Shown here: positions 1-57,536 of the stretch, piece after piece | Numbering within the stretch: the first letter of the stretch is position 1 | How the letters are laid out: every line of letters begins with the position of its first letter | Origin: a virus | IMG/VR virus record: IMGVR_UViG_3300048999_000258 | Coordinates: 1 to 57,536 of that record | Strand: one strand, 5' to 3' | DNA: 57,536 nucleotides | The notes under the pieces: generated by a model | What the model saw: only the letters and a program-made list of their open reading frames with translations | What the model was told of the DNA's origin: nothing | Database searches by the model: none | Translations under genes and position numbers: made by a program

Positions 1-152
1 GCTGACCTAACGCCGATTGCTGACAGGTAGGGTTATAACCCACAGCCGGGCGAGCTAGGTATTTCGCGTTAAAGCGATATCTGGCGCGCCCTACCACCTT
101 TCCTGCTGAATCGATGTCAACGCGCACATGCCACCCCGTCCACACACATCTG

Positions 153-176
153 CCCGCCTTGGCGGCCTTTTTTCTT
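153..176 (+). terminator. Rho-independent terminator-like hairpin
   Basis: A GC-rich inverted repeat (CCGC...GCGG with a short loop) is followed at once by TTTTTT. It would end plus-strand transcription arriving from the left of the window, just before the first gene. Bases 1-152 hold no gene that I can support. Confidence 0.5.
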
Positions 177-220
177 TGTCTTTTGTTCATTTGCCCTAGC
201 CATAATTGGGTCTGCCGGGT

Positions 221-475
221 ATGTCTAGCATGCTAAGAGCCATCGACGATATTGACGGTTTTGAGTTTTATGTCTACCCAGACGACCACCCGCCGGCGCA
301 TGTACACGTGTATGTGCCAGGGCGCCAAGCACGAGTTGCTCTAGTCTCGTTGAAGGTGCTCAAGGGGGCGGATATGAAGAAACGACACGAGAAAAAAGCA
401 CTGAAGCTCATAAAAATCAACATCGAAGAGCTAAAGAAAGCGTGGAACAAACACAATGAAGAGCAGCAGATATAA
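221..475 (+). CDS. DUF4160 family protein
   Basis: A small protein of about 84 aa with the DUF4160 hallmark DDHPPAHVHV near the N-terminus, followed by a short beta-rich stretch and a Lys/Glu-rich helical C-terminus. DUF4160 proteins usually sit beside a DUF2442 gene, as here, and the pair is often regarded as toxin-antitoxin-like; the biochemical role is not established. The ATG at 221 was chosen; a TTG at 206 in the same frame would add five residues. The next gene starts 20 bases before this one ends, which suggests translational coupling. Confidence 0.75.
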   Translation: MSSMLRAIDDIDGFEFYVYPDDHPPAHVHVYVPGRQARVALVSLKVLKGADMKKRHEKKALKLIKINIEELKKAWNKHNEEQQI

Positions 476-698
476 TCCAAAAGCGAAAACCGTCACAGTG
501 ACAGACAAGGTACTCGCCATTGAGTTAATTGACGGGCGCATAATTTCTCAGCCCCTGGCCTGGACGCCACGCCTTGTCACGGCCACTGATGCGCAACGAG
601 CCAACTACAGGTTGCAGGGCGGCGGCGTCGCTGTGTGCTGGCCAGATGTGGATGAGGATGTGCACGTCGGCCTGATGCTGCATCCCCATATAGGTTGA
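456..698 (+). CDS. DUF2442 family protein
   Basis: An 80-aa protein resembling DUF2442: a beta-hairpin start (KTVTVTDKVLAIELIDGR), a central WTPRL segment and a short acidic C-terminus. It overlaps the DUF4160 gene by 20 bases, the usual partner arrangement. By family precedent it may be the antitoxin-like or regulatory half of the pair, but that is inference. A separate two-gene unit follows. Confidence 0.7.
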   Translation: MKSSRYNPKAKTVTVTDKVLAIELIDGRIISQPLAWTPRLVTATDAQRANYRLQGGGVAVCWPDVDEDVHVGLMLHPHIG

Positions 699-716
699 TT
701 ACCGAAAGGCAGTGTT

Positions 717-1052
717 ATGTCATCCTCTACCAGGCAGAGACCTCATCGGGGACCACGCGAGGTGTCTCAATTTGAAGAGCGGATTAAAGGACAATTTCCG
801 ACCGCGAGAATGGAACGCTCAGCCGTTGAGATGTACAAAAACGGGGCGTCGTTCCCTGATTTCTCCACCCTTGCTGCGTGCACTACCCCGGAAGAGATTT
901 ACCGCTGGGAGCTGCAGAATTACCCCCTCAACACACACAAGCTAAGACTGCTGCGGGCACTCGAGCTTGGCGTTGATTTAAAGAAGATGGGTAAAGACGA
1001 AGTGTTTGTGACTGGCATTAAAACGCGAAGTAGCAAGAAAGCCGCTAAGTGA
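717..1052 (+). CDS. Hypothetical protein, first gene of a two-gene unit
   Basis: A 111-aa protein that I do not recognise. It is basic at both ends, with a middle that reads like a compact helical domain and contains LRLLRALELGVDLKKMGKD. The start is an ATG preceded by AAAGG. The stop overlaps the start of the next gene by 4 bases (GTGA), so the two are probably co-translated. Given the neighbouring DUF4160/DUF2442 pair, it might be an antitoxin for the downstream protein; nothing in the sequence proves this. Confidence 0.55.
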   Translation: MSSSTRQRPHRGPREVSQFEERIKGQFPTARMERSAVEMYKNGASFPDFSTLAACTTPEEIYRWELQNYPLNTHKLRLLRALELGVDLKKMGKDEVFVTGIKTRSSKKAAK

Positions 1053-1384
1053 CGGCTGGCAGCTACAACGTCCGCATCAAGCGCGGCCTAGGAAAATATC
1101 TGGCAGCGGCCTCTAATTTAGACCGTTACATCTTGCAGGAGTTTCTTGATGAGCTAGAAAAATACGGGCCGCAGCTCAGTCGATGGCCGGACTTCGAGCA
1201 GCTACCCCGCGTGGCCAGGCAACGGCGCGGCATAGTGCTGTATCGCTGCTCGTTGCGGCAGGCAGAGCCAAACGTCATGGCTTTCTGGCGCGTATCTGAA
1301 GATGATATTGAAGTCGATGTCATGCATTGGGGACGGCTCACGGCCATTGATGAAGATGGAGAAATCGTCTATCCGGGGCGCTAA
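1049..1384 (+). CDS. Hypothetical protein, possibly RelE/ParE-like
   Basis: A 111-aa protein starting with GTG in a 4-base overlap with the upstream gene. The layout is a helical N-terminal half (a FLDELEKYGP segment) and a beta-rich C-terminal half (GIVLYRCSL, VMAFWRVSEDDIEVDVMHWGR). That alpha-then-beta order and the length are compatible with the RelE/ParE toxin fold, but no diagnostic motif is clear. Its stop overlaps the stop of the convergent minus-strand gene (CTAA shared). Confidence 0.5.
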   Translation: MTAGSYNVRIKRGLGKYLAAASNLDRYILQEFLDELEKYGPQLSRWPDFEQLPRVARQRRGIVLYRCSLRQAEPNVMAFWRVSEDDIEVDVMHWGRLTAIDEDGEIVYPGR

Positions 1385-1704
1385 TTCCCCAGCCTCTGCA
1401 ACAGCTGCCGCGACAGGTCTGCCGCCATGGCGCGGGTAACCTCTATGTCTACCTCACCGGTTGTGATGTCGTCGTTTAGGCGCAGAACAACTACCTCGTC
1501 AGCGTCGTAGCTCTCGCCGAGCGTCTTGGCGATATCCTGGGCCATGGCATAGGCGTCTTTGACATTGACCACAAACTCCACGCCGGTTGAGTCGCGGTCG
1601 AAGTCGCCCTGAGCAAAGAACCGCAGAGCTGGCTGCCCCTGGGTCTTGGTGCGTGTGGCCGTGATGAGCGTGTTTTCGTCTTCTAGGGAGAATAGAGGAG
1701 GCAT
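1381..1704 (-). CDS. Hypothetical protein
   Basis: A protein of about 107 aa, not recognised. It is beta-rich in the first half and acidic in the middle, with an amphipathic helix at the C-terminus. ATG 1704 was taken as start; an in-frame GTG at 1722 would add six residues, and neither has a clear SD. It is convergent with, and overlaps the stop of, the plus-strand gene ending at 1384. Confidence 0.5.
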   Translation of the reverse strand: MPPLFSLEDENTLITATRTKTQGQPALRFFAQGDFDRDSTGVEFVVNVKDAYAMAQDIAKTLGESYDADEVVVLRLNDDITTGEVDIEVTRAMAADLSRQLLQRLGN

Positions 1705-1840
1705 GTAACATAGCGTACACACGCGTACGCCTGGACACCAATCTTGCTGCGGGGCAGCTGATTTACAGGCGCATGGACGCTGGCCCGGGTATCCTTAATG
1801 TGTGGCAGGCAGCATCGCCTCGCAGTAGCAGGAGCACCCC

Positions 1841-2050
1841 ATGTCAGGTTTTACCAAAAACATTGAATCGCAGTTAGCACTTTGCACCGCAGATGACCGC
1901 AAACAGATGGCGGAGTGGGTGCAGGATATCCGCGGCGAGTTGGTGGAGCGGCTGGCAAGGGCAAGTGACAGCGACGAGCAGCAGGCGTTTTTCGCGGAGC
2001 AGCTTGTTGAGGTGACGGAGCTGGTGCGGGTTTTGCGGGAGCAGGTTTAA
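1841..2050 (+). CDS. Hypothetical small helical protein
   Basis: A 69-aa protein of unknown function, almost entirely charged helix with heptad-like spacing (VQDIRGELVERLARASDSD). The start is well supported: GGAG six bases before the ATG. It stands alone, with about 150 bases of AT-richer sequence after it in which I see no gene. Confidence 0.55.
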   Translation: MSGFTKNIESQLALCTADDRKQMAEWVQDIRGELVERLARASDSDEQQAFFAEQLVEVTELVRVLREQV

Positions 2051-2204
2051 TACATATGACAAACCTGCAACCAGGGTAAATACTTTAAGCTCTGCAGCTT
2101 TGAAAACCGCTACCTGTTTTAGATGATTTTGTCTAGACGATATATGGTGTTTCGTGTATTCATTTTTGCTTATTGTAACAACGCTACAAACTTAGGAGTT
2201 TGAT

Positions 2205-2474
2205 ATGAAATTAGCTGAAGGAACTCTGCCCGTATTTGCTGACATGGTTTACGTCCCTCATTTAGATCGTCTCACCTTAGTGTTTACGACACAGGACCCG
2301 GATTTTGACTCAGGGCCTCAGCATTGGGACTATCGATTTCCTGTACAGATGACGCGTGCAGAGGCTGAACAGCTTGCAGAGAAATTATGGGAATTTGCGC
2401 AAAGAGCAGACGAGAACACCAGCGACGATGTTGGTGTCATCCATGTGTTGCTACCTAATTCAAAAGAAGAATAG
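2205..2474 (+). CDS. Hypothetical protein
   Basis: An 89-aa acidic protein of unknown family. It has beta-strands in the first half, then a helix rich in Glu and Ala (TRAEAEQLAEKLWEFAQRA) and a hydrophobic tail. The SD AGGAG lies upstream of the ATG. The base composition around it (2050-2570) is AT-richer than the structural genes, as is common for accessory genes. Confidence 0.55.
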   Translation: MKLAEGTLPVFADMVYVPHLDRLTLVFTTQDPDFDSGPQHWDYRFPVQMTRAEAEQLAEKLWEFAQRADENTSDDVGVIHVLLPNSKEE

Positions 2475-2566
2475 GGCATACATACGCTGCGCCACATTGC
2501 ACTGCATAAAATTTTTGCGGTCTCCGCATGGCGCGGTATCATTTATAGCAGTCATAGGAGCACGCT

Positions 2567-3871
2567 ATGGACAACAGTAAGAGACGGCCTCTGGTACGAT
2601 ATAAGCACAAGAGCGCAAAGATGACCGCTTGCACCATCTGCGCATGGCCAATCATTGAACGCGCATCTGTAATTGACGCAGGCGGAACCTTTGTGTGCAA
2701 ACAGAAAAAGTGCTTTGCAGCATATAAGACGCGCGAACATTCTGGCGTTAATCATCCGCGATACCAGCCGCCGGTAAAGTTTAATTGCGCGCACTGCGGC
2801 AAAGAGAACGAACGTCCGCGCGTCTTTGTTGAAGGGCGAGCCAACCCATGCTGCGATAACGTTTGCCGCAGGGCGTTTCAGAAGTCAGGCAAAGTGAAAC
2901 AAGTTCCGGCTAACAGCTTCATGCTGACTGACGGAGCTGTGGCAACCGCTGATAAAGTAGCAGCTATGGTGGCGGATAAAAAATCGGGCAAAACGATATG
3001 TGATGAACTCGGCATTACCAAGGGCGCATTAGTGGCATGCCTGAAGCATCACAACTTGAAGATAGAGCGCAACCTTTCCCCCAAGACGGGGAAAGATAGC
3101 CCCAAGTGGGTCGGCGAGGTGGCGTGCGCTTGTCACCACTGCGGAACAGTGCGCATGCGCAAGCCGTATGACATCAAGGGCAAGGAGCGCGTCTACTGTG
3201 ATGAGAAGTGTCAGCATGAGTATCTTAAGACGCTGAAGGGGCCTTTGAGCGGACGCTATATAGAGCCGAACAAGCTTACTTGCCACGGCTGCGGGGTGGT
3301 GTATGATGAGCCGAAAAGCTTGCACCCAGGTGAAAAAAGCAAATTTCACAATCGCAAATGTTACACAGCTTGGGCAAAAAAACAGTTCGGACCTCTTCAT
3401 CACCGATGGGTCGGGATCGGCAAATACCGTGGTGACAATTGGATTATGCAACGATTTGCTGCGGCTCAACGAGACAAGGGAATTTGTCAGCTTTGTAATA
3501 AGAAGGTAGGGTTAAATAAGGTGGACGTTCACCACATACGGCCTTTCAAATACTTCGCAAAGGAACGCAATTTTGAAGATGCGAATGCGTTATCCAACCT
3601 CGTGTGTTTTTGCAAAAGCTGCCACATGGAGGTCGAAGGACGCACGGATGCGGCAACAATTGATACATGGCGTGAACATTATGAAATCAACCGTCTTTAT
3701 CCAAGAAAGGCCACAGGACAGCTTGTAAGAAAAAATCAACGGATGGTGCTGGACTTGTACGCCAAGGGCGTGACGAAGGCATCTATACATCGTCAAACGA
3801 AGTTAAGCAGAGCGGTAATCAACGCGTGCATAGATGGACCGAGAAAGAGGCGTATGTCTACGCCTAAGTAA
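2567..3871 (+). CDS. HNH endonuclease with multiple zinc-finger motifs
   Basis: A 434-aa protein. The N-terminal 280 residues hold about four Cys-pair motifs (CTICAW...CKQKKC; CAHCG...CCDNVC; CACHHCG...CDEKC; CHGCG...HNRKC), each like a treble-clef or zinc-ribbon knuckle. Residues about 305-360 are an HNH domain: CQLC, then VDVHHIRPF, then a run of Asn/Asp and CKSCH. A basic helical C-terminus (KGVTKASIHRQTKLSRAVI) looks like a helix-turn-helix. An SD AGGAG precedes the ATG. Free-standing HNH enzymes of this sort in phages are usually homing endonucleases, and this one sits beside the capsid gene. The specific target is unknown. Confidence 0.85.
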   Translation: MDNSKRRPLVRYKHKSAKMTACTICAWPIIERASVIDAGGTFVCKQKKCFAAYKTREHSGVNHPRYQPPVKFNCAHCGKENERPRVFVEGRANPCCDNVCRRAFQKSGKVKQVPANSFMLTDGAVATADKVAAMVADKKSGKTICDELGITKGALVACLKHHNLKIERNLSPKTGKDSPKWVGEVACACHHCGTVRMRKPYDIKGKERVYCDEKCQHEYLKTLKGPLSGRYIEPNKLTCHGCGVVYDEPKSLHPGEKSKFHNRKCYTAWAKKQFGPLHHRWVGIGKYRGDNWIMQRFAAAQRDKGICQLCNKKVGLNKVDVHHIRPFKYFAKERNFEDANALSNLVCFCKSCHMEVEGRTDAATIDTWREHYEINRLYPRKATGQLVRKNQRMVLDLYAKGVTKASIHRQTKLSRAVINACIDGPRKRRMSTPK

Positions 3872-3875
3872 ATCC

Positions 3876-3923
3876 AAACAGTAGATAAGCACCGGATGGT
3901 GCGATGCTTATCTGCTGTTTTTG
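3876..3923 (+). terminator. Long hairpin terminator between convergent genes
   Basis: A stem of about 15 bp (AAACAG.AGATAAGCA pairing with TGCTTATCT.CTGTTT) with a 13-base loop is followed by T-rich sequence. It lies just after the HNH gene stop and before the convergent capsid gene stop. It can end the plus-strand unit; on the minus strand the T tract is weaker. Confidence 0.75.
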
Positions 3924-3938
3924 TGCTAAATAAACTTA

Positions 3939-5408
3939 TTATCCGTTGTTGTACGCCTGTGCTGGAAGGGACCCTACGTTACAAAATAATACGTTTCTGT
4001 TGGGCGCGTATAATTTAAAGCATAGATATGACAGGAGCAAGAATGGTAATGTTGTGCCCGCAATAGGAAGAGGCACTCTCAAGAGTGGACACAATAATTT
4101 TGCACCTATAGATTCAGGCGTCATAGTTAGTGCGAACCCATATCCAGTTCCAGGTATCGTTTTATTATAATCAACGATAGTGTTTTCGCTGATCATAGGT
4201 ATACCGTTCGCCGGGTTGCTGTTCGGCACCCGTATGGTGCGCCGTTGTGATCCGATAGCACCATTCTTAGGTGTCCTGTAAATTTCATACCACTCTACTG
4301 GGTTCGACCCTGGTGCAGGCGTCACGCCGAACTGGATTACCTGACCAGCCGTCAACGCAATAGCGCTCGTGCTGACCTGCACAGGAGCAGATTTGCCGGC
4401 AGAGTTGCATGCAATGACCCACACATAGTAATTGCCGGCATCGCTTCCTGCAAAAAGACTGTTTGCTTGCGCAGGCGTTGTCGCTTGTGTGCTGATGACA
4501 GGTGCCAGCGGTATTCCCTGTGACGAACCGACCTGCGTGAGCGGCATTAGTCCGCCATCGTCCATGAAAGGATTACCATGGAGGTTGGCAATGCCGCCTT
4601 CAATCTCAATCCCTTTCACAACTTGGCTGACGATGCCATCACTGCTGCGTGCATACGGGTCAACGCGCTGTACCGGGATGAAGGCACGCTGAATATCTGA
4701 ACGAACACGTGTACCAAACATGAAGTCGGTAATTTGTCCGTAGTTGGGCGCCGAGTGCACGACCGTGGCAGCGTTAATCAGCATATCTTGCGTCACGGGG
4801 CCACCGCGGCAGTCAATGATGTTCTCGGCGTTGGATTTCATCTCGATTTGAGTCTTGAAGCCGTCGGTCTGTAAAGCAGACAAACGTGAGTCAGACGTCA
4901 ACGCTGCCATCTCCAAGCGACGCAACATAGCCATTGTGCCGGCCAGGGTAGCCAATGCGATCGGCTCGCTGGTCAGCGTGCGCTGCAAGCTAAGCTGATG
5001 CGTTACGCCCTTCTGAATACCGATGAACTTAACGGCATCAATTCGGCGGATATAGGTCTCGTCGTCGGGTGCGGGAGCCCCACCTTCTGCGAAGAAACCT
5101 CCCTCAGGGTTTTGGCTGTAGCTAGAAATCTCAGCGTGCTGGTCAACAGCTGAGAACGTAGGCATCTTGGGCAGCAAAGGCCAAAGCTTAATGTCTTTGG
5201 CTTTGTAGGTGTTGACCTTGAGGGTCTCCTCAAGTGACTCAGTACGAATCGGAGACATATCGCCGGGCGTCGCAACGTTGGGGTTGTAAACGTTGTAGCC
5301 GCCGGTATCGGCTTTGGATAACGCGTTAGACCTCTGAAATTCAGCAACGGCTTCAGCACTAGGTGCTGCCGCCATGTTGCCAATCATCTGATGTGTGTAA
5401 ATCGACAT
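3939..5408 (-). CDS. Major capsid protein (with Ig/FN3-like C-terminal insertion)
   Basis: A 489-aa protein. Residues 1-290 resemble the HK97-fold capsid proteins of SPO1-like and large myoviruses: an N-terminal arm, then EGGAP followed by ETYIRR and VKFIGIQKGVTHQLS, then a helical segment with paired basic residues. Residues about 300-415 read as an immunoglobulin/fibronectin-III-like domain (NYYVWVIACNSAGKS, VEWYEIYRTP), often displayed on the capsid surface. The hydrophobic C-terminus returns to the capsid core. The SD AAGGA precedes the ATG. It is the last gene of the leftward head module, directly after the scaffold and protease genes, the usual order. Confidence 0.85.
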   Translation of the reverse strand: MSIYTHQMIGNMAAAPSAEAVAEFQRSNALSKADTGGYNVYNPNVATPGDMSPIRTESLEETLKVNTYKAKDIKLWPLLPKMPTFSAVDQHAEISSYSQNPEGGFFAEGGAPAPDDETYIRRIDAVKFIGIQKGVTHQLSLQRTLTSEPIALATLAGTMAMLRRLEMAALTSDSRLSALQTDGFKTQIEMKSNAENIIDCRGGPVTQDMLINAATVVHSAPNYGQITDFMFGTRVRSDIQRAFIPVQRVDPYARSSDGIVSQVVKGIEIEGGIANLHGNPFMDDGGLMPLTQVGSSQGIPLAPVISTQATTPAQANSLFAGSDAGNYYVWVIACNSAGKSAPVQVSTSAIALTAGQVIQFGVTPAPGSNPVEWYEIYRTPKNGAIGSQRRTIRVPNSNPANGIPMISENTIVDYNKTIPGTGYGFALTMTPESIGAKLLCPLLRVPLPIAGTTLPFLLLSYLCFKLYAPNRNVLFCNVGSLPAQAYNNG

Positions 5409-5463
5409 GTGTTTTCCTTATCCGAGTCGCCTCGGGTGTTGTGTGGCAGGTGGGTTGTGTTTT

Positions 5464-6453
5464 TTAGCCAGCTTCGTTTTGCGAACGCAGGTAGCTTTTG
5501 ACCTCTTGGGCGACCTGGACAGGTAGCTCGCGAGCGCTCTCGTACATGGCCATGGCCAGTGCGAAGTCGTAGCCGCTCTTACTCATGCCATCGCGACCTT
5601 CCTTGTGGCTGAGCTGCGCTAGGTCATTCAGCGCGCTTTTGATGAGCTGCGGGCTGACGTGCTCTTGCTGCGGTTGTCCACCAAAGCTTTTCTCAAGCTT
5701 AGCAACAGCTCCGCGGGCCTTGGGTGCACGAGCAGGCTGCTCCATCTCAATGGCGCGGTTTTCGACCAGAGATTTGATGAGTTCGCCCATCTCGACCAAG
5801 ACTTTTGCCTGGTAGAGATTATGCTCGTGCATGCTTTTCTTAAGGCCGTCGACTTCTTCACCGACCATGCCCAAGGATTTCTTCAGACCTTCGTGGTGGC
5901 TCGTTAGGAAATCAGATATTTCAACGGTGTCGCCGACTTCATCGGTGAACGCATCGGTTGCCGACTTAGCAAGCGACTCTACCGGCTCAGCTGCGGTGGT
6001 GCCGTCAATCAGACCGAGCAACTCTGTGCGCTCACTCTTAGACATCTTGGCGCCCGAGTGCGCCTTGGCGAACAGCACGTCGCGGCGGCTGTCGTCGTCT
6101 TCAGTCTCGTACTTGTCACGCAGATACTGCAGCGACTTATCTAGGCTGGCTACAGAGTAGCGCTCTGATTTGTCCATGTCGTCGTCTCCGTCGTCGTCCT
6201 CGTCCTCGTCCATGTCCTCGTCGTCGTCAGCCGCTTTGCTGGCCTTCTTCTTCGATTTCATCCACGGCAATTTCTTGCCCTTCTTTTTGCCCTTAGAGCC
6301 TTTGTCATCATCGGCGTCGGCATCGTCTTTGCCGCCGTCGCTGCACGCCATGTCTTCGCCGTCGTCTTCGTCATCATCGTCTTTTTTAAGTTTGGCTTTG
6401 GAACGAGCCTTCATCATCTCGTCTTCGGCCAACTCTTTTGTTTTTGCCGCCAT
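5464..6453 (-). CDS. Acidic scaffold / prohead core protein
   Basis: A 329-aa protein. The N-terminal 100 residues alternate Asp/Glu runs with Lys runs (KKDDDDEDDGED, DEDEDDDGDDD), and the rest is predicted helical and coiled-coil-like. Extreme charge, high helix content and position between the prohead protease and the major capsid gene fit a scaffolding or prohead core protein, which protease cleavage would remove during maturation. Assignment is by position and composition, not by a recognised motif. It could alternatively be a minor internal head protein. Confidence 0.65.
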   Translation of the reverse strand: MAAKTKELAEDEMMKARSKAKLKKDDDDEDDGEDMACSDGGKDDADADDDKGSKGKKKGKKLPWMKSKKKASKAADDDEDMDEDEDDDGDDDMDKSERYSVASLDKSLQYLRDKYETEDDDSRRDVLFAKAHSGAKMSKSERTELLGLIDGTTAAEPVESLAKSATDAFTDEVGDTVEISDFLTSHHEGLKKSLGMVGEEVDGLKKSMHEHNLYQAKVLVEMGELIKSLVENRAIEMEQPARAPKARGAVAKLEKSFGGQPQQEHVSPQLIKSALNDLAQLSHKEGRDGMSKSGYDFALAMAMYESARELPVQVAQEVKSYLRSQNEAG

Positions 6454-6477
6454 GGGTGGGGCCTTTCCTGGTTTAGG

Positions 6478-7488
6478 TTAAATAAGACCTGCTGTTTGCA
6501 GGGCTTTCGAGTGGGTGAGCAGTCGGGTGGCGTCTGCTTTGGATAGGCCCTTCACGCGGGCCTGGAGGTAGGAGACGGCGTCTTTTGTTTGTAGCGACTT
6601 GCTGACTTGCGACTTTGTGCTGTCAACAATTCGGGCAGCAGAGCGGGTGCTGAGCCCTGGCGCGCGCGACTGCACGTAGGCAATAGCCTCACTGCGTTTG
6701 AGCGTCTTGACGCTCTGCTTTTTCTTTTTGCCCTTGCGGCGCAGTATTTCGCCGCCAGCATTGTTGTGCAGGTCTGCCTCGAGCGCTTCTTTCGCGATGA
6801 TACGGCCAGCGGTCATGCCTGTGCCTGTGGCGTTGGCGAGCGGCACGGGTGGGCCTTCGCCGCCCATGGCTTTGACTGTTTCTTCTTCGCGGGCTTCGGC
6901 TTCTACAGCAGCAAGCGAACGTGCTAATACTTCCAGGCGGGCATCTGTGTTAACAGGCGCATTTGTAAGGGCAACGTTTCTAATTTTTGCTTTAGCGATT
7001 GTTTTATTGCCTAAACCTGTACGCTTAATAATGTTCCCCTCAACAGAAAACCCAAGATTGCGCCCAGTGCCCTGCAACGACTGCGCAAGGTCCCAAATCT
7101 GGTCACACGCCGGGCGATTGAGCAGGTAACCTTCAACCCACGTCCCGTTGCACGTCGCCAGGCTACCGTTTGGTAGCAAATCGCCGGCCTTAAATTGCAC
7201 GAGCGAGTTTTTATCGCCGTAGCCTAGAACATCCGCAGTTTTTTGCGAGTGGTTGTCGTTGAACCAGCCGTGCTCAAAGAAATCACCCCAGTCGAGGCCA
7301 TCCTGCAAGATACGCTCACCCTGACGGTCAATATTGTCTGTTGAGCAAATGCCGCCAAAGCGGCGCTTCTGGCCCTCTGGCGCATCCGCCTTTTCAAACA
7401 CATGCATCGGCAGCGCGAAGTCGAACGCAGTCTTGTCTGCGGGCGCGCTGGGCACGGTGTCTGTAAGGCTATGGTTGACCTGTTGCAC
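6478..7488 (-). CDS. Prohead maturation protease
   Basis: About 336 aa. The N-terminal half has the features of HK97/T4-type prohead serine proteases: ICSTDNIDRQGERIL, the His in WFNDNHSQK, and the nucleophile-type Ser in NLGFSVEG. The C-terminal 130 residues, with two similar YVQSRAPG and YLQARVKG segments, resemble a self-cleaved tail. GTG 7488 was chosen because GGAG lies six bases upstream; an open frame continues to a TTG at 7581 without an SD. It should process the scaffold-like protein next to it. Confidence 0.8.
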   Translation of the reverse strand: MQQVNHSLTDTVPSAPADKTAFDFALPMHVFEKADAPEGQKRRFGGICSTDNIDRQGERILQDGLDWGDFFEHGWFNDNHSQKTADVLGYGDKNSLVQFKAGDLLPNGSLATCNGTWVEGYLLNRPACDQIWDLAQSLQGTGRNLGFSVEGNIIKRTGLGNKTIAKAKIRNVALTNAPVNTDARLEVLARSLAAVEAEAREEETVKAMGGEGPPVPLANATGTGMTAGRIIAKEALEADLHNNAGGEILRRKGKKKKQSVKTLKRSEAIAYVQSRAPGLSTRSAARIVDSTKSQVSKSLQTKDAVSYLQARVKGLSKADATRLLTHSKALQTAGLI

Positions 7489-7715
7489 GTTGTTCTCCGT
7501 TGCTTGAAACGAAAAAAGGGCGTCAGGTTTGGGCTGCCTCGCGCAAGACTGCGCAACAATGCCACTACCTAAACGCCCCAACGTGGTGTCATCACCATCA
7601 CGGGCCTACGCCAATACACCTCTAAAGGATGCGAGATTGACGGTGCTTGTCAAATAACCTGCTAATCGGCTTAAGATAAAAACTATTTAATTAGGGCATT
7701 GTCCAAGACGGACAT

Positions 7716-7922
7716 CTATCGCTTTATGCGGATAACGTGGCTATGGGTGGGCGCAAGCGGCACCTGGTCAGACAGCTGTAGCGGCAGCGTCACATCTGCC
7801 TTACACCAATAGCAACGGCTTTGGCAGCGCTCACCGTCAAAGATGACCGGCCCGTCGGTCCGTATCCGCGTCTGTGAGCCGCTCTTCTGTAGCAGCTTTT
7901 CTCTGCAATGGGGGCACTTCAT
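7716..7922 (-). CDS. Small zinc-ribbon protein
   Basis: A 68-aa protein with two Cys pairs, CPHC near the N-terminus and CQSRCYWC in the middle, likely to bind one zinc ion. Its ATG overlaps the stop of the upstream minor head protein gene by 4 bases (ATGA), so it is probably translated by coupling. Function unknown. It is somewhat reminiscent of the Com-type zinc-finger proteins of Mu-like phages, but the match is not firm. About 230 bases without a gene separate it from the protease. Confidence 0.6.
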   Translation of the reverse strand: MKCPHCREKLLQKSGSQTRIRTDGPVIFDGERCQSRCYWCKADVTLPLQLSDQVPLAPTHSHVIRIKR

Positions 7923-10864
7923 GTGACTGGCTCGCGTTTTGGCTTGGCTTTGGTTTCAAGTATTTCGGCCACCTGCGCGTCAGCGGGCTTGTTTGCGTCG
8001 TCGCGCTTATCACCTAGACCATAAAAAGCAGCCGCGTTATCCGCGCCCACTTTGGCAAGCTTGGCCGCCGCGTCGTTTGCATCCTCGCGGTCTTTGATGC
8101 GCTTTTTATTACGCTTAATAATCAGCTTGAGGTCTTTGGCGGGAATAACCGCCGTCGTCACATCTAACTTGCGCGGCGGCATCTGCGGCGTGTTGCGGTA
8201 GATGTCGTTGGCGTCTTTGTCAAAACGCAACGGCGTACTTTGGTCAAAGACACCAGGGTCCTTGAATGCTTCAGTGATGCCCCCGATATCCTGGCGTCTC
8301 TTAGGGACGTTGGGCCGGAAACGCACGCTGTCATCCACGGCGGGGTTGCGGCTGAGCACTAGTTTCTCGTGCTGCACATCCGCCCGTTGCGCGTGTAGTG
8401 CGCTGCGCTCTTGGCCATGCAAGTAGTCCTGGAATGCGCTTAAACCGATGGCGTCCATGCTCTCGATGCCGCCAGCTGGGTAGCAACTTTGATAAGCCAG
8501 GGCCGCATCAAGTGGCTTTGCAAATCCCATAGCCGCAAGGTCCGGGCTCTGTGCGCCGTGCACGATATACACCTCGCCCGCCGTGCCATCAGGCCCTATG
8601 AGCGTGTTAAGATGCAATGCAGGGTGAGGCACGCTGCCTGATGCAATCCATCTGCCCTGTTCACTTTGCTGCGCCCACTTGGCGACATCGACAGGCAGCC
8701 CAAAAGCACTAACCTCGCTGATGCCTTGCTCCATGGCCTTGTACATCATGCTTTTGTGCGCCATCTCTGCCTCGAGGGTTTTCGGGTTCGTTAGGATGCC
8801 CCGCGTGCCAATCATGCTCATCTGATTCTTGTCGTTAAAGCCTGCTCCTTTGGGTATTGCGACCAGGATGCATCGGCAGTTATGCGTGACAAACGTCTCC
8901 GCCACATAGCTCTCATCTTCCTCAACCGTAAGATTATACACCATGCCGCAGTACGGCTTGCGCGCCACCTTGCTTATTACAGCGGCCTGCGCGACATCCT
9001 TGCCATGGGCAATGGGGATACTTTTGGGGCCAGGGTTGCAGGCCAAATCGACATAGACGCCGTGATGCGCCTTCATTTCTACGACAACCAATCCCTCGAC
9101 CAGATAGCGGCCACGTTGGGCGTCACAAGCGCCATCTTGCGCCTCGCCGTGCGTCGGGCGGGACTTGTAGCGCGTCGGCGCAACGGCCTTAACCTGCACC
9201 CAGAGACGGTCGCGGGACTGTTTCATGACAGAGGCATGCCCATTGTCGCGATTGCCAAGATGCTCGGCGTTAGCCGTCATGTCGTGGGCCGAGCCTTGGC
9301 TGCATCCAGCCGCCCGCGCGTCCAGGGCGACCGCGTGTTGCGTGCCGGCCACAAGCCGCTCAAAGCCGATTTGGTCCTGCGCATGCATTTCGACGACGGC
9401 CTCTCGCTGTACGCTATCGCCCGCGACCTCGGCGTCAGCCGCAATCGACTGCGACCAATTTTTCTCCAGGCGGGCAAACGGCCCAGGGGCGCATCGGCTG
9501 CGCAGTTGCTGCGCCATATGAACGCCTACGCGCCTGAAGATGAGACGCTCGCAGGCATCATCAATCCACTGAGCATCCCCCAGGACAAGCGTATCGCCGC
9601 CAGCGATGGACGGCGTAGATGCCCGCGCAAATCGCAGCCTGCCACTTAGTGAGGGCACGCACGGGCCGTCACTAAGCCTGTCCCGGTGGTAGACAAAGCC
9701 TTCGTGCATAAAGACGCCGTCGCCCAGTACAAGCGCTACAAAGGGGCTGTCTGGCCCCTGGCCGTGTAGCACCTGCACGTAGTCTTCGTATTTACTGCCC
9801 AGGTGCGGGTCGTCTTTGACCGAAGGGCGGCTGGTGTCGCGCACGACGTGCTCGCCCGCCTTAAACTCGCCCGCAGCCCGCCAGCTACGGCCATTGTAGA
9901 GCAGGTGATTGGGTGTGACACGCAGGGTCATCCATCCGGAGTCTATTTCGCACAGCTCACCTCTATACGCCTGGCACCATACGTGCGTCACCTTGCGCAG
10001 GCGCTGCTTGTGTGTCCATACGTAGTCGCCAGGATAGACGTGCTCGATGGCCCTTGGCCCAAGGCTCGTGGTAATCATCGTGCCGGGCGGAACGCAGTTC
10101 GGATGTAGCGGGCCCGCCGTCGCCATATACTCGTTCGCCTTGCGGCCCTGATTGGTGCCCGTGGCCTGCAAGGCAGATAGCTTGAAGATACGCGGTGCAC
10201 CGTCTGGCCCCGTGTAGATGGCCGAGCATGGGTCACAGCAGTGTGGTGCACTTCGCTTAGCGACCAGGGCATCTGGCCCATTTTGCTCAGATATGGCCCG
10301 AGCCTGCCCCAGCTGCATGGCGGTCTGCGTCTCTGTCACTGCAATCCGATTAAGGTCGCGCGTCCAATCGCCCGTGGCGTGGCCCAAATCGCTTTTGAGC
10401 TGTTTGATGCTCTGGCGCTTGGCGATGTTTTGCGCAGTCTTATCCCGGATGACCGCCTCAAACTTGCGCCGCAACTCTGCGTCCGCCTCAATAAGAATTT
10501 GCCCGGTGGCCTTATCAAGCTTGTTGCCAAGGCCCTGGCACAAAGCGCCCGCCTGCTGGGATGCTAGCGTCACGGCGTGCTGTTCGGCGGATGTCAGCGG
10601 TTGCGGATTGGTTTTGACGTACGCTTTGAACTGCGGGTAGGTCATCTTGTCTGCCGCAGACTGTCCGAGAATTTGCACAATGCGCCCGTACACGTAGGCG
10701 TCCTGCAGCGTGCTGATGTCGACGTCAACTAGGCCCTTGTCTTTGAGCGCCTGTAGGATTTGTGGCGCCACGGCCTGCGGGCCATACTGGCTGACGGCGA
10801 AGGCATTGTGACGGTCCAGGATGATTTGGCGGATTTCCTGAAGCTGCTTAGCGGTCAAAAGCAT
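7919..10864 (-). CDS. MuF/SPP1-gp7-like minor head protein interrupted by an intein
   Basis: A 981-aa precursor. The extein (about 575 aa after splicing) has the minor head protein plan: an N-terminal helical region, the ITVTETQ-type segment (RIAVTETQTAMQ, about 173-184), a Cys-rich site (HCCDPC, about 208-213) and the end motif HPNCRC. The intein enters exactly in HPN|C, so C257 is intein residue 1 and the extein resumes as CRCILVAIP. After splicing, about 320 residues remain as a basic, low-complexity C-terminal extension. SD GAGGG lies upstream of the ATG. The protein likely sits at the portal and is injected or structural. Neighbouring genes are head genes. Confidence 0.85.
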   Translation of the reverse strand: MLLTAKQLQEIRQIILDRHNAFAVSQYGPQAVAPQILQALKDKGLVDVDISTLQDAYVYGRIVQILGQSAADKMTYPQFKAYVKTNPQPLTSAEQHAVTLASQQAGALCQGLGNKLDKATGQILIEADAELRRKFEAVIRDKTAQNIAKRQSIKQLKSDLGHATGDWTRDLNRIAVTETQTAMQLGQARAISEQNGPDALVAKRSAPHCCDPCSAIYTGPDGAPRIFKLSALQATGTNQGRKANEYMATAGPLHPNCVPPGTMITTSLGPRAIEHVYPGDYVWTHKQRLRKVTHVWCQAYRGELCEIDSGWMTLRVTPNHLLYNGRSWRAAGEFKAGEHVVRDTSRPSVKDDPHLGSKYEDYVQVLHGQGPDSPFVALVLGDGVFMHEGFVYHRDRLSDGPCVPSLSGRLRFARASTPSIAGGDTLVLGDAQWIDDACERLIFRRVGVHMAQQLRSRCAPGPFARLEKNWSQSIAADAEVAGDSVQREAVVEMHAQDQIGFERLVAGTQHAVALDARAAGCSQGSAHDMTANAEHLGNRDNGHASVMKQSRDRLWVQVKAVAPTRYKSRPTHGEAQDGACDAQRGRYLVEGLVVVEMKAHHGVYVDLACNPGPKSIPIAHGKDVAQAAVISKVARKPYCGMVYNLTVEEDESYVAETFVTHNCRCILVAIPKGAGFNDKNQMSMIGTRGILTNPKTLEAEMAHKSMMYKAMEQGISEVSAFGLPVDVAKWAQQSEQGRWIASGSVPHPALHLNTLIGPDGTAGEVYIVHGAQSPDLAAMGFAKPLDAALAYQSCYPAGGIESMDAIGLSAFQDYLHGQERSALHAQRADVQHEKLVLSRNPAVDDSVRFRPNVPKRRQDIGGITEAFKDPGVFDQSTPLRFDKDANDIYRNTPQMPPRKLDVTTAVIPAKDLKLIIKRNKKRIKDREDANDAAAKLAKVGADNAAAFYGLGDKRDDANKPADAQVAEILETKAKPKREPVT
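8879..10096 (-). other. Intein within the minor head protein (406 aa)
   Basis: Block A starts with CVPPGTMITTSLG and GDYVWTH; block B is TLRVTPNHLLYNG with the conserved T-x-x-H, followed by FKAGEHVV. The C-terminal blocks are VYNLTVEEDESYVA and FVTHN, followed by the +1 Cys of the extein. All residues expected for Cys1/Asn-final splicing are present. No LAGLIDADG or HNH motif is clear in the roughly 230-residue middle of the minus-strand frame; instead that DNA encodes a helix-turn-helix protein on the plus strand. Coordinates are exact to the codon on the splice-site model. Confidence 0.88.
9005..9649 (+). CDS. Triple helix-turn-helix protein encoded antisense inside the intein
   Basis: The plus-strand frame is open from 8882 to 9649; ATG 9005 (about 214 aa) starts after the DNA for the intein C-terminal blocks. 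It holds three successive HTH-like units: SLDQIAATLGVTSAILRLAV, then MPIVAIAKMLGVSRHVVGR, then SLYAIARDLGVSRNRLRPI, each preceded by a short helix with hydrophobic residues (VMRLHFYDN, VLRMHFDDG). Such arrays bind DNA. Codons line up exactly opposite the intein codons. No nuclease motif is seen and no SD is clear, so expression is inferred from coding character only. It may be the DNA-recognition part of a former homing endonuclease. Confidence 0.6.
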   Translation: MGNGDTFGARVAGQIDIDAVMRLHFYDNQSLDQIAATLGVTSAILRLAVRRAGLVARRRNGLNLHPETVAGLFHDRGMPIVAIAKMLGVSRHVVGRALAASSRPRVQGDRVLRAGHKPLKADLVLRMHFDDGLSLYAIARDLGVSRNRLRPIFLQAGKRPRGASAAQLLRHMNAYAPEDETLAGIINPLSIPQDKRIAASDGRRRCPRKSQPAT

Positions 10865-10882
10865 CGGGTGCCCTCGGTGGTC

Positions 10883-11125
10883 TTAGCTTTGCTTGAGCAC
10901 TCTGTCGATGTCGGCGTTGATGTCGCCTATCATCTTTTCGTAGGCGGCCATATTGCACTGGCGCAAATGCTCCAGCACGGGTGAATCAAAAGCGGTCAAG
11001 ACGGATTTGTCTGCGCCGGCCAATCCTTTTGCCTTGAGCAGATGGGCACCTTGCGATTGAGCATCTGCCGCTATTGATGCCAGACGATGCGCTGCTTTTT
11101 GCGCCAATGAGCCGTCGTCACGCAT
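10883..11125 (-). CDS. Hypothetical helical protein
   Basis: An 80-aa protein, all predicted helix, not recognised. It starts 2 bases after the stop of the large fibre gene and ends 18 bases before the minor head protein, so it belongs to the head operon. Its role is unknown; a small structural or chaperone role is possible. Confidence 0.6.
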   Translation of the reverse strand: MRDDGSLAQKAAHRLASIAADAQSQGAHLLKAKGLAGADKSVLTAFDSPVLEHLRQCNMAAYEKMIGDINADIDRVLKQS

Positions 11126-11127
11126 GG

Positions 11128-14100
11128 CTATGCGCCCATTTCAATGTAGGCCCACATTTCTATTTTTATTTCGCCGGCTGCAGAGTTTGAAGTGGTAAAG
11201 GTCAACACATCATTGGCCGCAAAAGCATAGGTGCCTTTCGCGTAGGAAATTGTGTAGGGCACGCCAGTGTTGTTTGTGCCTGGGCTCCAAGAAATGAGGT
11301 TTGAACTCGAACCATTTTTGATGACGTTTAGGGTGCTAGTGCCAGTGCTTGAGCCATATTGCACCAAGCAAAGTCCGACCACGGAACCCGCAAAAGTGCA
11401 GCCAAAATGCAAATCCGACGCCGCTGATGTGCCAGCGTTTGTATCAAATTGAGTCCGCGTAACCGTCCATACGGCGTTCGCCGCATAAGAGGTGCGCCAG
11501 TAACTACCCTCGACAATTGCTTTGAAGCCCTGAGTTGAAACGAAGCTCGGTGTGCCTGCGGCGGTCGATGATGTGACCGTACCCTGCGTTGCCATAGTGC
11601 TTTGCACAGTGACGGGCGTTGATAACGTAAGAGCAGTGCCAGTACCCTGCACCTGCACAACGCCAGACCCAGAGGCGCCGGCAATTAACGCCCAAGAGTT
11701 TACGGTTGGAAAGTACATCCCCGTACTGCCGCCGCTTTGATTTGAGATTGCCGGCGAAGATGCGCTGCCGTTCGTTGCTCTAATATACTGCCCTTGGACG
11801 CTTCCGTTAAATGATGCGATACCGGATTGAAGCGAAAGCTGGGTCGTGCCCGCAAGTGTAAAATTGATGCCGACCGGCGTCGAGGTGCTATACCAAATAC
11901 CAGAACCAGGGCTGCTGCCGCTTAGGTTGATGACCGGCGAGGTGGCGCTACCTCCGGCGCTGGCAACAATATTTCCGTTAATCGTAGCAGACGCGGCGAC
12001 TACCGCCCCCGCGAAAGTCGCGGTTCCCGTAGCGCCAAAAGCTCCGGGAATCGTCACACCAGTCTTCGACCAGGTCATCGAATCGGTGCCATTAACAGAC
12101 ATCGAAGTGACTGCCGCCGAAGTGCTGCTTGTTTTAAGATAAAGCCCGCTATCCGTATTCGCGGTAAAGGAAAAGGCGGGTGTCGCAAGGCTGCCGCCGC
12201 TTGCCGTATAGGTAGGTGAACTACCAAGTGCTGCGGTTGTAAGGCTTGTTCCGTCGCCAAACGTTAATTTGCCACTCGTGCCAAGCGTAATATTTGGTGC
12301 GGTGATGAGGCCTGTTGCGCTTAATGCTCCCGTACTTGCACTGCCCGTGACGGTCAAAGTCGCGCTCGCCGTCAGCGCGCCTGTCACCGTAAGCGTACCA
12401 GGTACGCTTGCGCCCGTCTTGCTTAACGTCAGCGCATCAGATGCATTAACGCTCAAACTCAACACAGCGGCTGATGCACTTGCCGTTTTTAAATAAGCGC
12501 CCGTGTCCGTGTTGTTTGAAAACGTAAAGGCAGGCAGCGCCGTCGTGCCGTTGCTTGTGGCGGTAAACTTACTAAGCTGCCCGGCGCTCGTCGCGTTAAA
12601 AGCAGTGGTCTGAACGGTGTTGTCTGCAAATGTCAGGCCCGTAGACGTTGTTAGCGAAATCCCGGTAAACGTTGCGAGGCCAGCGCTGCTCACTGTACCA
12701 ACCGTCGTCGTCGTATAGTTCGGCGCGGTGCCGCCGTTTTGCAGCACTAAAATGCTACCGGACAGCGCCTGCATCGTAAACGGTACAGTATTGGCGTTAA
12801 AACCGTATTTTGCCGTTGTGCTACTTAGAGCCAGCAGCGTATTGCCGCCGCCAGAAAACGTGTAGCTGCCCGAGGAGAATGCGGTGACAAAAGCTGTGTT
12901 CGGTGAATTTCCCGTAGCAGAGCTGTAGCCGGGGTTGCTCGAGCGGATGAACGGCACGCCCTGGTAGTTAATTAAAATGTTGCCCAGGCTATCTGAAGAC
13001 AGCCCGGATGCAGGGTAGTTGTTGCCGTCTCCGAACGTGCCCGGCAAAGTTACGTTCGACACGTTGTAGCCGGTTGCATTGACGCTTTTGCTACTCGGCA
13101 CCTGCGTGGTTGCAATAAGCGGCGTAGATATGTTTCCTGACGCTGTGAGCAACCCTGTGATGGTTGATGTGCCAGCAATCGTCTCGTTGCTCGAAAGCGC
13201 AAGCGTCGTGCCGGAGATGGCCGCTAACGTGCTTGCGCCGCTGACGCCTAAGGTGCCAGGCACGGTGATGCCGCCCTTGATGACATTAAGCGCCAGTATC
13301 CCGTTGGCACTAAACCCGAGCACAGCAGCTGTAGCCGACGCTGTCGGCAGATACATGCCCGTGTCAGGCTGCGCGACAAACGAATAGCTTGGCGCGGCAG
13401 CGCTACCATTTGAGCTGACAGTGTGGCCCAAGGACGTGGTCGTGCCGCTGTTGGTCAGCGATGTGACGCTAAGCGCGGCGAGCGTAGTTGTGCCCTGTAC
13501 TTGGGCGTTGCCTGTGACGTTGAGGCTACTGAGCGTTGTGGCGCCAAAATTGGTAGCGCCTCCGACGGTTAGCGTGCCGGGGATGGTGGCGCCTGTTTTG
13601 CTGAGCGCTAGGGCCTGTGTCGCGTTGACACTAAATCCTAGGACCGCCGCGCTGCTTGACGCCGTCGCCAGATATTGCCCGGTGTCTGTCTGGCTGCTGA
13701 ATGTAAAAGCAGGGGCCACAGCCGTGCCATTGCTGCCTGCTGCGAAGACGTTGTTTGCTGCGTTGGCCGCAGTCGCCTGTGTCGTACCATCGGGAAATGT
13801 AATCAGGCCGCCGCTGCCAGATAGAGTCAGGCTAGGCACGGTCAACAGGCCACCGAAGGAGCCTGCGCCCGATGCTGTTAGCGTGGCGACGCTAGCTGAT
13901 GCAGCAGTGAGTGCCGCCAAAGTGCTTGCTCCCGCCACGCTCAGCGTCCCAGGCACAGACGCGCCTGCCTTGCTTAGCGCCAAGGCCTGCACGCCGTTGA
14001 CCGCCAATGCCAAAATCGCAGCGCTAGCCGAGGTGGCAGCGAGGTAGGCGCCGGTGTCTTTTTGCGCGGTAAAGCTAAAGCTGGGCGCAGACGCCTGGCC

Positions 14101-14778
14101 CGCGATGCTAGAGAAATAACCCGCCGCTGTGCCTGAGCCTGTGTTGATAAAAGACGCCGCCGTCAGCGCGCCGGTCGACACCGCGCCCAGGGCTGTCTGC
14201 CCGGCAACGGTCAATGTGCCTGGGATACTGGCGCCAGAGGACGTCAGCGCCAATGCCTGGGTGGCGTTGACGACCAGGGCCATGACCGCAGCATTCGCCG
14301 AGGCGGTTGGCAGATACACGCCGGAGTCGATTTGATTGTTGAAAGTGAAGGCAGGATGAGACAGCGAGCCTGGGGCGCTGACGACTGTAGAGGCGCTGGC
14401 GACGCCGCTGCTTGTCAGCGCTGTCACGGTGGCGGTGTTGCCCGTGAGATTGCCGTTGCCATCAATTTGAAACTGCGTGCCGGTGCTGTTTTGCAGCACA
14501 AGGGCCGTCGCGTTGCTGTCATTGGCGACGGGCGCAAGCACCAGGCTGTTGGCGGCCAAATCGCTGGGCAGCACCTGCTGCGTCACAGGACCCACAAGGC
14601 TCTGGTATGACGTCTGCCATCCGGTGGCCGTCTTGGCCGGATACAGGCGGGCGTTGAGCGTATCGACGTAGATGTCGCCAACGTTGCCAAGCGTATTGGC
14701 CGGCGCACCGCTGCCTGACAGGGTAGACAGGCCTGATGGACCCACGAGGTTTGCGACGGCGTTCCAGGTCAATGACAT
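11128..14778 (-). CDS. Repeat-containing fibre protein of the head module
   Basis: A 1216-aa protein rich in Ala, Ser, Thr and Gly. The first 60 residues contain a SGSGAPANTLGNVGDIYVD unit shared with its neighbours. Then about six copies of a roughly 50-residue module recur, recognisable by DTGAYL, a TASASAAVL-like stretch, SVNATQALALSKTGA and PGTLTV. This is the type of repeat seen in trimeric phage fibres. The C-terminal 150 residues form a beta-rich, less repetitive tip. SD AAGGA lies before the ATG. Position within head genes rather than tail genes suggests a head or neck fibre, but a tail fibre is not excluded. Confidence 0.75.
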   Translation of the reverse strand: MSLTWNAVANLVGPSGLSTLSGSGAPANTLGNVGDIYVDTLNARLYPAKTATGWQTSYQSLVGPVTQQVLPSDLAANSLVLAPVANDSNATALVLQNSTGTQFQIDGNGNLTGNTATVTALTSSGVASASTVVSAPGSLSHPAFTFNNQIDSGVYLPTASANAAVMALVVNATQALALTSSGASIPGTLTVAGQTALGAVSTGALTAASFINTGSGTAAGYFSSIAGQASAPSFSFTAQKDTGAYLAATSASAAILALAVNGVQALALSKAGASVPGTLSVAGASTLAALTAASASVATLTASGAGSFGGLLTVPSLTLSGSGGLITFPDGTTQATAANAANNVFAAGSNGTAVAPAFTFSSQTDTGQYLATASSSAAVLGFSVNATQALALSKTGATIPGTLTVGGATNFGATTLSSLNVTGNAQVQGTTTLAALSVTSLTNSGTTTSLGHTVSSNGSAAAPSYSFVAQPDTGMYLPTASATAAVLGFSANGILALNVIKGGITVPGTLGVSGASTLAAISGTTLALSSNETIAGTSTITGLLTASGNISTPLIATTQVPSSKSVNATGYNVSNVTLPGTFGDGNNYPASGLSSDSLGNILINYQGVPFIRSSNPGYSSATGNSPNTAFVTAFSSGSYTFSGGGNTLLALSSTTAKYGFNANTVPFTMQALSGSILVLQNGGTAPNYTTTTVGTVSSAGLATFTGISLTTSTGLTFADNTVQTTAFNATSAGQLSKFTATSNGTTALPAFTFSNNTDTGAYLKTASASAAVLSLSVNASDALTLSKTGASVPGTLTVTGALTASATLTVTGSASTGALSATGLITAPNITLGTSGKLTFGDGTSLTTAALGSSPTYTASGGSLATPAFSFTANTDSGLYLKTSSTSAAVTSMSVNGTDSMTWSKTGVTIPGAFGATGTATFAGAVVAASATINGNIVASAGGSATSPVINLSGSSPGSGIWYSTSTPVGINFTLAGTTQLSLQSGIASFNGSVQGQYIRATNGSASSPAISNQSGGSTGMYFPTVNSWALIAGASGSGVVQVQGTGTALTLSTPVTVQSTMATQGTVTSSTAAGTPSFVSTQGFKAIVEGSYWRTSYAANAVWTVTRTQFDTNAGTSAASDLHFGCTFAGSVVGLCLVQYGSSTGTSTLNVIKNGSSSNLISWSPGTNNTGVPYTISYAKGTYAFAANDVLTFTTSNSAAGEIKIEMWAYIEMGA

Positions 14779-14829
14779 CGGGGGTCCTTCTCAGGTGTTC
14801 GGTACAGAGATAAGTGGGCGATTCCCAGC

Positions 14830-15342
14830 TTAGCTCACGGTGGCTGTCTGAAGGTTGTAGAGCTGGCCTGAGACGTTATCGAGGTAGTAGTCATTGGTCG
14901 CGGCGTCTGACGGTGTGTTGCTGCTGTCAGGCGCACCGCTACCATTGTAGATTTGCGTGCCGCGCAGACCGGCGGGACCCTGGATAGAGTAGCCTTGGTC
15001 CGCCCAGGCGCCGCTTACGTACTTATACACCTCGCCCGCACCGCCAGAGGTGGCAGGGGCAAGATTGACATAAAGGTCGCCGTTATTGGCGGCCATCGTC
15101 GGCGCACCGCTACCACTGTAAAAAGACGCACCGTTGACGCCTGTGATACCCATGCCGCCGCGCAGATACGCGCCCGTTGAAGGCCAGCCAGACGCTGTGC
15201 GCTGGTAGAAGTAGAAGGTGTCTGTCGCAAAAAAACAGTCTCCAACAAGGCCCAACGTGGCTGCGGGTGAACCGTTACCAAAGTAGATTTGTGAGCCTGC
15301 GGGGCCGCGCAAATTAGCGGTTGCTTGCCAAGAAAGTGCCAT
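14830..15342 (-). CDS. Small fibre-like structural protein
   Basis: A 170-aa protein made mostly of three copies of a short module seen in its neighbours: a GNGSPAATLG or SGSGAP start, then GD.Y or DYYLD, then a W or LY turn. RGPAG and QGPAG collagen-like tripeptides separate the modules. This suggests a short trimeric spike or adaptor for the larger downstream fibre. The ATG at 15342 has GGAG about nine bases upstream. No specific family assigned. Confidence 0.6.
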   Translation of the reverse strand: MALSWQATANLRGPAGSQIYFGNGSPAATLGLVGDCFFATDTFYFYQRTASGWPSTGAYLRGGMGITGVNGASFYSGSGAPTMAANNGDLYVNLAPATSGGAGEVYKYVSGAWADQGYSIQGPAGLRGTQIYNGSGAPDSSNTPSDAATNDYYLDNVSGQLYNLQTATVS

Positions 15343-15362
15343 GGGGATGTCTCCGGTGAGAA

Positions 15363-16085
15363 CTAAGGTTCGAGGGTGTAGAGCACGCCGCTGACCACAT
15401 CGATGTAGAGGTCGCCTGAGTTTGCGGTGGGGTGCTGCGTCAAATCCGGCGGCCCCTCGCCCTCAAAGAATTGCTGCGCCTCTTGGGTGGGTGCTGCGAT
15501 GCTGCGTCCTGGAGTAGGCCACACACCATCGGCCTTGGGCCCATAAATGGTCAGCGTCGCGACGTCGATATAGCTCTGGCCGTCGCCGCCCTCTGTATCT
15601 GTTGGTGCGCCCGTGCCGCTGATGACTTCGGCTAGGATAGGCACGCCGTCGACAACAGCGCCGATGACCAGTGGCAGGTTGACGAAGCGTGTATCACCTG
15701 CGACAGGGTCGCCCCACACGACGAACAGGCCGCGCGCGGCAGTATCTGATGGCGCTGTAATCTGCACAGACGTCACAAGACCCTCAAAAAACATACGGGC
15801 CTTGGTGCCGAGCTTCTGGCTGGCTCGCATCAATTGCATCGGCGTCGAGCCATTGATGGAAATCTGGCAGTCTGCGTCTAGGCGCAGATAAAAGCCCAGG
15901 CAGTAGCCCAAGGTGCCCATGCTTAAAAATTGCGCCGTGCCTGCCTTGATGGCGATGCGGCCGCTGTTTTCATTCTGATAGGCATCGACGATGACGCCAG
16001 CTTCGTCACTAAGCGGGCCAAAGGTCGTCACCTGCTGGGCTGTGTCCTCGCTAAGCTGTGGTGAGACGGTGTAGACCAGGCGCAT
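15363..16085 (-). CDS. Beta-rich structural protein with fibre-type C-terminal module
   Basis: A 240-aa protein. Residues 1-140 are beta-rich and unlike anything I recognise; residues 150-240 carry two modules of the GTGAPTDTEGGDGQSYIDV kind, also found in the next two genes. The start lies one base after the portal stop, so it is in the same transcript. It may be a base for the fibres or a capsid decoration; this is inference from position and shared modules. Confidence 0.6.
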   Translation of the reverse strand: MRLVYTVSPQLSEDTAQQVTTFGPLSDEAGVIVDAYQNENSGRIAIKAGTAQFLSMGTLGYCLGFYLRLDADCQISINGSTPMQLMRASQKLGTKARMFFEGLVTSVQITAPSDTAARGLFVVWGDPVAGDTRFVNLPLVIGAVVDGVPILAEVISGTGAPTDTEGGDGQSYIDVATLTIYGPKADGVWPTPGRSIAAPTQEAQQFFEGEGPPDLTQHPTANSGDLYIDVVSGVLYTLEP

Positions 16086-16086
16086 A

Positions 16087-17790
16087 TCAACGCTCCTTGA
16101 GTGTTAGCCGCTGGGCTGCGGGGAGCGCTGGCATGCTGCGCCGTACAAGTTCCAAGGGTATCGCACCTGGGATGGTGAGGCGGCCTAGGCTGCGCTGCAT
16201 CTGCTCTTGCGAGTCTTCATCTTGCTCGGTGTCATCCTTGCCCTGGTCTTGCTTAGACGGGTCTTGGGTGGCAGCAGCAGCGCCAGGCGACATACCGCCT
16301 GCGCCGCCGGGCATCTGCGCCATCGCGGCAGCCTGCTTGTTTTGCAGCCAGACTGGATTGAGGATGATGTTGCCCGAATCGTCTGGCAGCGGCGGCAAAT
16401 CTTCTTCAGCGCGAATCTCGTTGACCGTCCAGCTGGTGGCGACGCGCTTTTGATTGAGGTCTGCCAGCTCACCGCGGCTTAGGGCATCAAGGCCTACAAA
16501 CTCAAACTTAAAGTTTTCGTTGATGGGCCAGAGAATGTGCGTGTTGATGCAATGGGCGATATGCGCAAGCAACGGGCGTAGGCCGCGCTCACGGCTCTCG
16601 ATGATTTTGTCTTTGTTGCTGCCCTGGCTGAGCGTTGAGACCTGGCCGGCATTGCCGTAAGGGTGGCCAATCTCGTCGGGGCTAATGCAGTACACAGAGC
16701 AGGTGCATTTAATCAGCAGGTCTATCCATTGCTGAAAGCCCATCTCAGTGTTGGATTGCTGCATATTAATCCACTCAATGCCCGCTTCAGCATTGGTGAT
16801 GGGCGTGCGCCAGGCGTTCTCAACACCAGACAGCATGGCGTACCACTGCGACTTAAAGCGGTTGAGCATCTTCTCGCTCATACCCGCCTTGATGTTGATG
16901 AGGCCCTTGGGTGCGCTGTTCTGAATGAAGTAGCGGCTGTTGTATTCAAAGCCGTTGACCAGGTTTGTGATGGTCTCGACCAGCAGCTCTAACTCGCTTG
17001 TGCCGTAGCCCTGCAGGCGGATGTCCGTCGACGGGTTGCGCACGCCGTAGCACATCTCATCGGCGGTAAATTCCTCCACGATGGTGCCGTCATAGATTTG
17101 CACGTAGGCCGTCTCGCGGCTGACCGCAGCGTCGTCTGAGCTGTTGCGAATGCTCTCGGCCAGGCGGATGGTTGAGGCGTCCACGGCGTAAAACTCTGCC
17201 GGCTGACCCTTTTTGTTGGGCACAATTTCTGTGGCGTGGGCGTCAAATGTCAGCGTGTCAGAGGTAATCTTGCGCAGGTAGGTGGAGAAATTGTCCCGTC
17301 TGCGCGGGTTTTGTGTCAGGCCCGTACGGCTAAAGAACGTCTCCATAGCCTGCACAAACTTGCGGTCCTCTTTAGATAGCTTGTCGTTGCGGTCGCGCAG
17401 CCTAATGGCAAAGCCATTTCCAAAGCGGTTCGCCTGCGGGTGTGCGAACTGCGCCACCTGATTGATGCGCGTCTGGTGCACGGCGCCGACGATAGGCGTG
17501 CGAAACTTGACGCCCTTGAGGATATCGTAGCTTAGCGGTGAGGGGCGCTCACGATAGCCCATTTGCCCCAAGACCTGATATGGGTCCCATTGCAAAGCCT
17601 TTGGGTCTTCAGTAGCAGGCAGCGTCGGCGCAGGTGCGTTGTTGGACGTATCCTGCTGGTTGCCACCAGGGCCTGCGCGGTTGTTATCTGCGCCGCCATC
17701 GTCACGGCCTTCTGCGCGCGACAAGGCCTCTAGGCCGCCGCTTGCCGCGCCTCGCATGAAATCCGCAGCTGATTTAAAAAACGAAGGCAT
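16087..17790 (-). CDS. Portal protein
   Basis: A 567-aa protein typical of portal proteins of large myoviruses. After a polar linker rich in Gly/Asn (residues about 20-65) come PYQVLGQMGYRERPSPLSYD, a core with FAVDAST-like (FYAVDASTIRLAE) and LELLVETITNLVNG segments, the conserved ISPDEIGHPYGNAGQ, and a C-terminal Gln/Asp-rich tail. The SD AAGGGA precedes the ATG. It forms the dodecameric ring at one head vertex through which the terminase packages DNA. Gene order terminase, portal, minor head, protease, scaffold and capsid supports the call. Confidence 0.85.
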   Translation of the reverse strand: MPSFFKSAADFMRGAASGGLEALSRAEGRDDGGADNNRAGPGGNQQDTSNNAPAPTLPATEDPKALQWDPYQVLGQMGYRERPSPLSYDILKGVKFRTPIVGAVHQTRINQVAQFAHPQANRFGNGFAIRLRDRNDKLSKEDRKFVQAMETFFSRTGLTQNPRRRDNFSTYLRKITSDTLTFDAHATEIVPNKKGQPAEFYAVDASTIRLAESIRNSSDDAAVSRETAYVQIYDGTIVEEFTADEMCYGVRNPSTDIRLQGYGTSELELLVETITNLVNGFEYNSRYFIQNSAPKGLINIKAGMSEKMLNRFKSQWYAMLSGVENAWRTPITNAEAGIEWINMQQSNTEMGFQQWIDLLIKCTCSVYCISPDEIGHPYGNAGQVSTLSQGSNKDKIIESRERGLRPLLAHIAHCINTHILWPINENFKFEFVGLDALSRGELADLNQKRVATSWTVNEIRAEEDLPPLPDDSGNIILNPVWLQNKQAAAMAQMPGGAGGMSPGAAAATQDPSKQDQGKDDTEQDEDSQEQMQRSLGRLTIPGAIPLELVRRSMPALPAAQRLTLKER

Positions 17791-17860
17791 CGAGTCCCTT
17801 GAAGCGGTAGCAATCTAAGCAAGGCGCAAGCCCGTGTGGCCCGCGCCTATCAACCTGCCT

Positions 17861-19822
17861 TCAGTCCTCTAAGCTAAACGCCGACATATCTACCAGCGTG
17901 CTGCCCTGCTCGCGGCCGAGCATGCCAAAACCTCTGTGGTCCTGGCTTGCACTATGGCTTTTGCCGAAAGCGGTGCTCGGGCCGCAGTGGGGGCAGACGC
18001 CGTACATGGCGCTGTGTTCTTGGTCACAGCTTTTGCACAGGGTCTGGGCGACGCGATTGGCATCGTTCGGGCTGTGGTGGTCAGAGCCATTGGCGTAGAA
18101 GCCGTTGCTTTTGGATATGTGCGCTAAGTAATCGTCCATGCCGCCGGTAGCGTGTTGCACGAAGCCGCGTTGCTCAATGCGTTGCTGATAGGACTTGGCG
18201 TCGCCGCCTTGATAGTACCCAGCGGCCATTTCGCTTTTGCGGGCCTGGCGCTCTTCATTGCCCAACTCATTCGCCTTAAATTTATGATAAGACGCTATGT
18301 CTTCATGTTTCCCCGCGGCCTTGCCGGCGGCTTTTGAATCTGCATTGTCAGTGACGATGTTGGACGCTTTGTCTTCGAGCTTCGTCTGCTCTGACTCGTG
18401 AGCGTGGAAAGCGTCTTTATGATCCTGGGCGGTAAAGTGCTCGTAATTTTTATCTTTTGGGTACTTATGACTGTATATGGGCTTGCCTGACTTTGTGTGC
18501 CCCAAAATTTTCCCACCCCGTGACCCCTCGCCCGCCTTCATCATCTCGCCCACCTGCTCCGCGCGCAGGATATACCCGTCAACAAGCTTGCCCGCAGGTG
18601 GCACACCAATGTCGTCGGTCACGTCGCCGCCAATGTCGTAGGGGCCGCAGTCTTGCAGCTTATCCTCTTTGCCTGCGTCACTCTCGGACACGCCGACAAT
18701 TGATTCCACGCTTTTCGCAGGGCCGCCGTTGGTGCTGTTTTTGCCGACCTTCTTTTTGACCTTTTTATTCTCTTCTTCGCGGTCGTCGTCGCCTGCGGGC
18801 GCACTGCTAGATTTGCCGTTGCTTGAAGACCCGGTCATGTCGCCGTCTAGGCCATCGACGGTCTCGGCGTTCTCGATGTTGCCTGATTGAAACTGGCCTT
18901 TAGCGAGGAAGGATTTAAAGAGGTCTGTGCTGGTCATGGCGGTGTCCGAGGTTAGAGATTTAACAGTTTTTGAGGGGTCTGGATAATGAGTATCCCCAAA
19001 CGCCATGCGCCTCGATACGGAGTGATGTACGCCTGCGATGGTCTCGTGTTTAATCCTAGATTGGCGGTGGTGCTCCATTGTGTCGATGACGTTATGCGGA
19101 AGCTTTGCTGTGTCCGACCCACGCATATTTCCGCTCGCAGGACCGTGTTTGCTGCCTGTGGCACGCTTAAACGTCTCAGCTTCTTCATTGGCGTGCCAAT
19201 TTGCGGCTTGCCTGTGCACATCGCGGGCGTCTTCGTGGTCTTGCTGCGTAAATGAGGGCGTCATTTTATGCAGCAACTTGTCACGTTTGTTGCGATCCCC
19301 GCTGTCGTCACCGACGGCCACCGCTGCGGGATGCTTGCTAGAGCGGGTCGTATACGTGTCGTGATTGGGTCCGTAGATAGGCGCGCCGCTTTTTGTGTGG
19401 CCGATAATGTGTCCGCCCCGCGAGCCTTCGCCTGACTTCATTCCTTTGCTTAATTGTTCGTGCGCCAAGACTAAACTCCCGTATGATTTTTTGACCGACG
19501 TCGTGTTGGCCAATCGATTGTGCGCCAGCGCTGCTCGTAGATGCCGACCGCCCTCAGGGCTGGCTGACTTGCGGCCATGGTCCGCTTTATAGGCCTGCTT
19601 GAAATGTGTGCTCGCGGCCTCAGCGTGGTCTGACTTGCTGTAATGCGCGAACGACCCGCCGAGCCGGCCCGCGTCTTTGCCGATGTCGCCCTGCTCATGC
19701 ACATGCATGGCGGCATAACGAGCGTGGCTGGACTCGTAGATAGGCTTGCCTGACTTGGTCGAGCCAATTTGATGGCCGCCCCGTGAACCGACGCCGGCTT
19801 TAGATAGCATCAGAGCGGGCAT
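17861..19822 (-). CDS. Head-module protein with three SRGG/TKSG/PIY modules
   Basis: A 653-aa protein of unknown function. Three copies of a short motif, G.GSRGG...IG.TKSG.PIY, begin near residues 10, 135 and 440, each followed by a His/Ala/Lys-rich helical stretch (for example FTAQDHKDAFHAHE). A Cys-rich segment near the C-terminus (CKSC, then CPHC) may bind zinc. The repeat motif is familiar from other phage structural-region proteins but without a known activity. ATG 19822 overlaps the stop of the upstream gene (TGATG), which supports this start over alternatives. A virion or packaging-associated role is likely only by position. Confidence 0.6.
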   Translation of the reverse strand: MPALMLSKAGVGSRGGHQIGSTKSGKPIYESSHARYAAMHVHEQGDIGKDAGRLGGSFAHYSKSDHAEAASTHFKQAYKADHGRKSASPEGGRHLRAALAHNRLANTTSVKKSYGSLVLAHEQLSKGMKSGEGSRGGHIIGHTKSGAPIYGPNHDTYTTRSSKHPAAVAVGDDSGDRNKRDKLLHKMTPSFTQQDHEDARDVHRQAANWHANEEAETFKRATGSKHGPASGNMRGSDTAKLPHNVIDTMEHHRQSRIKHETIAGVHHSVSRRMAFGDTHYPDPSKTVKSLTSDTAMTSTDLFKSFLAKGQFQSGNIENAETVDGLDGDMTGSSSNGKSSSAPAGDDDREEENKKVKKKVGKNSTNGGPAKSVESIVGVSESDAGKEDKLQDCGPYDIGGDVTDDIGVPPAGKLVDGYILRAEQVGEMMKAGEGSRGGKILGHTKSGKPIYSHKYPKDKNYEHFTAQDHKDAFHAHESEQTKLEDKASNIVTDNADSKAAGKAAGKHEDIASYHKFKANELGNEERQARKSEMAAGYYQGGDAKSYQQRIEQRGFVQHATGGMDDYLAHISKSNGFYANGSDHHSPNDANRVAQTLCKSCDQEHSAMYGVCPHCGPSTAFGKSHSASQDHRGFGMLGREQGSTLVDMSAFSLED

Positions 19823-20052
19823 CACACGTCTCCTGACGGCATGCTGCGTATGAGCGCGTGATTTTGCGCCAGCAGCTGCTGATAGGCGCCCCACGCCATG
19901 CGTTGGCGCTCATTCTCGCGGTCCGTCTTGGCCTCGAGCTGCGCCAACTGGTCACGATACTTCTGCCAGGCCGTGTCTGCGTCCAGGGCGGTGACGCTTT
20001 TGCACAGCGACGGCTGTAGCGTGAGGTAGGGCTGTCGCTCAGATTTAGGCAT
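19822..20052 (-). CDS. Hypothetical helical protein
   Basis: About 76 aa from ATG 20052 (an in-frame TTG at 20088 would add 12). The middle is a charged helix (AQLEAKTDRENERQRM). Its stop overlaps the next ATG by one base, so it is coupled to the repeat protein downstream. Not recognised. Position between terminase and portal suggests a small head-assembly role. Confidence 0.55.
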   Translation of the reverse strand: MPKSERQPYLTLQPSLCKSVTALDADTAWQKYRDQLAQLEAKTDRENERQRMAWGAYQQLLAQNHALIRSMPSGDV

Positions 20053-20092
20053 AGCGCCAGATTGCCATAGCCACGGCGCTGAGACCAATCTG

Positions 20093-20524
20093 CTAGCCGT
20101 TTTGACGCCGCTTGTAGAACTGAACGGACCGGCGCAGCAGGGTTTTGCCGACCAAGGGCGGCAATTGTGACTGCCTCACCGTCTGAAACAGCTGTTGCCG
20201 AAAGCCAATCTCGCTCGCAGAATCGTCAATTAGGCTGCCTATGACGCCATTCCAGTAACGAGTCTCGCTGCCCGACTCAAACAGATTGCGGGCCACCTCA
20301 CTGAGCTGGGTGGGCGCATCGGCAATCTCTATGCGTTGTTGGGCCGTGATATCCTCAGGCATCTTGTCCATGGCCTGGCCCTTATACGGCCCACGGTTGT
20401 TGCCGATGTTGCCACGCAGGATGCCGACACCGCGGTTGTGCGCCGTGACAATGACGTGTGAGGGGCTAGGTGCCGGAGCGACGGCTTTGCGCAGGATGTG
20501 CTTTGGCATAACTGAGGGTATCAA
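20093..20524 (-). CDS. Hypothetical protein downstream of terminase
   Basis: A 143-aa protein, unrecognised. It starts with TTG in a 4-base overlap with the terminase stop (TTGA); ATG 20509 is an alternative. The C-terminal half is basic and helical, ending in RRSVQFYKRRQNG. It is part of the leftward head operon. Confidence 0.55.
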   Translation of the reverse strand: MIPSVMPKHILRKAVAPAPSPSHVIVTAHNRGVGILRGNIGNNRGPYKGQAMDKMPEDITAQQRIEIADAPTQLSEVARNLFESGSETRYWNGVIGSLIDDSASEIGFRQQLFQTVRQSQLPPLVGKTLLRRSVQFYKRRQNG

Positions 20525-22149
20525 AACGGCGTGGTCTCGCCTACATCCGCGTGTTCTGGGTCGCCGTAGACGGGATTGCCGAACATATCATAGCTGACAT
20601 CATCGCCTTCAGCTTCTTCTAAGGCCTGCTGCACGGGCTCCTCCGGCACCATAGCGTTCGTCAACACGCCCTTCTCTGCCTGCTGACGGGCAAGCTTTGT
20701 CTCTTCTGTGCCGAAGCTAGCAGAAAAACCGCCGGACTTGACCGCGATGTTGCAAAGGTAGCAGGCCATGGACAAATCATCATTTTGCCCTGTGTTCTCC
20801 AGCTTTCCATCGACGTAAGTCCAGTGGTGAAACTCCTCTATAACAAGGTCTGTCATCTCTACAGAGCGCCTGTCTCCACGCGGGATGCGCATCTTATGAT
20901 TCTCAAGCAGCACGCGCATCGCAGGAATGCCCTTTGACAGCGAATGTTTCTCAACGCCCGTATTGTACTTTTTAATTGGCAAATCAGTTTGATTAAGCAG
21001 CTCATCTCCGAAGATACGCTGCGCCTGATTGGCCTCTAAGACAGCCAGACCTACCTCATACTTGCGTGCCATCTTGTTAATTAGAGAAAGCTGCTGCTGA
21101 TAGGGCATGCCTTTATGGCGTTCTATATCTACCCAATAACGGTTGCCTTGCGCGTCGCATCCCATGACGAAAATCACCATGTAATCCGCGCCAACGCCCG
21201 AGCTGAGCGCGAAGTCGACACCCATATACAAGTCGATGCCCGCGTCCGCCCAGAAGTCATAGGGCATGCCGAGTGTCAGCTTCTTCATTTCTATGCGTTC
21301 ATGTTGAAACAAATGCATCGGAAACAGCGATGCGTCATCAGACATAGGGACGCAGCCAATTTCCTGGGCAAATCGTATAGAGCCAATTTCTGTTAACTTG
21401 TCGGCAAGATACTTTAGATTGAATCTTTGAGGAAAGAGAGCCACACCATCTTTGATGGCAGGGAACACACGATGCACATACGCAGCATTCTTTTTTAGCT
21501 CTGCGTATAAATCGAATGAACTTAGCGGGGTGCCAACAACAACTATCTGCCCACCTGGATTTACCATGTTGGTGATTGCAGTGAAAAAATAGTTATTGGT
21601 CTTGCGGCGCACCGTTGGGCTGTACATCGTTTCATCGGTCAACGTGTCATCGCCGATGATGCAATCAGGGTGCAGGCCTCGTTTCCGCGTGCCAAATCCC
21701 GCCGTCACAATGCGTGACCCGTTTGAAAAAATAACCTGGCTCTTGTTCCAACTGCTACCCTTGCGCGCCATCCTGCTCGGCAATAGCCACCGCAGTTTCG
21801 GATTACTCTCAACTTCTTCTTTAATGTGCTGCAGGACCTCTTCGGCCTGGGCGCTGGCCGCCGAAATGATGAACGTTAGCTTGCCCGGCTTATAGATGGC
21901 TCGCCAGATGGCATAGGCCTCACTGAAAAAGAATGTCTTGCCGAGGCCGCGCGACGCCAGGATGCACACGCGGTCGTGCTGCGTGACCAGCTTGTCCCAC
22001 TGCAGGTGGTGCGGCCCCGGCAAAAAGCGGCCGTTGTAGGGCGGCTCAGGTGGGCCTGATAGCGTCTTGGCAGCGAAATAGACCGGGCTTGCGGCCATAA
22101 GCCGGGCGCCGTGGGTCTCGCGCAACGATGGGCTCAGCTCGGCGACCAC
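20521..22149 (-). CDS. terL: Terminase large subunit
   Basis: A 542-aa protein. The N-terminal ATPase has Walker A ASRGLGKTF (65-73), a Walker B-type CIIGDD (163-168) and a coupling segment near VVVGTP. The C-terminal RuvC-like nuclease has the first acidic motif in MGVDFAL (309-315), a middle acidic motif near VLEANQAQ, and QNDDLSMA near the end. It packages DNA into the head through the portal. The GTG start at 22149 is supported because it overlaps the stop of a small upstream gene by one base (TAGTG). Confidence 0.92.
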   Translation of the reverse strand: MVAELSPSLRETHGARLMAASPVYFAAKTLSGPPEPPYNGRFLPGPHHLQWDKLVTQHDRVCILASRGLGKTFFFSEAYAIWRAIYKPGKLTFIISAASAQAEEVLQHIKEEVESNPKLRWLLPSRMARKGSSWNKSQVIFSNGSRIVTAGFGTRKRGLHPDCIIGDDTLTDETMYSPTVRRKTNNYFFTAITNMVNPGGQIVVVGTPLSSFDLYAELKKNAAYVHRVFPAIKDGVALFPQRFNLKYLADKLTEIGSIRFAQEIGCVPMSDDASLFPMHLFQHERIEMKKLTLGMPYDFWADAGIDLYMGVDFALSSGVGADYMVIFVMGCDAQGNRYWVDIERHKGMPYQQQLSLINKMARKYEVGLAVLEANQAQRIFGDELLNQTDLPIKKYNTGVEKHSLSKGIPAMRVLLENHKMRIPRGDRRSVEMTDLVIEEFHHWTYVDGKLENTGQNDDLSMACYLCNIAVKSGGFSASFGTEETKLARQQAEKGVLTNAMVPEEPVQQALEEAEGDDVSYDMFGNPVYGDPEHADVGETTPF

Positions 22150-22319
22150 TATTTAATCAGGTCCATGGGCGGCTCGGAGCTAAGCGGCGTGCCGTGCAAA
22201 CGCTTGCTGATTGGCTCTGGCTGGTCATTGAGGTGGCCCTGCTCTAGGCGGTCAATGTGCTCTTTCGCCTTCTTGAGTCGTTTGCGGCGTTGCTCGGAAG
22301 TCTCGTGTTCGCTAGGCAT
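22149..22319 (-). CDS. 56-aa hypothetical protein upstream of terL
   Basis: A short open frame with an ATG at 22319 and a TAG that overlaps the terL GTG. The first half is a strongly charged helix (RRKRLKKAKEHIDRLEQG) and the second half is Pro-rich. Tight coupling to terL and clean coding character argue that it is real. It is too short to be a usual small terminase; it might assist the terminase or simply set terL translation. Confidence 0.55.
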   Translation of the reverse strand: MPSEHETSEQRRKRLKKAKEHIDRLEQGHLNDQPEPISKRLHGTPLSSEPPMDLIK

Positions 22320-22367
22320 GCTCAACTGCTATGCTAGGCTGAGGTTTGCCGCAACTTCGGAGATTAA

Positions 22368-22847
22368 ATGCCGACAAAGACGCCAGAGTGGGAACAGCGC
22401 GACGACGAGTCCGCCCCCGCCTATACAGCCTTTAAGCATTACCGCGACGACGGCGACAAACGCTCCTACGTCAACACCGCCGAAGCGCTAGGTAAAAGCC
22501 GTACGCTGATTGAACGCTGGGCCTTCCAGTACGCCTGGCAGGCCCGTGTGCGCAGCCACACCCGCAGCCTTGAGCATGACGCGACCAAGCAGCGGCAAAA
22601 ACGCTACAAGCAGATGTACGATATGCAGGCGGGCATTGCGTCCATGCTGCTCAAGAAGGCTGTGGACCGGCTAAAAGAAATAGACCCAGGCGAGCTATCC
22701 GTGATGGAAGCACTTAAATTCGTGAAGCTTGGCGTCGATATTGAGCGTGAGGCTCGTGCGTTTAACATTCATGATAGGGCTAGCGCGCCGGAGGATGCGG
22801 CCAAGGCGACGGTGGACCGCATCGCCGCGACAGGCGGCAAGGGCTAG
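22368..22847 (+). CDS. Probable terminase small subunit
   Basis: A 159-aa protein. The N-terminal part has a helix-turn-helix-like segment with TAEALGKSRTLIERWAFQY, followed by a long basic helix and an oligomerisation-like region. This layout resembles small terminase subunits that recognise packaging sites. GGAG lies six bases before the ATG. It is divergent from terL and its small leader gene, with only about 50 bases between, which is an unusual orientation for terS and terL. Another DNA-binding role is possible. Confidence 0.65.
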   Translation: MPTKTPEWEQRDDESAPAYTAFKHYRDDGDKRSYVNTAEALGKSRTLIERWAFQYAWQARVRSHTRSLEHDATKQRQKRYKQMYDMQAGIASMLLKKAVDRLKEIDPGELSVMEALKFVKLGVDIEREARAFNIHDRASAPEDAAKATVDRIAATGGKG

Positions 22848-22963
22848 GATTGAGACTCGCACGCAATGTCAAAAACACCGCCTGGGGCGACCTGTTGGCT
22901 TTCGGCACTCTGCTGGCTGTGGGCGGCTGCTTATTGCTTGGGCTTGTTCTTGTTGTTGACGCG

Positions 22964-23236
22964 CTAACTCGACGCCATCAGCGACTTGAATACCGACGCC
23001 AACTCTCCTTCGCTACCCCGCGCCATCTGCGCTGCGAGCACCTGGCTGCGCTGTTCTATCTCGGAGACATCGACGCCGTTCGCCAGCCGGTAGTTTTTAA
23101 TTAGTGTCAACACAATCAACTTTTGCACCTTGTCCGCGTTGCGCGATGAACACTTCATGCGTTTGGCGAGCTTGCCAGGCGACATCGCCAGCATATCGGT
23201 GAGATGAGCAGCCAAGTAGGGCGACAATTCGAGCAT
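22964..23236 (-). CDS. Hypothetical small helical protein
   Basis: A 90-aa protein starting at ATG 23236, four bases after the stop of the upstream minus-strand gene. It is helical and begins MLELSPYLAAHLTDMLAM, then a basic patch (KLAKRMKCSSRNADKVQK). It may be a small DNA-binding or regulatory protein; not recognised. Two convergent units meet here. Confidence 0.5.
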   Translation of the reverse strand: MLELSPYLAAHLTDMLAMSPGKLAKRMKCSSRNADKVQKLIVLTLIKNYRLANGVDVSEIEQRSQVLAAQMARGSEGELASVFKSLMASS

Positions 23237-23240
23237 TCGA

Positions 23241-23492
23241 CTAGCTAGGCGATTGCGATGCGTCTGGCAACTCAGTGTCTGCGTTGCGCGCTTGCTGCAG
23301 CATGAAATCCGCCAGAGGCTCGAGCGCAAAACGCGCCATCGGCACGCTAGCGAAGATGTGCGGGGGCAAGCCCATGAAGATGTGCTTGCACTTCAAAAAA
23401 CGGTGGCGCAGGGCGCGCCTAGCCGTATGCGCGGCCCTAGCCTGCTGAGCCGTTGAAAGTGGACGCGCAACGGGGCGCGGGGGTCGGCTCAT
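23241..23492 (-). CDS. Hypothetical basic protein
   Basis: An 83-aa protein from ATG 23492, with AGGA upstream. The first 40 residues are very basic and the rest is more hydrophobic (FMGLPPHIFASVPMARF). It is followed at once by the 90-aa gene, so the two form a unit. Not recognised. Confidence 0.45.
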   Translation of the reverse strand: MSRPPRPVARPLSTAQQARAAHTARRALRHRFLKCKHIFMGLPPHIFASVPMARFALEPLADFMLQQARNADTELPDASQSPS

Positions 23493-23615
23493 GCGCGCAT
23501 CCTGGCAGACGGCCGAAGCGGCCACAAGCGGGGCCAAGATGTTTGCGGGGCCTAGACAGGCCTGCGGCGTGGGTGTATTTTGCCTAGGATTAATAATCCT
23601 ACGGAGACTGTGACT

Positions 23616-23852
23616 GTGACCCATTTCAAAGTTACCCCCGACAAAACTGCGTCCCACCAAAGGCAGGCGGGCCTGTACCAGGGCCAGATTTGGGGCTGCA
23701 AGTTTGCCCGGCAGCTGATTTTACGGATGGGACGGGGTGAGCTATCATTAATAGAGACGCAGCGTTTGATTCGTGAGGCTATTCTGCGGCTTGAAGCGGA
23801 GGCAGAGCGGCTGCCTACGGATGCGTGTTCAACGCCTCAGTCTTCAAGCTAA
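23616..23852 (+). CDS. Hypothetical protein
   Basis: About 78 aa from GTG 23616, chosen because GGAG lies nine bases upstream. GTG 23610 and TTG 23580 are in frame but less well placed. It has a charged, helical C-terminal half (IETQRLIREAILRLEAEAER). Its 3' end overlaps the convergent minus-strand gene by nine bases. Not recognised. Confidence 0.5.
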   Translation: MTHFKVTPDKTASHQRQAGLYQGQIWGCKFARQLILRMGRGELSLIETQRLIREAILRLEAEAERLPTDACSTPQSSS

Positions 23853-24050
23853 AGAATCCACCAGCGTCCTAAGCGCGTCTGCCACAGACACACTTCGCTT
23901 ACGGGCGAGGTGCGTCAAAATGTCCATTTGAGATGTCGTTAGGCGCAAATTGACGCACACGCTAAGACGTTTCGTCTCCGCTAACTGCGGTCGTCCTGCC
24001 CCCTTGCGCACACCGCCACGCCCAAATGTTTTACATGGTTGCTGGCTCAT
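23844..24050 (-). CDS. Small ribbon-helix-helix-like protein
   Basis: A 68-aa protein starting at ATG 24050. The segment GRGGVRKGAGRP is a basic arm, followed by KRLSVCVNLRLTTSQMD as a beta-strand and two helices ending VADALRTLVDSL. This fits a ribbon-helix-helix (CopG/Arc-like) DNA-binding fold, probably a repressor. It follows the 192-aa gene after 10 bases in the same direction. Confidence 0.55.
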   Translation of the reverse strand: MSQQPCKTFGRGGVRKGAGRPQLAETKRLSVCVNLRLTTSQMDILTHLARKRSVSVADALRTLVDSLA

Positions 24051-24060
24051 GACCCGTTGA

Positions 24061-24639
24061 TTACATACCGCCGCGGCGGATGCCACCAAGACCAGTCGCA
24101 AAGTTTAATTGGTGCGCGCTTTGGTGCGCGCTTTCATCTGGCGACCAAACACCGTCTGATTCGTGAAAGCTGCGGACGCGTGTCAAGCATTCGCTACATG
24201 TTAACTCATCAGCAGGCTTAAGAAACCGTGGCATCGATGGGTCATGCGCTGATGAACACAGGTATTTTTGTTTCGGCCTAAAGACCCTTCCCTTGCAAAT
24301 ACCGTCAGGCAGAAAAAGATGCCCTACCTTCCCTTTCTTTGCGCTCGTCACCAAAAGTGCACAGACATCAAGCCCATACTGTTTGCCCACATCCGACATC
24401 TCGCAGACCAATTTTGGGCTCTGCGCCACTTTCTTATTTGCAACATTCCAGTAACTAGCATCCATTTCCGCAACTCTGCTGTTGTTAGTTGGGTCCGGCG
24501 CTTTGGTCGGCGCGTGCTCACTCACCGGCGCCAAAACACTGCTCGGCGTCGTGAAGGTTGTTTCAAGAACCCCGTTTCTCACTTCTGCCGCTACCTTCAT
24601 GCCCTCGATGGCTGGGATGTACAGAATATGCGCTTTCAT
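24061..24639 (-). CDS. Hypothetical protein with a Cys pair
   Basis: A 192-aa protein with GGAG upstream of its ATG. It has a CSEC motif (about 150-153) and a CSSAHD segment that might bind metal with it. A 12-bp duplication near the 3' end gives a SAHQSAHQ repeat. Not recognised. It is transcribed away from the acidic-protein gene, from a shared region of about 230 bases. Confidence 0.55.
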   Translation of the reverse strand: MKAHILYIPAIEGMKVAAEVRNGVLETTFTTPSSVLAPVSEHAPTKAPDPTNNSRVAEMDASYWNVANKKVAQSPKLVCEMSDVGKQYGLDVCALLVTSAKKGKVGHLFLPDGICKGRVFRPKQKYLCSSAHDPSMPRFLKPADELTCSECLTRVRSFHESDGVWSPDESAHQSAHQLNFATGLGGIRRGGM

Positions 24640-24690
24640 CGGGACTCCAGAACTAAAGATTACGCCGGTGTATCACCAATTTAGATTTTT

Positions 24691-24733
24691 GCAAGCAAAA
24701 ATAGCAAGCAAAAGGGGGCCATTTCGCTTTTGC
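24691..24733. promoter_or_regulatory. Direct and inverted repeats in a divergent intergenic region
   Basis: GCAAGCAAAA occurs twice, 13 bases apart (24691 and 24704). The second copy also forms an inverted repeat GCAAAAG...CTTTTGC (24708-24733). This is the arrangement of an operator or attenuator-like hairpin between the minus-strand gene at 24639 and the plus-strand gene at 24868. Which protein might bind is unknown; the small RHH-like gene nearby and the Xre genes downstream are candidates. Confidence 0.35.
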
Positions 24734-24867
24734 GTCTTCAATGCGCGTGGCAGCCCCGATGGTTGGCCTGCCTCCCAATTATGTTTGACTACGTTTGCCC
24801 GAAAAGTTTCGTGGCCCTAGAATCGGCTTGCAGGCTGCGCCCACAACAAACAAGGATAGAGCTGACT

Positions 24868-27054
24868 ATGGCGAAAAAATCACGCGATGACGTGTCCGAC
24901 GCAACGGCCACCGATACGATAGATGCAACTGACACAATCGATACAGATGCAGCGCCCGTGGACCCCGCAACGCCGACCGAAGAAGGCGCTGCGGGCGTCA
25001 CATTGGTAAATGACAGCAGCGCCGCAGACGGCAGCGGCTTGCAGACCACCACAGACCCATCAAACCCCGAGCAGACGGTGGTCGCAGGTGATGACGGCCA
25101 GCCCGTGGTGGGCACGGACGGCAGCCCCATCCAGGTGTCTGACGCAGGCGTGCCGGTGACCGATGCGCCAAGCGGCGACGGCAGCGTCGTAGCAAGCCCT
25201 GTGACGGGTGAGCCTGTCATAGACAGCGGGGATAACACTATCGCCGTCGCGGACGATGGCTCGGTGCCCACCGTGACGGACACGGATGGCGCAACACAGG
25301 TTGTCGCAGACCCAGCCAATCCAAGCCAGCCCATTAGCGTGGACGGCGCAACCGTGCCTGTCGCGGCCCCTAGCGATGCATCCGACACAACGGATAACAC
25401 CTCGGGAAACGACGACGCTGCGCCTGTCAACGCGGGCACTGTGGCCATCGATGCGCCCTCCGGCGCGTCGAGCAATGCCAGCGGTGCGGTTACTACGGAC
25501 TCGTCTGCCAGCACGCCCGATGCTGGCTCTGACCCGGTCGTGGCCGCCCCTGAAGCGGGTGACGCCGACGCCAACCCTACCTCGGATGCCCAAAATGCGC
25601 CTGTGGCATCCAGCCCATCTTCTTCGGACACCACGTCCACGTCGGATGGCTCTGGCACTGTCAGCGATGTAGCTGGTGCTCAAGGCAATACGGTTGATGC
25701 AGGCGAAAGCGATGCAGAGCCAAACCCAGATGAGCAAGACCCGGACGAGGCGGGAAACTTCGACGATACATCGTCGCAGCAAGCAGCTGGCTCGGATACG
25801 GGTGCGGATGACTCTTCATCATCAGACAATTCGTCATCGGATGCACAACCCGGAGATGGCTCGGCGGCCCCCGCCCAAGGCAACGCAGGCATCGGCGCAT
25901 TGCCAGACCCGCTGACCGGCACAGGTTCAGTTGACGCTTCGGGCGGCGGCTCAGTGGACGCGGCGGGCACCACTGTCATTGGCACACCGGCGGATAACAC
26001 GGGCGCTGGCAACGTGCCTGGCGCACCCGTGGATGGCAGCGGCACAGGCGCGGTCATTCAGGGCCAGGGCGCAGACCCAAACCAGACAGGCTCAATATCC
26101 ACGGCGCAGCCAGCGCAGACGGTTAATGGCATTGACTCAAGCGGCTCTGCCGGCGTGACGGTCGCAGCCAATCCCGCGCCTGTTGACCCGACCGCATCGG
26201 CAGGCATCGGTGCGGCAAGCCCTGCCCAACCAGCGCCGATTACCAATCCGGTCTCAGGTGACGGCACGGAACTCAACGGTGGCGTGGCTGCGGTCTCAAA
26301 TGACCCGCAGGACCCAAGTACAGCCACAGGGCTAGCTGACGGAGCAATCAGCACAGACGCTGGCTCAACAGCCAGTGTGCCATCAAGCCCGACTGACGCT
26401 CAGGACGGCAATGGTGACGCATCCTCAGTGACACCTACTGCACCGGCGGCTACGGATGACAGCGGCAGCACAGGTGCAGATGCGTCCGTGCCCAGCGCAC
26501 CCGCCCAGCCTGTAGAAGATGGCTCGGACGCGAGCGCACCAGCTGCGCCGTCTGCACCTAGTGTACCTGCGCAGGCGCCGGGGTTGAGCGACATTTTGGC
26601 GGACGTCAAAACTAAGCTCATCGCTGACCTCAACGCCGGCGTCGATAGTGTTGAGCAGACATTGGGTGATTCGTTTAGCAAGATGGAGGCAGATATCGTC
26701 GCTGACCTGCAGGCTGCAGAAGGCAAGGGCATCGACGAGGTGCAGGCATCGGTTGACGCGGGGTTGGATGACACGGGCGTATTGGGCCCGCTCGCAGGCG
26801 CCATCAAGGATGCGGCGGACAAGTTCTTCGGTGAGGCCAAGACCACCGTGCAGGGCCTGACCGCAGCGCTGCCTGATAAGGCTGTGCAAAACCTGAAGGT
26901 GTCTGCTGCCACCGCCATGGAGGCGCTTAAGCATCTAGGGCAGACGGACGTCTCCTCGATGTCTAGCCGTGAGAAAGAGCTTCTGGAGAAACTGAAGTCG
27001 TCTGTGGCTAGCATCGCTGAACACGGACTCGCGTTCTTCCACCTGAAGGGCTAA
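24868..27054 (+). CDS. Very acidic low-complexity protein with helical C-terminal domain
   Basis: A 728-aa protein. Residues 1 to about 580 are dominated by Asp, Ser, Ala, Gly, Pro, Thr and Val, with loose repeats of the types DPSNPEQTVV, DPANPSQPIS and GDGS. They lack Cys and aromatic residues almost completely and are surely disordered. Residues about 590-728 are helical (LSDILADVKTKLIADLNAG; KELLEKLKSSVASIAEHGL). ATG 24868 was chosen over upstream TTG starts. The 143-aa protein that follows resembles the C-terminal domain in composition. Function unknown; a virion surface or adhesin-like protein is possible. Confidence 0.6.
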   Translation: MAKKSRDDVSDATATDTIDATDTIDTDAAPVDPATPTEEGAAGVTLVNDSSAADGSGLQTTTDPSNPEQTVVAGDDGQPVVGTDGSPIQVSDAGVPVTDAPSGDGSVVASPVTGEPVIDSGDNTIAVADDGSVPTVTDTDGATQVVADPANPSQPISVDGATVPVAAPSDASDTTDNTSGNDDAAPVNAGTVAIDAPSGASSNASGAVTTDSSASTPDAGSDPVVAAPEAGDADANPTSDAQNAPVASSPSSSDTTSTSDGSGTVSDVAGAQGNTVDAGESDAEPNPDEQDPDEAGNFDDTSSQQAAGSDTGADDSSSSDNSSSDAQPGDGSAAPAQGNAGIGALPDPLTGTGSVDASGGGSVDAAGTTVIGTPADNTGAGNVPGAPVDGSGTGAVIQGQGADPNQTGSISTAQPAQTVNGIDSSGSAGVTVAANPAPVDPTASAGIGAASPAQPAPITNPVSGDGTELNGGVAAVSNDPQDPSTATGLADGAISTDAGSTASVPSSPTDAQDGNGDASSVTPTAPAATDDSGSTGADASVPSAPAQPVEDGSDASAPAAPSAPSVPAQAPGLSDILADVKTKLIADLNAGVDSVEQTLGDSFSKMEADIVADLQAAEGKGIDEVQASVDAGLDDTGVLGPLAGAIKDAADKFFGEAKTTVQGLTAALPDKAVQNLKVSAATAMEALKHLGQTDVSSMSSREKELLEKLKSSVASIAEHGLAFFHLKG

Positions 27055-27096
27055 CCTTTGCCTTAGCGCGCCTTTTTCTGATTGCCCTTGTTTGTG

Positions 27097-27138
27097 GCCC
27101 AGGCGTCTTTTGCCGGACGTCTGGGCTTTTTCTTTTTC
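27097..27138 (+). terminator. Rho-independent terminator
   Basis: A stem of about 11 bp (GCCCAGGCGTC pairing with GACGTCTGGGC, loop of about eight bases) is followed by TTTTTCTTTTTC. It ends transcription after the acidic-protein gene. The next gene's SD (GGAG) lies just behind it, so some read-through or a separate promoter is needed. Confidence 0.8.
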
Positions 27139-27157
27139 GGCGCGCCCGGAGACTTCC

Positions 27158-27589
27158 ATGAGCGATGCAACCAGCACAGAGAATCAAGAACTCACTCAAC
27201 TCGAAAACCAGGTCAAAGGCGACGTCAAAGCGGCTACAGCCCAAGCGCTGCCCGGTATTGACGCAGACATACAAAAGACTGGCGACGACCTGTCAGCAGA
27301 CCTAGGCAAAATCGGTGACGACATCGTCGGGCTGGCAGCGGATATGGGCGGCCGCGTGTTTGCTGATGCTAAAAACGATGCAGCGCAATTTATCAACAAA
27401 CTGCCGCAGCCTCTGCCCTACTTGCTTCAGGGTATGGCCGCATCATCTGAGGCTGTCATCGATAGCTTAGGCACGCAGGCTTACACGCAGTTGCAGGGTG
27501 AAGAGAAGCAGCTCATCGCCAAAACGCAGCTGATTTGCGGCAGCGCCCTGTCTATGGTTGAAGCTTTTTTTGAGCGTCAAACAAAGTAG
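27158..27589 (+). CDS. Hypothetical acidic helical protein
   Basis: A 143-aa protein with GGAG before the ATG. It is helical and acidic in the first half (LPGIDADIQKTGDDLSADLG), with a more hydrophobic middle (LPYLLQGMAASSEAVID). Its composition and Asp-spaced helices resemble the C-terminal domain of the preceding 728-aa protein, hinting at a common origin or direct partnership. Not recognised. Confidence 0.55.
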   Translation: MSDATSTENQELTQLENQVKGDVKAATAQALPGIDADIQKTGDDLSADLGKIGDDIVGLAADMGGRVFADAKNDAAQFINKLPQPLPYLLQGMAASSEAVIDSLGTQAYTQLQGEEKQLIAKTQLICGSALSMVEAFFERQTK

Positions 27590-27600
27590 TTAAGCTTTGA

Positions 27601-27628
27601 GCCCGCCTTTGCGGCGGCAGGGGCGGGC
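27601..27628 (+). promoter_or_regulatory. Hairpin covering the ribosome-binding site of the first Xre gene
   Basis: GCCCGC at 27601-27606 pairs with GCGGGC at 27623-27628, ending one base before the ATG at 27630. The G-rich SD-like sequence lies in the right arm and could be hidden when the hairpin forms. No T-run follows, so it is not a terminator. Effect on translation is inferred. Confidence 0.4.
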
Positions 27629-27629
27629 G

Positions 27630-28022
27630 ATGGGCAGGTATCGAAAACCTAAAGCGTTGCAGTTAACCCGCTTCGGGCCAGCATTGCGCGCGGCCCGAAA
27701 CACACGAGGCATGACGCTGCGTGACTTGGCCGTCGTGCTTGGCGTGTCTGTTCCCTATTTATCCGACGTCGAGACAGAACAACGCGGTGTGCTGGCGGAC
27801 GCACGGCTGCGCCAGCTCGTCGCGCTTTGGCCCGAAGATGGCGCACATCTGTCTAACCTGGCACGGCGACAATTGGCGTGTGTGTCGTTGCCTATCTACG
27901 ACGAAGACCCTGAACGACGCGATTTGGGTCTGGCCCTCGGGCGCATGTGGCTTGACCTCGACAAGCACCAGATTGCGGCCCTGGTGGGCGCGCTGCCGGC
28001 CGAGCAGGCCACCGCAAATTGA
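27630..28022 (+). CDS. Xre-family HTH regulator (first of a tandem pair)
   Basis: About 130 aa. A typical Xre helix-turn-helix occupies residues 15-60: GMTLRDLAVVLGVSVPYLSDVETEQRG split over helices 2 and 3. The C-terminal half is not a known sensor domain. The next gene, of similar design, starts in a 4-base overlap (TTGA), so the two are expressed together. Likely a DNA-binding repressor; the target may be the nearby operator-like repeats. Confidence 0.75.
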   Translation: MGRYRKPKALQLTRFGPALRAARNTRGMTLRDLAVVLGVSVPYLSDVETEQRGVLADARLRQLVALWPEDGAHLSNLARRQLACVSLPIYDEDPERRDLGLALGRMWLDLDKHQIAALVGALPAEQATAN

Positions 28023-28378
28023 AGACACGGCGGCAACGATTCGGGCCATTTTTGCGCCGCGTGCGCAAACAATACGGTGTGACCCTAGGGGGGCTTGCCA
28101 AGCATTTAAACGTGTCTATTCCCTACGTGTCTGACGTGGAGTCCGAACGACGCGGACCTTTCAACGAAAACAACCTCAGCCGGCTGTCGTCATTATTTGG
28201 TGATTTGGGCATACAGCTAGCAGAAAACGCGCGCCGACAAAGAGGCAGAATTGAGCTAGACATTGAAGCCGCGTCCGAACAGAAAATAGCCACTGGGCTA
28301 CTGTTGGCTGAAGTCTGGCCTAATCTCACAGAAGGCGACGCAGGGCGCCTAAAAGCCCTGCTGTACGACCTGACTTGA
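28019..28378 (+). CDS. Xre-family HTH regulator (second of a tandem pair)
   Basis: A 119-aa protein starting with TTG in overlap with the preceding stop. Its HTH (VTLGGLAKHLNVSIPYVSDV) is clearly related to that of the first gene, indicating a gene duplication followed by divergence. The pair may form heterodimers or recognise different sites; this is inference. Confidence 0.75.
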   Translation: MKTRRQRFGPFLRRVRKQYGVTLGGLAKHLNVSIPYVSDVESERRGPFNENNLSRLSSLFGDLGIQLAENARRQRGRIELDIEAASEQKIATGLLLAEVWPNLTEGDAGRLKALLYDLT

Positions 28379-28411
28379 ATCAGCTTAGCGCGATGCGTCA
28401 CGCTAGCGGCC

Positions 28412-28624
28412 ATGGCAAATCACGCATCCGAAGCTTACATGAACTACGGCTGGGCGTGCGTATGCGAGCAATGCGCTGCGAACCGCCAGGCCAAACCCCC
28501 TACCGCGGCCCAGGTCGAGCAGTTTGCTGACTTGATTGCTGAACGCAATCGCGTCGGGCAGCAGGCGCCCAAAAGGGTGCGCAAGCGCGGGCCGAAGCGG
28601 CGGCCGGATGCGCCGGATTGGTAG
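28412..28624 (+). CDS. Hypothetical small basic protein
   Basis: A 70-aa protein. The N-terminal part has a CVCEQC pair of cysteines and the C-terminus is very basic (KRVRKRGPKRRPDAPDW), suggesting nucleic-acid or zinc binding. It ends just before the right end of the first tnpB element. Not recognised. Confidence 0.5.
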   Translation: MANHASEAYMNYGWACVCEQCAANRQAKPPTAAQVEQFADLIAERNRVGQQAPKRVRKRGPKRRPDAPDW

Positions 28625-28646
28625 CTGGCTTGGCAAACGCTCTTGA

Positions 28647-28671
28647 TACCTCCCGGCCCTAAAGGGCCAGG
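28647..28671. repeat. Subterminal palindrome, right end of tnpB-only element
   Basis: A 25-base sequence containing the palindrome GGCCCT-AA-AGGGCC, identical to the copy at 29767-29791 near the left end. On the minus strand it would form the hairpin at the 3' end of the tnpB-associated RNA. Confidence 0.75.
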
Positions 28672-29702
28672 ATTCCCTCTACAGGACGCTCGCATCCGAG
28701 CGCGAGAATGTTGCGGGCCGCGTTAATATCACGGTCGTGTCCCTGTCCACAATTACTGCAGACCCATTCCCTTATTCCAAGCTGCGCGATACCTCTCGGC
28801 CTCGACTCGGGCAGGCTGCCACAAGCCGAACACAACTGGGACGAATATGCTTCGTTGACTTCTCGGTATGTTACGCCTTTCGCAATCGACTTGTAGCGCA
28901 ACATATTCTTTAGCAGACCCCACCCAGCATCGTAGACGGACTTTGCCATCTTTGTTTTGCCTAGGTTTTTGCTGCTGACGTCACCAACGACCACCACTTG
29001 ATTGTCTCGCACAAGCTGGGTGGACAGCTTATGCAGGCCGTCTAAACGGCGGTTCTTAGCTTTGGCGTGCAGCGCTTTGACCCGCTTTTTTTTGTGGGCG
29101 CGCTGCGCTTTGCCGAGCGACTCCTCGACTGCGCGGTAGGCACGCAGGCCATCATATTTTTGGCCGTCAGACATCGTGGCTGTTGTTTTAAGCCCTAAAT
29201 CGATGCCGACTTGTTTGTCCGGGCAGACCCAAGCAAAACTTACATCAACGCACAAGTTAATGTACCAGTGACCACGAGCGTCCTGGGAAAACGACCCGCA
29301 TTTGATTTTGCCAAAGACTGGCCGACTCAGCCACACACGGTAGACGTGTCCGCGAAACTTAAAGCCATCGTCAAGTTGCCTGATGCCACGAGCTTTGAAC
29401 GGCACCCATCCAAGTGCTCGTTTGCCGCGGTAGCGAAGCCAGCGCTTCTTGTGCTGAATGCGCGACTGCGCGTACTGTTCACAAACGGCTTGAATTGTCT
29501 CAGCGCCGAGATCCATTTCTTCGCAGCCGCCACTGGCCAAATTGTTGAGGTCAAACGCACGGAGCCACGGCCGACCATTGCGCACGGCCTGGCGCTGCAG
29601 GTCATTGCACCAGTTGAAAACTTGATTTACATCGAAAGCAGCTTTTTCCAGTTTTTTGCGGCTGGCTTTGCCTTTGACGCGATATCGTAAAACCTGCAAC
29701 AT
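28659..29702 (-). CDS. tnpB: TnpB, RNA-guided nuclease family (IS200/IS605)
   Basis: A 347-aa protein. It has the TnpB order: an N-terminal wedge-like region, then RuvC-I with VGIDLGLKTT, RuvC-II region VVVVGDVSSKNLGKTKMAKS, a zinc ribbon CSACG...CSNCG and RuvC-III HDRDINAARN. Where most TnpBs have Glu in V.xEDL, this has Gly (VVGDV). A glutamate is present in REVNEAYSSQ just before the zinc ribbon, a possible relocated catalytic residue. Ends a short distance before the right-end palindrome. Confidence 0.85.
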   Translation of the reverse strand: MLQVLRYRVKGKASRKKLEKAAFDVNQVFNWCNDLQRQAVRNGRPWLRAFDLNNLASGGCEEMDLGAETIQAVCEQYAQSRIQHKKRWLRYRGKRALGWVPFKARGIRQLDDGFKFRGHVYRVWLSRPVFGKIKCGSFSQDARGHWYINLCVDVSFAWVCPDKQVGIDLGLKTTATMSDGQKYDGLRAYRAVEESLGKAQRAHKKKRVKALHAKAKNRRLDGLHKLSTQLVRDNQVVVVGDVSSKNLGKTKMAKSVYDAGWGLLKNMLRYKSIAKGVTYREVNEAYSSQLCSACGSLPESRPRGIAQLGIREWVCSNCGQGHDRDINAARNILALGCERPVEGILAL

Positions 29703-29766
29703 GCCCTGACATACACCGGAGGTCTGACAAATGGCTAGCTATTGTACGGGCTTCGCCCGTGCCCTC

Positions 29767-29791
29767 TACCTCCCGGCCCTAAAGGGCCAGG
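29767..29791. repeat. Subterminal palindrome, left end of tnpB-only element
   Basis: Identical over 25 bases to the copy at 28647-28671. A second small palindrome, GTACGGGC-TTC-GCCCGTGC, lies just before it at about 29753-29770 on the side of tnpB. Confidence 0.7.
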
Positions 29792-29807
29792 TTTCACGGG
29801 CTTTTGG

Positions 29808-29939
29808 ATGAATCTTAACCTCAGCTATTGGGACGCCAAAACGTTGCATGAGGCACTGACCAAGGCATTGGAAGCTCCTGGTCCGAAAGGTGAGACGTCT
29901 TACTTGAAATTCGGCGACGACGAAAACACGACTACTTAA
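29808..29939 (+). CDS. Hypothetical 43-aa protein
   Basis: A short ORF between the two insertion elements (ATG 29808), helical in the middle (WDAKTLHEALTKALEAPG). No clear SD; upstream sequence was probably replaced by the insertion. It may be the remains of a gene or a leftover 3' part. About 70 bases without a gene follow before the next element. Confidence 0.3.
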   Translation: MNLNLSYWDAKTLHEALTKALEAPGPKGETSYLKFGDDENTTT

Positions 29940-30016
29940 GCGCAACACTCATCAAGGAAGGTTAGATATTGATACCTCTCGGCTTCTGGCCTGATGCAGA
30001 CACCTACATTTGACTA

Positions 30017-30042
30017 CTCCCCACGGCTGAAGCCGGGGGATT
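30017..30042. repeat. Right-end imperfect palindrome of IS200/IS605 element
   Basis: CTCCCCACGGCT-GA-AGCCGGGGG hairpin followed by ATT. It matches the palindrome at 31537-31562 in layout and many positions, as expected for the subterminal hairpins recognised by a Y1 transposase. Confidence 0.7.
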
Positions 30043-30055
30043 CCCCGGAGTCCGC

Positions 30056-31108
30056 TCATGATTGGGCTCCTGCTTCCAGGCTCTCTAGTCCGAGAGCGGC
30101 AATATATTTCGCAGCGTTGATGTCACGGTCGTGAAAGATCCCGCATGAACACTGCCATTGCCTTACGCCAAGACCTGCGAAACCTTTCGGCCCCTCTCTG
30201 CTAAAGCAAAGAGAACAGGTCTGGGTTGAATATGCCTCGTTGACCTCTAAATACACAACTCGATGCCTTTTGGCTTTATACGCGAGCTGTGTTCTCAACG
30301 ATGACCAGCCAGCATCAAGTACGGATTTCGCCATACTCGTTTTTGCTAAGCCGCTCGCGTTGACGTTGCCAACAAATACAGCTTCGTGCGATTGCACTAA
30401 CTGTGTCGAAAGTTTGTGAAGATGGTCATGGCGCTGCGCTTTGACCTTTGCATGTATTTTCTTGACTTGTCTCTTCTTATGCGCTCTTTGCGCGATGCCT
30501 AGGCGCGCTTCTGCTGCACGATAAAGGCGTGGATGAGAAATCTTCTGACCTTCGCTCGTCACCGCTAAATCTTTTAAACCGAGGTCAATACCAACAACGC
30601 CCTTTCCTGTGCCCTGCGCTTCTTCGATGTTGACTGGCAAGTTGATGTACCAACGTCCGCGACTATCTTGGGTAAAAGACCCAGCACAAAAAGTTTGACC
30701 ATCTTGCAATTTGCGACTGACCCACGCTTTGTATTTCCTGCCCCGGAAGGTAAAAACGCCATTTCTGTAGACGACATGCCCCTTATTAAAAGGTACCCAT
30801 CCGAGAGAGCGCTTTGACGACTTAGGATTCGACACGCGCCAGCGTAGCCAAGGCTTATTTTTTGCTGAGCGGCTTTTGTCGTATACCTGGCAAACCTGTT
30901 GTATGGTATGTGCGTGTACATCGAGTTCTTTGCTGCTGCCTGCCGTTAATTTTTGCAAGTCATGCCAAGAAAGCCATCGACGTCTTGATTTGACAGCTTT
31001 CTGCTGCGTTTCGTTACAATAATTCCAAATAAAATTGACGACCTTTGATTGGCGTACAAGTTCGCTATCGCACGTATCCCTCAATCTGAACCTAAAAGTT
31101 ATTTGCAT
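30056..31108 (-). CDS. tnpB: TnpB, RNA-guided nuclease family (IS200/IS605)
   Basis: A 350-aa relative of the TnpB at 28659-29702. It has RuvC-I VGIDLGLKDLA, RuvC-II region AVFVGNVNASGLAKTSMAKS, zinc ribbon CSLC...CSCG and RuvC-III HDRDINAAKY. As in its neighbour, Gly replaces the usual RuvC-II Glu, and LEVNEAYSTQ supplies an alternative Glu. Its start overlaps the end of tnpA by 10 bases. The two proteins are clearly related but diverged throughout, so they came from separate insertions rather than a recent duplication. Confidence 0.85.
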   Translation of the reverse strand: MQITFRFRLRDTCDSELVRQSKVVNFIWNYCNETQQKAVKSRRRWLSWHDLQKLTAGSSKELDVHAHTIQQVCQVYDKSRSAKNKPWLRWRVSNPKSSKRSLGWVPFNKGHVVYRNGVFTFRGRKYKAWVSRKLQDGQTFCAGSFTQDSRGRWYINLPVNIEEAQGTGKGVVGIDLGLKDLAVTSEGQKISHPRLYRAAEARLGIAQRAHKKRQVKKIHAKVKAQRHDHLHKLSTQLVQSHEAVFVGNVNASGLAKTSMAKSVLDAGWSSLRTQLAYKAKRHRVVYLEVNEAYSTQTCSLCFSREGPKGFAGLGVRQWQCSCGIFHDRDINAAKYIAALGLESLEAGAQS

Positions 31109-31491
31109 TTTTGTTGCTCTATGTACTTCTTAACAACTGCGAGCGGCGCACCACCGACTGTTGCTACGAAATAACTGTTTGTCCAGAGAGTGGGTACACG
31201 GGTTTTTAGCAGTCTAAATTCTGCCCGTAAAAGTCGCGAAGACCTACCTTTAATTGCTTTTACCAAGCGATGGATCCCGAACTGCGGGTCGCAGTCCACG
31301 AGCAAATGAAAGTGGTCTCCATCAGCTTCCATCTCAGCAATTGTTGCTTTTTTCTCAAATGCCACCTGACTGGCTATTTCTTTGAGCCGCCGCTCGACGC
31401 CGTCGAAAGACAGAAGCTTGCGCCTATACTTGACGCACCATACGACATGGTAGGTGCATCTGTAGACGACGTTGAGATTAGAGCGAATCAT
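31099..31491 (-). CDS. tnpA: TnpA, Y1 (HUH) transposase of IS200/IS605
   Basis: A 130-aa protein, the normal length. The HUH motif is HFHLLVDC (His-Phe-His), preceded by EMEADGD; the catalytic Tyr is in VVKKYIEQQ near the C-terminus; VVWCVKYRR near the N-terminus is also typical. ATG 31491 was chosen; the frame is open further to 31539. It cuts and joins single-stranded element ends and may mobilise the neighbouring tnpB-only element too. Confidence 0.88.
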   Translation of the reverse strand: MIRSNLNVVYRCTYHVVWCVKYRRKLLSFDGVERRLKEIASQVAFEKKATIAEMEADGDHFHLLVDCDPQFGIHRLVKAIKGRSSRLLRAEFRLLKTRVPTLWTNSYFVATVGGAPLAVVKKYIEQQKCK

Positions 31492-31536
31492 AGAGCTGTT
31501 ATACAGGCCTGCGCAAAATAAAGCAACACCTAGGCT

Positions 31537-31562
31537 CACCCCATAGCTAAAGCTAGGGGATT
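31537..31562. repeat. Left-end imperfect palindrome of IS200/IS605 element
   Basis: CACCCCATAGCT-AA-AGCTAGGGG hairpin followed by ATT; partner of the palindrome at 30017-30042. Confidence 0.7.
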
Positions 31563-31691
31563 GCGCCTAGCAGATGTTCAGTCAAGCGACTTTTTGTGCC
31601 AGACGGTGAAGCCCACTGAGGCGTATATTTGACCCCCTGTTCAGCTTAGCCCACAATCCCGGGTATTAGTCCTATTCCGGGGGTTTTGCCT

Positions 31692-33320
31692 ATGAAAGCC
31701 ACGCTGTCTCACATCGGTGCCACGCTCTTGTCGCTGGTCACCAGTTGCGGCCACATCTCCGACGTCAACGTCACCGCAGGCGCCACAGAGCCCGCAGAAG
31801 CCGCTGATGGATCAGAGACAGGTGAAACCTTTACCCTTGGCGTAGCGCTGCATTTTCGCAACGAGGGCGCTCTCGACGCCTTGCTTGTCCGTCTTTACGA
31901 CCCCAAAAGCCCCGACTACGGCAAGTTTCTCACCCCTGATGAGTTCCAGACGCAATTTGGCCCCAAGCCCGAAGCCGTGGCCCGCGTGCGGCGCCATCTT
32001 GGTAGTCATGGCATGAGCGTGGCTGAAGCACCCCATGGCCAGTTCATCAAAGCCCGCGCCACCAAGGCACAGGCCGAGGCGGCATTTAAGACCACCGTCG
32101 TGGCTCACACTGCCCATGATGGGCGCAAAGAACGAGGCCTTGTGACAGCACCGAAGCTGCCCGCAGGCATCGCCGCCGTGCACAACCTCAAAACCCCGCC
32201 GCGCCGCCATCCGCAGATGCGCCGTGTCAGCGCCAACCCTGAGCCTTCAAACGTAGCGCCGCTTTCGGCCAAAGACATCCGCACCGTCTACAACGTGCCA
32301 GCGAACGTCAATTCCAAAGACCGCTACCTTGCCCTAGTCGAGCTAGACGGCTACGACCCCGCAGACGTCAAGGCCTACGCCAAGGCCAACAACATGGCCC
32401 TGCCGCCCATTACCAACGTCCTCGTCTCAGGCTTTGATGGCAATGTCATAGACCCTGATGCCCAGGTTGAGGTGACGATGGACATTGAGGTGATGGCGGC
32501 GATGGCCGGGCAGGCCAAAGAAATCCTCGTGTATGAGACAAGCCAGCAGCAGGGCACCTTGCTGGGCCTGTTTAACGAAATCGCCAACCCCAGCTTGGGC
32601 GCCAAGAAAATGCCGCACGTCATCAGCTGCTCTTGGGGCGCGCCTGAGGGCGAGATGACAGCCAGCGACGCCAAAGCTGAGGCCATGGTGTTCAAGCAGA
32701 TGGCGGCCCAAGGCCAGACGGTGTTTGCTGCCTCAGGCGATTCGGGCGCCAATGACGACGGCCATACGCTAGGCACCGACGACCCAGCCAGCCAGCCCTA
32801 CGTGGTCGCTGTCGGCGGCACGACGCTGAGCAGCCACGCTGGCGCATACATCTCTGAAAGCGCCTGGTACGACGGCCAGGGCGGCGGAGGCGGCGGCGTC
32901 TCTCGTTTTTGGTCTATGCCCATCTGGCAGCAAGGTATTGCTGGCACGGCAAGCAAAGCGTCACTTAGCAAGCGCAACGTGCCAGACGTCGCACTCAATG
33001 CTGACCCGCAGACAGGCTACAACGTCTACGTCTCAGGGCAGTGGATGACTGTCGGCGGCACCAGCTGCGCGGCACCTATCTGGGCGGCATTTATGGGCAT
33101 CGTCAACACGCAGCGCCTGAGCAAAAAGTTGCCAGACATAGGCTTTTTGTCGCCGACCTTATACCGAATTGGCTCCGGCGTCGGCGGCGCGGCAGCCTTT
33201 CATGACATCGCAGACAACTCTACTAACGGCTATTATCCTGCGGTATCGGGCTTTGATGATGCGACGGGCTGGGGGTCTATGGACGGGGCAAAATTCTTGC
33301 AGCTGTTTACGGCAAAATAG
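31692..33320 (+). CDS. Sedolisin (peptidase family S53) with lipobox signal
   Basis: A 542-aa protein with all features of a complete sedolisin. A short signal ends in the lipobox-like LVTSC (Cys19). A pro-domain spans about 45-165 (GVALHFRNEGALDALL; PDYGKFLTPDEF). The catalytic residues are Glu260 and Asp264 in QVEVTMDIEV, oxyanion Asp350 in AASGDSG, and Ser458 in GGTSCAAP. The calcium site is FHDIAD...GFDDATGWG near the C-terminus. Sedolisins are acid-active serine proteases, usually secreted. Cleavage of the pro-domain is expected. In phages this is uncommon; lysis, envelope or host-surface attack are possible roles. Confidence 0.9.
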   Translation: MKATLSHIGATLLSLVTSCGHISDVNVTAGATEPAEAADGSETGETFTLGVALHFRNEGALDALLVRLYDPKSPDYGKFLTPDEFQTQFGPKPEAVARVRRHLGSHGMSVAEAPHGQFIKARATKAQAEAAFKTTVVAHTAHDGRKERGLVTAPKLPAGIAAVHNLKTPPRRHPQMRRVSANPEPSNVAPLSAKDIRTVYNVPANVNSKDRYLALVELDGYDPADVKAYAKANNMALPPITNVLVSGFDGNVIDPDAQVEVTMDIEVMAAMAGQAKEILVYETSQQQGTLLGLFNEIANPSLGAKKMPHVISCSWGAPEGEMTASDAKAEAMVFKQMAAQGQTVFAASGDSGANDDGHTLGTDDPASQPYVVAVGGTTLSSHAGAYISESAWYDGQGGGGGGVSRFWSMPIWQQGIAGTASKASLSKRNVPDVALNADPQTGYNVYVSGQWMTVGGTSCAAPIWAAFMGIVNTQRLSKKLPDIGFLSPTLYRIGSGVGGAAAFHDIADNSTNGYYPAVSGFDDATGWGSMDGAKFLQLFTAK

Positions 33321-33322
33321 AG

Positions 33323-33484
33323 ATGCCTATGCTTGTGCACTGCATCCTGGCCGTTTTGGTGTCGACACTTCTGGTCTCTGCTATTGAGGTTTCGCCGCTG
33401 CCAATGTTGCCGAAACGTATCGCCATCGCCTGCATTTTGTTCGCGATTGCATTTTCTGTCGCTAACCGAGCGGGTGTTTTCTGA
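33323..33484 (+). CDS. 53-aa small membrane protein, possible holin-like
   Basis: An ORF of 53 aa with two hydrophobic stretches (LVHCILAVLVSTLLVSAIEV and IAIACILFAIAFSVA) separated by a short loop with PKR. It begins two bases after the sedolisin stop, and its TGA overlaps the next ATG. Two-helix small proteins next to a lytic-type enzyme are often holins or lysis regulators, but no family match can be claimed. Confidence 0.5.
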   Translation: MPMLVHCILAVLVSTLLVSAIEVSPLPMLPKRIAIACILFAIAFSVANRAGVF

Positions 33485-33846
33485 TGGGAAAACAAAAGCG
33501 GACACTAGCTGTCGACTTTGATGGCGTATTGCACCGTTACAGCGGCTATAGGGATGGTTTTATTGACGGCCCGGTGCATGGCGCGCTTGATTTTGTGCAC
33601 GCCCTCTTGGCACGCGGCAACACCGTAGTGGTGTTTACGACACGCAAACGCTCGGATGTCGAAGCCTGGCTTGAACGACACAATTTTCCTGCGCTGGAGG
33701 TGACAGACATCAAACGCCCGTTTTGGCTTATCCTGGATGACCGGGCAATGCCTTTCGACGGCCATTTTGATGATGCACTACTAGAGCGAATTGTTTCATT
33801 CAAACCATACTGGATTGATGGCGGACCAGCCAAAGGACACGCCTGA
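33484..33846 (+). CDS. HAD-like hydrolase
   Basis: A 120-aa protein with the HAD motif I AVDFDGVLH (Asp11 nucleophile, Asp13) and a later Asp-rich motif ILDDRAMPFDGH that fits motif IV. The motif II-like VVFTTRKRSD follows the expected spacing. Small phage HAD proteins can be 5' phosphatases or nucleotidases; the substrate is unknown. Its ATG overlaps the stop of the membrane protein gene, and its TGA overlaps the next ATG. Confidence 0.75.
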   Translation: MGKQKRTLAVDFDGVLHRYSGYRDGFIDGPVHGALDFVHALLARGNTVVVFTTRKRSDVEAWLERHNFPALEVTDIKRPFWLILDDRAMPFDGHFDDALLERIVSFKPYWIDGGPAKGHA

Positions 33847-34079
33847 TGCAAGTCAAAAACCCCGCCCGTCGCCGTATGCGCATTAATGCCGTTTTTAACG
33901 AATGGCTGCGCTCGCCGTTCTTGTTGGCTCTGCCCCTCGTCATCGTGCTGCTGGCTCTGTTCGCAGATGTCGCCGCACAGGCGGGCCTGGTTGGTGTTGC
34001 ATCATCTTTCGCGCTGATGTCGCACGGCGCAATCCTGGTGCTACTTGGGCTTTTGCTGGTGGCATTCTTGCGGCTGTAG
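33846..34079 (+). CDS. Small two-helix membrane protein
   Basis: A 77-aa protein with a basic N-terminus (NPARRRMRI) and two transmembrane segments (FLLALPLVIVLLALFADVA and GAILVLLGLLLVAFL). It is the last of a tightly overlapping run sedolisin, membrane protein, HAD, membrane protein. Holin or antiholin is a reasonable guess from size and topology, but unproven. Confidence 0.5.
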   Translation: MQVKNPARRRMRINAVFNEWLRSPFLLALPLVIVLLALFADVAAQAGLVGVASSFALMSHGAILVLLGLLLVAFLRL

Positions 34080-34148
34080 CTGGCAACCTAATTGTATGTC
34101 GCGCCAACCTTTGCTCTGTTAGCGCGGCAACCTTTGCCTGGAGCAACC

Positions 34149-34718
34149 ATGCCCGACGCGACACCCGAAGACACGACACCGCGCGCCCCTGGCGGCCTGC
34201 TTGAGATGGGCCACCCCAATGAGCTACGCGGCGCCCCTGGCGGCCTGCTTGAGATGGGCCACCTCAATGAGCTACGCGCTGAGATTGAGGCGACACAACG
34301 CGCCGTGCAAGAGGCGCCCTTTACGGCAGGTCCGCCGCCTGCAGCGCCCGGCCAAGACCCGCGTGAAAAAAAGCTCTACAGCTTCGACATTGAATACAAA
34401 GGTGCGCGCGGGCAAATCACAAAGGGCCGCTTCACCAACAAAATCCTCTCCATCGGCGAGAAGATATCCGTCGGCACCATGCGCGCTCGGCTGCAAATGG
34501 GCGTCTCTTTAGATGCGATGGACGTCGATACGTACAACATGCTGTTTCGTGTGACCTGGTTGCAGCAGTCGCTGACCGAAAAGCCCAAGTGGGCCGAAGA
34601 CCTTTTGGCGCTAGAAAGTGAGGGACTCATCAAAGACATCTTCGACAAGGTGGACGCGCATGAGCGCTACTTTCGCGGCGAGGCCCCAGGTGCTGCGGCG
34701 GGCCAAAGAGCGATTTGA
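34149..34718 (+). CDS. Tail assembly chaperone-like protein
   Basis: A 189-aa protein just upstream of the tape measure, the usual place of tail assembly chaperones. Its central part (KKLYSFDIEYKGARGQITKG; MGVSLDAMDVDTYNML) is a beta-helix mix. The N-terminal part holds a perfect-looking 16-residue tandem duplication. ATG 34149 was chosen. The 3' end overlaps the next ORF by 59 bases in a different frame, the classical layout of a chaperone pair made by frameshifting. The family assignment is by position and layout. Confidence 0.6.
   Translation: MPDATPEDTTPRAPGGLLEMGHPNELRGAPGGLLEMGHLNELRAEIEATQRAVQEAPFTAGPPPAAPGQDPREKKLYSFDIEYKGARGQITKGRFTNKILSIGEKISVGTMRARLQMGVSLDAMDVDTYNMLFRVTWLQQSLTEKPKWAEDLLALESEGLIKDIFDKVDAHERYFRGEAPGAAAGQRAI
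34183..34278 (+). repeat. 48-bp tandem duplication in a coding region
   Basis: Two copies (34183-34230, 34231-34278) that differ at one base (CCC/CTC). Each encodes APGGLLEMGHxNELR plus one residue. The near identity shows a recent duplication that keeps the frame. Confidence 0.9.
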
Positions 34719-35061
34719 GCAAGACAGCTTAGGCCGTTGGTTTGCGGATAAATACAAGCTACCCGCGCACCACACGCTGTATTTGTCGCACAGCGAGGCT
34801 GAGCATATGGTGGAGCAGTATAGCGACGTCTTTATGCAGCGCGAGGAAACACAGGCCATGCTTGAGCAGGTGCAAAAAGCCCGCGGTGGGGATATCGACG
34901 CGCAAAAGTCGCGCAACGCCCAGCGTCAGTCGCTGATTGAACGGCTCAACGTGCTCAACACTGCCCTTGATGAGCCAAAGTATGATGACGACCCGCTACT
35001 TAGCCAATGGGACAAAGACCTAGAAGAAGGCCGCACGCCTGACTTCGGCAAACGGTCCTAA
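34660..35061 (+). CDS. Second tail assembly chaperone-like ORF
   Basis: About 133 aa from ATG 34660, overlapping the end of the previous ORF. It is helical and charged (YSDVFMQREETQAMLEQVQK), ending just four bases before the tape measure start. It may be translated on its own or as a frameshift extension of the upstream ORF; the required shift is +1 (or -2). A TTTC stretch at 34671-34674 is a possible slip site. Confidence 0.55.
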   Translation: MSATFAARPQVLRRAKERFEQDSLGRWFADKYKLPAHHTLYLSHSEAEHMVEQYSDVFMQREETQAMLEQVQKARGGDIDAQKSRNAQRQSLIERLNVLNTALDEPKYDDDPLLSQWDKDLEEGRTPDFGKRS

Positions 35062-35064
35062 CTT

Positions 35065-37122
35065 ATGGCAAATTACGAGACGAAACTCAGCTTCGGCGTA
35101 GACCTTAAGGGCGCCAAGTCTGCGCAGCAGGCCCTCGATGAACTAAATCAAAAAGCCATCGATAACGCCAAAAAGCAGAAGCAGGAGGCTAGCGCCCTTG
35201 CTGATGAGCTGGCCAAGGCAGCGGAAGAGGCTAGGCGCGCAGCAGAGGTGGTGGTCAAAAGCGGCGCCAAAGAGACAGTCGAGCACAAGCGCAGAATCAA
35301 AGAAGTCAAAGAGGCCGCCCGGGAAAAGGCGCGCGCCGCGACAGACGCAGGCCGCGCCCAAGAAGCAGCCATCAAGAAGGTGAAACGCCTCGAGGACCAA
35401 GACCACGTGCAGAAGCTACGGCGCGCCGCAGCTCTGGAGCGAGATGCTGAGCGCGCGCGTGACAAGGAGTCCGCTGCGGACGCAAGGGCTAGCAGGCCCC
35501 AACCCGTCACCTCAGCCAAGCAGGGCGCTTTTGGCCAAGGGTTTTTGCAGGGCGTCATGCCTGGCGGGCTTAGCCGCTTCATTGATAGAGGGCCTGGGGC
35601 AGGGCGGCAGGCCGCTGGCATCGTTGCAGGTGACATGCTCTCGTCTTTGGCCAGCATTCCTTTCGCGGGCGCTGGCGCGCTGACAGGTGCCGCCGGGGCA
35701 TTGGGCTCATTTGTCGGTGCGCCCGTCAGTCAGATGTTTGGCAACACCGGCAACGCGCTGTCACGCCAACGCGCGCAGCTTGGCATGATGCCCTACCTTG
35801 GCGGCTACGGCACACAGGCGATGGCGGGCACAGGTGGTATCGCCAACCTTAGCGATGCCGACCTGCGCGCGCAGGCCGCACGTGAGGGGCGTGCGGCAGG
35901 CAACCCGCACCTTGTAGACGCGGGCCGACCAGGCCTGCTATCACGCCACCAGGCAGGTGCAGGAGACATCAACCCGTATCTTAATTACGTGCGCGGCTCA
36001 GGCAGCGAAGAACAGCGCATCGCATCCGCTCAAAGTAGGCTTGAGCATCAGCGCGACATGGACCGCAACGCCGGGCCTGGCGCCAATGGTCTGCGTGACC
36101 TAGGCCGCATGTACGGTGGCCGAACGTTGTCTGAGACGCAGCAATTTGTCACCCAGATGGCCATGCGCGCCGGCGGCCAGGGCTCAGACCTTGGCGGGCA
36201 GGGGCTTGTAGAGGCAGGGCTTGCGGCCAACACCAAGTACGGCATCAGCGCCGACGTTGCGGGCGCGTACGGTCGTGCCGGGCGCAATGGCGGCATCCTT
36301 GGCGGCGAGGGTAATGACGCAGGCTTTGCGCGCATGATTGGCAATGCGGTCAAGCTTGGGCTGACCGGCTCAGATTTGACCAAGTTTGCCGAGCAGACGG
36401 CGCAGACGCTGAGCGCCTTTGAAGCATCGGGGATACCGCTGGCACCTGGGGCTATTGCTGGGGCGGCCAATGCGTTTGGCGCGGGCGGCGTCGGGCTGGC
36501 GGCACCGCGTGCGGCGTCGGCCGGGTTGGGCGTGGTGGGCGCTGTGCAACAAGCCGGAATGTCGGGGACTCAAGATGCCTTTGGTGTTGCCATGCTGCAG
36601 GCGCTGGGCGGCAGTGAAAGTTATGGGGGGCAGTTGGATGCTGAGCGCGAAATGCGCAACCCGACGGCTTCAACAATCAATAAAATACTTGGTGGGCTAA
36701 CGTCACGAGTGGTTGATGGGGGGCAAGGCAAATACGCACATAAGCAGCTAATGAATATGGCCATGCGGCTGCAATTGCCCACAGATGACGCCTCTATCGA
36801 CAAGTATCAAGCCTACTTAAAGGCAGGAAGAAGCGACTTTGCGACGGGCGAAGGTGCGCCTTTTTCCGTGGACGACCTCAAAGCATCCGCACGGGCCATG
36901 ACGCCCAGCGCTTTGGGCAAAGAAGCGTCACAACAGGACAAGCAGACCGACCTTGGCGAGTCCGCTGTAGGCAGTTCACAGGCCGCCAATGCCGCCGCAA
37001 CCGCTGTGGCCGGCCTGTACGCTGACGCCTTGGCGCCCGTATTGCGGGGTGTGGCGACGGCGTTAACCTCTCTGACGGGCTTTTTAGAGGGCCATAAAGC
37101 CGTCAAAGCAGCGGCGGACTGA
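35065..37122 (+). CDS. Tape measure protein
   Basis: A 685-aa protein. Residues 5-160 form a Lys/Ala/Glu-rich coiled coil (AKKQKQEASALADELAKAAE); the middle is Gly/Ala-rich with GALTGAAGALGSF, typical of tape measures; the C-terminus is helical (LYADALAPVLRGVATALTS). It sets tail length inside the tail tube. At 685 residues the tail should be fairly short (roughly 100 nm by the usual 0.15 nm per residue). Its stop overlaps the next start (TGATG). Confidence 0.75.
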   Translation: MANYETKLSFGVDLKGAKSAQQALDELNQKAIDNAKKQKQEASALADELAKAAEEARRAAEVVVKSGAKETVEHKRRIKEVKEAAREKARAATDAGRAQEAAIKKVKRLEDQDHVQKLRRAAALERDAERARDKESAADARASRPQPVTSAKQGAFGQGFLQGVMPGGLSRFIDRGPGAGRQAAGIVAGDMLSSLASIPFAGAGALTGAAGALGSFVGAPVSQMFGNTGNALSRQRAQLGMMPYLGGYGTQAMAGTGGIANLSDADLRAQAAREGRAAGNPHLVDAGRPGLLSRHQAGAGDINPYLNYVRGSGSEEQRIASAQSRLEHQRDMDRNAGPGANGLRDLGRMYGGRTLSETQQFVTQMAMRAGGQGSDLGGQGLVEAGLAANTKYGISADVAGAYGRAGRNGGILGGEGNDAGFARMIGNAVKLGLTGSDLTKFAEQTAQTLSAFEASGIPLAPGAIAGAANAFGAGGVGLAAPRAASAGLGVVGAVQQAGMSGTQDAFGVAMLQALGGSESYGGQLDAEREMRNPTASTINKILGGLTSRVVDGGQGKYAHKQLMNMAMRLQLPTDDASIDKYQAYLKAGRSDFATGEGAPFSVDDLKASARAMTPSALGKEASQQDKQTDLGESAVGSSQAANAAATAVAGLYADALAPVLRGVATALTSLTGFLEGHKAVKAAAD

Positions 37123-38567
37123 TGTCGTTGCAGGCAAGCACCAACAGCGGTTGTGAAATCACCATCTACCGCCAGCAGGGCGGCATCACCGTGCTGGGCG
37201 GCAGAACGCAGCATGACAGGTTGCCCTCCCTGGTCAGTTGTCACGTACAAAGCCAGCTAGGCGGAGATAGCAGCTTTGGCATCGTCTGTAAGCCGGAGGC
37301 GGGAGACACGTTTTTCGCCTCCCTCATTGATGACGACTGGGTCGATATCGTTTTTACCAAAAACGGCAAGCGCTGGCATGTGTTGCGCGGGCTGATTAGC
37401 GGCATTCGGCGCACGCGTCAGGCCACAGGGTCTGGTGCGACAACCGTGACCTATAGTTTATCTGGACGCAGCTTTCAGCGCATTTTGACTGACACGAGCG
37501 TTTACCTAAACATTGGGCAGCCAGACAACACTTTCGGTGACCTCGCCAACACCGTAACAGACAGGCTTTACGGTCGCCTCGAAGATATCCAGCCGCGCAT
37601 CCTGCTGCGTGTGCTGCAATACTTGGCAGCAAACAAACGAGGCAGCTGGATTTTGCCCGTGGGCATGCCCAACCAAAACCAGCAATTCTACAGCACGCTG
37701 CGTGTGGATACGACCGGCGTAGGCCCTTTGCTGCCGCGAGAGATGGGAATTACGCCCTTTACCATCGACAACGGCACCGTATGGTCTCTGGCGCAGCAAT
37801 ACTCAGACCCCATGTTCACGGAGATTTACTGCGACCAGGTCGACTTTGACCGACCCGTGGCACAGCGTTACGACCTTAATGGCAATGCAGGCCTGGGCGT
37901 TGAAGACACAGCCATGAGCGTCATTGTCCGCGACCGGCCCTTTATTGTGGTCGACCCTCGGCTGGGCGCCGCCATTGGCAAAGACAGCCCGTGGTTCGCG
38001 TTACCGAAGATGACCATCGACCGCCACATGATTGTTAGCGAAGACCTGGGCCGCTCTGGTGAAGAGCGCCTCAACTCTTACAACGCGACCACGAGCTTTG
38101 AGCAAGCAACGTTTGGCACACCGTCAGCGCTCAGTTTTCCGCCCCTATGGGACACGGCGGACATGTCTAGCCATGGCCTGCGTAGGCTTGATGCGACCAG
38201 CACGTATTTTTGCGACACATCATCAGGGGTCAGCGAGCAAGAGTTCAATCTGCGCCGCAAGCTGTTGCTTAAAGACTGGTACTGTTTCAACCCGCAATAC
38301 CTCAACGGCACCCTGCAGCTGGGCACAGGCGCGCCGCACATACATGTCGGCACACGCTTGTACGTGCAGGGCCGCGTGCCCAATGAAGACCTTAACTTCT
38401 ACGTCCAGGGCGTAAGCCACAGCTGGCAGCTTGGGCCTGGCACCAAAACATCCATCACGGTCACGCGCGGCTACGAGGGCACGGACGAAAATCACCTAGC
38501 CCAGCTGCAAATCGCGGCCAGCTCAGGCAATTACAAGGAGGCGCAGTTTGGACTTACGCGGAGCTAA
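37122..38567 (+). CDS. Baseplate hub protein (gpD/gp27-like)
   Basis: A 481-aa beta-rich protein directly after the tape measure, as hub proteins are. Features: an early DWVDIVFTKNGKRWHVLRG segment, a middle with long acidic strands, and a late YVQGVSHSWQLGPGTKTSIT followed by VTRGYEG, which matches the ends of hub proteins. The hub closes the tail tube and carries the spike. The call rests on position and these segments. Confidence 0.7.
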   Translation: MSLQASTNSGCEITIYRQQGGITVLGGRTQHDRLPSLVSCHVQSQLGGDSSFGIVCKPEAGDTFFASLIDDDWVDIVFTKNGKRWHVLRGLISGIRRTRQATGSGATTVTYSLSGRSFQRILTDTSVYLNIGQPDNTFGDLANTVTDRLYGRLEDIQPRILLRVLQYLAANKRGSWILPVGMPNQNQQFYSTLRVDTTGVGPLLPREMGITPFTIDNGTVWSLAQQYSDPMFTEIYCDQVDFDRPVAQRYDLNGNAGLGVEDTAMSVIVRDRPFIVVDPRLGAAIGKDSPWFALPKMTIDRHMIVSEDLGRSGEERLNSYNATTSFEQATFGTPSALSFPPLWDTADMSSHGLRRLDATSTYFCDTSSGVSEQEFNLRRKLLLKDWYCFNPQYLNGTLQLGTGAPHIHVGTRLYVQGRVPNEDLNFYVQGVSHSWQLGPGTKTSITVTRGYEGTDENHLAQLQIAASSGNYKEAQFGLTRS

Positions 38568-39600
38568 TATGCCCAGCGGCGCTGTCCGCCAGTCCGGCCT
38601 TAACGCCAGGGGCGCGACGCCCAGGCAGTTACCAGCGCTGTTCGTACGCGGCGTTGTGGTCGCGACGTATGTCACGGATGACCCGCAGCTCACAAGTAGC
38701 AGCGGGCAGGCCGCCACCGCTGTGTATTGCGATGTGCTGACCTACAGTGGCAGCCAAGGGCCGCAGCGCATACTGCTGCCTAAGTGTCTTGTGTGCCAAG
38801 ATTTCGGCGGTATGCAGCACGGCGTGCTCTACAAACCGCGGGCCGCGACCCTAGATGTGTCAGGCCAGCCATTGGATTTAGGTAGCTGCGCTATAGGGCA
38901 GCTCGACGGCGACCACGTCCTGTGCACGTTCCTTGATGGAAATCTAAGCCAACCACTGGTTATTAAGGGTTTGCCTCACCCATCCGCAGACATCGGGCAA
39001 GAGGCCAATCAGGGTGACAACGGCGCGCACCTCAAGCTCAGGCTCGTTGACGGCTCACCCTACATTGTCAAAAACCACGGCAGCTACTTTGGCATAGACG
39101 ACACGGGCAGCTTTGTCGCAGACACGCGCTACGCCAATGACGGCAGCCTTACTTCTTCTGGCGCAGAGCCTGGACCGCCGACAGACGGCACGCTCGGCAA
39201 CCAAACGCAGCGCCTGCATGCGAACGCGCAACGGCTGACGCAGTTCTTTGATATGTCGACGCCCACAGAGCCCGTGCTTGCGCTTCAAGAATTGCTGTCC
39301 ACGACGCAAAAGTTGCTGCACTTTGCCGAAAATCCCGCCAATTTTCAGGTGTCGGACGCATCAGGAAACGCTTTTGAAGTCAGCAGCAGCGGCGTGAACG
39401 CTAGCGCCCAGCTGGGTAGCGGTGCGGTGCACGTCGCGATTGCCGAACACTTGGAGGTGCTTTACGACACGCTATACACGTGGCTCACGACACACGTGCA
39501 TAGCAGCGCAACGGGTCCAACGACACCCCCCACGGGCGCAGCGCCACCCATGTGGGATGCATCAGTGTCGTCAAAAAGGCTGAGCCTTCCCGATGGCTGA
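38548..39600 (+). CDS. Baseplate spike protein (gpV/gp5-like)
   Basis: A 350-aa protein with an OB-like N-terminal domain (LDLGSCAIGQLDGDHVLCTF), then a stretch of alternating strands (SYFGIDDTGSFVAD; FQVSDASGNAFEVSSSG) and a THVHSSATGP segment near the end. TTG 38548 has AAGGAGG six bases upstream; ATG 38569 with GGAG is an alternative. The gene overlaps the hub by 20 bases. It should form the trimeric needle that pierces the outer membrane. Confidence 0.65.
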   Translation: MDLRGANMPSGAVRQSGLNARGATPRQLPALFVRGVVVATYVTDDPQLTSSSGQAATAVYCDVLTYSGSQGPQRILLPKCLVCQDFGGMQHGVLYKPRAATLDVSGQPLDLGSCAIGQLDGDHVLCTFLDGNLSQPLVIKGLPHPSADIGQEANQGDNGAHLKLRLVDGSPYIVKNHGSYFGIDDTGSFVADTRYANDGSLTSSGAEPGPPTDGTLGNQTQRLHANAQRLTQFFDMSTPTEPVLALQELLSTTQKLLHFAENPANFQVSDASGNAFEVSSSGVNASAQLGSGAVHVAIAEHLEVLYDTLYTWLTTHVHSSATGPTTPPTGAAPPMWDASVSSKRLSLPDG

Positions 39601-39692
39601 TAGCATTTTATTGGTCCGCAACGCCGATTAGCGTTTCACTCTTCTTAGGCCACCAATTGCAGCAGCCTCAGGCCGGAATAATGGAGATTGCA

Positions 39693-40103
39693 ATGTGCTT
39701 TCGAGCTGACTTTTATCTAGGTCGTGGCAAACGTGCTCTTTGGCTAGGCTCATTACGCGAGCATGGCGCGCCTGTGCACCTGCGCTACGCCCTTAAGAGA
39801 TGCAACGACCAGCGCGCGTTTTACGCCGCGGCCCTTGAGTTGGTCACGTCCATTCCCGACGGGGTGCCGCGTGAGCAGGGATGGCCGTGGTCTTACCCTG
39901 ATAGCAGCCAAACGGACTATACCTACGCGTTTGACGATGGGCAGCTGTTTGTAAGCTGTTACGGTAGCCCGTTTGTGCCCGTGTCAGCGCTCAACCTAAA
40001 CTCGCTGTTAGACGATTACGACTTCGACGATGCCTACGGAGATGAGCCCATATTTCCGCTGATGCCGCAGGCTGGTTTGATGGCCGTCACTGACGTAGCC
40101 TAG
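39693..40103 (+). CDS. Hypothetical protein
   Basis: A 136-aa protein, start chosen at ATG 39693 because GGAG lies six bases upstream. It has a beta-hairpin near FRADFYLGRGKRALWLGS and a C-terminus rich in Asp and Tyr (LLDDYDFDDAYGDEPIF). It sits between the spike and the LysM baseplate gene, so a small baseplate component or regulator is possible. Not recognised. Confidence 0.55.
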   Translation: MCFRADFYLGRGKRALWLGSLREHGAPVHLRYALKRCNDQRAFYAAALELVTSIPDGVPREQGWPWSYPDSSQTDYTYAFDDGQLFVSCYGSPFVPVSALNLNSLLDDYDFDDAYGDEPIFPLMPQAGLMAVTDVA

Positions 40104-40123
40104 CGGCAGCCAGGGAGGCCGCT

Positions 40124-42106
40124 TTGAGCTTGCTAGACAATTTCATAGGAACGCTGGCATCGCTACAGCCCGCCGCCGCCAAGGAACGTACGCGCGCCCA
40201 ACAGGCCGATGACGAAGCCTTCTGCATTGCGGACTACCTTTATTACTTTGAACTTATCTTGCCAGCGTCCGTAACGGGCAACTTGGCGACCAATTATCTC
40301 ATTCCTCTGGTTTTGGGCCCCCAAAGCATCACGATGGACGAGCCGTTTACCGTCGAAATCACTAAGACACTGGGCGGCGGACTGTATTGTGAGGAAAACG
40401 GCGTTCTTGAGAGAAATTTGCGAATTTCAGGCAACACTGGATGGGCGCCCATTGCGTTTCCGATTGACCAGCAACCAGGATTTCTCACCGCTGGCGGTGT
40501 CGTTGGTAAATCCTACAGCCGCTCTTTGCCGTTTGTGATAGCTACGGCTCTAAGCGGACAGAGGCACTTCCAGCTGCTGCAAGATGCGTTTAGAACCTAT
40601 GCAGACGCAAAAGCCAACCCAAGCTACGCCGCTGGCGTTAGCTTATTATTTCACAACCCGCGCGAGTCGGAAGACTGGCAAGTTGTCCCGCGCAACTTCA
40701 ACCTGTCGCGGTCTACTGCCAATACGCTAGGCTACCCTTACAGCATTGAACTAAGTATTGTTGGCCCTGCTAAATACACTGCGGCGCCCGTAGCCAGTCC
40801 AGACCAGACCGTTCTCAACAGTATGCGCAACGCGCTGCAGACGGCATCTAACTTTGTTACGACCGTGACCGCTGACGTCAACCAGCTGACCGCTGTCGAA
40901 CTACAGATGCGCCTGGTGTTCAAAAGCATGGACGCCGTGCTCATCAACTGCTTCAGCCTTCTCAACGCCGCATCATCTTTCGTGTCCGGCGCGGCCACGC
41001 TGATACAGGCGCCTTATGCCTTATGCGCCCTGACGGCGGTGCTGATTGAGGCATCGCTTGCACAGGCTGAGGCTGCGGCTGGCGCGGTCGCAAATACAGG
41101 AGCGCTCTACTCAGGCATTCCCGCAATTTACGTGGCCACCTGGCGACGGGTCGTGGACTCTTTGCTGCTGCTTGGCACGCACCCGGAAAGCTTTGTCACA
41201 GACACCGCGTCCAAGCTGGCCCTTCTTCGTGCAAATCAATCACTATCGCAACAGGTATCCTCCTCCGCGCTGGCAACCGCCGCGACAACCGCCAATCCTA
41301 AATCTTTCGCAGCAGCCACGGCATCCGGGTCAACATTGCTGCCCAGCGACGCAGCGCAGGCGCAAGTGACATCTGGCACTCAAACCGCGCAGGCCGCTTT
41401 CACATCCACAAGCACCTATGTCGTACAGCAGGGAGACACCCTTGTGTCGATTGCCGCCAAGCTCATGGGAGACGCCCGCCTGTGGGTCTACTTAGCCATT
41501 GCCAATGGCCTCAAGCTTCCTCTAGGCGAAAACGTAGCGACTAAGGTGCTGCAAAGCGCCGCTGATACGCAGCTGACATCAGGTATGCTTAGCCTTGGGC
41601 AGACCATCTACATCCCCAACTACAGCCAGCCCGTCAGCGCCTTGCCTGCCGTGCCCGTGCTTGGGGTTGCCACTGACGCGCCCGCAGCGACTCAGGTCAT
41701 TGGCACAGATTACGCCCTCAACTTTAGCCAGGGAGGCAGCGTCGAATCGTCAGACACTGAAACGCTAGTTGACCTCGTTTTAGACCCTGTCACCCGCGCA
41801 GATTGCCTGACGGTCACGGGTGCTAAAAACATGCAACAAGCCATCTTGCTCAGGCTCAACACTGAGCAGGGAACAGACCAGCTTATGCCCGACCTCGGGC
41901 TACAGCCCATCATCGGCCTTGGCTTGGCTGCGGCGGATGTGCAGGCAATCCAATATCGCATGAAGGCCGCGCTGCTGGCGGACCCGCGTATTTCAGATGT
42001 CACCAACATTTCTACAGACAACAGCGCAGGGCCTGACGCGGTTTATTTGACAGCAACAGCGCAGGTAACCGGGCTTGGGCAGGGCGTGACTGTAACGACG
42101 GCTTGA
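40124..42106 (+). CDS. Baseplate protein: gp53/LysM region fused to gp25-like domain
   Basis: A 660-aa protein starting at TTG 40124 with GGGAGG five bases upstream. Residues 20-230 resemble LysM-type tube-initiator proteins (ENGVLERNLRISGNTGW). A helical linker follows (about 230-420). A LysM domain is at about 430-500 (YVVQQGDTLVSIAAKLMGD, LGQTIYIP). The C-terminal 120 residues match gp25/GPW (AILLRLNTEQGTDQLMPDLG; IQYRMKAALLADPRI). In T4 these are separate proteins, gp53 and gp25. The fusion is a strong marker for a contractile-type baseplate. Confidence 0.75.
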   Translation: MSLLDNFIGTLASLQPAAAKERTRAQQADDEAFCIADYLYYFELILPASVTGNLATNYLIPLVLGPQSITMDEPFTVEITKTLGGGLYCEENGVLERNLRISGNTGWAPIAFPIDQQPGFLTAGGVVGKSYSRSLPFVIATALSGQRHFQLLQDAFRTYADAKANPSYAAGVSLLFHNPRESEDWQVVPRNFNLSRSTANTLGYPYSIELSIVGPAKYTAAPVASPDQTVLNSMRNALQTASNFVTTVTADVNQLTAVELQMRLVFKSMDAVLINCFSLLNAASSFVSGAATLIQAPYALCALTAVLIEASLAQAEAAAGAVANTGALYSGIPAIYVATWRRVVDSLLLLGTHPESFVTDTASKLALLRANQSLSQQVSSSALATAATTANPKSFAAATASGSTLLPSDAAQAQVTSGTQTAQAAFTSTSTYVVQQGDTLVSIAAKLMGDARLWVYLAIANGLKLPLGENVATKVLQSAADTQLTSGMLSLGQTIYIPNYSQPVSALPAVPVLGVATDAPAATQVIGTDYALNFSQGGSVESSDTETLVDLVLDPVTRADCLTVTGAKNMQQAILLRLNTEQGTDQLMPDLGLQPIIGLGLAAADVQAIQYRMKAALLADPRISDVTNISTDNSAGPDAVYLTATAQVTGLGQGVTVTTA

Positions 42107-42369
42107 GCCGCAAACCGCGTCGCGTTACCGTTTCATCCATGGAAAACAAACACCCGCACTTCTCGCTCACATCGCTCAAACCATCGTTGCTGTCTTTGCA
42201 GGCGTCTGCTCAAAAGCTTCTGGCTTCTGCAGGCGGCTCGCAGGCGGTCCTTGATGATGCCCTAGGACTAATTGAGCAAGCGATGGCCAGCGACAACATT
42301 CCTTTGTCGCTTGTCGAGCAAGTCGTCATCCTCATCGCTGACGCGATTAAGGCCCAAGCGAAACCCTAA
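42103..42369 (+). CDS. Hypothetical helical protein
   Basis: An 88-aa protein that starts with TTG in overlap with the preceding stop, or at ATG 42139 (76 aa). The C-terminal half is two helices (AVLDDALGLIEQAMAS; SLVEQVVILIADAIKAQ). It lies between gp25- and gpJ-type genes and may be a small baseplate or assembly factor. Not recognised. Confidence 0.45.
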   Translation: MSRKPRRVTVSSMENKHPHFSLTSLKPSLLSLQASAQKLLASAGGSQAVLDDALGLIEQAMASDNIPLSLVEQVVILIADAIKAQAKP

Positions 42370-42408
42370 GGGTTGGGGCTGGCGTCCCGGCTAGGCTAGG
42401 ATGGCCGC

Positions 42409-43818
42409 ATGCGATTATTGCCGCCCACGTATGAGCAGATCCTCCAACAGTTCCTGTCACGGCTGGTTACTCTAGCCGGCCTGTCTGATGTCAGCGATAC
42501 GTCCGTCTTGCGTCACACGGGTGCCGCCATTGCGCGTGCGGTCGACCAGGCCAACTATCAGACGCTGGCGCTATTAGACCGCTTCTCCATAGATACGGCT
42601 CAGGGCGCTGACCTAGACGCGCGTGCCGCCGAGATACAGCCCGGCACCATTAACCGCTTTTTGGCCACATCTGCCGCCGGCAACGTTATCTTTACGCGCG
42701 CTGCTCAAAGCGGCACTGTTGGCATCCCCGCCGGCACGCAGGTGTCTGACAGCCTAGGCAATGTTTTTGCCACGCAGGCCAATGGGCTCATCACACCGGT
42801 CAGCTCAGCCCAAATATCGGGGCACCTGGTGGGCCAAGACTGCTCTTTGGTGCCTATCAAGGCAGTTCTTGCAGGCAGCGCAGGCAATGTCGCAGACGGC
42901 ACCATCACGACGTTTGTGCAGCGCCCGACCGGCATAGACAGCGTCATCAATGTGGGCGCTACGTCTCAGGGCACCGACGAGGAAAGCGACACAAGCTTTC
43001 GCGCCCGCATCAAAGCCTACGTCGCGTCTTTGCCCCGCAGCACGCCCTTGGCCCTGCAGACGGCGGTGCTTGGGCAGACAGACCCTGTCAGCGGTGACCA
43101 GATTCTGTTTGCCCAGGTATCTGAGGATGCGACCACTCCTGGCTACGTGCAGCTATATATTGACGATGGCACAGGCACCTCGGAGAGCGTGGCTACAGTC
43201 ACCGGTGAAATCGTCACAAGCGCCTTGTCCGGTCCACCGGTAGGCAGCGCTGTTGGTGGTGAATTGCGGCTCAGCCTAGACCAGTATCCTGTCAAAGCCG
43301 CCGATGTTGTGACGCTTACAAGCAACGCACGGGGTGCGCTGGCGCAAGGCACAGATTACACGCTGCACGCCCCGTCAGGCCTGCTGGTATTTACGCCAGC
43401 GCTCATCAAGGGCGAGGTCATCACAGCGAGCTACACCTATTTCACCGGCATCATCGCCTTGGCTCAGAAGATAGTTGATGGGTCCCAGGCAGACCCGACC
43501 AATTACCCCGGTATCCGCGCTGCAGGCATCTCAGTTACGTGCCTTGCGCCATTGGTGATAGCGGTGCCTATCAGCGTCACGTGCACCGTGGAGGACGGGT
43601 ATGATGCGGCGTCGACACGCACGGCGGTGCAAAGCGCTATTTTGTCCTATGTAAACGCCCTGCCGATATCAGGCGATATCCTGCTCGCCGGACTGTTTCA
43701 GGCCATAATGGCTCAACAGGGCATTAGTAACGCGACCATCACGACACCCGCCGCAGATGTACCCGTGGGCGATGGCGCAATCGCACGCATCCTCGCTAGC
43801 AACGTGACGGTCAACTAG
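42409..43818 (+). CDS. Baseplate J-like protein
   Basis: A 469-aa protein with the gpJ/gp6-like plan: a helical N-terminus, VIFTRAAQSGTVGIPAGTQV, then VLAGSAGNVADGTIT and DEESDTSFRARIKAYVASLP, and a C-terminal PISVTCTVEDGYD segment. It forms part of the baseplate wedge. AGGA precedes the ATG. It ends with TAG followed immediately by the ATG of the next gene, in the same frame. Confidence 0.8.
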   Translation: MRLLPPTYEQILQQFLSRLVTLAGLSDVSDTSVLRHTGAAIARAVDQANYQTLALLDRFSIDTAQGADLDARAAEIQPGTINRFLATSAAGNVIFTRAAQSGTVGIPAGTQVSDSLGNVFATQANGLITPVSSAQISGHLVGQDCSLVPIKAVLAGSAGNVADGTITTFVQRPTGIDSVINVGATSQGTDEESDTSFRARIKAYVASLPRSTPLALQTAVLGQTDPVSGDQILFAQVSEDATTPGYVQLYIDDGTGTSESVATVTGEIVTSALSGPPVGSAVGGELRLSLDQYPVKAADVVTLTSNARGALAQGTDYTLHAPSGLLVFTPALIKGEVITASYTYFTGIIALAQKIVDGSQADPTNYPGIRAAGISVTCLAPLVIAVPISVTCTVEDGYDAASTRTAVQSAILSYVNALPISGDILLAGLFQAIMAQQGISNATITTPAADVPVGDGAIARILASNVTVN

Positions 43819-45261
43819 ATGGCCAAGACCGCAAAGCTTAGCGCAAGGCCATATTTTTACGGCACCGAGGTCTTCAGCTTACGCAGCATCTTGCCGCCAG
43901 CGTACAACGTCGGCCCGCGCAACTTTAGCGAACTGCCTGCTGTAGGAACGGCGCAGGCAAGCCCGCCTTTAGGCCTTTTGCAGGCTATTACGCTGGCGGC
44001 TGGCGAAGCGCTCAATGCTCTAGCCGGTCTTAGGCTAACGCGCCTGACGAGGGCTGTGGCCACAGGCGATACGACAATCTATGTAGAACGCTCTTTCGGC
44101 CTCCCTGACGCAGGAGCCGTGGCCATAGATGGCGTTCCCTACACCTATTCGACGAACCTAGACGGCTCGCTTGCTGGCATAGGCTTTACCCATGGCGGTG
44201 TTTTCGTCTCAGGTGCAGCTGTGGCGCATGATATTGGCGCCCAGGTGACAGACCTATCGGTCACCTACTCCGCTATAGACCAGGTCACGCGCGCGCTTTT
44301 CGTCGACACCGCGACAGACTCAGACCTTTCCGTTATCGGTCGAAACCTGGGCGTGTTGCGTGCGCCTAGCTTGGCTGATGACGAGCAGTACCGCGCACTA
44401 ATAGCCGTGCTTGCCTACAATCCCCGCGGCACCATGCTTGGCCTGCGGCTGGTGCTAGACACTCTGGTCGGAGCAGGCAACTACGCCATCACTGAGGATT
44501 TGGAATCGGCACCCTGCCAGGTCAGCATCACTGTCTCTGGTGCGCTGTTTTTGAATAACGTCTCACAGGGCAAATCCTACCTGCAAGACGTCGATTATGA
44601 TGCGGCCAAAGCAGGCGCGCTTGCGACATCAGTTGCAGAATATTTTATTAGTTCTGCGCAATTGCCCCAAGACAATTTCTATCTGGACCTGCACGTAACG
44701 CTACCTGATGCGGCCACAGTCTCGCCTCGGCCCAACGCAGCGCCTGCCGCGCAGTTCGCCTGGGTTGCTCAGAGCGGCGCTAGCGAAGACCAGGGCGTCA
44801 GCATCCTGGCTGATATCGGCGGCGCCCTGAGCACCGCAACTGATTTTCTTGAGGCGCCGGGGCTGTTTCACTACAGCGGCGGCATCGCCCCATCCTCCGT
44901 CGTGCGCGTAGCAGGCCGTTTTGCCTTTGGCATCGAGGGCAGCCCGTCCAGCACAGACGGCAGGCAATTTGGTGTGCTGATTGCAGACGGGGAACGCGCC
45001 ATAGCCTGGGGCGTAATGCAGCAGTCAGAGCAGCCTATCTTCTCCATCGGTCTTATCGACGCCAGCACGGGCCGCTTTGTTGATGGACTATACGAGAGCA
45101 TTAGCGCCTATCAGTTCTATGACATTGAACTGCGTAAAAATGCTGGCACCACTATGTCTCTGCTCATCGACGGCGTCACGGTGCAGACAGCAAGCTATAC
45201 GGAGGCGGCTGTGACGACGGCGTTTGGCGTAGATTTGGGTGCGCTTTTGGGCATCACTTAG
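43819..45261 (+). CDS. Tail protein I-like / baseplate wedge protein with beta-sandwich end
   Basis: A 480-aa protein directly after gpJ, the place of tail protein I. Residues 130-260 hold the helical core (IDQVTRALFVDTATDSDLSV; YNPRGTMLGLRLVLDTLVG). Residues 330-480 read as a lectin-like beta-sandwich (FAFGIEGSPSSTDGRQFGVL; YDIELRKNAGTTMSLLIDG). It has no good SD, so it may depend on coupling with gpJ. The stop is TAG at 45259-45261, after which the same frame stays open for 288 codons. Confidence 0.65.
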   Translation: MAKTAKLSARPYFYGTEVFSLRSILPPAYNVGPRNFSELPAVGTAQASPPLGLLQAITLAAGEALNALAGLRLTRLTRAVATGDTTIYVERSFGLPDAGAVAIDGVPYTYSTNLDGSLAGIGFTHGGVFVSGAAVAHDIGAQVTDLSVTYSAIDQVTRALFVDTATDSDLSVIGRNLGVLRAPSLADDEQYRALIAVLAYNPRGTMLGLRLVLDTLVGAGNYAITEDLESAPCQVSITVSGALFLNNVSQGKSYLQDVDYDAAKAGALATSVAEYFISSAQLPQDNFYLDLHVTLPDAATVSPRPNAAPAAQFAWVAQSGASEDQGVSILADIGGALSTATDFLEAPGLFHYSGGIAPSSVVRVAGRFAFGIEGSPSSTDGRQFGVLIADGERAIAWGVMQQSEQPIFSIGLIDASTGRFVDGLYESISAYQFYDIELRKNAGTTMSLLIDGVTVQTASYTEAAVTTAFGVDLGALLGIT

Positions 45262-45381
45262 ACCTGTCATGCCCAGCTCGTAGGCCTTGGCATCAGCAGC
45301 AAGAATACAACTGAGTACGTCAACCTGCAGCCCGGCGGCACAAACACAGCCAGCCTGCCTGGGGCGGCAAGCAATCAGCTG

Positions 45382-46128
45382 GTGCTGTCATCTGAGGCGC
45401 AGGCAGCCTTCGCAGCGGCGGACACAGGCAAAACCCTGCGCATCACGGGCAGCACCGTCAAAAACAGTTTGGGCGGCAACAATAACCAGACCTACTCTGC
45501 ATCCTTTGTGGACGGTCGGCATCTCAATCTGGCGCTACCTAGCGGCCAGGTGCAGCTGTCTAGTGCGACGCCGCAGCGCCTCGCTTTAACGGGGCCACCA
45601 GACCTGTTGCGTTACCCCGATAGCCTCGGCACCAAAATCACCCTAGGCCCAAGCACGCAGGGCAACGCTGGCACGTACACCATCACCAAGCTATTGCATC
45701 CGCAGATGCTGACGGACCTTAGCCTTGTGCCCATGGCTAAATCACAGCCAACCAACGTGTGCGAGGTGCAAGGCGCATCGTTTGTGACGGAGGGCAGCGT
45801 GGCCTATCAATTACAGCCGCAGCTGACGGCGGAGTCTAACGTCAAGTATACGCTTGTGGACGCTGCTGCTCATACAGCCAATGCGGACGGCACATTATCT
45901 TTGTCGCCACGTGCGCCGCTGCCTTTGCCAACGGCAACCTACGCATTGCGCGGCGACACCGTGCGCACAGCGCAAGTCTTTGACACGCATGTGCCCTTTG
46001 TCACCATCAACGCCAACGGCACCGCCAGCGCGTTTCCGTTCTACGTCAGCGATGCATTTAACTACATTGAGCAATATCTTTTGGGTGTCGTCGCAGCCGG
46101 CGTGCGCCTCAACTTCTATTTCAGCTAA
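45382..46128 (+). CDS. Tail-associated beta-rich protein without a clear start
   Basis: The first possible start (GTG 45382) gives 248 aa, but the frame is open from 45262, and the 40 codons before GTG (VGLGISSKNTTEYVNLQPGG and on) look coding. There is no ATG, GTG or TTG before 45382 and no SD at 45382. The frame is the same as that of the upstream gene, divided from it only by one TAG. The product is beta-rich (GNAGTYTITKLL; TYALRGDTVRTAQVF). Read-through, reinitiation or a broken fused gene are all possible. Confidence 0.55.
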   Translation: MLSSEAQAAFAAADTGKTLRITGSTVKNSLGGNNNQTYSASFVDGRHLNLALPSGQVQLSSATPQRLALTGPPDLLRYPDSLGTKITLGPSTQGNAGTYTITKLLHPQMLTDLSLVPMAKSQPTNVCEVQGASFVTEGSVAYQLQPQLTAESNVKYTLVDAAAHTANADGTLSLSPRAPLPLPTATYALRGDTVRTAQVFDTHVPFVTINANGTASAFPFYVSDAFNYIEQYLLGVVAAGVRLNFYFS

Positions 46129-46139
46129 ACGAGGCCGCC

Positions 46140-48092
46140 TTGGACTTTTTAAACTTCTCAGCCGCCGAGCGTGTTGACCTCGCTGACCTCAACTACGTGG
46201 CTCAGGACACGCCTTTAGGCCTCGTGCGCGAGATGGCTGCAAACTTTGCGCTCAACCCCAAGGCAACCCAGCTTGCCTATGTCATCAACGGCTTTGCCGC
46301 GACCAATCCGACAGGCAACCAGATACAGGTGGCGCTCGGTAGCGCATTTTTAGGCCGCCGCGTCGGCCTCAGTGTGTTCTATGGCTTTTTGACCGCGACA
46401 GGTGACGCCACCCAGGCCATCGATGTCTCAAATTATCAGTCCGGCACCTACGGCGTCTACGTCAAGTTTGACCAGGTGCCGGGAGAATACGAAAACCGAA
46501 CGTTCTGGCAGGCTGGTGATACGCCTGGCGAATACGCGCAGAACGTTGCCACGAAGATGCTGTCTACCTGGCAGATGACCATTGTAGCGATGACGCCGGG
46601 GCCTGAGTGGCTGCAGGTGGCAAGCCTTGTCCTTCCCGGCAATGCGCTCACTGACACACGGCCGCTGTATTTTGAGGGTCGCCCAGACCAAGCGTTCGCA
46701 AGCTCCTGGGGCAGCGGCGTCAACGACAGAAGCACAGACCGCGCTACCTACGGGGTCGGCGATTTGCAGACGTTTACAGCCGCCATGCGCACGGCCATTG
46801 AGGACGTCAAAGGCCCTGGGCTGACCCGCTGGTGGGAAAACAAAATTGGCGGGCAGAACATCGGCTTTGCCGGCACCCCGACTTTGGGCCGCACCGCCTG
46901 GGCAGACGCCAATTTCTTCGCTCAAGGCAGCGCCACAGCACCTGCGCTGACGTTTGATACCAACTCCTCGCTGCTCTACACCCGCGCCACGCACACCTTC
47001 GCGTTTACGCCTAACGCCACGACATCGCTGCTCGTCTCGCCTACCGCCGCCACAGCGCCGCTCAATCTAGTAGTCGGTAGCGCCAACCAATTGACGTTTC
47101 AGGCGACACAGACGACAGCATCTGCCCTGTGGGCACCGGCGAGCACATCACCGTTATTTGAGCAGCGGGCTACAAACGCCGCCCTATCAACTTTGGGCAC
47201 CTACGCCGGCGGCACGCTTGCCGGTAGCGTCGACGCCAATCGCAACTGGCTACTAGGCTCTGGCTCTACAGGCTACGCCTACCCGCTATCTGGCACGGCT
47301 ACGAGCTTTGCGGCGCTGACCGTGGCAGATACCACAGGCAACCCGCTGCTGCGCCTGGACTCATCTGCGGCGACAGGCGTAGCGGCCATCTTGTCTTTAC
47401 GAGCCAATACAGCGCCTGCGTTAATACGTTTTACCGCCAACGCAACGTCTACTGCGGCGACGTATCTGTACAGCCTAGGCTCTTCTGGCACTGTGTTTTC
47501 GTTGACCACCTTCGCCGGCACCAGCGTGTTCTCTTACGACACAACCGTCGGCACATTAAATATGACGGGGTCTACCCCTTACGCAAACACGTACACGACG
47601 CCGGTCAAAACCTACGTCGCAACGCCGTCCATCTATCAGTTCTACGGCGCAGGGGGCGCGCTGATTGGCGGTGGCGGCGTCGTCTATAACCCAGCCAATG
47701 GCACCATCGCCTGGCCCATTATCCTGCCGGATAACGCGACGCTCATTAGCATCACGCTCAACATGATGCGCCAGCACAGCGGCTCATCTACAGCCAGCAA
47801 CAACGTCACCATATCACTGGTTGCCAATGCTGGCTCAGGCCTAAGCAACGTCACCACCGGCCCAAGCACAATCGCTACCAACACCTACGCGCCAGGATGG
47901 CAGCCAAACACAACGCCAACCGCATCACTTGGGCAGTACAACGTTGGCCTAAGCGGCTTTAGCGCTACCGCATCGACCAGCTTGTACAACTTCGTGCTCC
48001 TGTTTACAGACACAGACGCAGCCGTCTTATCGACTATTTTTCGGATTAATATTACTTACACAAGGCCCGATATCATGGGCGGCAACCGCTAG
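46140..48092 (+). CDS. Tail fibre-like protein
   Basis: A 650-aa protein starting with TTG and GAGG upstream. The N-terminal 200 residues look like a baseplate-attachment domain (FLNFSAAERVDLADLNYVA; GYLLTAT-type strands), followed by DVKGPGLTRWWENKI and long Ala/Thr/Ser-rich beta stretches with fibre-like spacing (FTPNATTSLLVSPTAATAP). The C-terminus is a compact beta domain with ILPDNATLISITLNMMRQH. Likely the host-recognition fibre or its proximal part. Confidence 0.7.
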   Translation: MDFLNFSAAERVDLADLNYVAQDTPLGLVREMAANFALNPKATQLAYVINGFAATNPTGNQIQVALGSAFLGRRVGLSVFYGFLTATGDATQAIDVSNYQSGTYGVYVKFDQVPGEYENRTFWQAGDTPGEYAQNVATKMLSTWQMTIVAMTPGPEWLQVASLVLPGNALTDTRPLYFEGRPDQAFASSWGSGVNDRSTDRATYGVGDLQTFTAAMRTAIEDVKGPGLTRWWENKIGGQNIGFAGTPTLGRTAWADANFFAQGSATAPALTFDTNSSLLYTRATHTFAFTPNATTSLLVSPTAATAPLNLVVGSANQLTFQATQTTASALWAPASTSPLFEQRATNAALSTLGTYAGGTLAGSVDANRNWLLGSGSTGYAYPLSGTATSFAALTVADTTGNPLLRLDSSAATGVAAILSLRANTAPALIRFTANATSTAATYLYSLGSSGTVFSLTTFAGTSVFSYDTTVGTLNMTGSTPYANTYTTPVKTYVATPSIYQFYGAGGALIGGGGVVYNPANGTIAWPIILPDNATLISITLNMMRQHSGSSTASNNVTISLVANAGSGLSNVTTGPSTIATNTYAPGWQPNTTPTASLGQYNVGLSGFSATASTSLYNFVLLFTDTDAAVLSTIFRINITYTRPDIMGGNR

Positions 48093-48129
48093 CCCTGATG
48101 CGGCACATTCAACGAAACAGGAGGCCACC

Positions 48130-48438
48130 ATGGACGAAGCCAAAACAAAGCAGTTTCAACAAGACATGCAGGCTATCATCGCCGGCGAAAAAGATGCACC
48201 CAATGGCACCATCAAGCATTTTGCCACGCGATTTAAGGACGCTCAGCTCAAACATGACGAGCTAAGCAAGGGCCTAAGCGAACTTGAGCAAAAGATGGCC
48301 CAGGGCAAAATTGAGCTAGCAAAGACCACAGGCTTTATCGAAAACCTAGCGCAGGATTTGCGCCACCTCTGGGATGAGGCGACGAGTCCTCCTAAAGTCG
48401 CAGAAGGCGCAGACGGTGCAGCAAAGACTGCCGCATAG
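48130..48438 (+). CDS. Hypothetical coiled-coil protein
   Basis: A 102-aa protein with AGGAGG before its ATG. Residues 30-75 are a coiled coil (DAQLKHDELSKGLSELEQKM). Last gene of the tail operon. Such small coiled-coil proteins after fibres may be chaperones or lysis-associated; this is inference. Confidence 0.6.
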   Translation: MDEAKTKQFQQDMQAIIAGEKDAPNGTIKHFATRFKDAQLKHDELSKGLSELEQKMAQGKIELAKTTGFIENLAQDLRHLWDEATSPPKVAEGADGAAKTAA

Positions 48439-48481
48439 CGCGAGCAATTGCGCTGCCTGCGTATCTACTCTGCAGGCAGCG

Positions 48482-48652
48482 CTACTGGTCTTCGGGCTTG
48501 TAGTCGTAGACCGGAAACTGCATCCCCGCAAGACAGTGCAAAACAGCGTTGGCGATGTCCCAGTTGGGCGTGCCGCGCGGGTGCAGCGTCATCTGTAGCC
48601 AACAATCGCGCGCTAACTTTCCCCAAAGCGTCGTGTCTACCCCTTCTTGCAT
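48482..48652 (-). CDS. 56-aa hypothetical protein
   Basis: A short ORF with a strong SD (GAGGAGG, four bases before ATG 48652) that overlaps the end of the upstream HNH-like gene by 16 bases. It contains several Trp and Cys residues (TTLWGKLARDCWLQMTLHPR) and ends in YDYKPEDQ. Good SD and coding character make it credible. Function unknown. Confidence 0.55.
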   Translation of the reverse strand: MQEGVDTTLWGKLARDCWLQMTLHPRGTPNWDIANAVLHCLAGMQFPVYDYKPEDQ

Positions 48653-49146
48653 GCTGCCTCCTCGTTGGCTTTGGTTTGCGCTACGGCATTAGCCGCGCGT
48701 TCTTTAGCAACGTAATCGCGAATGGTCCTGACCTGATAGGCCGTGACCCCAAACCTGCGGGCTAGCTTCGTATTGGTGCCGATGTCATTGGCGACGCATA
48801 TCGTCAGCATGACCCGCGTCTCTGCGGGAAGCTTAGCAACAGACGCAGGGCAGTCAGGTAGCGTCATGCGCTGACGGCGTTTTTTGGCGATTTCTTTGCG
48901 GGTTACCATTTGCATATGCCCAAAAAAGACGCACATCGCATTGCCGCATTTCATGACGATGACGTCTTTGCTGCTGAGCGTCTCACCTGTGCATATCTCC
49001 CACACGATGCGAGACATAAGCATGGTTTTGCGCGCGTTAGACGCACGCCACACATGCAATGCCTGCCCTGTGGACGAGCGGGAAGCGTGAGGCCATATAT
49101 CGCAAGGTTTGCTCAGAGGGTCTGTGTTTGTGCTTTTTGCGCGCAT
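48637..49146 (-). CDS. HNH-like DNA-binding protein with altered active site
   Basis: About 169 aa. ATG 49146 has GGAG six bases upstream, so it was preferred to ATG 49158. Residues 30-95 resemble the HNH fold of phage homing endonucleases (MLMSRIVWEICTGETLSSKD, then MKCGNAMCVFFGHMQMVTRK), but the usual His before the first Cys is Lys in this reading, so nuclease activity is doubtful. The C-terminus has an HTH-like NTKLARRFGVTAYQVRTIR. It could be a regulator derived from a homing enzyme. Confidence 0.55.
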   Translation of the reverse strand: MRAKSTNTDPLSKPCDIWPHASRSSTGQALHVWRASNARKTMLMSRIVWEICTGETLSSKDVIVMKCGNAMCVFFGHMQMVTRKEIAKKRRQRMTLPDCPASVAKLPAETRVMLTICVANDIGTNTKLARRFGVTAYQVRTIRDYVAKERAANAVAQTKANEEAACKKG

Positions 49147-49248
49147 GAAAAACTCCATCTCTGCGACGGAATACTTTCAAGGTTAGCGGAAATTGCGCAC
49201 AAAACCCCGCAAACAGGCAGGAAAAAGGAAGGGCCTGTTTGCGGCGGC

Positions 49249-50004
49249 TTAGTTGGCGACGGTGTAGGACTCAGACTCTGCCTGCAGGACGCGCTGGCCT
49301 GGTTTGGCGTGAAAATCAACTGAAGGTGTAGACGATTGAAGCAAAAACTGGTCATCGCGCACGCCGAAGATTAGATTCTCGCCTTCGATGTGTGTGCTGC
49401 CCTTGGAGCTGACCGCGCCGCCCAGCTCAGCCGCCAAGCCCTCAAGCTCCTCGAGGTTAGCCGAAGCTGACAAGCTGTTTTCATGGTTGTAGACGACGGA
49501 ATATTGCGCATCTGCCATCAGGGCTGACTGAATCATGGTCAACTTGGCTTTGGTGTTTGCACGGCCCTCGATGGCTCGGCGGCAAGAAGGCGAGCGGTAG
49601 CGGACGTTGTCGTACATATCGACATCATTGAGTTCAAGCAGACGGGCATTGGACAGTTTGGCTGAAATCGAGCGGATGTTGCAGAATTTGCCCTTGAGGT
49701 GCGCCATGTGCAGAAAGTCTGTGCCGACGTCAAATTCCTGACCGTTGGCTTTTTGCACTTCCGTGCTGGTGGTCTTGGACTCAGACGCTTTATAGAATGG
49801 TCCGAGGCTTTGCTCTGCGGTGCAGATGACCTGAGCTGTGTAGGGCGCAACATCTTGCACCATGACAACAGTGCCGGGCATCAAAAACGTGTTGGGCGCA
49901 GCGACTGCGGCAAAGCCATACATGCGGACCATGGTGCTCATGGACGGGCAGGCGGTGCAGGAAAGAAACAAAGAAACCAAAGCAAAACGGATAGCGGTCT
50001 TCAT
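49249..50004 (-). CDS. Putative lipoprotein
   Basis: A 251-aa protein from ATG 50004. The first 20 residues (MKTAIRFALVSLFLSC) form a signal with a lipobox-like LFLSC, so it may be lipidated at Cys16. The mature part has several Cys residues (SCRRAIE; FCNIRS) and mixed structure. It may act in the envelope, for example in superinfection exclusion. It is read away from the iteron-like array just upstream. Confidence 0.6.
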   Translation of the reverse strand: MKTAIRFALVSLFLSCTACPSMSTMVRMYGFAAVAAPNTFLMPGTVVMVQDVAPYTAQVICTAEQSLGPFYKASESKTTSTEVQKANGQEFDVGTDFLHMAHLKGKFCNIRSISAKLSNARLLELNDVDMYDNVRYRSPSCRRAIEGRANTKAKLTMIQSALMADAQYSVVYNHENSLSASANLEELEGLAAELGGAVSSKGSTHIEGENLIFGVRDDQFLLQSSTPSVDFHAKPGQRVLQAESESYTVAN

Positions 50005-50025
50005 CAGTGTAATCCAATTTTCAGT

Positions 50026-50189
50026 GTGCTGCTCAGTGGGACTGCTTAGGGTGCTGCTATCGGGTGCTGCGTATCGTGCTGCTTTAGTGTCCTGCTTTAT
50101 CATGCTGCCTAATTGTGCTGCATATTTTTTGTATTCTATTGGTCGCGAACTGTGGGGCGATTCTTCTATTGTGCTGCTTATGTACTGCC
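50026..50189. repeat. Iteron-like array of GTGCTGCT, candidate replication origin
   Basis: Eight copies of RTGCTGCT-like octamers at 50026, 50039, 50051, 50064, 50076, 50089, 50102 and 50115, spaced 12 or 13 bases. Two more lie at 50171 and 50182, and one further copy at 50278. The spacing is not a multiple of three, so it is not a coding repeat. AT-rich sequence (CATATTTTTTGTATTC) lies between the blocks. Replication-type genes start about 350 bases downstream. An operator array for the lipoprotein is the alternative. Confidence 0.6.
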
Positions 50190-50548
50190 GTGTCCCCGCC
50201 AGCCCTCGATGAATTAACTATGCCCTAGGAAATTTTCTCTGGCAATTATTTTTATCTGGCGATTCTTGCTTAAAAGAATGCTGCTGGCGAGATATATGCA
50301 TTATAAGGTTTGCACAGGACTTATGTGAAGTTTTCCTTACATGCGACGGAATGGTCCGTTGTTGCAAGCAAGGCGCCCGGTCTGCCTGCCTCTAGCCAAT
50401 TCGCCGCTTGCGCGCTAGAGCCTGCTCACCAAAAAGCCCGTGGAGTCTGCCGCTTTGGGACCGGGAGGCATCAAGAGGAGCAGGCCCAAGCCAACTCAAC
50501 CGCAACACCCATGTCGTTTTCGTGTTGCTTTTTTGGCGCAGCGCCAGC
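50190..50548. other. Intergenic region without a supported gene
   Basis: About 360 bases between the iteron-like array and the first replication-type gene. The left part is AT-rich (AATTTTCTCT, AATTATTTTTATC) and could be a DNA-unwinding region. No ORF here has coding character or an SD. Frames that are open run out of phase with the replication gene. Confidence 0.5.
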
Positions 50549-51358
50549 ATGGCCGTTGGCATGGCTTCGGTACTTATCAATAAAAAGCTGCTGCGCGATG
50601 AACGACTCCTCATGCTCATGGAGGCTAGTAGCCGAGGCAGGGCAGAGCTAATAGGCATCCTTGCGCTCTTTTGGCTAGCCACGCGGGAGGACAACGTGCG
50701 GTTTATTATTCCCACGTCCATCAAGGCCTACCTGCCGCTCGCGCCCATTGAGGCGGAGGCCATGGGCGTCTACATGTTGCAGGCAGGCTACCTGATGCCT
50801 GAGGACGGCGGTGAGCGCTATCAAATCGTAGACAACGCGAAGGCTTTGTCCAACCGCGAGGCAAGGCAGGCGATTGCAAGAAAAGCAGGGCTTGCGTCGG
50901 CGGCAAAGCGGGCCAAAAAAAGCCGCAAGAAGCGGGTCGTCGCCGAAGCACCGCAGCCGCAGCAAGACATGGCGGTGCATGCCGCACCGGCCGCGCCCGC
51001 CGCGCCCGCCGCGCCTATTGCGCCATTGAACGTGCGTGCTTGGCAGGTCTACGCTGAAGCCTACCACTACCGTTGGGGCGCTATGCCCATCTCTAACGCC
51101 ACGGTGCGTGGCCAGATGGCGGCTATCGTCAAACGCATAGGTGAGCGCGCCATTGAGGTCATGCCCTTTTACGTGGCGCACAACGACAGCTATTACGTGC
51201 TCAAGCACCATCCGGTAGGGCTTGCGCTTAAAGATTGTGAATCGCTGGCCACGCAATGTGCTATGCACAGGCCCATCACATCACAGGATGTAAGGAGCGC
51301 AGAAAAAGAGTACGGTTACAAAAAGCAATTGGAAAACATTAGAGCAGGTCGAATCTGA
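50549..51358 (+). CDS. Phage replication protein (initiator-like)
   Basis: About 269 aa from ATG 50549 (ATG 50561 is an alternative). Residues 1-110 look like a winged-helix domain (LMEASSRGRAELIGILALFW). A basic stretch (AAKRAKKSRKKR) and a linker of PAAPAAPAAP follow. The C-terminal part has AWQVYAEAYHYRWGAMPISN and MPFYVAHNDSYYVLKHHPVG, features of phage replication initiators and helicase-loader-type proteins. Proximity to the iteron-like array fits an initiator. The exact class cannot be fixed. Confidence 0.6.
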   Translation: MAVGMASVLINKKLLRDERLLMLMEASSRGRAELIGILALFWLATREDNVRFIIPTSIKAYLPLAPIEAEAMGVYMLQAGYLMPEDGGERYQIVDNAKALSNREARQAIARKAGLASAAKRAKKSRKKRVVAEAPQPQQDMAVHAAPAAPAAPAAPIAPLNVRAWQVYAEAYHYRWGAMPISNATVRGQMAAIVKRIGERAIEVMPFYVAHNDSYYVLKHHPVGLALKDCESLATQCAMHRPITSQDVRSAEKEYGYKKQLENIRAGRI

Positions 51359-51379
51359 CATACTAGGGAGCGTTAAGTG

Positions 51380-52054
51380 ATGCGAGATGAAAAACCATCA
51401 AACATTTTGTTACGAGTGTGTGTCATGGCGTCAGAACGCTCACAGGTTATCCAAGAAGCTTTCTTGGAATTTGCCATCTACCTTGGTTGCCGTATCGAAG
51501 ATGTGCAGCTCAGAGAGTACACAAGGGAGATGCTAGAGGAAAACATTGCCACCGCAGATGTCGTGTACGCGTTGCAGCAAATCAGAAAACAACCCAACCG
51601 AAAGATGCGCGGCATCGCGTTGCCGGCGGAGGTAATACAATTTTTGCGTCCGCAGCTTAGCGATGATGATGTGGCAAACAGCATCGCCGCCAAGATTCAA
51701 TATTGCTACAAGCATTTTGGCTACAATAACGCGGATGCAGCCAAAGCGCACATGGGCGTGCAGGCCTGGCAGGTCGTGCATGAGTCTGGCGGCTGGGCGC
51801 AGATGTGTGCCGGCGCTACAGAGGAAGGCAAGCGCACAGAGTACGCCCAGCTGCGTGATTTGGCGCGCAGTGTGTTGCGGCGTGATGTGCAGACGCAGCG
51901 TATGGCGCAACTTGAGGCCAGGCGTTTACAGCCGGCTAGCATCTTAAGCGAGCCCAGGTTAACACCTGTGCAGATGGCAGAGAATCGGCGCCGGGCGGCT
52001 GAACTTGTCGGAAGCGTGTTTCGTCCGCATCCCAAAGCTCGCGTGCCGATTTAA
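51380..52054 (+). CDS. Replication-associated protein (possible helicase loader)
   Basis: A 224-aa protein 21 bases after the previous gene, with AGGGAG before the start (GTG 51377 and ATG 51380 adjoin). It is largely helical (EYTREMLEENIATADVVYAL; AAKIQYCYKHFGYNNADAAK). Position and helical plan resemble the second gene in phage replication pairs. Not firmly assigned. Confidence 0.5.
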   Translation: MRDEKPSNILLRVCVMASERSQVIQEAFLEFAIYLGCRIEDVQLREYTREMLEENIATADVVYALQQIRKQPNRKMRGIALPAEVIQFLRPQLSDDDVANSIAAKIQYCYKHFGYNNADAAKAHMGVQAWQVVHESGGWAQMCAGATEEGKRTEYAQLRDLARSVLRRDVQTQRMAQLEARRLQPASILSEPRLTPVQMAENRRRAAELVGSVFRPHPKARVPI

Positions 52055-52134
52055 GTTTGGCCTAGTGTTTAACGTTGACGCTGGGCGTTTGGCCCTGTAG
52101 TCGACACTCAGCTCTAACTGCAAAGGCGCATCTC

Positions 52135-52497
52135 ATGCTTCCCGCCAGTTCTGTTGCTTGTCAGCCGCGCATTATCCACCAGCACACGCATTTTCATAGC
52201 CACGTCACTCGCGTTCGGCATGTGCACCACAAGGCAGCCATATTTCATATGGACGACAGCGCTTCACCTGAACGTGGCCGCGCTCGCCATCGCTATGGTG
52301 CATCGCGCGGGCGCATCGCATCGCTGTCTCCTGTGCCCGCAAGCTTTTCAGGTAAAGTTCAGCATTTTTGGCGACATCGCGTCGTTCCTGCTCTTGCGCT
52401 TTTGGGAAGCGCTATCATTTTCGTCCTGAATCGCATTTCCTTCGGGTTTGGCTTCAGAGTTGGCTATCTACCTTTTTTGGGGTCCAATCGCGATTGA
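52135..52497 (+). CDS. Hypothetical membrane protein, His-rich
   Basis: About 120 aa from ATG 52135. The N-terminal part is rich in His (HQHTHFHSHVTRVRHVHH), and one membrane segment lies near the C-terminus (VVPALALLGSAIIFVLN). Function unknown. It lies between replication and small structural or membrane genes. Confidence 0.4.
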   Translation: MLPASSVACQPRIIHQHTHFHSHVTRVRHVHHKAAIFHMDDSASPERGRARHRYGASRGRIASLSPVPASFSGKVQHFWRHRVVPALALLGSAIIFVLNRISFGFGFRVGYLPFLGSNRD

Positions 52498-52525
52498 TGC
52501 GACTGGAAAAAAACTGAGGTTAAAA

Positions 52526-52756
52526 ATGGATCGTACATCGAACACATCTGCATCACGCGACGTGCCTATTGCAAAACCAAAACAAACGTACAACGAGCGC
52601 TATCCTGCGCCTGAGGTGCGCTACAACGCTGGGCTTGACCAATTTGTCAGCCACAGTCCGCCGACCGACGTCAAAGAAACCTACAACGCGGTGCACGGTT
52701 TTCTTGATAAGATAAGCGATTGGCTCGACCCAGAGGGCGCCAAAAAAAGGCGTTGA
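52526..52756 (+). CDS. Hypothetical small protein
   Basis: A 76-aa protein with GAGG six bases before ATG 52526. It contains a repeated YN pattern (QTYNERYPAPEVRYN) and a helical end (HGFLDKISDWLD). Not recognised. Confidence 0.5.
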   Translation: MDRTSNTSASRDVPIAKPKQTYNERYPAPEVRYNAGLDQFVSHSPPTDVKETYNAVHGFLDKISDWLDPEGAKKRR

Positions 52757-52810
52757 TGCTCTAGGTGCTAAGTCTTTTGCCCGCCGCTCTGTTGCTGCCA
52801 CTATCGACGC

Positions 52811-53854
52811 ATGGCCGACAGCAACAGCGCAGCGTCTCCTTTTTGCGGCCGCCGCCTAAGCGCCCCGACGTTAATTGCCATGCCGCAGTCGGCGCTTGTA
52901 CAACCTGACCACCTGCGTCTTCCGTCCGCTTGCGCCAGCCCGCAGGGTGGCAGCTTCGGCCTTGTGCCAATCAGGCCCAAATCCGTACGTTTTCAATCAG
53001 ACCAGAGCCGCGAGACGCGCAGCAGCGGAGGTGATAACGCATCCCGCGTGCCGACGCCCTGGATTGGCGCGGCGACATCTCCCGGCGTGCAGGTAGACCC
53101 CGCTGCGGTCGACTACTTCAATGCCACGAGCGCTGAGCGCCACAGCTGGCGGGCCATGCAAAACCTTGGGCTTGTAGCCGTTGGCCGTTCGCTTCTGACC
53201 CTGGGCCTAGGTGGCGTGCTCGAGGGGTTTTCTCTGATGGCCATCAACGCTCAGGCGCCGCTGCGACCGGTCCCTGGTGCACCGCCTACCGCGCCTGGCC
53301 GACGAAGTGTTGAGATAGCTCATCCGGTCATCTTTGGCTTAGGCATGGCAGGGGCCGCGGTGGGATTAAGCATGCACGTGGCGGGCCTGGCGCGGTTTTA
53401 TAGCGATACCTCTAAGATTAAACGCCGCCGGGCCCAAATCGTGCTTGCCGCCGGTACAGCCGGGGCGGTGCTGGTGACAGTGGGCGGGTCGTATTATCTC
53501 TACGGCATCGTAGCCAAACGCGACACTATCTTGTGGGAGGCGCTGCCTTTGCGCTCAGTCGGCAATTTCCTAGTGTACGGCGCCATCCCTAATTCGTTTA
53601 GCGCGTCAGAGATGGTGCATGGGGATATTCCGCTGAAGAATCGTGTCTTGTTGCGAGACCTCTTCTTTGCGCTTGGGGGCATGTTTCTGATGACCTGGGC
53701 GCAGATATCGACGCCTGACCCGCCAGCGCCGCTGTGGGCGCGCGAGATTGCGCAGTGCTTGGGCATTATTTGCATAGCGATGGGTGGGGCGCTGCCGCGG
53801 GTTGATGGCATGCGGGCCCAGGCTCAACTGCGGGCGGGACAAAATAGTCAATAA
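52811..53854 (+). CDS. Multi-pass membrane protein
   Basis: A 347-aa protein. The first 100 residues are polar; then five or so hydrophobic segments follow, for example VAVGRSLLTLGLGGVLEGF, PVIFGLGMAGAAVGLSMHVA and IVLAAGTAGAVLVTVGGSYY. No transporter motif is seen. Its 3' end overlaps, on the opposite strand, the distal part of the methyltransferase remnant, so this gene or its 3' flank may have displaced the end of that gene. Start not supported by an SD. Confidence 0.5.
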   Translation: MADSNSAASPFCGRRLSAPTLIAMPQSALVQPDHLRLPSACASPQGGSFGLVPIRPKSVRFQSDQSRETRSSGGDNASRVPTPWIGAATSPGVQVDPAAVDYFNATSAERHSWRAMQNLGLVAVGRSLLTLGLGGVLEGFSLMAINAQAPLRPVPGAPPTAPGRRSVEIAHPVIFGLGMAGAAVGLSMHVAGLARFYSDTSKIKRRRAQIVLAAGTAGAVLVTVGGSYYLYGIVAKRDTILWEALPLRSVGNFLVYGAIPNSFSASEMVHGDIPLKNRVLLRDLFFALGGMFLMTWAQISTPDPPAPLWAREIAQCLGIICIAMGGALPRVDGMRAQAQLRAGQNSQ

Positions 53855-54289
53855 CCCCAACGATTGCGCTCGCGTACATCTTTTACAGCGTCGCGAAAGA
53901 ACAAACCGTGCAAAGCAGAACACCCGAGAAAAGCAGGTAGGCAATTCAAGAGGTCTGCGTTTGGCTGCATTTCCATTCGATGGGCAATGCTTTACCCACA
54001 CTAATTCATAGCGAAATGTTGCCAATGAAGACGTAACTAGAACTGATGAAAACGGTTGCCTGGCCATGCATAAGGTAGCAGCGTTTGACCTAGTGAGAGC
54101 ATCTGCGTTCCGCCAAAAAGGGCCCAATGAAACCTGGGTGTCCCACTCATTCTTCGTTATCCCATACGGCAAATCTGCGAACACAAAGTCTGCCTTCATG
54201 CCCTGGCTTGCCAAGCTAGGCATCACTTCCAAGCAATCTCCCAGGTGCAAATCCACGCGCAACGGCTCAGAGGCATCGGTCTCATCCAT
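53606..54289 (-). pseudogene. Truncated DNA methyltransferase
   Basis: The first 120 residues read as an amino (N4/N6) DNA methyltransferase: LGDCLEVMPSL near the N-terminus, the catalytic-type ADLPYGITKNEWD (DPPY-like, here DLPY) and ELVWVKHCPSNGNAAKRRPL. After KRRPL the family pattern stops; the remaining 100 residues are Arg/Cys-rich and look like out-of-frame translation overlapping the membrane gene on the other strand. The C-terminal catalytic region with the SAM-binding FxGxG motif is missing. Most likely an inactive remnant. Confidence 0.65.
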
Positions 54290-54430
54290 GCCTCTGCATA
54301 TGGCGAGGTGAGCCGGCGTTCAAGGGCATGTGCTGTAAGCGGGCGTAGGCTCAACTTTCCGCATCACACATCGCAAAAGGGCTAGCCACTTTCTGGTGTC
54401 CAATTCTATCATGGTCATCGCGCGCTCAGG

Positions 54431-55048
54431 TCACGACTCGAAAATCTTGCATAATTTGTCAAGGTCTCTCTTGCTTATGCGGCGGGGTTTGCTTGGACCA
54501 GTCTTAGATTTACCGTATTCAGAATGTCTGTCTAGCATCTGCGCTGTTGGATGCATGGCCCTCTGCAGCACTGGCTGAAATAGCATCGGGCACGATTTCA
54601 CATCTGGATTTTGCTTGCCAGCAAAAGTGATATTTTTGACAAACAATACCCAACGCCGATGCGGCGAGTTGAAATCTGAGATGCGCCATACCCCCTCGAT
54701 TGTGCACTCGCTCATCTGTCGTCCTTTCTGTCTGACATGATCCGCAACTGCACCAAATCCCATACATGCGCGCAGCACTCGACCGCCATTCGCTGTTCGC
54801 ACCTGTAGCGTGAGCAAAAACATGTCTGTGTGTCGCGCGGTTTTGCAGAATAGGCACGTTTTACATCGACCTTGTAGCCGTCCGAAATCACCTTCCTTGG
54901 GTTTTGGCGTGTCATCAATGAACGCCCTGATAGGGTACTTATCTGGCTCAGAAGGCAGAGGAGATAAAGGCTCAAGCTCTACTGCGTCATCCGCAATTTC
55001 CTCAGCTGTCTTGCGAATCCTAAACACTTTAGGCCCTGTGTAGCCCAT
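54431..55048 (-). CDS. Hypothetical protein with Cys cluster
   Basis: A 205-aa protein. A CKTCLFCK cluster (about 62-69) could bind zinc; the C-terminus is basic and helical (KTGPSKPRRISKRDLDKL). It starts nine bases after the upstream gene, so the two form an operon. Not recognised; nucleic-acid binding is plausible. Confidence 0.55.
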   Translation of the reverse strand: MGYTGPKVFRIRKTAEEIADDAVELEPLSPLPSEPDKYPIRAFIDDTPKPKEGDFGRLQGRCKTCLFCKTARHTDMFLLTLQVRTANGGRVLRACMGFGAVADHVRQKGRQMSECTIEGVWRISDFNSPHRRWVLFVKNITFAGKQNPDVKSCPMLFQPVLQRAMHPTAQMLDRHSEYGKSKTGPSKPRRISKRDLDKLCKIFES

Positions 55049-55057
55049 GGCGATTCC

Positions 55058-55873
55058 CTACTTTCCGAGAGTCTCAGCGTCTGCAAACATGCAGAGGTCG
55101 TTTTCAGGCTCTATCAAGGCCTGCGCCACCTCAGCGTCGCTTAATAAAGGCTTCAAATGGCCTTGGCGATTGTAAAAAAACCCGGACGGCACTTTTTGTA
55201 TGCGTCTGCCCAGCCGCCAGTGGGTACTTCCAGGCCTAGGGCCTGTCAGGCGGGCCCATTCTCCTAGGCTTCGCCTGCTAGAAGACTGGGTGATTACGCT
55301 TTTCTTAAGTGCGTGTAATTGCGGCGTAATTTCTCGGCGACGTGTTGCTCGGTGGCCACGTTTTTTAGCGCGATGCCGGCGCTGCGCCGACCTAAGCTGT
55401 GATAGGCGTGCCTGGTGGCGTGCCGCCGCTTCAGCTGTTGTTGGGTTGGCTTCGATGTAATGCTCAAAAGAAAAGGTGCTGGCATTGTTGAAGCAGGCTT
55501 TGCTTAGCGCCACCAAATCCAGCTCTTCCATCAACCGTAGATGTTTGCGGGCGGTGTAGGCTGACATGGACAGCTTCAGGTGCTGCATGATGGCCTTGCG
55601 AGAGCAGACGCTGCCAGTTTTTTGCGTGAACAAAAACGTGCCGCACAAATGCAGCGTTCGGTATAGCGCGCTGCGGGTAGCCGCATTGATGTCGGCGTTT
55701 TCTAGCTTGTCAATCGACGCCAGCGGTATAGCGAAGCAGTAAATTTGCTGTTTGCGCCCAGGATTGACTGCTCGGCGGTGCGTGTCAATGCGACTGGTGC
55801 GCATTGACGCAGGTTCCAAACGGCTGATTCCAGGAGCGTTTGCAGATGCGGGGATGAAAGATAATTTTTTCAC
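55058..55873 (-). CDS. Putative winged-HTH regulator or replication protein
   Basis: A 271-aa protein from GTG 55873 (ATG 55804 is an alternative). Residues 85-130 look like a winged-helix domain (CSRKAIMQHLKLSMSAYTAR KHLRLMEELDLV, split). The middle is very basic (RSAQRRHRAKKRGHRATRRR) and likely binds nucleic acid. First gene of a two-gene minus-strand unit, divergent from 55908. Confidence 0.5.
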   Translation of the reverse strand: MKKLSFIPASANAPGISRLEPASMRTSRIDTHRRAVNPGRKQQIYCFAIPLASIDKLENADINAATRSALYRTLHLCGTFLFTQKTGSVCSRKAIMQHLKLSMSAYTARKHLRLMEELDLVALSKACFNNASTFSFEHYIEANPTTAEAAARHQARLSQLRSAQRRHRAKKRGHRATRRREITPQLHALKKSVITQSSSRRSLGEWARLTGPRPGSTHWRLGRRIQKVPSGFFYNRQGHLKPLLSDAEVAQALIEPENDLCMFADAETLGK

Positions 55874-55907
55874 GGAGCAAGCACCTTTTTGGGCTTGACC
55901 TCAGCTG

Positions 55908-56165
55908 ATGTACGCTACAATTAGGGCCTGTAGTCCGTCGGCCACACAAAGCGTTCTTGTCAGCTTCGGTTGTGCAATCCAGGAACGCCTACAGTGCGAT
56001 CAACACTGTGTGCGTCTGACGGAACTATTCCGCCAATGCCTCCGGTCCAGTTATGGGCCGGGGGCGGATTCAGTCCTAGACCCTTCCTGCATCGAAGATC
56101 AAACTATTTCTGATTTCGTGTCAAAAATAATCTCCCTACGCAAAAAGTTGATTGCCGCCAAATAG
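55908..56165 (+). CDS. Hypothetical protein
   Basis: An 85-aa protein with several Cys residues (CAIQERLQCDQHCVRLTELF). There is no SD before ATG 55908, so its start is uncertain. It is divergent from the winged-HTH gene. Not recognised. Confidence 0.4.
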   Translation: MYATIRACSPSATQSVLVSFGCAIQERLQCDQHCVRLTELFRQCLRSSYGPGADSVLDPSCIEDQTISDFVSKIISLRKKLIAAK

Positions 56166-56196
56166 GCTGATATTGCCTGCATACCCGTCCTTGGGC

Positions 56197-56250
56197 TAGC
56201 AGGATCGCAGCAGTGCTTTTTGAGCGCAGCGAGAGAGTGCGGTCCTGCTA
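56197..56250 (+). promoter_or_regulatory. Long stem-loop in a 5' leader
   Basis: TAGCAGGATCGCA (56197-56209) pairs with TGCGGTCCTGCTA (56238-56250) over 13 positions with one G-U pair; the 28-base loop holds a smaller hairpin. It ends 19 bases before the next gene's start, with the SD GGAGG just outside. It may be a regulatory leader, or a weak terminator (only TATTTG follows). Confidence 0.5.
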
Positions 56251-56268
56251 TTTGCCCGGAGGCTTGCT

Positions 56269-57219
56269 GTGGACGTCACGCTGGTCCGCTTTTTAGAACG
56301 TCGGGCCGCCGCCCTGCGCATCCCGTACACGCCAGCCACGGCCCCTCAGGCGCTGCTCGAGATGGTGTCTGACGCAGAGCATCAAGACATCCGAGAGCGC
56401 GGGCCAGAGCAGATGCCAGGGTGCTTTGGCCAGATGTTTGCCGGACCCTACGACCCCGATTGCGACAGCTGCCAGGTGCAGACCGCCTGCATGGCTCGGC
56501 TGGCTTGGGTCAAAATGCCCGCCGTCGTGGCTGAAATCAGCACCGATGACCCGCCAAATGTGGCCTCAGCCATGGAGCTAGACCCCAAGGCGATCGTACT
56601 GGCGCAGACCTTCGCCGCCCAAGCTGCAGGGCGCGACACCGGCCTGTTCGAGGGCTACACGCTGCTCAAACCTCCGCCCAAGCCCAAGGTCATAGCGCTC
56701 AGCGATATCCCGAGGCCCTTTGCCCTGGCGGCGTACGCCTGCGTCGTAGGCAGCCGCGCTAAGCTCAAGGTGTGGGACCGTGACGTGCGGCAGACCCAGG
56801 CGGCGGCGGTCCCTAGGCTTTTGGCCTTCAGCAAAGCGGCCTACTTCAAGCCACCCGTCAAATCTAAGGCATGGCATGACCGCTACAGTAGAGAACGCAA
56901 CCGCAATCGGCTCTACGCATCTTTGCGGACAGGCATGGTGCTTAGGAAGGTCTACCATGGCGTGCTGCACGAGGTGCGCGTGGGCTGGCGGTGCTACGAA
57001 TACGAGGGCCAGCAATTTCCGACGCTGTACGCTGTCGTGCAGGCCATTGCCGGCTCTGTGGCATGCCAGCGCCCGCTAGATGAGCAAGGCCAGCGACCGA
57101 CCGGGGTGAAAAACACAGCCATGCACTCGCCAACCGTGTTCTTCCACCGGTGCTTTAGAGAACTGGTCCACAAGCTACCGCCCAAGCGCAAGCGGCGAAA
57201 AAAGAAGGCGGCGGCCTGA
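56269..57219 (+). CDS. DUF2924-like protein with N-terminal Cys cluster
   Basis: A 316-aa protein starting at GTG 56269 with GGAGG six bases upstream. An N-terminal cluster PGCFGQMFAGPYDPDCDSCQ followed by TAC may bind metal. The C-terminal half, with RTGMVLRKVYHGVLHEVRVG, WRCYEYEGQQFPTLYAVVQA and MHSPTVFFHRCF, resembles DUF2924. The end is strongly basic (PPKRKRRKKKAAA). Probably DNA-associated; function unknown. Confidence 0.55.
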   Translation: MDVTLVRFLERRAAALRIPYTPATAPQALLEMVSDAEHQDIRERGPEQMPGCFGQMFAGPYDPDCDSCQVQTACMARLAWVKMPAVVAEISTDDPPNVASAMELDPKAIVLAQTFAAQAAGRDTGLFEGYTLLKPPPKPKVIALSDIPRPFALAAYACVVGSRAKLKVWDRDVRQTQAAAVPRLLAFSKAAYFKPPVKSKAWHDRYSRERNRNRLYASLRTGMVLRKVYHGVLHEVRVGWRCYEYEGQQFPTLYAVVQAIAGSVACQRPLDEQGQRPTGVKNTAMHSPTVFFHRCFRELVHKLPPKRKRRKKKAAA

Positions 57220-57272
57220 TTAAGCTTGCCTTGTAATAAATCCTAGCATAAAAGTAAATCAGGATGGTGCGC

Positions 57273-57515
57273 ATGTATTTACAAGCAACGGCTGAGATTG
57301 TCACACGCGTGGTCGTGAGCGGCTACGTGACGGCAGGAGCAAGGGCGACAATGCTAGAGCCTGGCGAGGGCATCATCGTAGACGTAGAAGGTGTTTACGA
57401 ATTAGACGAAGACAGCAAGCCAAGCCGGTTGAATATTGCGTCTAACTTGACGGCGTCACAGATGGACCAGGTAGAGGCTGAACTGGTTGAGGCGTGGACG
57501 GCGGCAAACGAGTGA
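57273..57515 (+). CDS. Hypothetical small protein
   Basis: An 80-aa protein. ATG 57273 has AGGA eight bases upstream; ATG 57264 is also in frame. Beta-strands (AEIVTRVVVSGYVT; EGIIVDVEGVYELDED) precede an acidic helix (QMDQVEAELVEAW). Not recognised. Confidence 0.5.
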   Translation: MYLQATAEIVTRVVVSGYVTAGARATMLEPGEGIIVDVEGVYELDEDSKPSRLNIASNLTASQMDQVEAELVEAWTAANE

Positions 57516-57523
57516 TTCAAAAA

Positions 57524-57536
57524 ATGAGCAAGAAAA
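57524..57536 (+). CDS. Possible start of a gene cut by the window end
   Basis: ATG 57524 opens MSKK before the window ends, nine bases after the previous stop. Too little is visible to say whether it is real. Confidence 0.2.

What the first reader, a model, noticed from the sequence alone, without database searches (positions are those of the whole stretch)
8882..9649. Antisense triple-HTH gene nested inside an intein
The plus strand of the intein's middle region encodes three successive, well-formed helix-turn-helix units, while the minus strand is an uninterrupted intein frame with intact splicing blocks at both ends. Codons of the two frames are exactly opposed. The usual homing endonuclease place in the intein is therefore filled by a DNA-binding protein on the other strand with no nuclease motif visible. 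Either this is a new kind of intein-borne gene (perhaps a recognition subunit acting with an HNH enzyme such as the one at 2567-3871), or a decayed or inverted endonuclease fragment. Both strands must stay open for the minor head protein to be made, a strong constraint.
Basis: partly seen in the sequence, partly recalled or inferred. Interest (0 to 1): 0.85.

Follow-up and report, generated by a model that had tools for sequence, protein, structure and literature searches.

The report
Homing gene encoded backwards inside intein
In a phage head-protein gene, a self-splicing insert carries a DNA-binding gene on its opposite strand, and relatives of this insert carry a complete DNA-cutting homing enzyme in the same backward position; the copy in this window seems to have lost its cutting part.

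Summary
The intein (8879-10096, minus strand, 406 aa) interrupts a MuF-type minor head protein. Its middle encodes, on the plus strand and codon-on-codon opposed, three helix-turn-helix units (9047-9502; Pfam 1e-10).

It is not a one-off. I recovered 191 distinct relatives with both splicing blocks in one frame. About 19 encode an HTH/zinc plus PD-(D/E)XK (DUF559) nuclease on the antisense strand; 5 encode an antisense LAGLIDADG-like one. All lie in the codon-opposed phase; about 34 carry the DUF559 nuclease in the ordinary sense orientation.

Substitutions show selection on the antisense frame in the middle and on the sense frame in the splicing domains. Antisense genes never use TTA, CTA or TCA, the codons that would stop the intein. 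Nine of 24 have Shine-Dalgarno sites. Intein-less siblings have exact empty sites, and inteins are identical between phages whose exteins differ: recent homing.

So the window carries an antisense homing-endonuclease gene, or its targeting remnant: no nuclease domain is detectable and the frame ends at TAG TGA, so decay is likeliest. I found no description of antisense homing genes in inteins; they are known in group I introns. Splicing, expression and cutting are inferred.

The parts
7919..10864 (-). MuF-type minor head (head morphogenesis) gene interrupted by the intein
   Evidence: Spliced extein hits PHROGs head maturation protease/minor head/head morphogenesis families (2e-7 to 7e-4); lies between portal (16087-17790) and protease/major head genes
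8879..10096 (-). Intein, 406 aa, Cys1 ... His-Asn, +1 Cys
9827..10096 (-). N-terminal splicing (Hint) segment, residues 1-90
   Evidence: pLDDT 91-98; N profile 9e-33
8879..8995 (-). C-terminal splicing segment, residues 368-406
   Evidence: pLDDT 93-98; C profile 2e-15
8996..9826 (-). Sense-strand middle of the intein: no recognisable domain, predicted without a confident fold; a reading shadow of the antisense gene
   Evidence: residues 96-367 all pLDDT <50; Pfam finds only Hint/intein domains
9005..9649 (+). Antisense gene (214 aa from ATG 9005; the open frame runs from 8882): HTH array of an antisense homing-endonuclease gene
   Evidence: matches the antisense-endonuclease profile, 1e-13, through its HTH part
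9047..9190 (+). HTH unit 1
9194..9337 (+). HTH unit 2
9359..9502 (+). HTH unit 3 (pLDDT mostly 84-93)
9503..9652 (+). Tail where relatives have the PD-(D/E)XK domain; none detectable here; TAG TGA at 9647-9652
2567..3871 (+). Free-standing HNH endonuclease gene, possible separate homing gene; link to the intein not shown
   Evidence: Pfam HNH 2e-5; phrog_8446 3e-16

Best explanation
The plus-strand ORF is the surviving DNA-targeting part (three HTH units) of a homing-endonuclease gene that sits backwards inside the MuF intein, in the codon-opposed phase. In intact relatives the same place and phase encode a complete HTH plus nuclease protein. The proposed working is this. The minus strand is translated straight through as an intein precursor that splices itself out of the head protein. 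Independently, the plus strand expresses a separate nuclease that cuts intein-less copies of the head gene, so that repair copies the whole intein in. The opposed phase suits this because intein stops (TAA, TAG, TGA) can arise only from antisense TTA, CTA and TCA, all Leu/Ser codons with synonyms, so any nuclease sequence can be encoded with the intein frame open. Shown by sequence: architecture, phase, selection on both frames in relatives, empty sites, identical inteins in diverged exteins. Inferred: splicing, antisense expression, cutting. In the window the nuclease part is probably lost, so this copy is probably immobile on its own.
For: Antisense ORFs of relatives hit DUF559 (14 of 18, best 1.4e-15), while their sense middles show only Hint/intein domains. 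Survey: about 19 antisense DUF559 and 5 antisense LAGLIDADG-like cases, all in the opposed phase. Codon positions: in L002/L004 substitutions at sense positions 1,2,3 are 48,13,15 in the middle but 12,6,23 and 3,4,13 in the splicing parts; L005/L006, L018/L007 and others agree; sense-nuclease controls peak at position 3 throughout. Antisense aa identity 0.90 against sense 0.67 in the middle. TTA/CTA/TCA: zero observed in 19 genes, e.g. L006 expected 13.6; window expected 6.5, P = 0.001. SD of 5 nt or more in 9 of 24 antisense genes against 21 of 564 controls, p = 5e-7. Mobility: exact empty sites in Vibrio and Gordonia phages; inteins with 0 differences between Barsten and SchottB while their exteins differ by 139 substitutions in about 400 codons. 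Window HTH array matches the antisense-endonuclease profile (1e-13).
Against: The window ORF itself has no detectable nuclease (permutation p 0.41), no Shine-Dalgarno site at its candidate starts and no close relative, so selection on it could not be measured. Its length alone is not significant. Absence of sense stops is partly built into how loci were chosen, although 25 of 27 antisense cases found without that filter were open. No RNA or protein evidence.
Confidence: 0.8

Rival explanations
1. The window gene is a functional nuclease-free DNA-binding protein (a repressor, or a targeting subunit working with the HNH enzyme at 2567-3871) rather than a decayed homing gene.
For: All three HTH units are still well formed; Leu/Ser codons that would stop the intein are still avoided (P = 0.001); the array and the HNH protein share hits to phrog_8446.
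Against: No relative with a nuclease-free antisense array was found; no SD site; all confident antisense genes in relatives carry a nuclease.
Confidence: 0.2
2. Chance: the antisense frame is open only because the sequence is GC-rich, and the HTH matches are spurious.
For: Opposed-frame ORFs of this length are common at this GC (shuffles p = 0.13-0.16).
Against: Three separate HTH units with Pfam E-values to 1e-10, aligned with the HTH of antisense nucleases at the same place in related inteins.
Confidence: 0.02
3. The antisense reading is real but the sense intein is dead, so the arrangement is just a nuclease gene inserted backwards into a broken gene.
For: Two antisense cases do have interrupted sense frames (L249 with an antisense HTH-HNH gene, L212).
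Against: 25 of 27 have unbroken sense frames; splicing blocks are conserved with position-3 substitutions; the head gene keeps its place in the head operon; splicing domain predicted at pLDDT above 90.
Confidence: 0.05

Closest known systems
Homing-endonuclease inteins (bifunctional, e.g. PI-SceI type)
   Same: Hint splicing domain, endonuclease gene at the usual insertion point between N and C splicing blocks, empty sites and signs of homing in relatives
   Different: The endonuclease is on the opposite strand as a separate protein instead of being a domain of the intein; the sense middle has no recognised domain
Group I introns with antisense homing-endonuclease genes (nuclear rDNA L2066 introns, PMC9548176)
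   Same: Homing gene in antisense orientation inside a self-splicing element
   Different: Introns need not be translated, so the sense strand carries no reading frame; here both strands must stay open
PD-(D/E)XK (DUF559/MTES_1575, Vsr-like) endonucleases
   Same: Relatives' antisense proteins: HTH or zinc motifs plus DUF559 domain with D..(I)E(I/V)DG..H
   Different: The window copy has the HTH part only
Fractured genes with split inteins and an intervening free-standing endonuclease (Dassa et al. 2009, from own knowledge)
   Same: Endonuclease expressed separately from the splicing domain
   Different: Here the intein is in one piece and the endonuclease overlaps it on the other strand
MuF inteins of Gordonia and Vibrio phages in GenBank
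   Same: Same host gene and architecture; Barsten, SchottB, Nordenberg, Sitar, Lennon, Thing3, Vibrio 1.265.O, 1.266.O, 1.082.O
   Different: In the records opened, only the sense product is annotated, no antisense gene

Membership tests
Intein (protein splicing element) | Hint splicing fold with N and C blocks flanking the middle | tested here: met
   Pfam Intein_splicing, Hint_2; fold
Intein (protein splicing element) | Cys/Ser/Ala first residue, terminal Asn, +1 Cys/Ser/Thr, in frame with both exteins | tested here: met
   HPN|C...HN|CRC, one ORF
Intein (protein splicing element) | Splicing actually occurs | not testable with these tools
   needs expression
Bifunctional homing-endonuclease intein | Endonuclease domain in the same polypeptide | tested here: not met
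   sense middle without domain or confident fold
Antisense-endonuclease intein class described here | Codon-opposed antisense gene with DNA-binding motifs between the splicing blocks | tested here: met
Antisense-endonuclease intein class described here | Nuclease domain in the antisense gene | tested here: not met
   window only; met in relatives
Antisense-endonuclease intein class described here | Mobility: empty sites, inteins closer than exteins | tested here: inconclusive
   met for Gordonia and Vibrio relatives; no relatives for the window
DUF559/PD-(D/E)XK homing endonuclease | PD-(D/E)XK core with catalytic residues | tested here: not met
   alignment A7 suggests at most a residue-poor remnant, not significant
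Split/fractured intein | N and C parts in separate reading frames | tested here: not met
   single ORF 7919-10864
Group I intron with antisense HEG | Self-splicing RNA | not tested
   no Rfam search was run; the insert is removed at protein level by the Hint domain in this reading

The most novel reading that the evidence does not exclude
Ambisense inteins: a widespread phage class in which the homing endonuclease is a separate gene written on the opposite strand of the intein in the one phase that forbids no protein sequence, arisen at least twice (PD-(D/E)XK and LAGLIDADG-like, perhaps HNH in L249), actively homing, with the intein middle serving as a passenger peptide. The window holds a nuclease-less derivative.
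Probability: 0.82. Interest if true: 0.88.

Novelty: new variant of a known kind. Interest (0 to 1): 0.82.

Why it matters
Inteins are normally described as splicing domain and endonuclease in one polypeptide. A class in which the two are uncoupled onto opposite strands, and overlap fully for some 200 codons, gives a clean natural example of two proteins encoded codon-on-codon on both strands, with selection measurable on each. It also shows how an endonuclease could be expressed independently of the late head gene, suggests that annotation pipelines miss such genes (none was annotated in the records opened), and makes homing directly testable in cultured Gordonia and Vibrio phages.

Tried and rejected
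Close relatives of the window ORF, intein and exteins in viral contigs: none; HTH ORF in phage records: none. A nuclease remnant behind HTH3: a visual match of SIPQDKRIAASDG to the AIPERKIAIEIDG motif was tested by profile and by permutation (p 0.41) and dropped. Other plus-strand frames of 9490-10000: nothing. A LAGLIDADG-like string in the sense middle (FVALVLGDGVF) has no Pfam support. GC by codon position cannot separate the two strands here because opposed frames mirror each other. Single-sequence scan with the Vibrio antisense nuclease found no further loci. Trees of splicing domains (114 rows) and nucleases (53 rows) are weakly resolved; antisense PD-(D/E)XK nucleases fall on one side of a branch with support 45 only, the antisense LAGLIDADG set lies apart among sense-type inteins. 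Literature searches found antisense homing genes in group I introns only; the library lacks most subscription papers.

Full report
What is in the window. The minus strand 7919-10864 is one 981-aa frame: a MuF-type minor head protein (weak PHROGs matches to head morphogenesis families) split by a 406-aa intein at 8879-10096 (HPN|CVPPG...FVTHN|CRC). The plus strand has an open frame 8882-9649 with three HTH units. The two frames are codon-on-codon opposed. AlphaFold2 with a 19-row alignment gives the intein ends pLDDT 91-98 and the middle (residues 96-367) below 50 throughout; the best solved matches are inteins and intein-like domains. The antisense product is predicted as three helical HTH units, the third with pLDDT mostly 84-93 and the others less certain.

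The openness of the antisense frame is not itself remarkable in this GC-rich sequence: permuting synonymous codons gives frames as long in 13-16% of trials. The HTH content is what cannot be chance.

Relatives carry complete antisense nucleases. MuF inteins of Gordonia phages Barsten, SchottB and Sitar and Vibrio phages 1.265.O and 1.266.O have long codon-opposed antisense frames. The Vibrio ones encode an HTH followed by a DUF559 PD-(D/E)XK domain (7.7e-13 and 2e-10). The Gordonia ones encode a LAGLIDADG-like protein, which has only weak Pfam support (best 0.0015 in L284, 0.021 in L034) but a clear motif and homologues among phage homing endonucleases. A profile search of viral contigs and bacterial genomes gave 191 distinct inteins with both blocks in one frame. 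About 19 have an antisense DUF559 nuclease and 5 an antisense LAGLIDADG-like one; about 34 have DUF559 in the sense strand; about 30 are mini-inteins. Pfam, which is independent of my profiles, finds DUF559 in 14 of 18 antisense frames and no nuclease in the sense middles of the same set. Counted without requiring an unbroken sense frame, 27 antisense cases were found: 25 unbroken and all 25 in the opposed phase, 2 interrupted (L212, and L249 with an antisense HTH-HNH gene, HNH 1.5e-8).

Selection on both strands. In the splicing domains and exteins substitutions peak at the third position of the sense codon. In the middle of antisense-type inteins they peak at sense position 1, which is position 3 of the antisense codon: L002/L004 48, 13, 15; L005/L006 124, 69, 89; L018/L007 119, 69, 72. 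In sense-nuclease inteins the middle peaks at position 3. For L002/L004 the middle is 90% identical in antisense and 67% in sense amino acids. At the same time the antisense genes contain none of TTA, CTA, TCA, which would be stops in the intein; at each phage's own codon use 13.6 would be expected in L006 and 10.9 in L005, and 6.5 in the window, P = 0.001. Part of this is ascertainment, because an unbroken intein frame is how most loci were recognised, but the interrupted cases were rare.

Why this phase. Reverse complements of the stops are TTA, CTA and TCA, all Leu or Ser codons with synonyms. In the codon-opposed phase, therefore, no protein sequence is forbidden on the antisense strand. 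In the other two phases stops straddle two codons and forbid certain residue pairs. This follows from the genetic code and agrees with the exclusive use of this phase.

Expression and mobility. Nine of 24 antisense genes have a Shine-Dalgarno match of at least 5 nt at a suitable ATG (L200 AAGGAGG; L005, L006, L010, L037, L172), against 21 of 564 control antisense frames (p = 5e-7). Intein-less siblings exist: 20-odd Vibrio breoganii phages and many Gordonia phages match both flanks. The junctions are exact: HPN|CRST in Vibrio 1.148.O at 92% flank identity, HEVIN|CRCTM in Gordonia Geodirt at 96%. Inteins are far more alike than their exteins: 0 differences between Barsten and SchottB while about 400 extein codons differ at 139 positions; 0 among Sitar, Nordenberg and Thing3; 16 in 1020 bp between Vibrio 1.266.O and 1.082.O while about 306 extein codons differ at 152 positions. 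That is the mark of recent transfer, as expected of homing.

The window copy. Its HTH array matches the antisense-endonuclease profile through the HTH part (1e-13), but the nuclease part is absent by profile, permutation and reading of all plus frames. The frame ends TAG TGA where the nuclease would be, and no candidate start has an SD site, although several other genes of this phage do. The likeliest story is loss of the nuclease with the array still intact. A functional DNA-binding protein cannot be excluded, since no close relative was found.

Novelty. Antisense homing genes are described in group I introns (PMC9548176). The searches made here turned up no description in inteins, though most subscription papers are outside the library. 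I therefore file the class as a new variant of a known kind, and the window as a nuclease-less example.

Limits. No splicing, transcript or cleavage data. Trees are weakly resolved; antisense PD-(D/E)XK nucleases may have one origin (support 45), and the LAGLIDADG-like set is separate.

Noticed in passing
L172:103-2586: Two inteins in one MuF-type gene, the first with an antisense zinc-ribbon plus DUF559 nuclease, the second with a sense DUF559 nuclease: both orientations side by side.
   Followed up: partly
L008, L017, L020, L023, L025, L042, L050: MuF-like inteins in two reading frames: an N half, then an ORF with an HNH endonuclease fused in front of the intein C half; they look like natural split inteins with the nuclease on the C part.
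   Followed up: partly
L249:2579-3145: Antisense HTH-HNH gene between intein halves that lie in different sense frames; possibly a split intein with an antisense homing gene.
   Followed up: partly
L005, L006, L291: The Vibrio inteins begin with Ala (HPN|ACLKG, empty site HPN|CRS), as in class 2 (Ala1) inteins, whereas the window and Gordonia inteins begin with Cys.
   Followed up: partly
L030 and L172 MuF genes: ADP-ribosyltransferase domain (PF03496) at the C-terminus of the intein-bearing MuF protein.
   Followed up: no
window 31686-33320: By eye, a sedolisin-like pro-peptidase gene in the phage contig; not tested.
   Followed up: no
window 28659-31539: By eye, an IS200/IS605-like group: a TnpA-like gene and two TnpB-like genes; not tested.
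   Followed up: no
window 2567-3871: Free-standing HNH endonuclease next to the major head gene, with repeated CxxC zinc-ribbon-like motifs resembling those in the L014 and L172 antisense nucleases.
   Followed up: partly

What the first reader, a model, noticed from the sequence alone, without database searches (positions are those of the whole stretch)
50026..50189. Helically phased GTGCTGCT array beside replication genes
Eight octamers recur every 12-13 bases, then two more after an AT-rich gap. The period is near but above one helical turn and is not codon-based. It sits in a gene-poor region upstream of two replication-type genes and directly upstream of the lipoprotein. This looks like an iteron origin or a multi-site operator, and I do not recognise the motif as a known phage origin.
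Basis: seen in the sequence. Interest (0 to 1): 0.7.

Follow-up and report, generated by a model that had tools for sequence, protein, structure and literature searches.

The report
Noncoding repeat array, likely phage origin
A tight row of eight or nine copies of a short DNA word sits in a noncoding gap beside the replication-starter genes of an unclassified phage, and it is most likely the place where that starter protein opens the DNA, which in many of its relatives lies inside the starter gene instead.

Summary
The array is real. Eight GTGCTGCT-like octamers lie at 50026-50122 with spacing 13,12,13,12,13,13,13, plus a ninth at 50171. A tenth at 50182 is not supported. It is by far the strongest array in the contig. 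It is not helically phased: the 12.7-bp period winds around the helix. It lies in a 544-bp noncoding gap between a leftward lipoprotein-like gene and a rightward pair that I identify as a lambda-O-like initiator and a second gene in the position of lambda P. An AT-rich segment with two tandem 17-mers and the contig's best sigma-70-like promoter adjoin it. Two features are unlike lambda: the array is outside the O gene (in many O relatives an array lies inside it), and the repeat unit is short. The predicted O-like fold is a winged helix, basic helix, linker and conserved C-terminal domain. Best explanation: a relocated iteron-type origin. Binding is inferred, not shown. The main rivals are an operator, or a weak lambda-style array inside the O gene (p=0.012). 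Three full-length O/P relatives lack the array. GC skew is uninformative because it follows coding strand. Verdict: new variant of a known kind, moderate interest.

The parts
50026..50122 (+). main array: eight GTGCTGCT-like octamers, spacing 13,12,13,12,13,13,13 (second copy degenerate)
50171..50178 (+). ninth copy, exact, best weight-matrix score of all (leave-one-out 20.7)
50182..50189 (+). claimed tenth copy GTACTGCC; not supported by leave-one-out scoring
50123..50170 (.). gap between the two groups, 62% AT; its first 21 bases 81% AT
50212..50311 (.). AT-rich segment (66%), second most AT-rich and second least stable 100 bp of the contig; candidate unwinding element
50233..50266 (+). two tandem 17-mers TTTT(C/A)TCTGGC(A/G)ATT(A/C)T inside the AT-rich segment
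50300..50329 (-). best sigma-70-like promoter of the contig (TTCACA-18-TATAAT, 11/12); reads left through the AT-rich segment and the array
   Evidence: 0.1 such sites expected per shuffled contig
49249..50004 (-). lipoprotein-like gene (signal peptide with Cys), divergent from the replication genes; no family match
50549..51358 (+). lambda-O-like initiator: predicted N-terminal winged helix (12-93), basic long helix (94-133), linker, conserved C-terminal domain (160-265)
51377..52054 (+). second replication gene, in the position of lambda P (presumed helicase loader); relatives of it follow the O-like gene in L134, L135, L140
50859..50938 (+). weak lambda-style array inside the O-like gene: AGGCAAGGC, AAGCAGGGC, AAGCGGGCC, AAGCGGGTC, spacing 24, 23, 24; rival origin candidate
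   Evidence: p=0.012 against synonymous shuffling
50522..50529 (+). isolated motif-like site GTGTTGCT 20 bp before the O-like start; possible autoregulatory site or chance

Best explanation
The array is the iteron part of the phage replication origin. Copies of the O-like initiator bind the GTGCTGCT units through their N-terminal winged helix and basic helix, side by side along 97 bp, and wrap or oligomerise on the DNA because successive sites wind around the helix. The strain opens the adjoining AT-rich DNA (50123-50143 or the tandem 17-mers at 50233-50266). The C-terminal domain then brings in the P-like protein with the host helicase. A leftward transcript from 50329-50300 runs through the AT-rich segment and the array and may help or tune opening, as transcription does in lambda. 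Shown here: the array, its uniqueness, the O-like gene and its conserved partner gene, the predicted fold, the AT-rich segment. Inferred: binding, opening, helicase loading, the role of transcription.
For: Array far beyond chance and confined to one place. The next rightward gene is an O-like initiator, homologous over residues about 160-265 to annotated phage replication O proteins and full length to three IMG/VR proteins that are also followed by the same second gene. Confident model (mean pLDDT 87.7) with an N-terminal winged helix; the DnaD N-terminal domain heads the weak Foldseek list, and a DnaD-NTD-like domain binds iterons in a noncoding origin in the satellite PLE and in RepA_N plasmids (PMC7145576). 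Residues 97-132 carry 13 Lys/Arg against one Glu. Repeats plus AT-rich DNA is the standard plan of lambda ori (PMC7466680) and PICI origins (PMC6092414). The AT-rich segment is among the least stable stretches of the contig. The array lies downstream of both predicted leftward promoters and overlaps neither, unlike an ordinary operator. 43 of 76 related O genes carry a significant in-gene array, so an origin within about 0.5 kb of this initiator is the expected arrangement.
Against: No binding or replication data. The three full-length relatives have only 85-116 bp upstream of O and no comparable array anywhere in the held sequence, one contig being 54.8 kb. None of 76 relatives has a comparable array within 1.2 kb upstream of O (best 28 against 53). 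The 12.7-bp spacing differs from the 17-24 bp of most lambda-type and plasmid iterons. The window's own O gene has a weak array at the usual in-gene position. GC skew gives no independent support.
Confidence: 0.52

Rival explanations
1. The array is a multi-site operator: a phage regulator (perhaps the O-like protein itself, or the 55058-55873 protein with a possible helix-turn-helix) coats it and controls the divergent lipoprotein and replication genes.
For: It lies in the divergent intergenic region. Direct-repeat arrays that are also operators exist, e.g. ParR, TubR and omega sites (PMC5016525). A single similar site lies 20 bp before the O start. The three relatives that lack the array still have O and P, as if it were an accessory element.
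Against: No predicted promoter overlaps the array; both predicted leftward promoters lie upstream of it. Eight to nine non-palindromic sites in one orientation is a lot for a simple operator. The promoter scan covers only sigma-70 types.
Confidence: 0.2
2. The real origin is a lambda-style array inside the O gene (50859-50938), and the upstream array has another job.
For: Four copies with spacing 24, 23, 24 at codon 103, where and how relatives carry theirs; p=0.012 against synonymous shuffling.
Against: Only about 7 of 9 bases match between neighbours, it lies in a Lys/Arg/Ala-rich helix with repetitive codons, its score (31) is low, and the flanks do not match. The three closest relatives have no significant in-gene array.
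Confidence: 0.12
3. The array is a partition centromere (parC/tubC-like) of a phage maintained as a plasmid.
For: parC and tubC are blocks of short direct repeats, can be split into two groups, and lie upstream of an operon (PMC5016525). TubR is among the weak fold matches of the O-like N-terminus (Z 5.0).
Against: No ParM, TubZ or ParA gene was recognised among the window proteins that were scanned. The gene beside it has an O-type C-terminal domain. The fold match is tied with many unrelated winged helices.
Confidence: 0.06
4. The repeats act in RNA, as part of the long 5' leader of the lipoprotein transcript, or are a slippage-born repeat without function.
For: The best promoter would place the array within a leader of about 290 nt.
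Against: Both strands fold worse than shuffled sequence (z +2.2 and +2.0); no Rfam match. Slippage gives near-identical units, as in L079, L117 and L221, whereas here the cores are kept while the spacers diverge.
Confidence: 0.1

Closest known systems
Phage lambda ori and O/P replicon (and Pseudomonas, Serratia, Erwinia and Klebsiella phages with O genes of this C-terminal family)
   Same: O-like initiator (C-terminal homology to the phage relatives), followed by a second replication gene, repeated sites plus AT-rich DNA, a leftward promoter nearby (lambda pO, PMC3985674).
   Different: Array is noncoding and about 440-520 bp upstream of the O-like gene instead of inside it; repeat period 12.7 bp instead of mostly 17-24 bp; N-terminal domain not matched by the HTH_36 model that two relatives match.
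Phage satellite origins (PICI pri-rep-ori; PLE RepA with noncoding iterons)
   Same: Noncoding short iterons in two groups with AT-rich DNA between; PLE RepA has a DnaD-NTD-like winged helix (PMC6092414, PMC7145576).
   Different: PICI origins lie 3' of the rep gene; here the candidate is 5' of an O-like gene, and the groups are very unequal (8 and 1-2).
Iteron plasmids (RK2, P1, F, R6K, pPS10)
   Same: Direct repeats beside AT-rich DNA next to an initiator gene with winged helix.
   Different: Their iterons are 17-22 bp long (PMC4980987); these are 8-bp cores every 12.7 bp. No Rep-family match.
ParR/parC and TubR/tubC centromeres
   Same: Short direct repeats in blocks, bound by small DNA-binding proteins that wrap.
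   Different: No partition NTPase recognised; the adjacent gene is O-like.

Membership tests
Lambda-type O/P replicon | Initiator with the C-terminal domain of phage O-like proteins | tested here: met
   tblastn E down to 9e-13 to phage O-like proteins; phrog_11527 E 1.9e-15
Lambda-type O/P replicon | O gene followed directly by a P-type helicase-loader gene | tested here: inconclusive
   The position is right and the gene is conserved with O in L134, L135, L140, but no significant match to known P proteins and only a weak phrog_1883 hit
Lambda-type O/P replicon | Iterons inside the O gene | tested here: inconclusive
   Only a weak in-gene array, p=0.012; the strong array is outside
Lambda-type O/P replicon | O protein binds the iterons and unwinds AT-rich DNA | not testable with these tools
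   needs biochemistry
Iteron origin in general | Cluster of direct repeats of one motif beside AT-rich DNA and near an initiator gene | tested here: met
Plasmid-type iteron origin | Repeat unit of 17-22 bp | tested here: not met
   period 12-13 bp; lengths from PMC4980987
RepA_N / DnaD-NTD initiators | N-terminal DnaD-like winged helix | tested here: inconclusive
   DnaD heads the Foldseek list but E is only 0.09-0.5; Z 4.8 tied with unrelated winged helices
[quoted passage not shown]
   second set has one supported copy; the array is 5' of the initiator gene
Type II/III partition centromere | Adjacent ParM/ParA/TubZ NTPase gene | tested here: inconclusive
   none recognised among the proteins scanned, but the contig may be incomplete and some ORFs were not scanned
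DnaA-box origin (host oriC type) | Cluster of TTATNCACA boxes | tested here: not met
   24 one-mismatch sites against 30 expected, no cluster and no exact box

The most novel reading that the evidence does not exclude
A lambda-O-type initiator that has exchanged its DNA-binding domain and with it moved its origin out of the gene: it binds a noncoding array of 8-bp cores every 12.7 bp that wind around the helix, making a filament-like complex unlike the lambda O-some.
Probability: 0.3. Interest if true: 0.6.

Novelty: new variant of a known kind. Interest (0 to 1): 0.42.

Why it matters
In lambda and many relatives the origin is locked inside the initiator gene, so protein linker and DNA sites must evolve together. 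A relative with a noncoding array would show how that lock is opened, and would give a small testable pair (269-aa protein, about 300 bp of DNA) for how initiators work on closely spaced sites that are not on one face of the helix. The survey also gives a simple rule, an array at codons about 75-195 of O, for finding origins in uncultured phages.

Tried and rejected
Helical phasing: rejected by the 12.7-bp spacing. GC skew as origin evidence: minimum at 49,068 but it follows the coding strand. DnaA boxes: none. RNA structure: worse than shuffled on both strands; no Rfam family and no tRNA. Motif searches of IMG/VR: the hits examined are 12-bp spaced repeats or slippage repeats (L079, L117, L221), with no O or P relative in those three. 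DNA similarity in phages: none. A single-sequence structure model was useless and replaced. The P-like protein has no solved relative by sequence. Families absent from the fold lists are not excluded.

Full report
What is there. The window is a whole 57,536-base virus record with no end repeats of 12 bases or more. It is distant from phages in the collections: the terminase and major head protein match only below 60% identity and the 49-52.6 kb DNA matches nothing. At 50026-50122 eight octamers close to GTGCTGCT follow each other at 13,12,13,12,13,13,13 bases; a ninth, exact copy lies at 50171. The tenth site claimed at 50182 fails leave-one-out scoring and the second (50039) is degenerate; the other eight are the eight best matrix hits in the contig. 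An unseeded search for spaced repeats finds nothing comparable in shuffled contigs or elsewhere in this one.

The period is not one helical turn. Relative to 10.5 bp per turn, sites at 0, 13, 25, 38, 50 and 63 walk once around the helix and return to the same face only after about five sites (63 bp, six turns). This would suit a wrapping or filament-like complex, not a one-face stack (inference).

Surroundings. The noncoding gap runs from 50005 to 50548. To its left a lipoprotein-like gene reads left (49249-50004). To its right are 50549-51358 and 51377-52054. Next to the array are an AT-rich segment at 50212-50311, second most AT-rich 100 bp of the contig, with two tandem 17-mers, and the best sigma-70-like promoter of the contig, on the minus strand at 50329-50300 (11 of 12, 0.1 expected). 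The promoter reads through the AT-rich segment and then the array, so the array would be in the leader and does not overlap the promoter.

The genes. The product of 50549-51358 shares its C-terminal 90-100 residues with phage replication O proteins. An alignment-based scan gave 80 loci; three, L134, L135 and L140, match over the whole length (27-34% best-segment identity) and carry a relative of the second gene next door. A 26-sequence alignment gave a confident model: winged helix 12-93, long helix 94-133 with a very basic stretch, linker, C-terminal helical domain. Fold matches of the N-terminal part are to generic winged helices, with DnaD among the first and TubR, MarR, IclR and ArsR types close behind or tied; this shows a fold class, not a family. 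The second gene sits where lambda has P, but I found no significant match to P proteins, so helicase loading is inferred from position.

Where relatives keep their origins. In lambda the iterons and AT-rich tract lie in the middle of O (PMC7466680). I tested 76 distinct related O genes (the window's included) against synonymous-codon shuffles: 43 have a significant in-gene array (at most 1 of 100 shuffles as good), at codons 74-195, searched at 16-26 bp spacing and mostly 17-24 bp. None of 76 loci has an upstream array near the strength of this one (best 28 against 53). The window thus differs from the common plan. Its O gene does hold a weak array at the usual place, p=0.012, which I keep as a rival. 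L134, L135 and L140 have neither a significant in-gene array nor one beside O; where they start replication is unknown, and this is the main evidence against a simple reading.

How it most likely works. I favour an iteron-type origin bound by the O-like protein, with opening in the adjacent AT-rich DNA and handover to the second gene's product and host helicase; leftward transcription may tune it, as pO does in lambda (PMC3985674). Noncoding iterons bound by a DnaD-NTD-like domain are known in the satellite PLE (PMC7145576), and split iteron origins in PICIs (PMC6092414), so each element has precedent; the combination with an O-type C-terminal domain is what I have not found described, in a limited open-access library. 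Binding, opening and loading are inferred.

What does not help. GC skew has its minimum at 49,068, near the array, but fourfold-site skew is negative on the coding strand in most genes whichever way they point, including the IS genes, so the minimum mainly marks a change of gene direction.

Verdict. A real and unusual array, most likely an origin (0.52), possibly an operator (0.20); a new variant of a known kind.

Noticed in passing
7919-10864 (-): Large head-protein-like gene (981 aa) interrupted by an intein: Pfam Intein_splicing and Hint_2 match between about residues 257 and 662.
   Followed up: partly
28659-31539 (-): IS200/IS605-type unit with one Y1 transposase (31099-31539) and two different TnpB genes (28659-29702, 30056-31108).
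   Followed up: partly
31686-33320 (+): Subtilase-type protease with a pro-kumamolisin activation domain in a phage contig, directly beside the IS200/IS605 unit.
   Followed up: partly
3939-5408 (-): Major head protein most similar to those of SPO1-like Bacillus phages (28-30% identity), although the O-like gene points to phages of Gram-negative hosts.
   Followed up: partly
24730-27054 (+): 774-aa Asp/Ala/Ser/Gly-rich low-complexity protein with no family match.
   Followed up: no
53606-54289 (-): DNA-methyltransferase-like N-terminal part followed by unrelated-looking basic sequence; may be truncated or frameshifted.
   Followed up: no
34183-34278 (+): 48-bp tandem duplication (2 copies, 97%) near the start of the 34092-34718 gene.
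   Followed up: no
L137, L139, L142, L145, L198: Some related O genes carry 12-bp spaced in-gene arrays (5-7 copies) in the linker instead of 22-23 bp ones, so a short period may not be unique to the window; not tested against synonymous shuffles at this spacing.
   Followed up: partly
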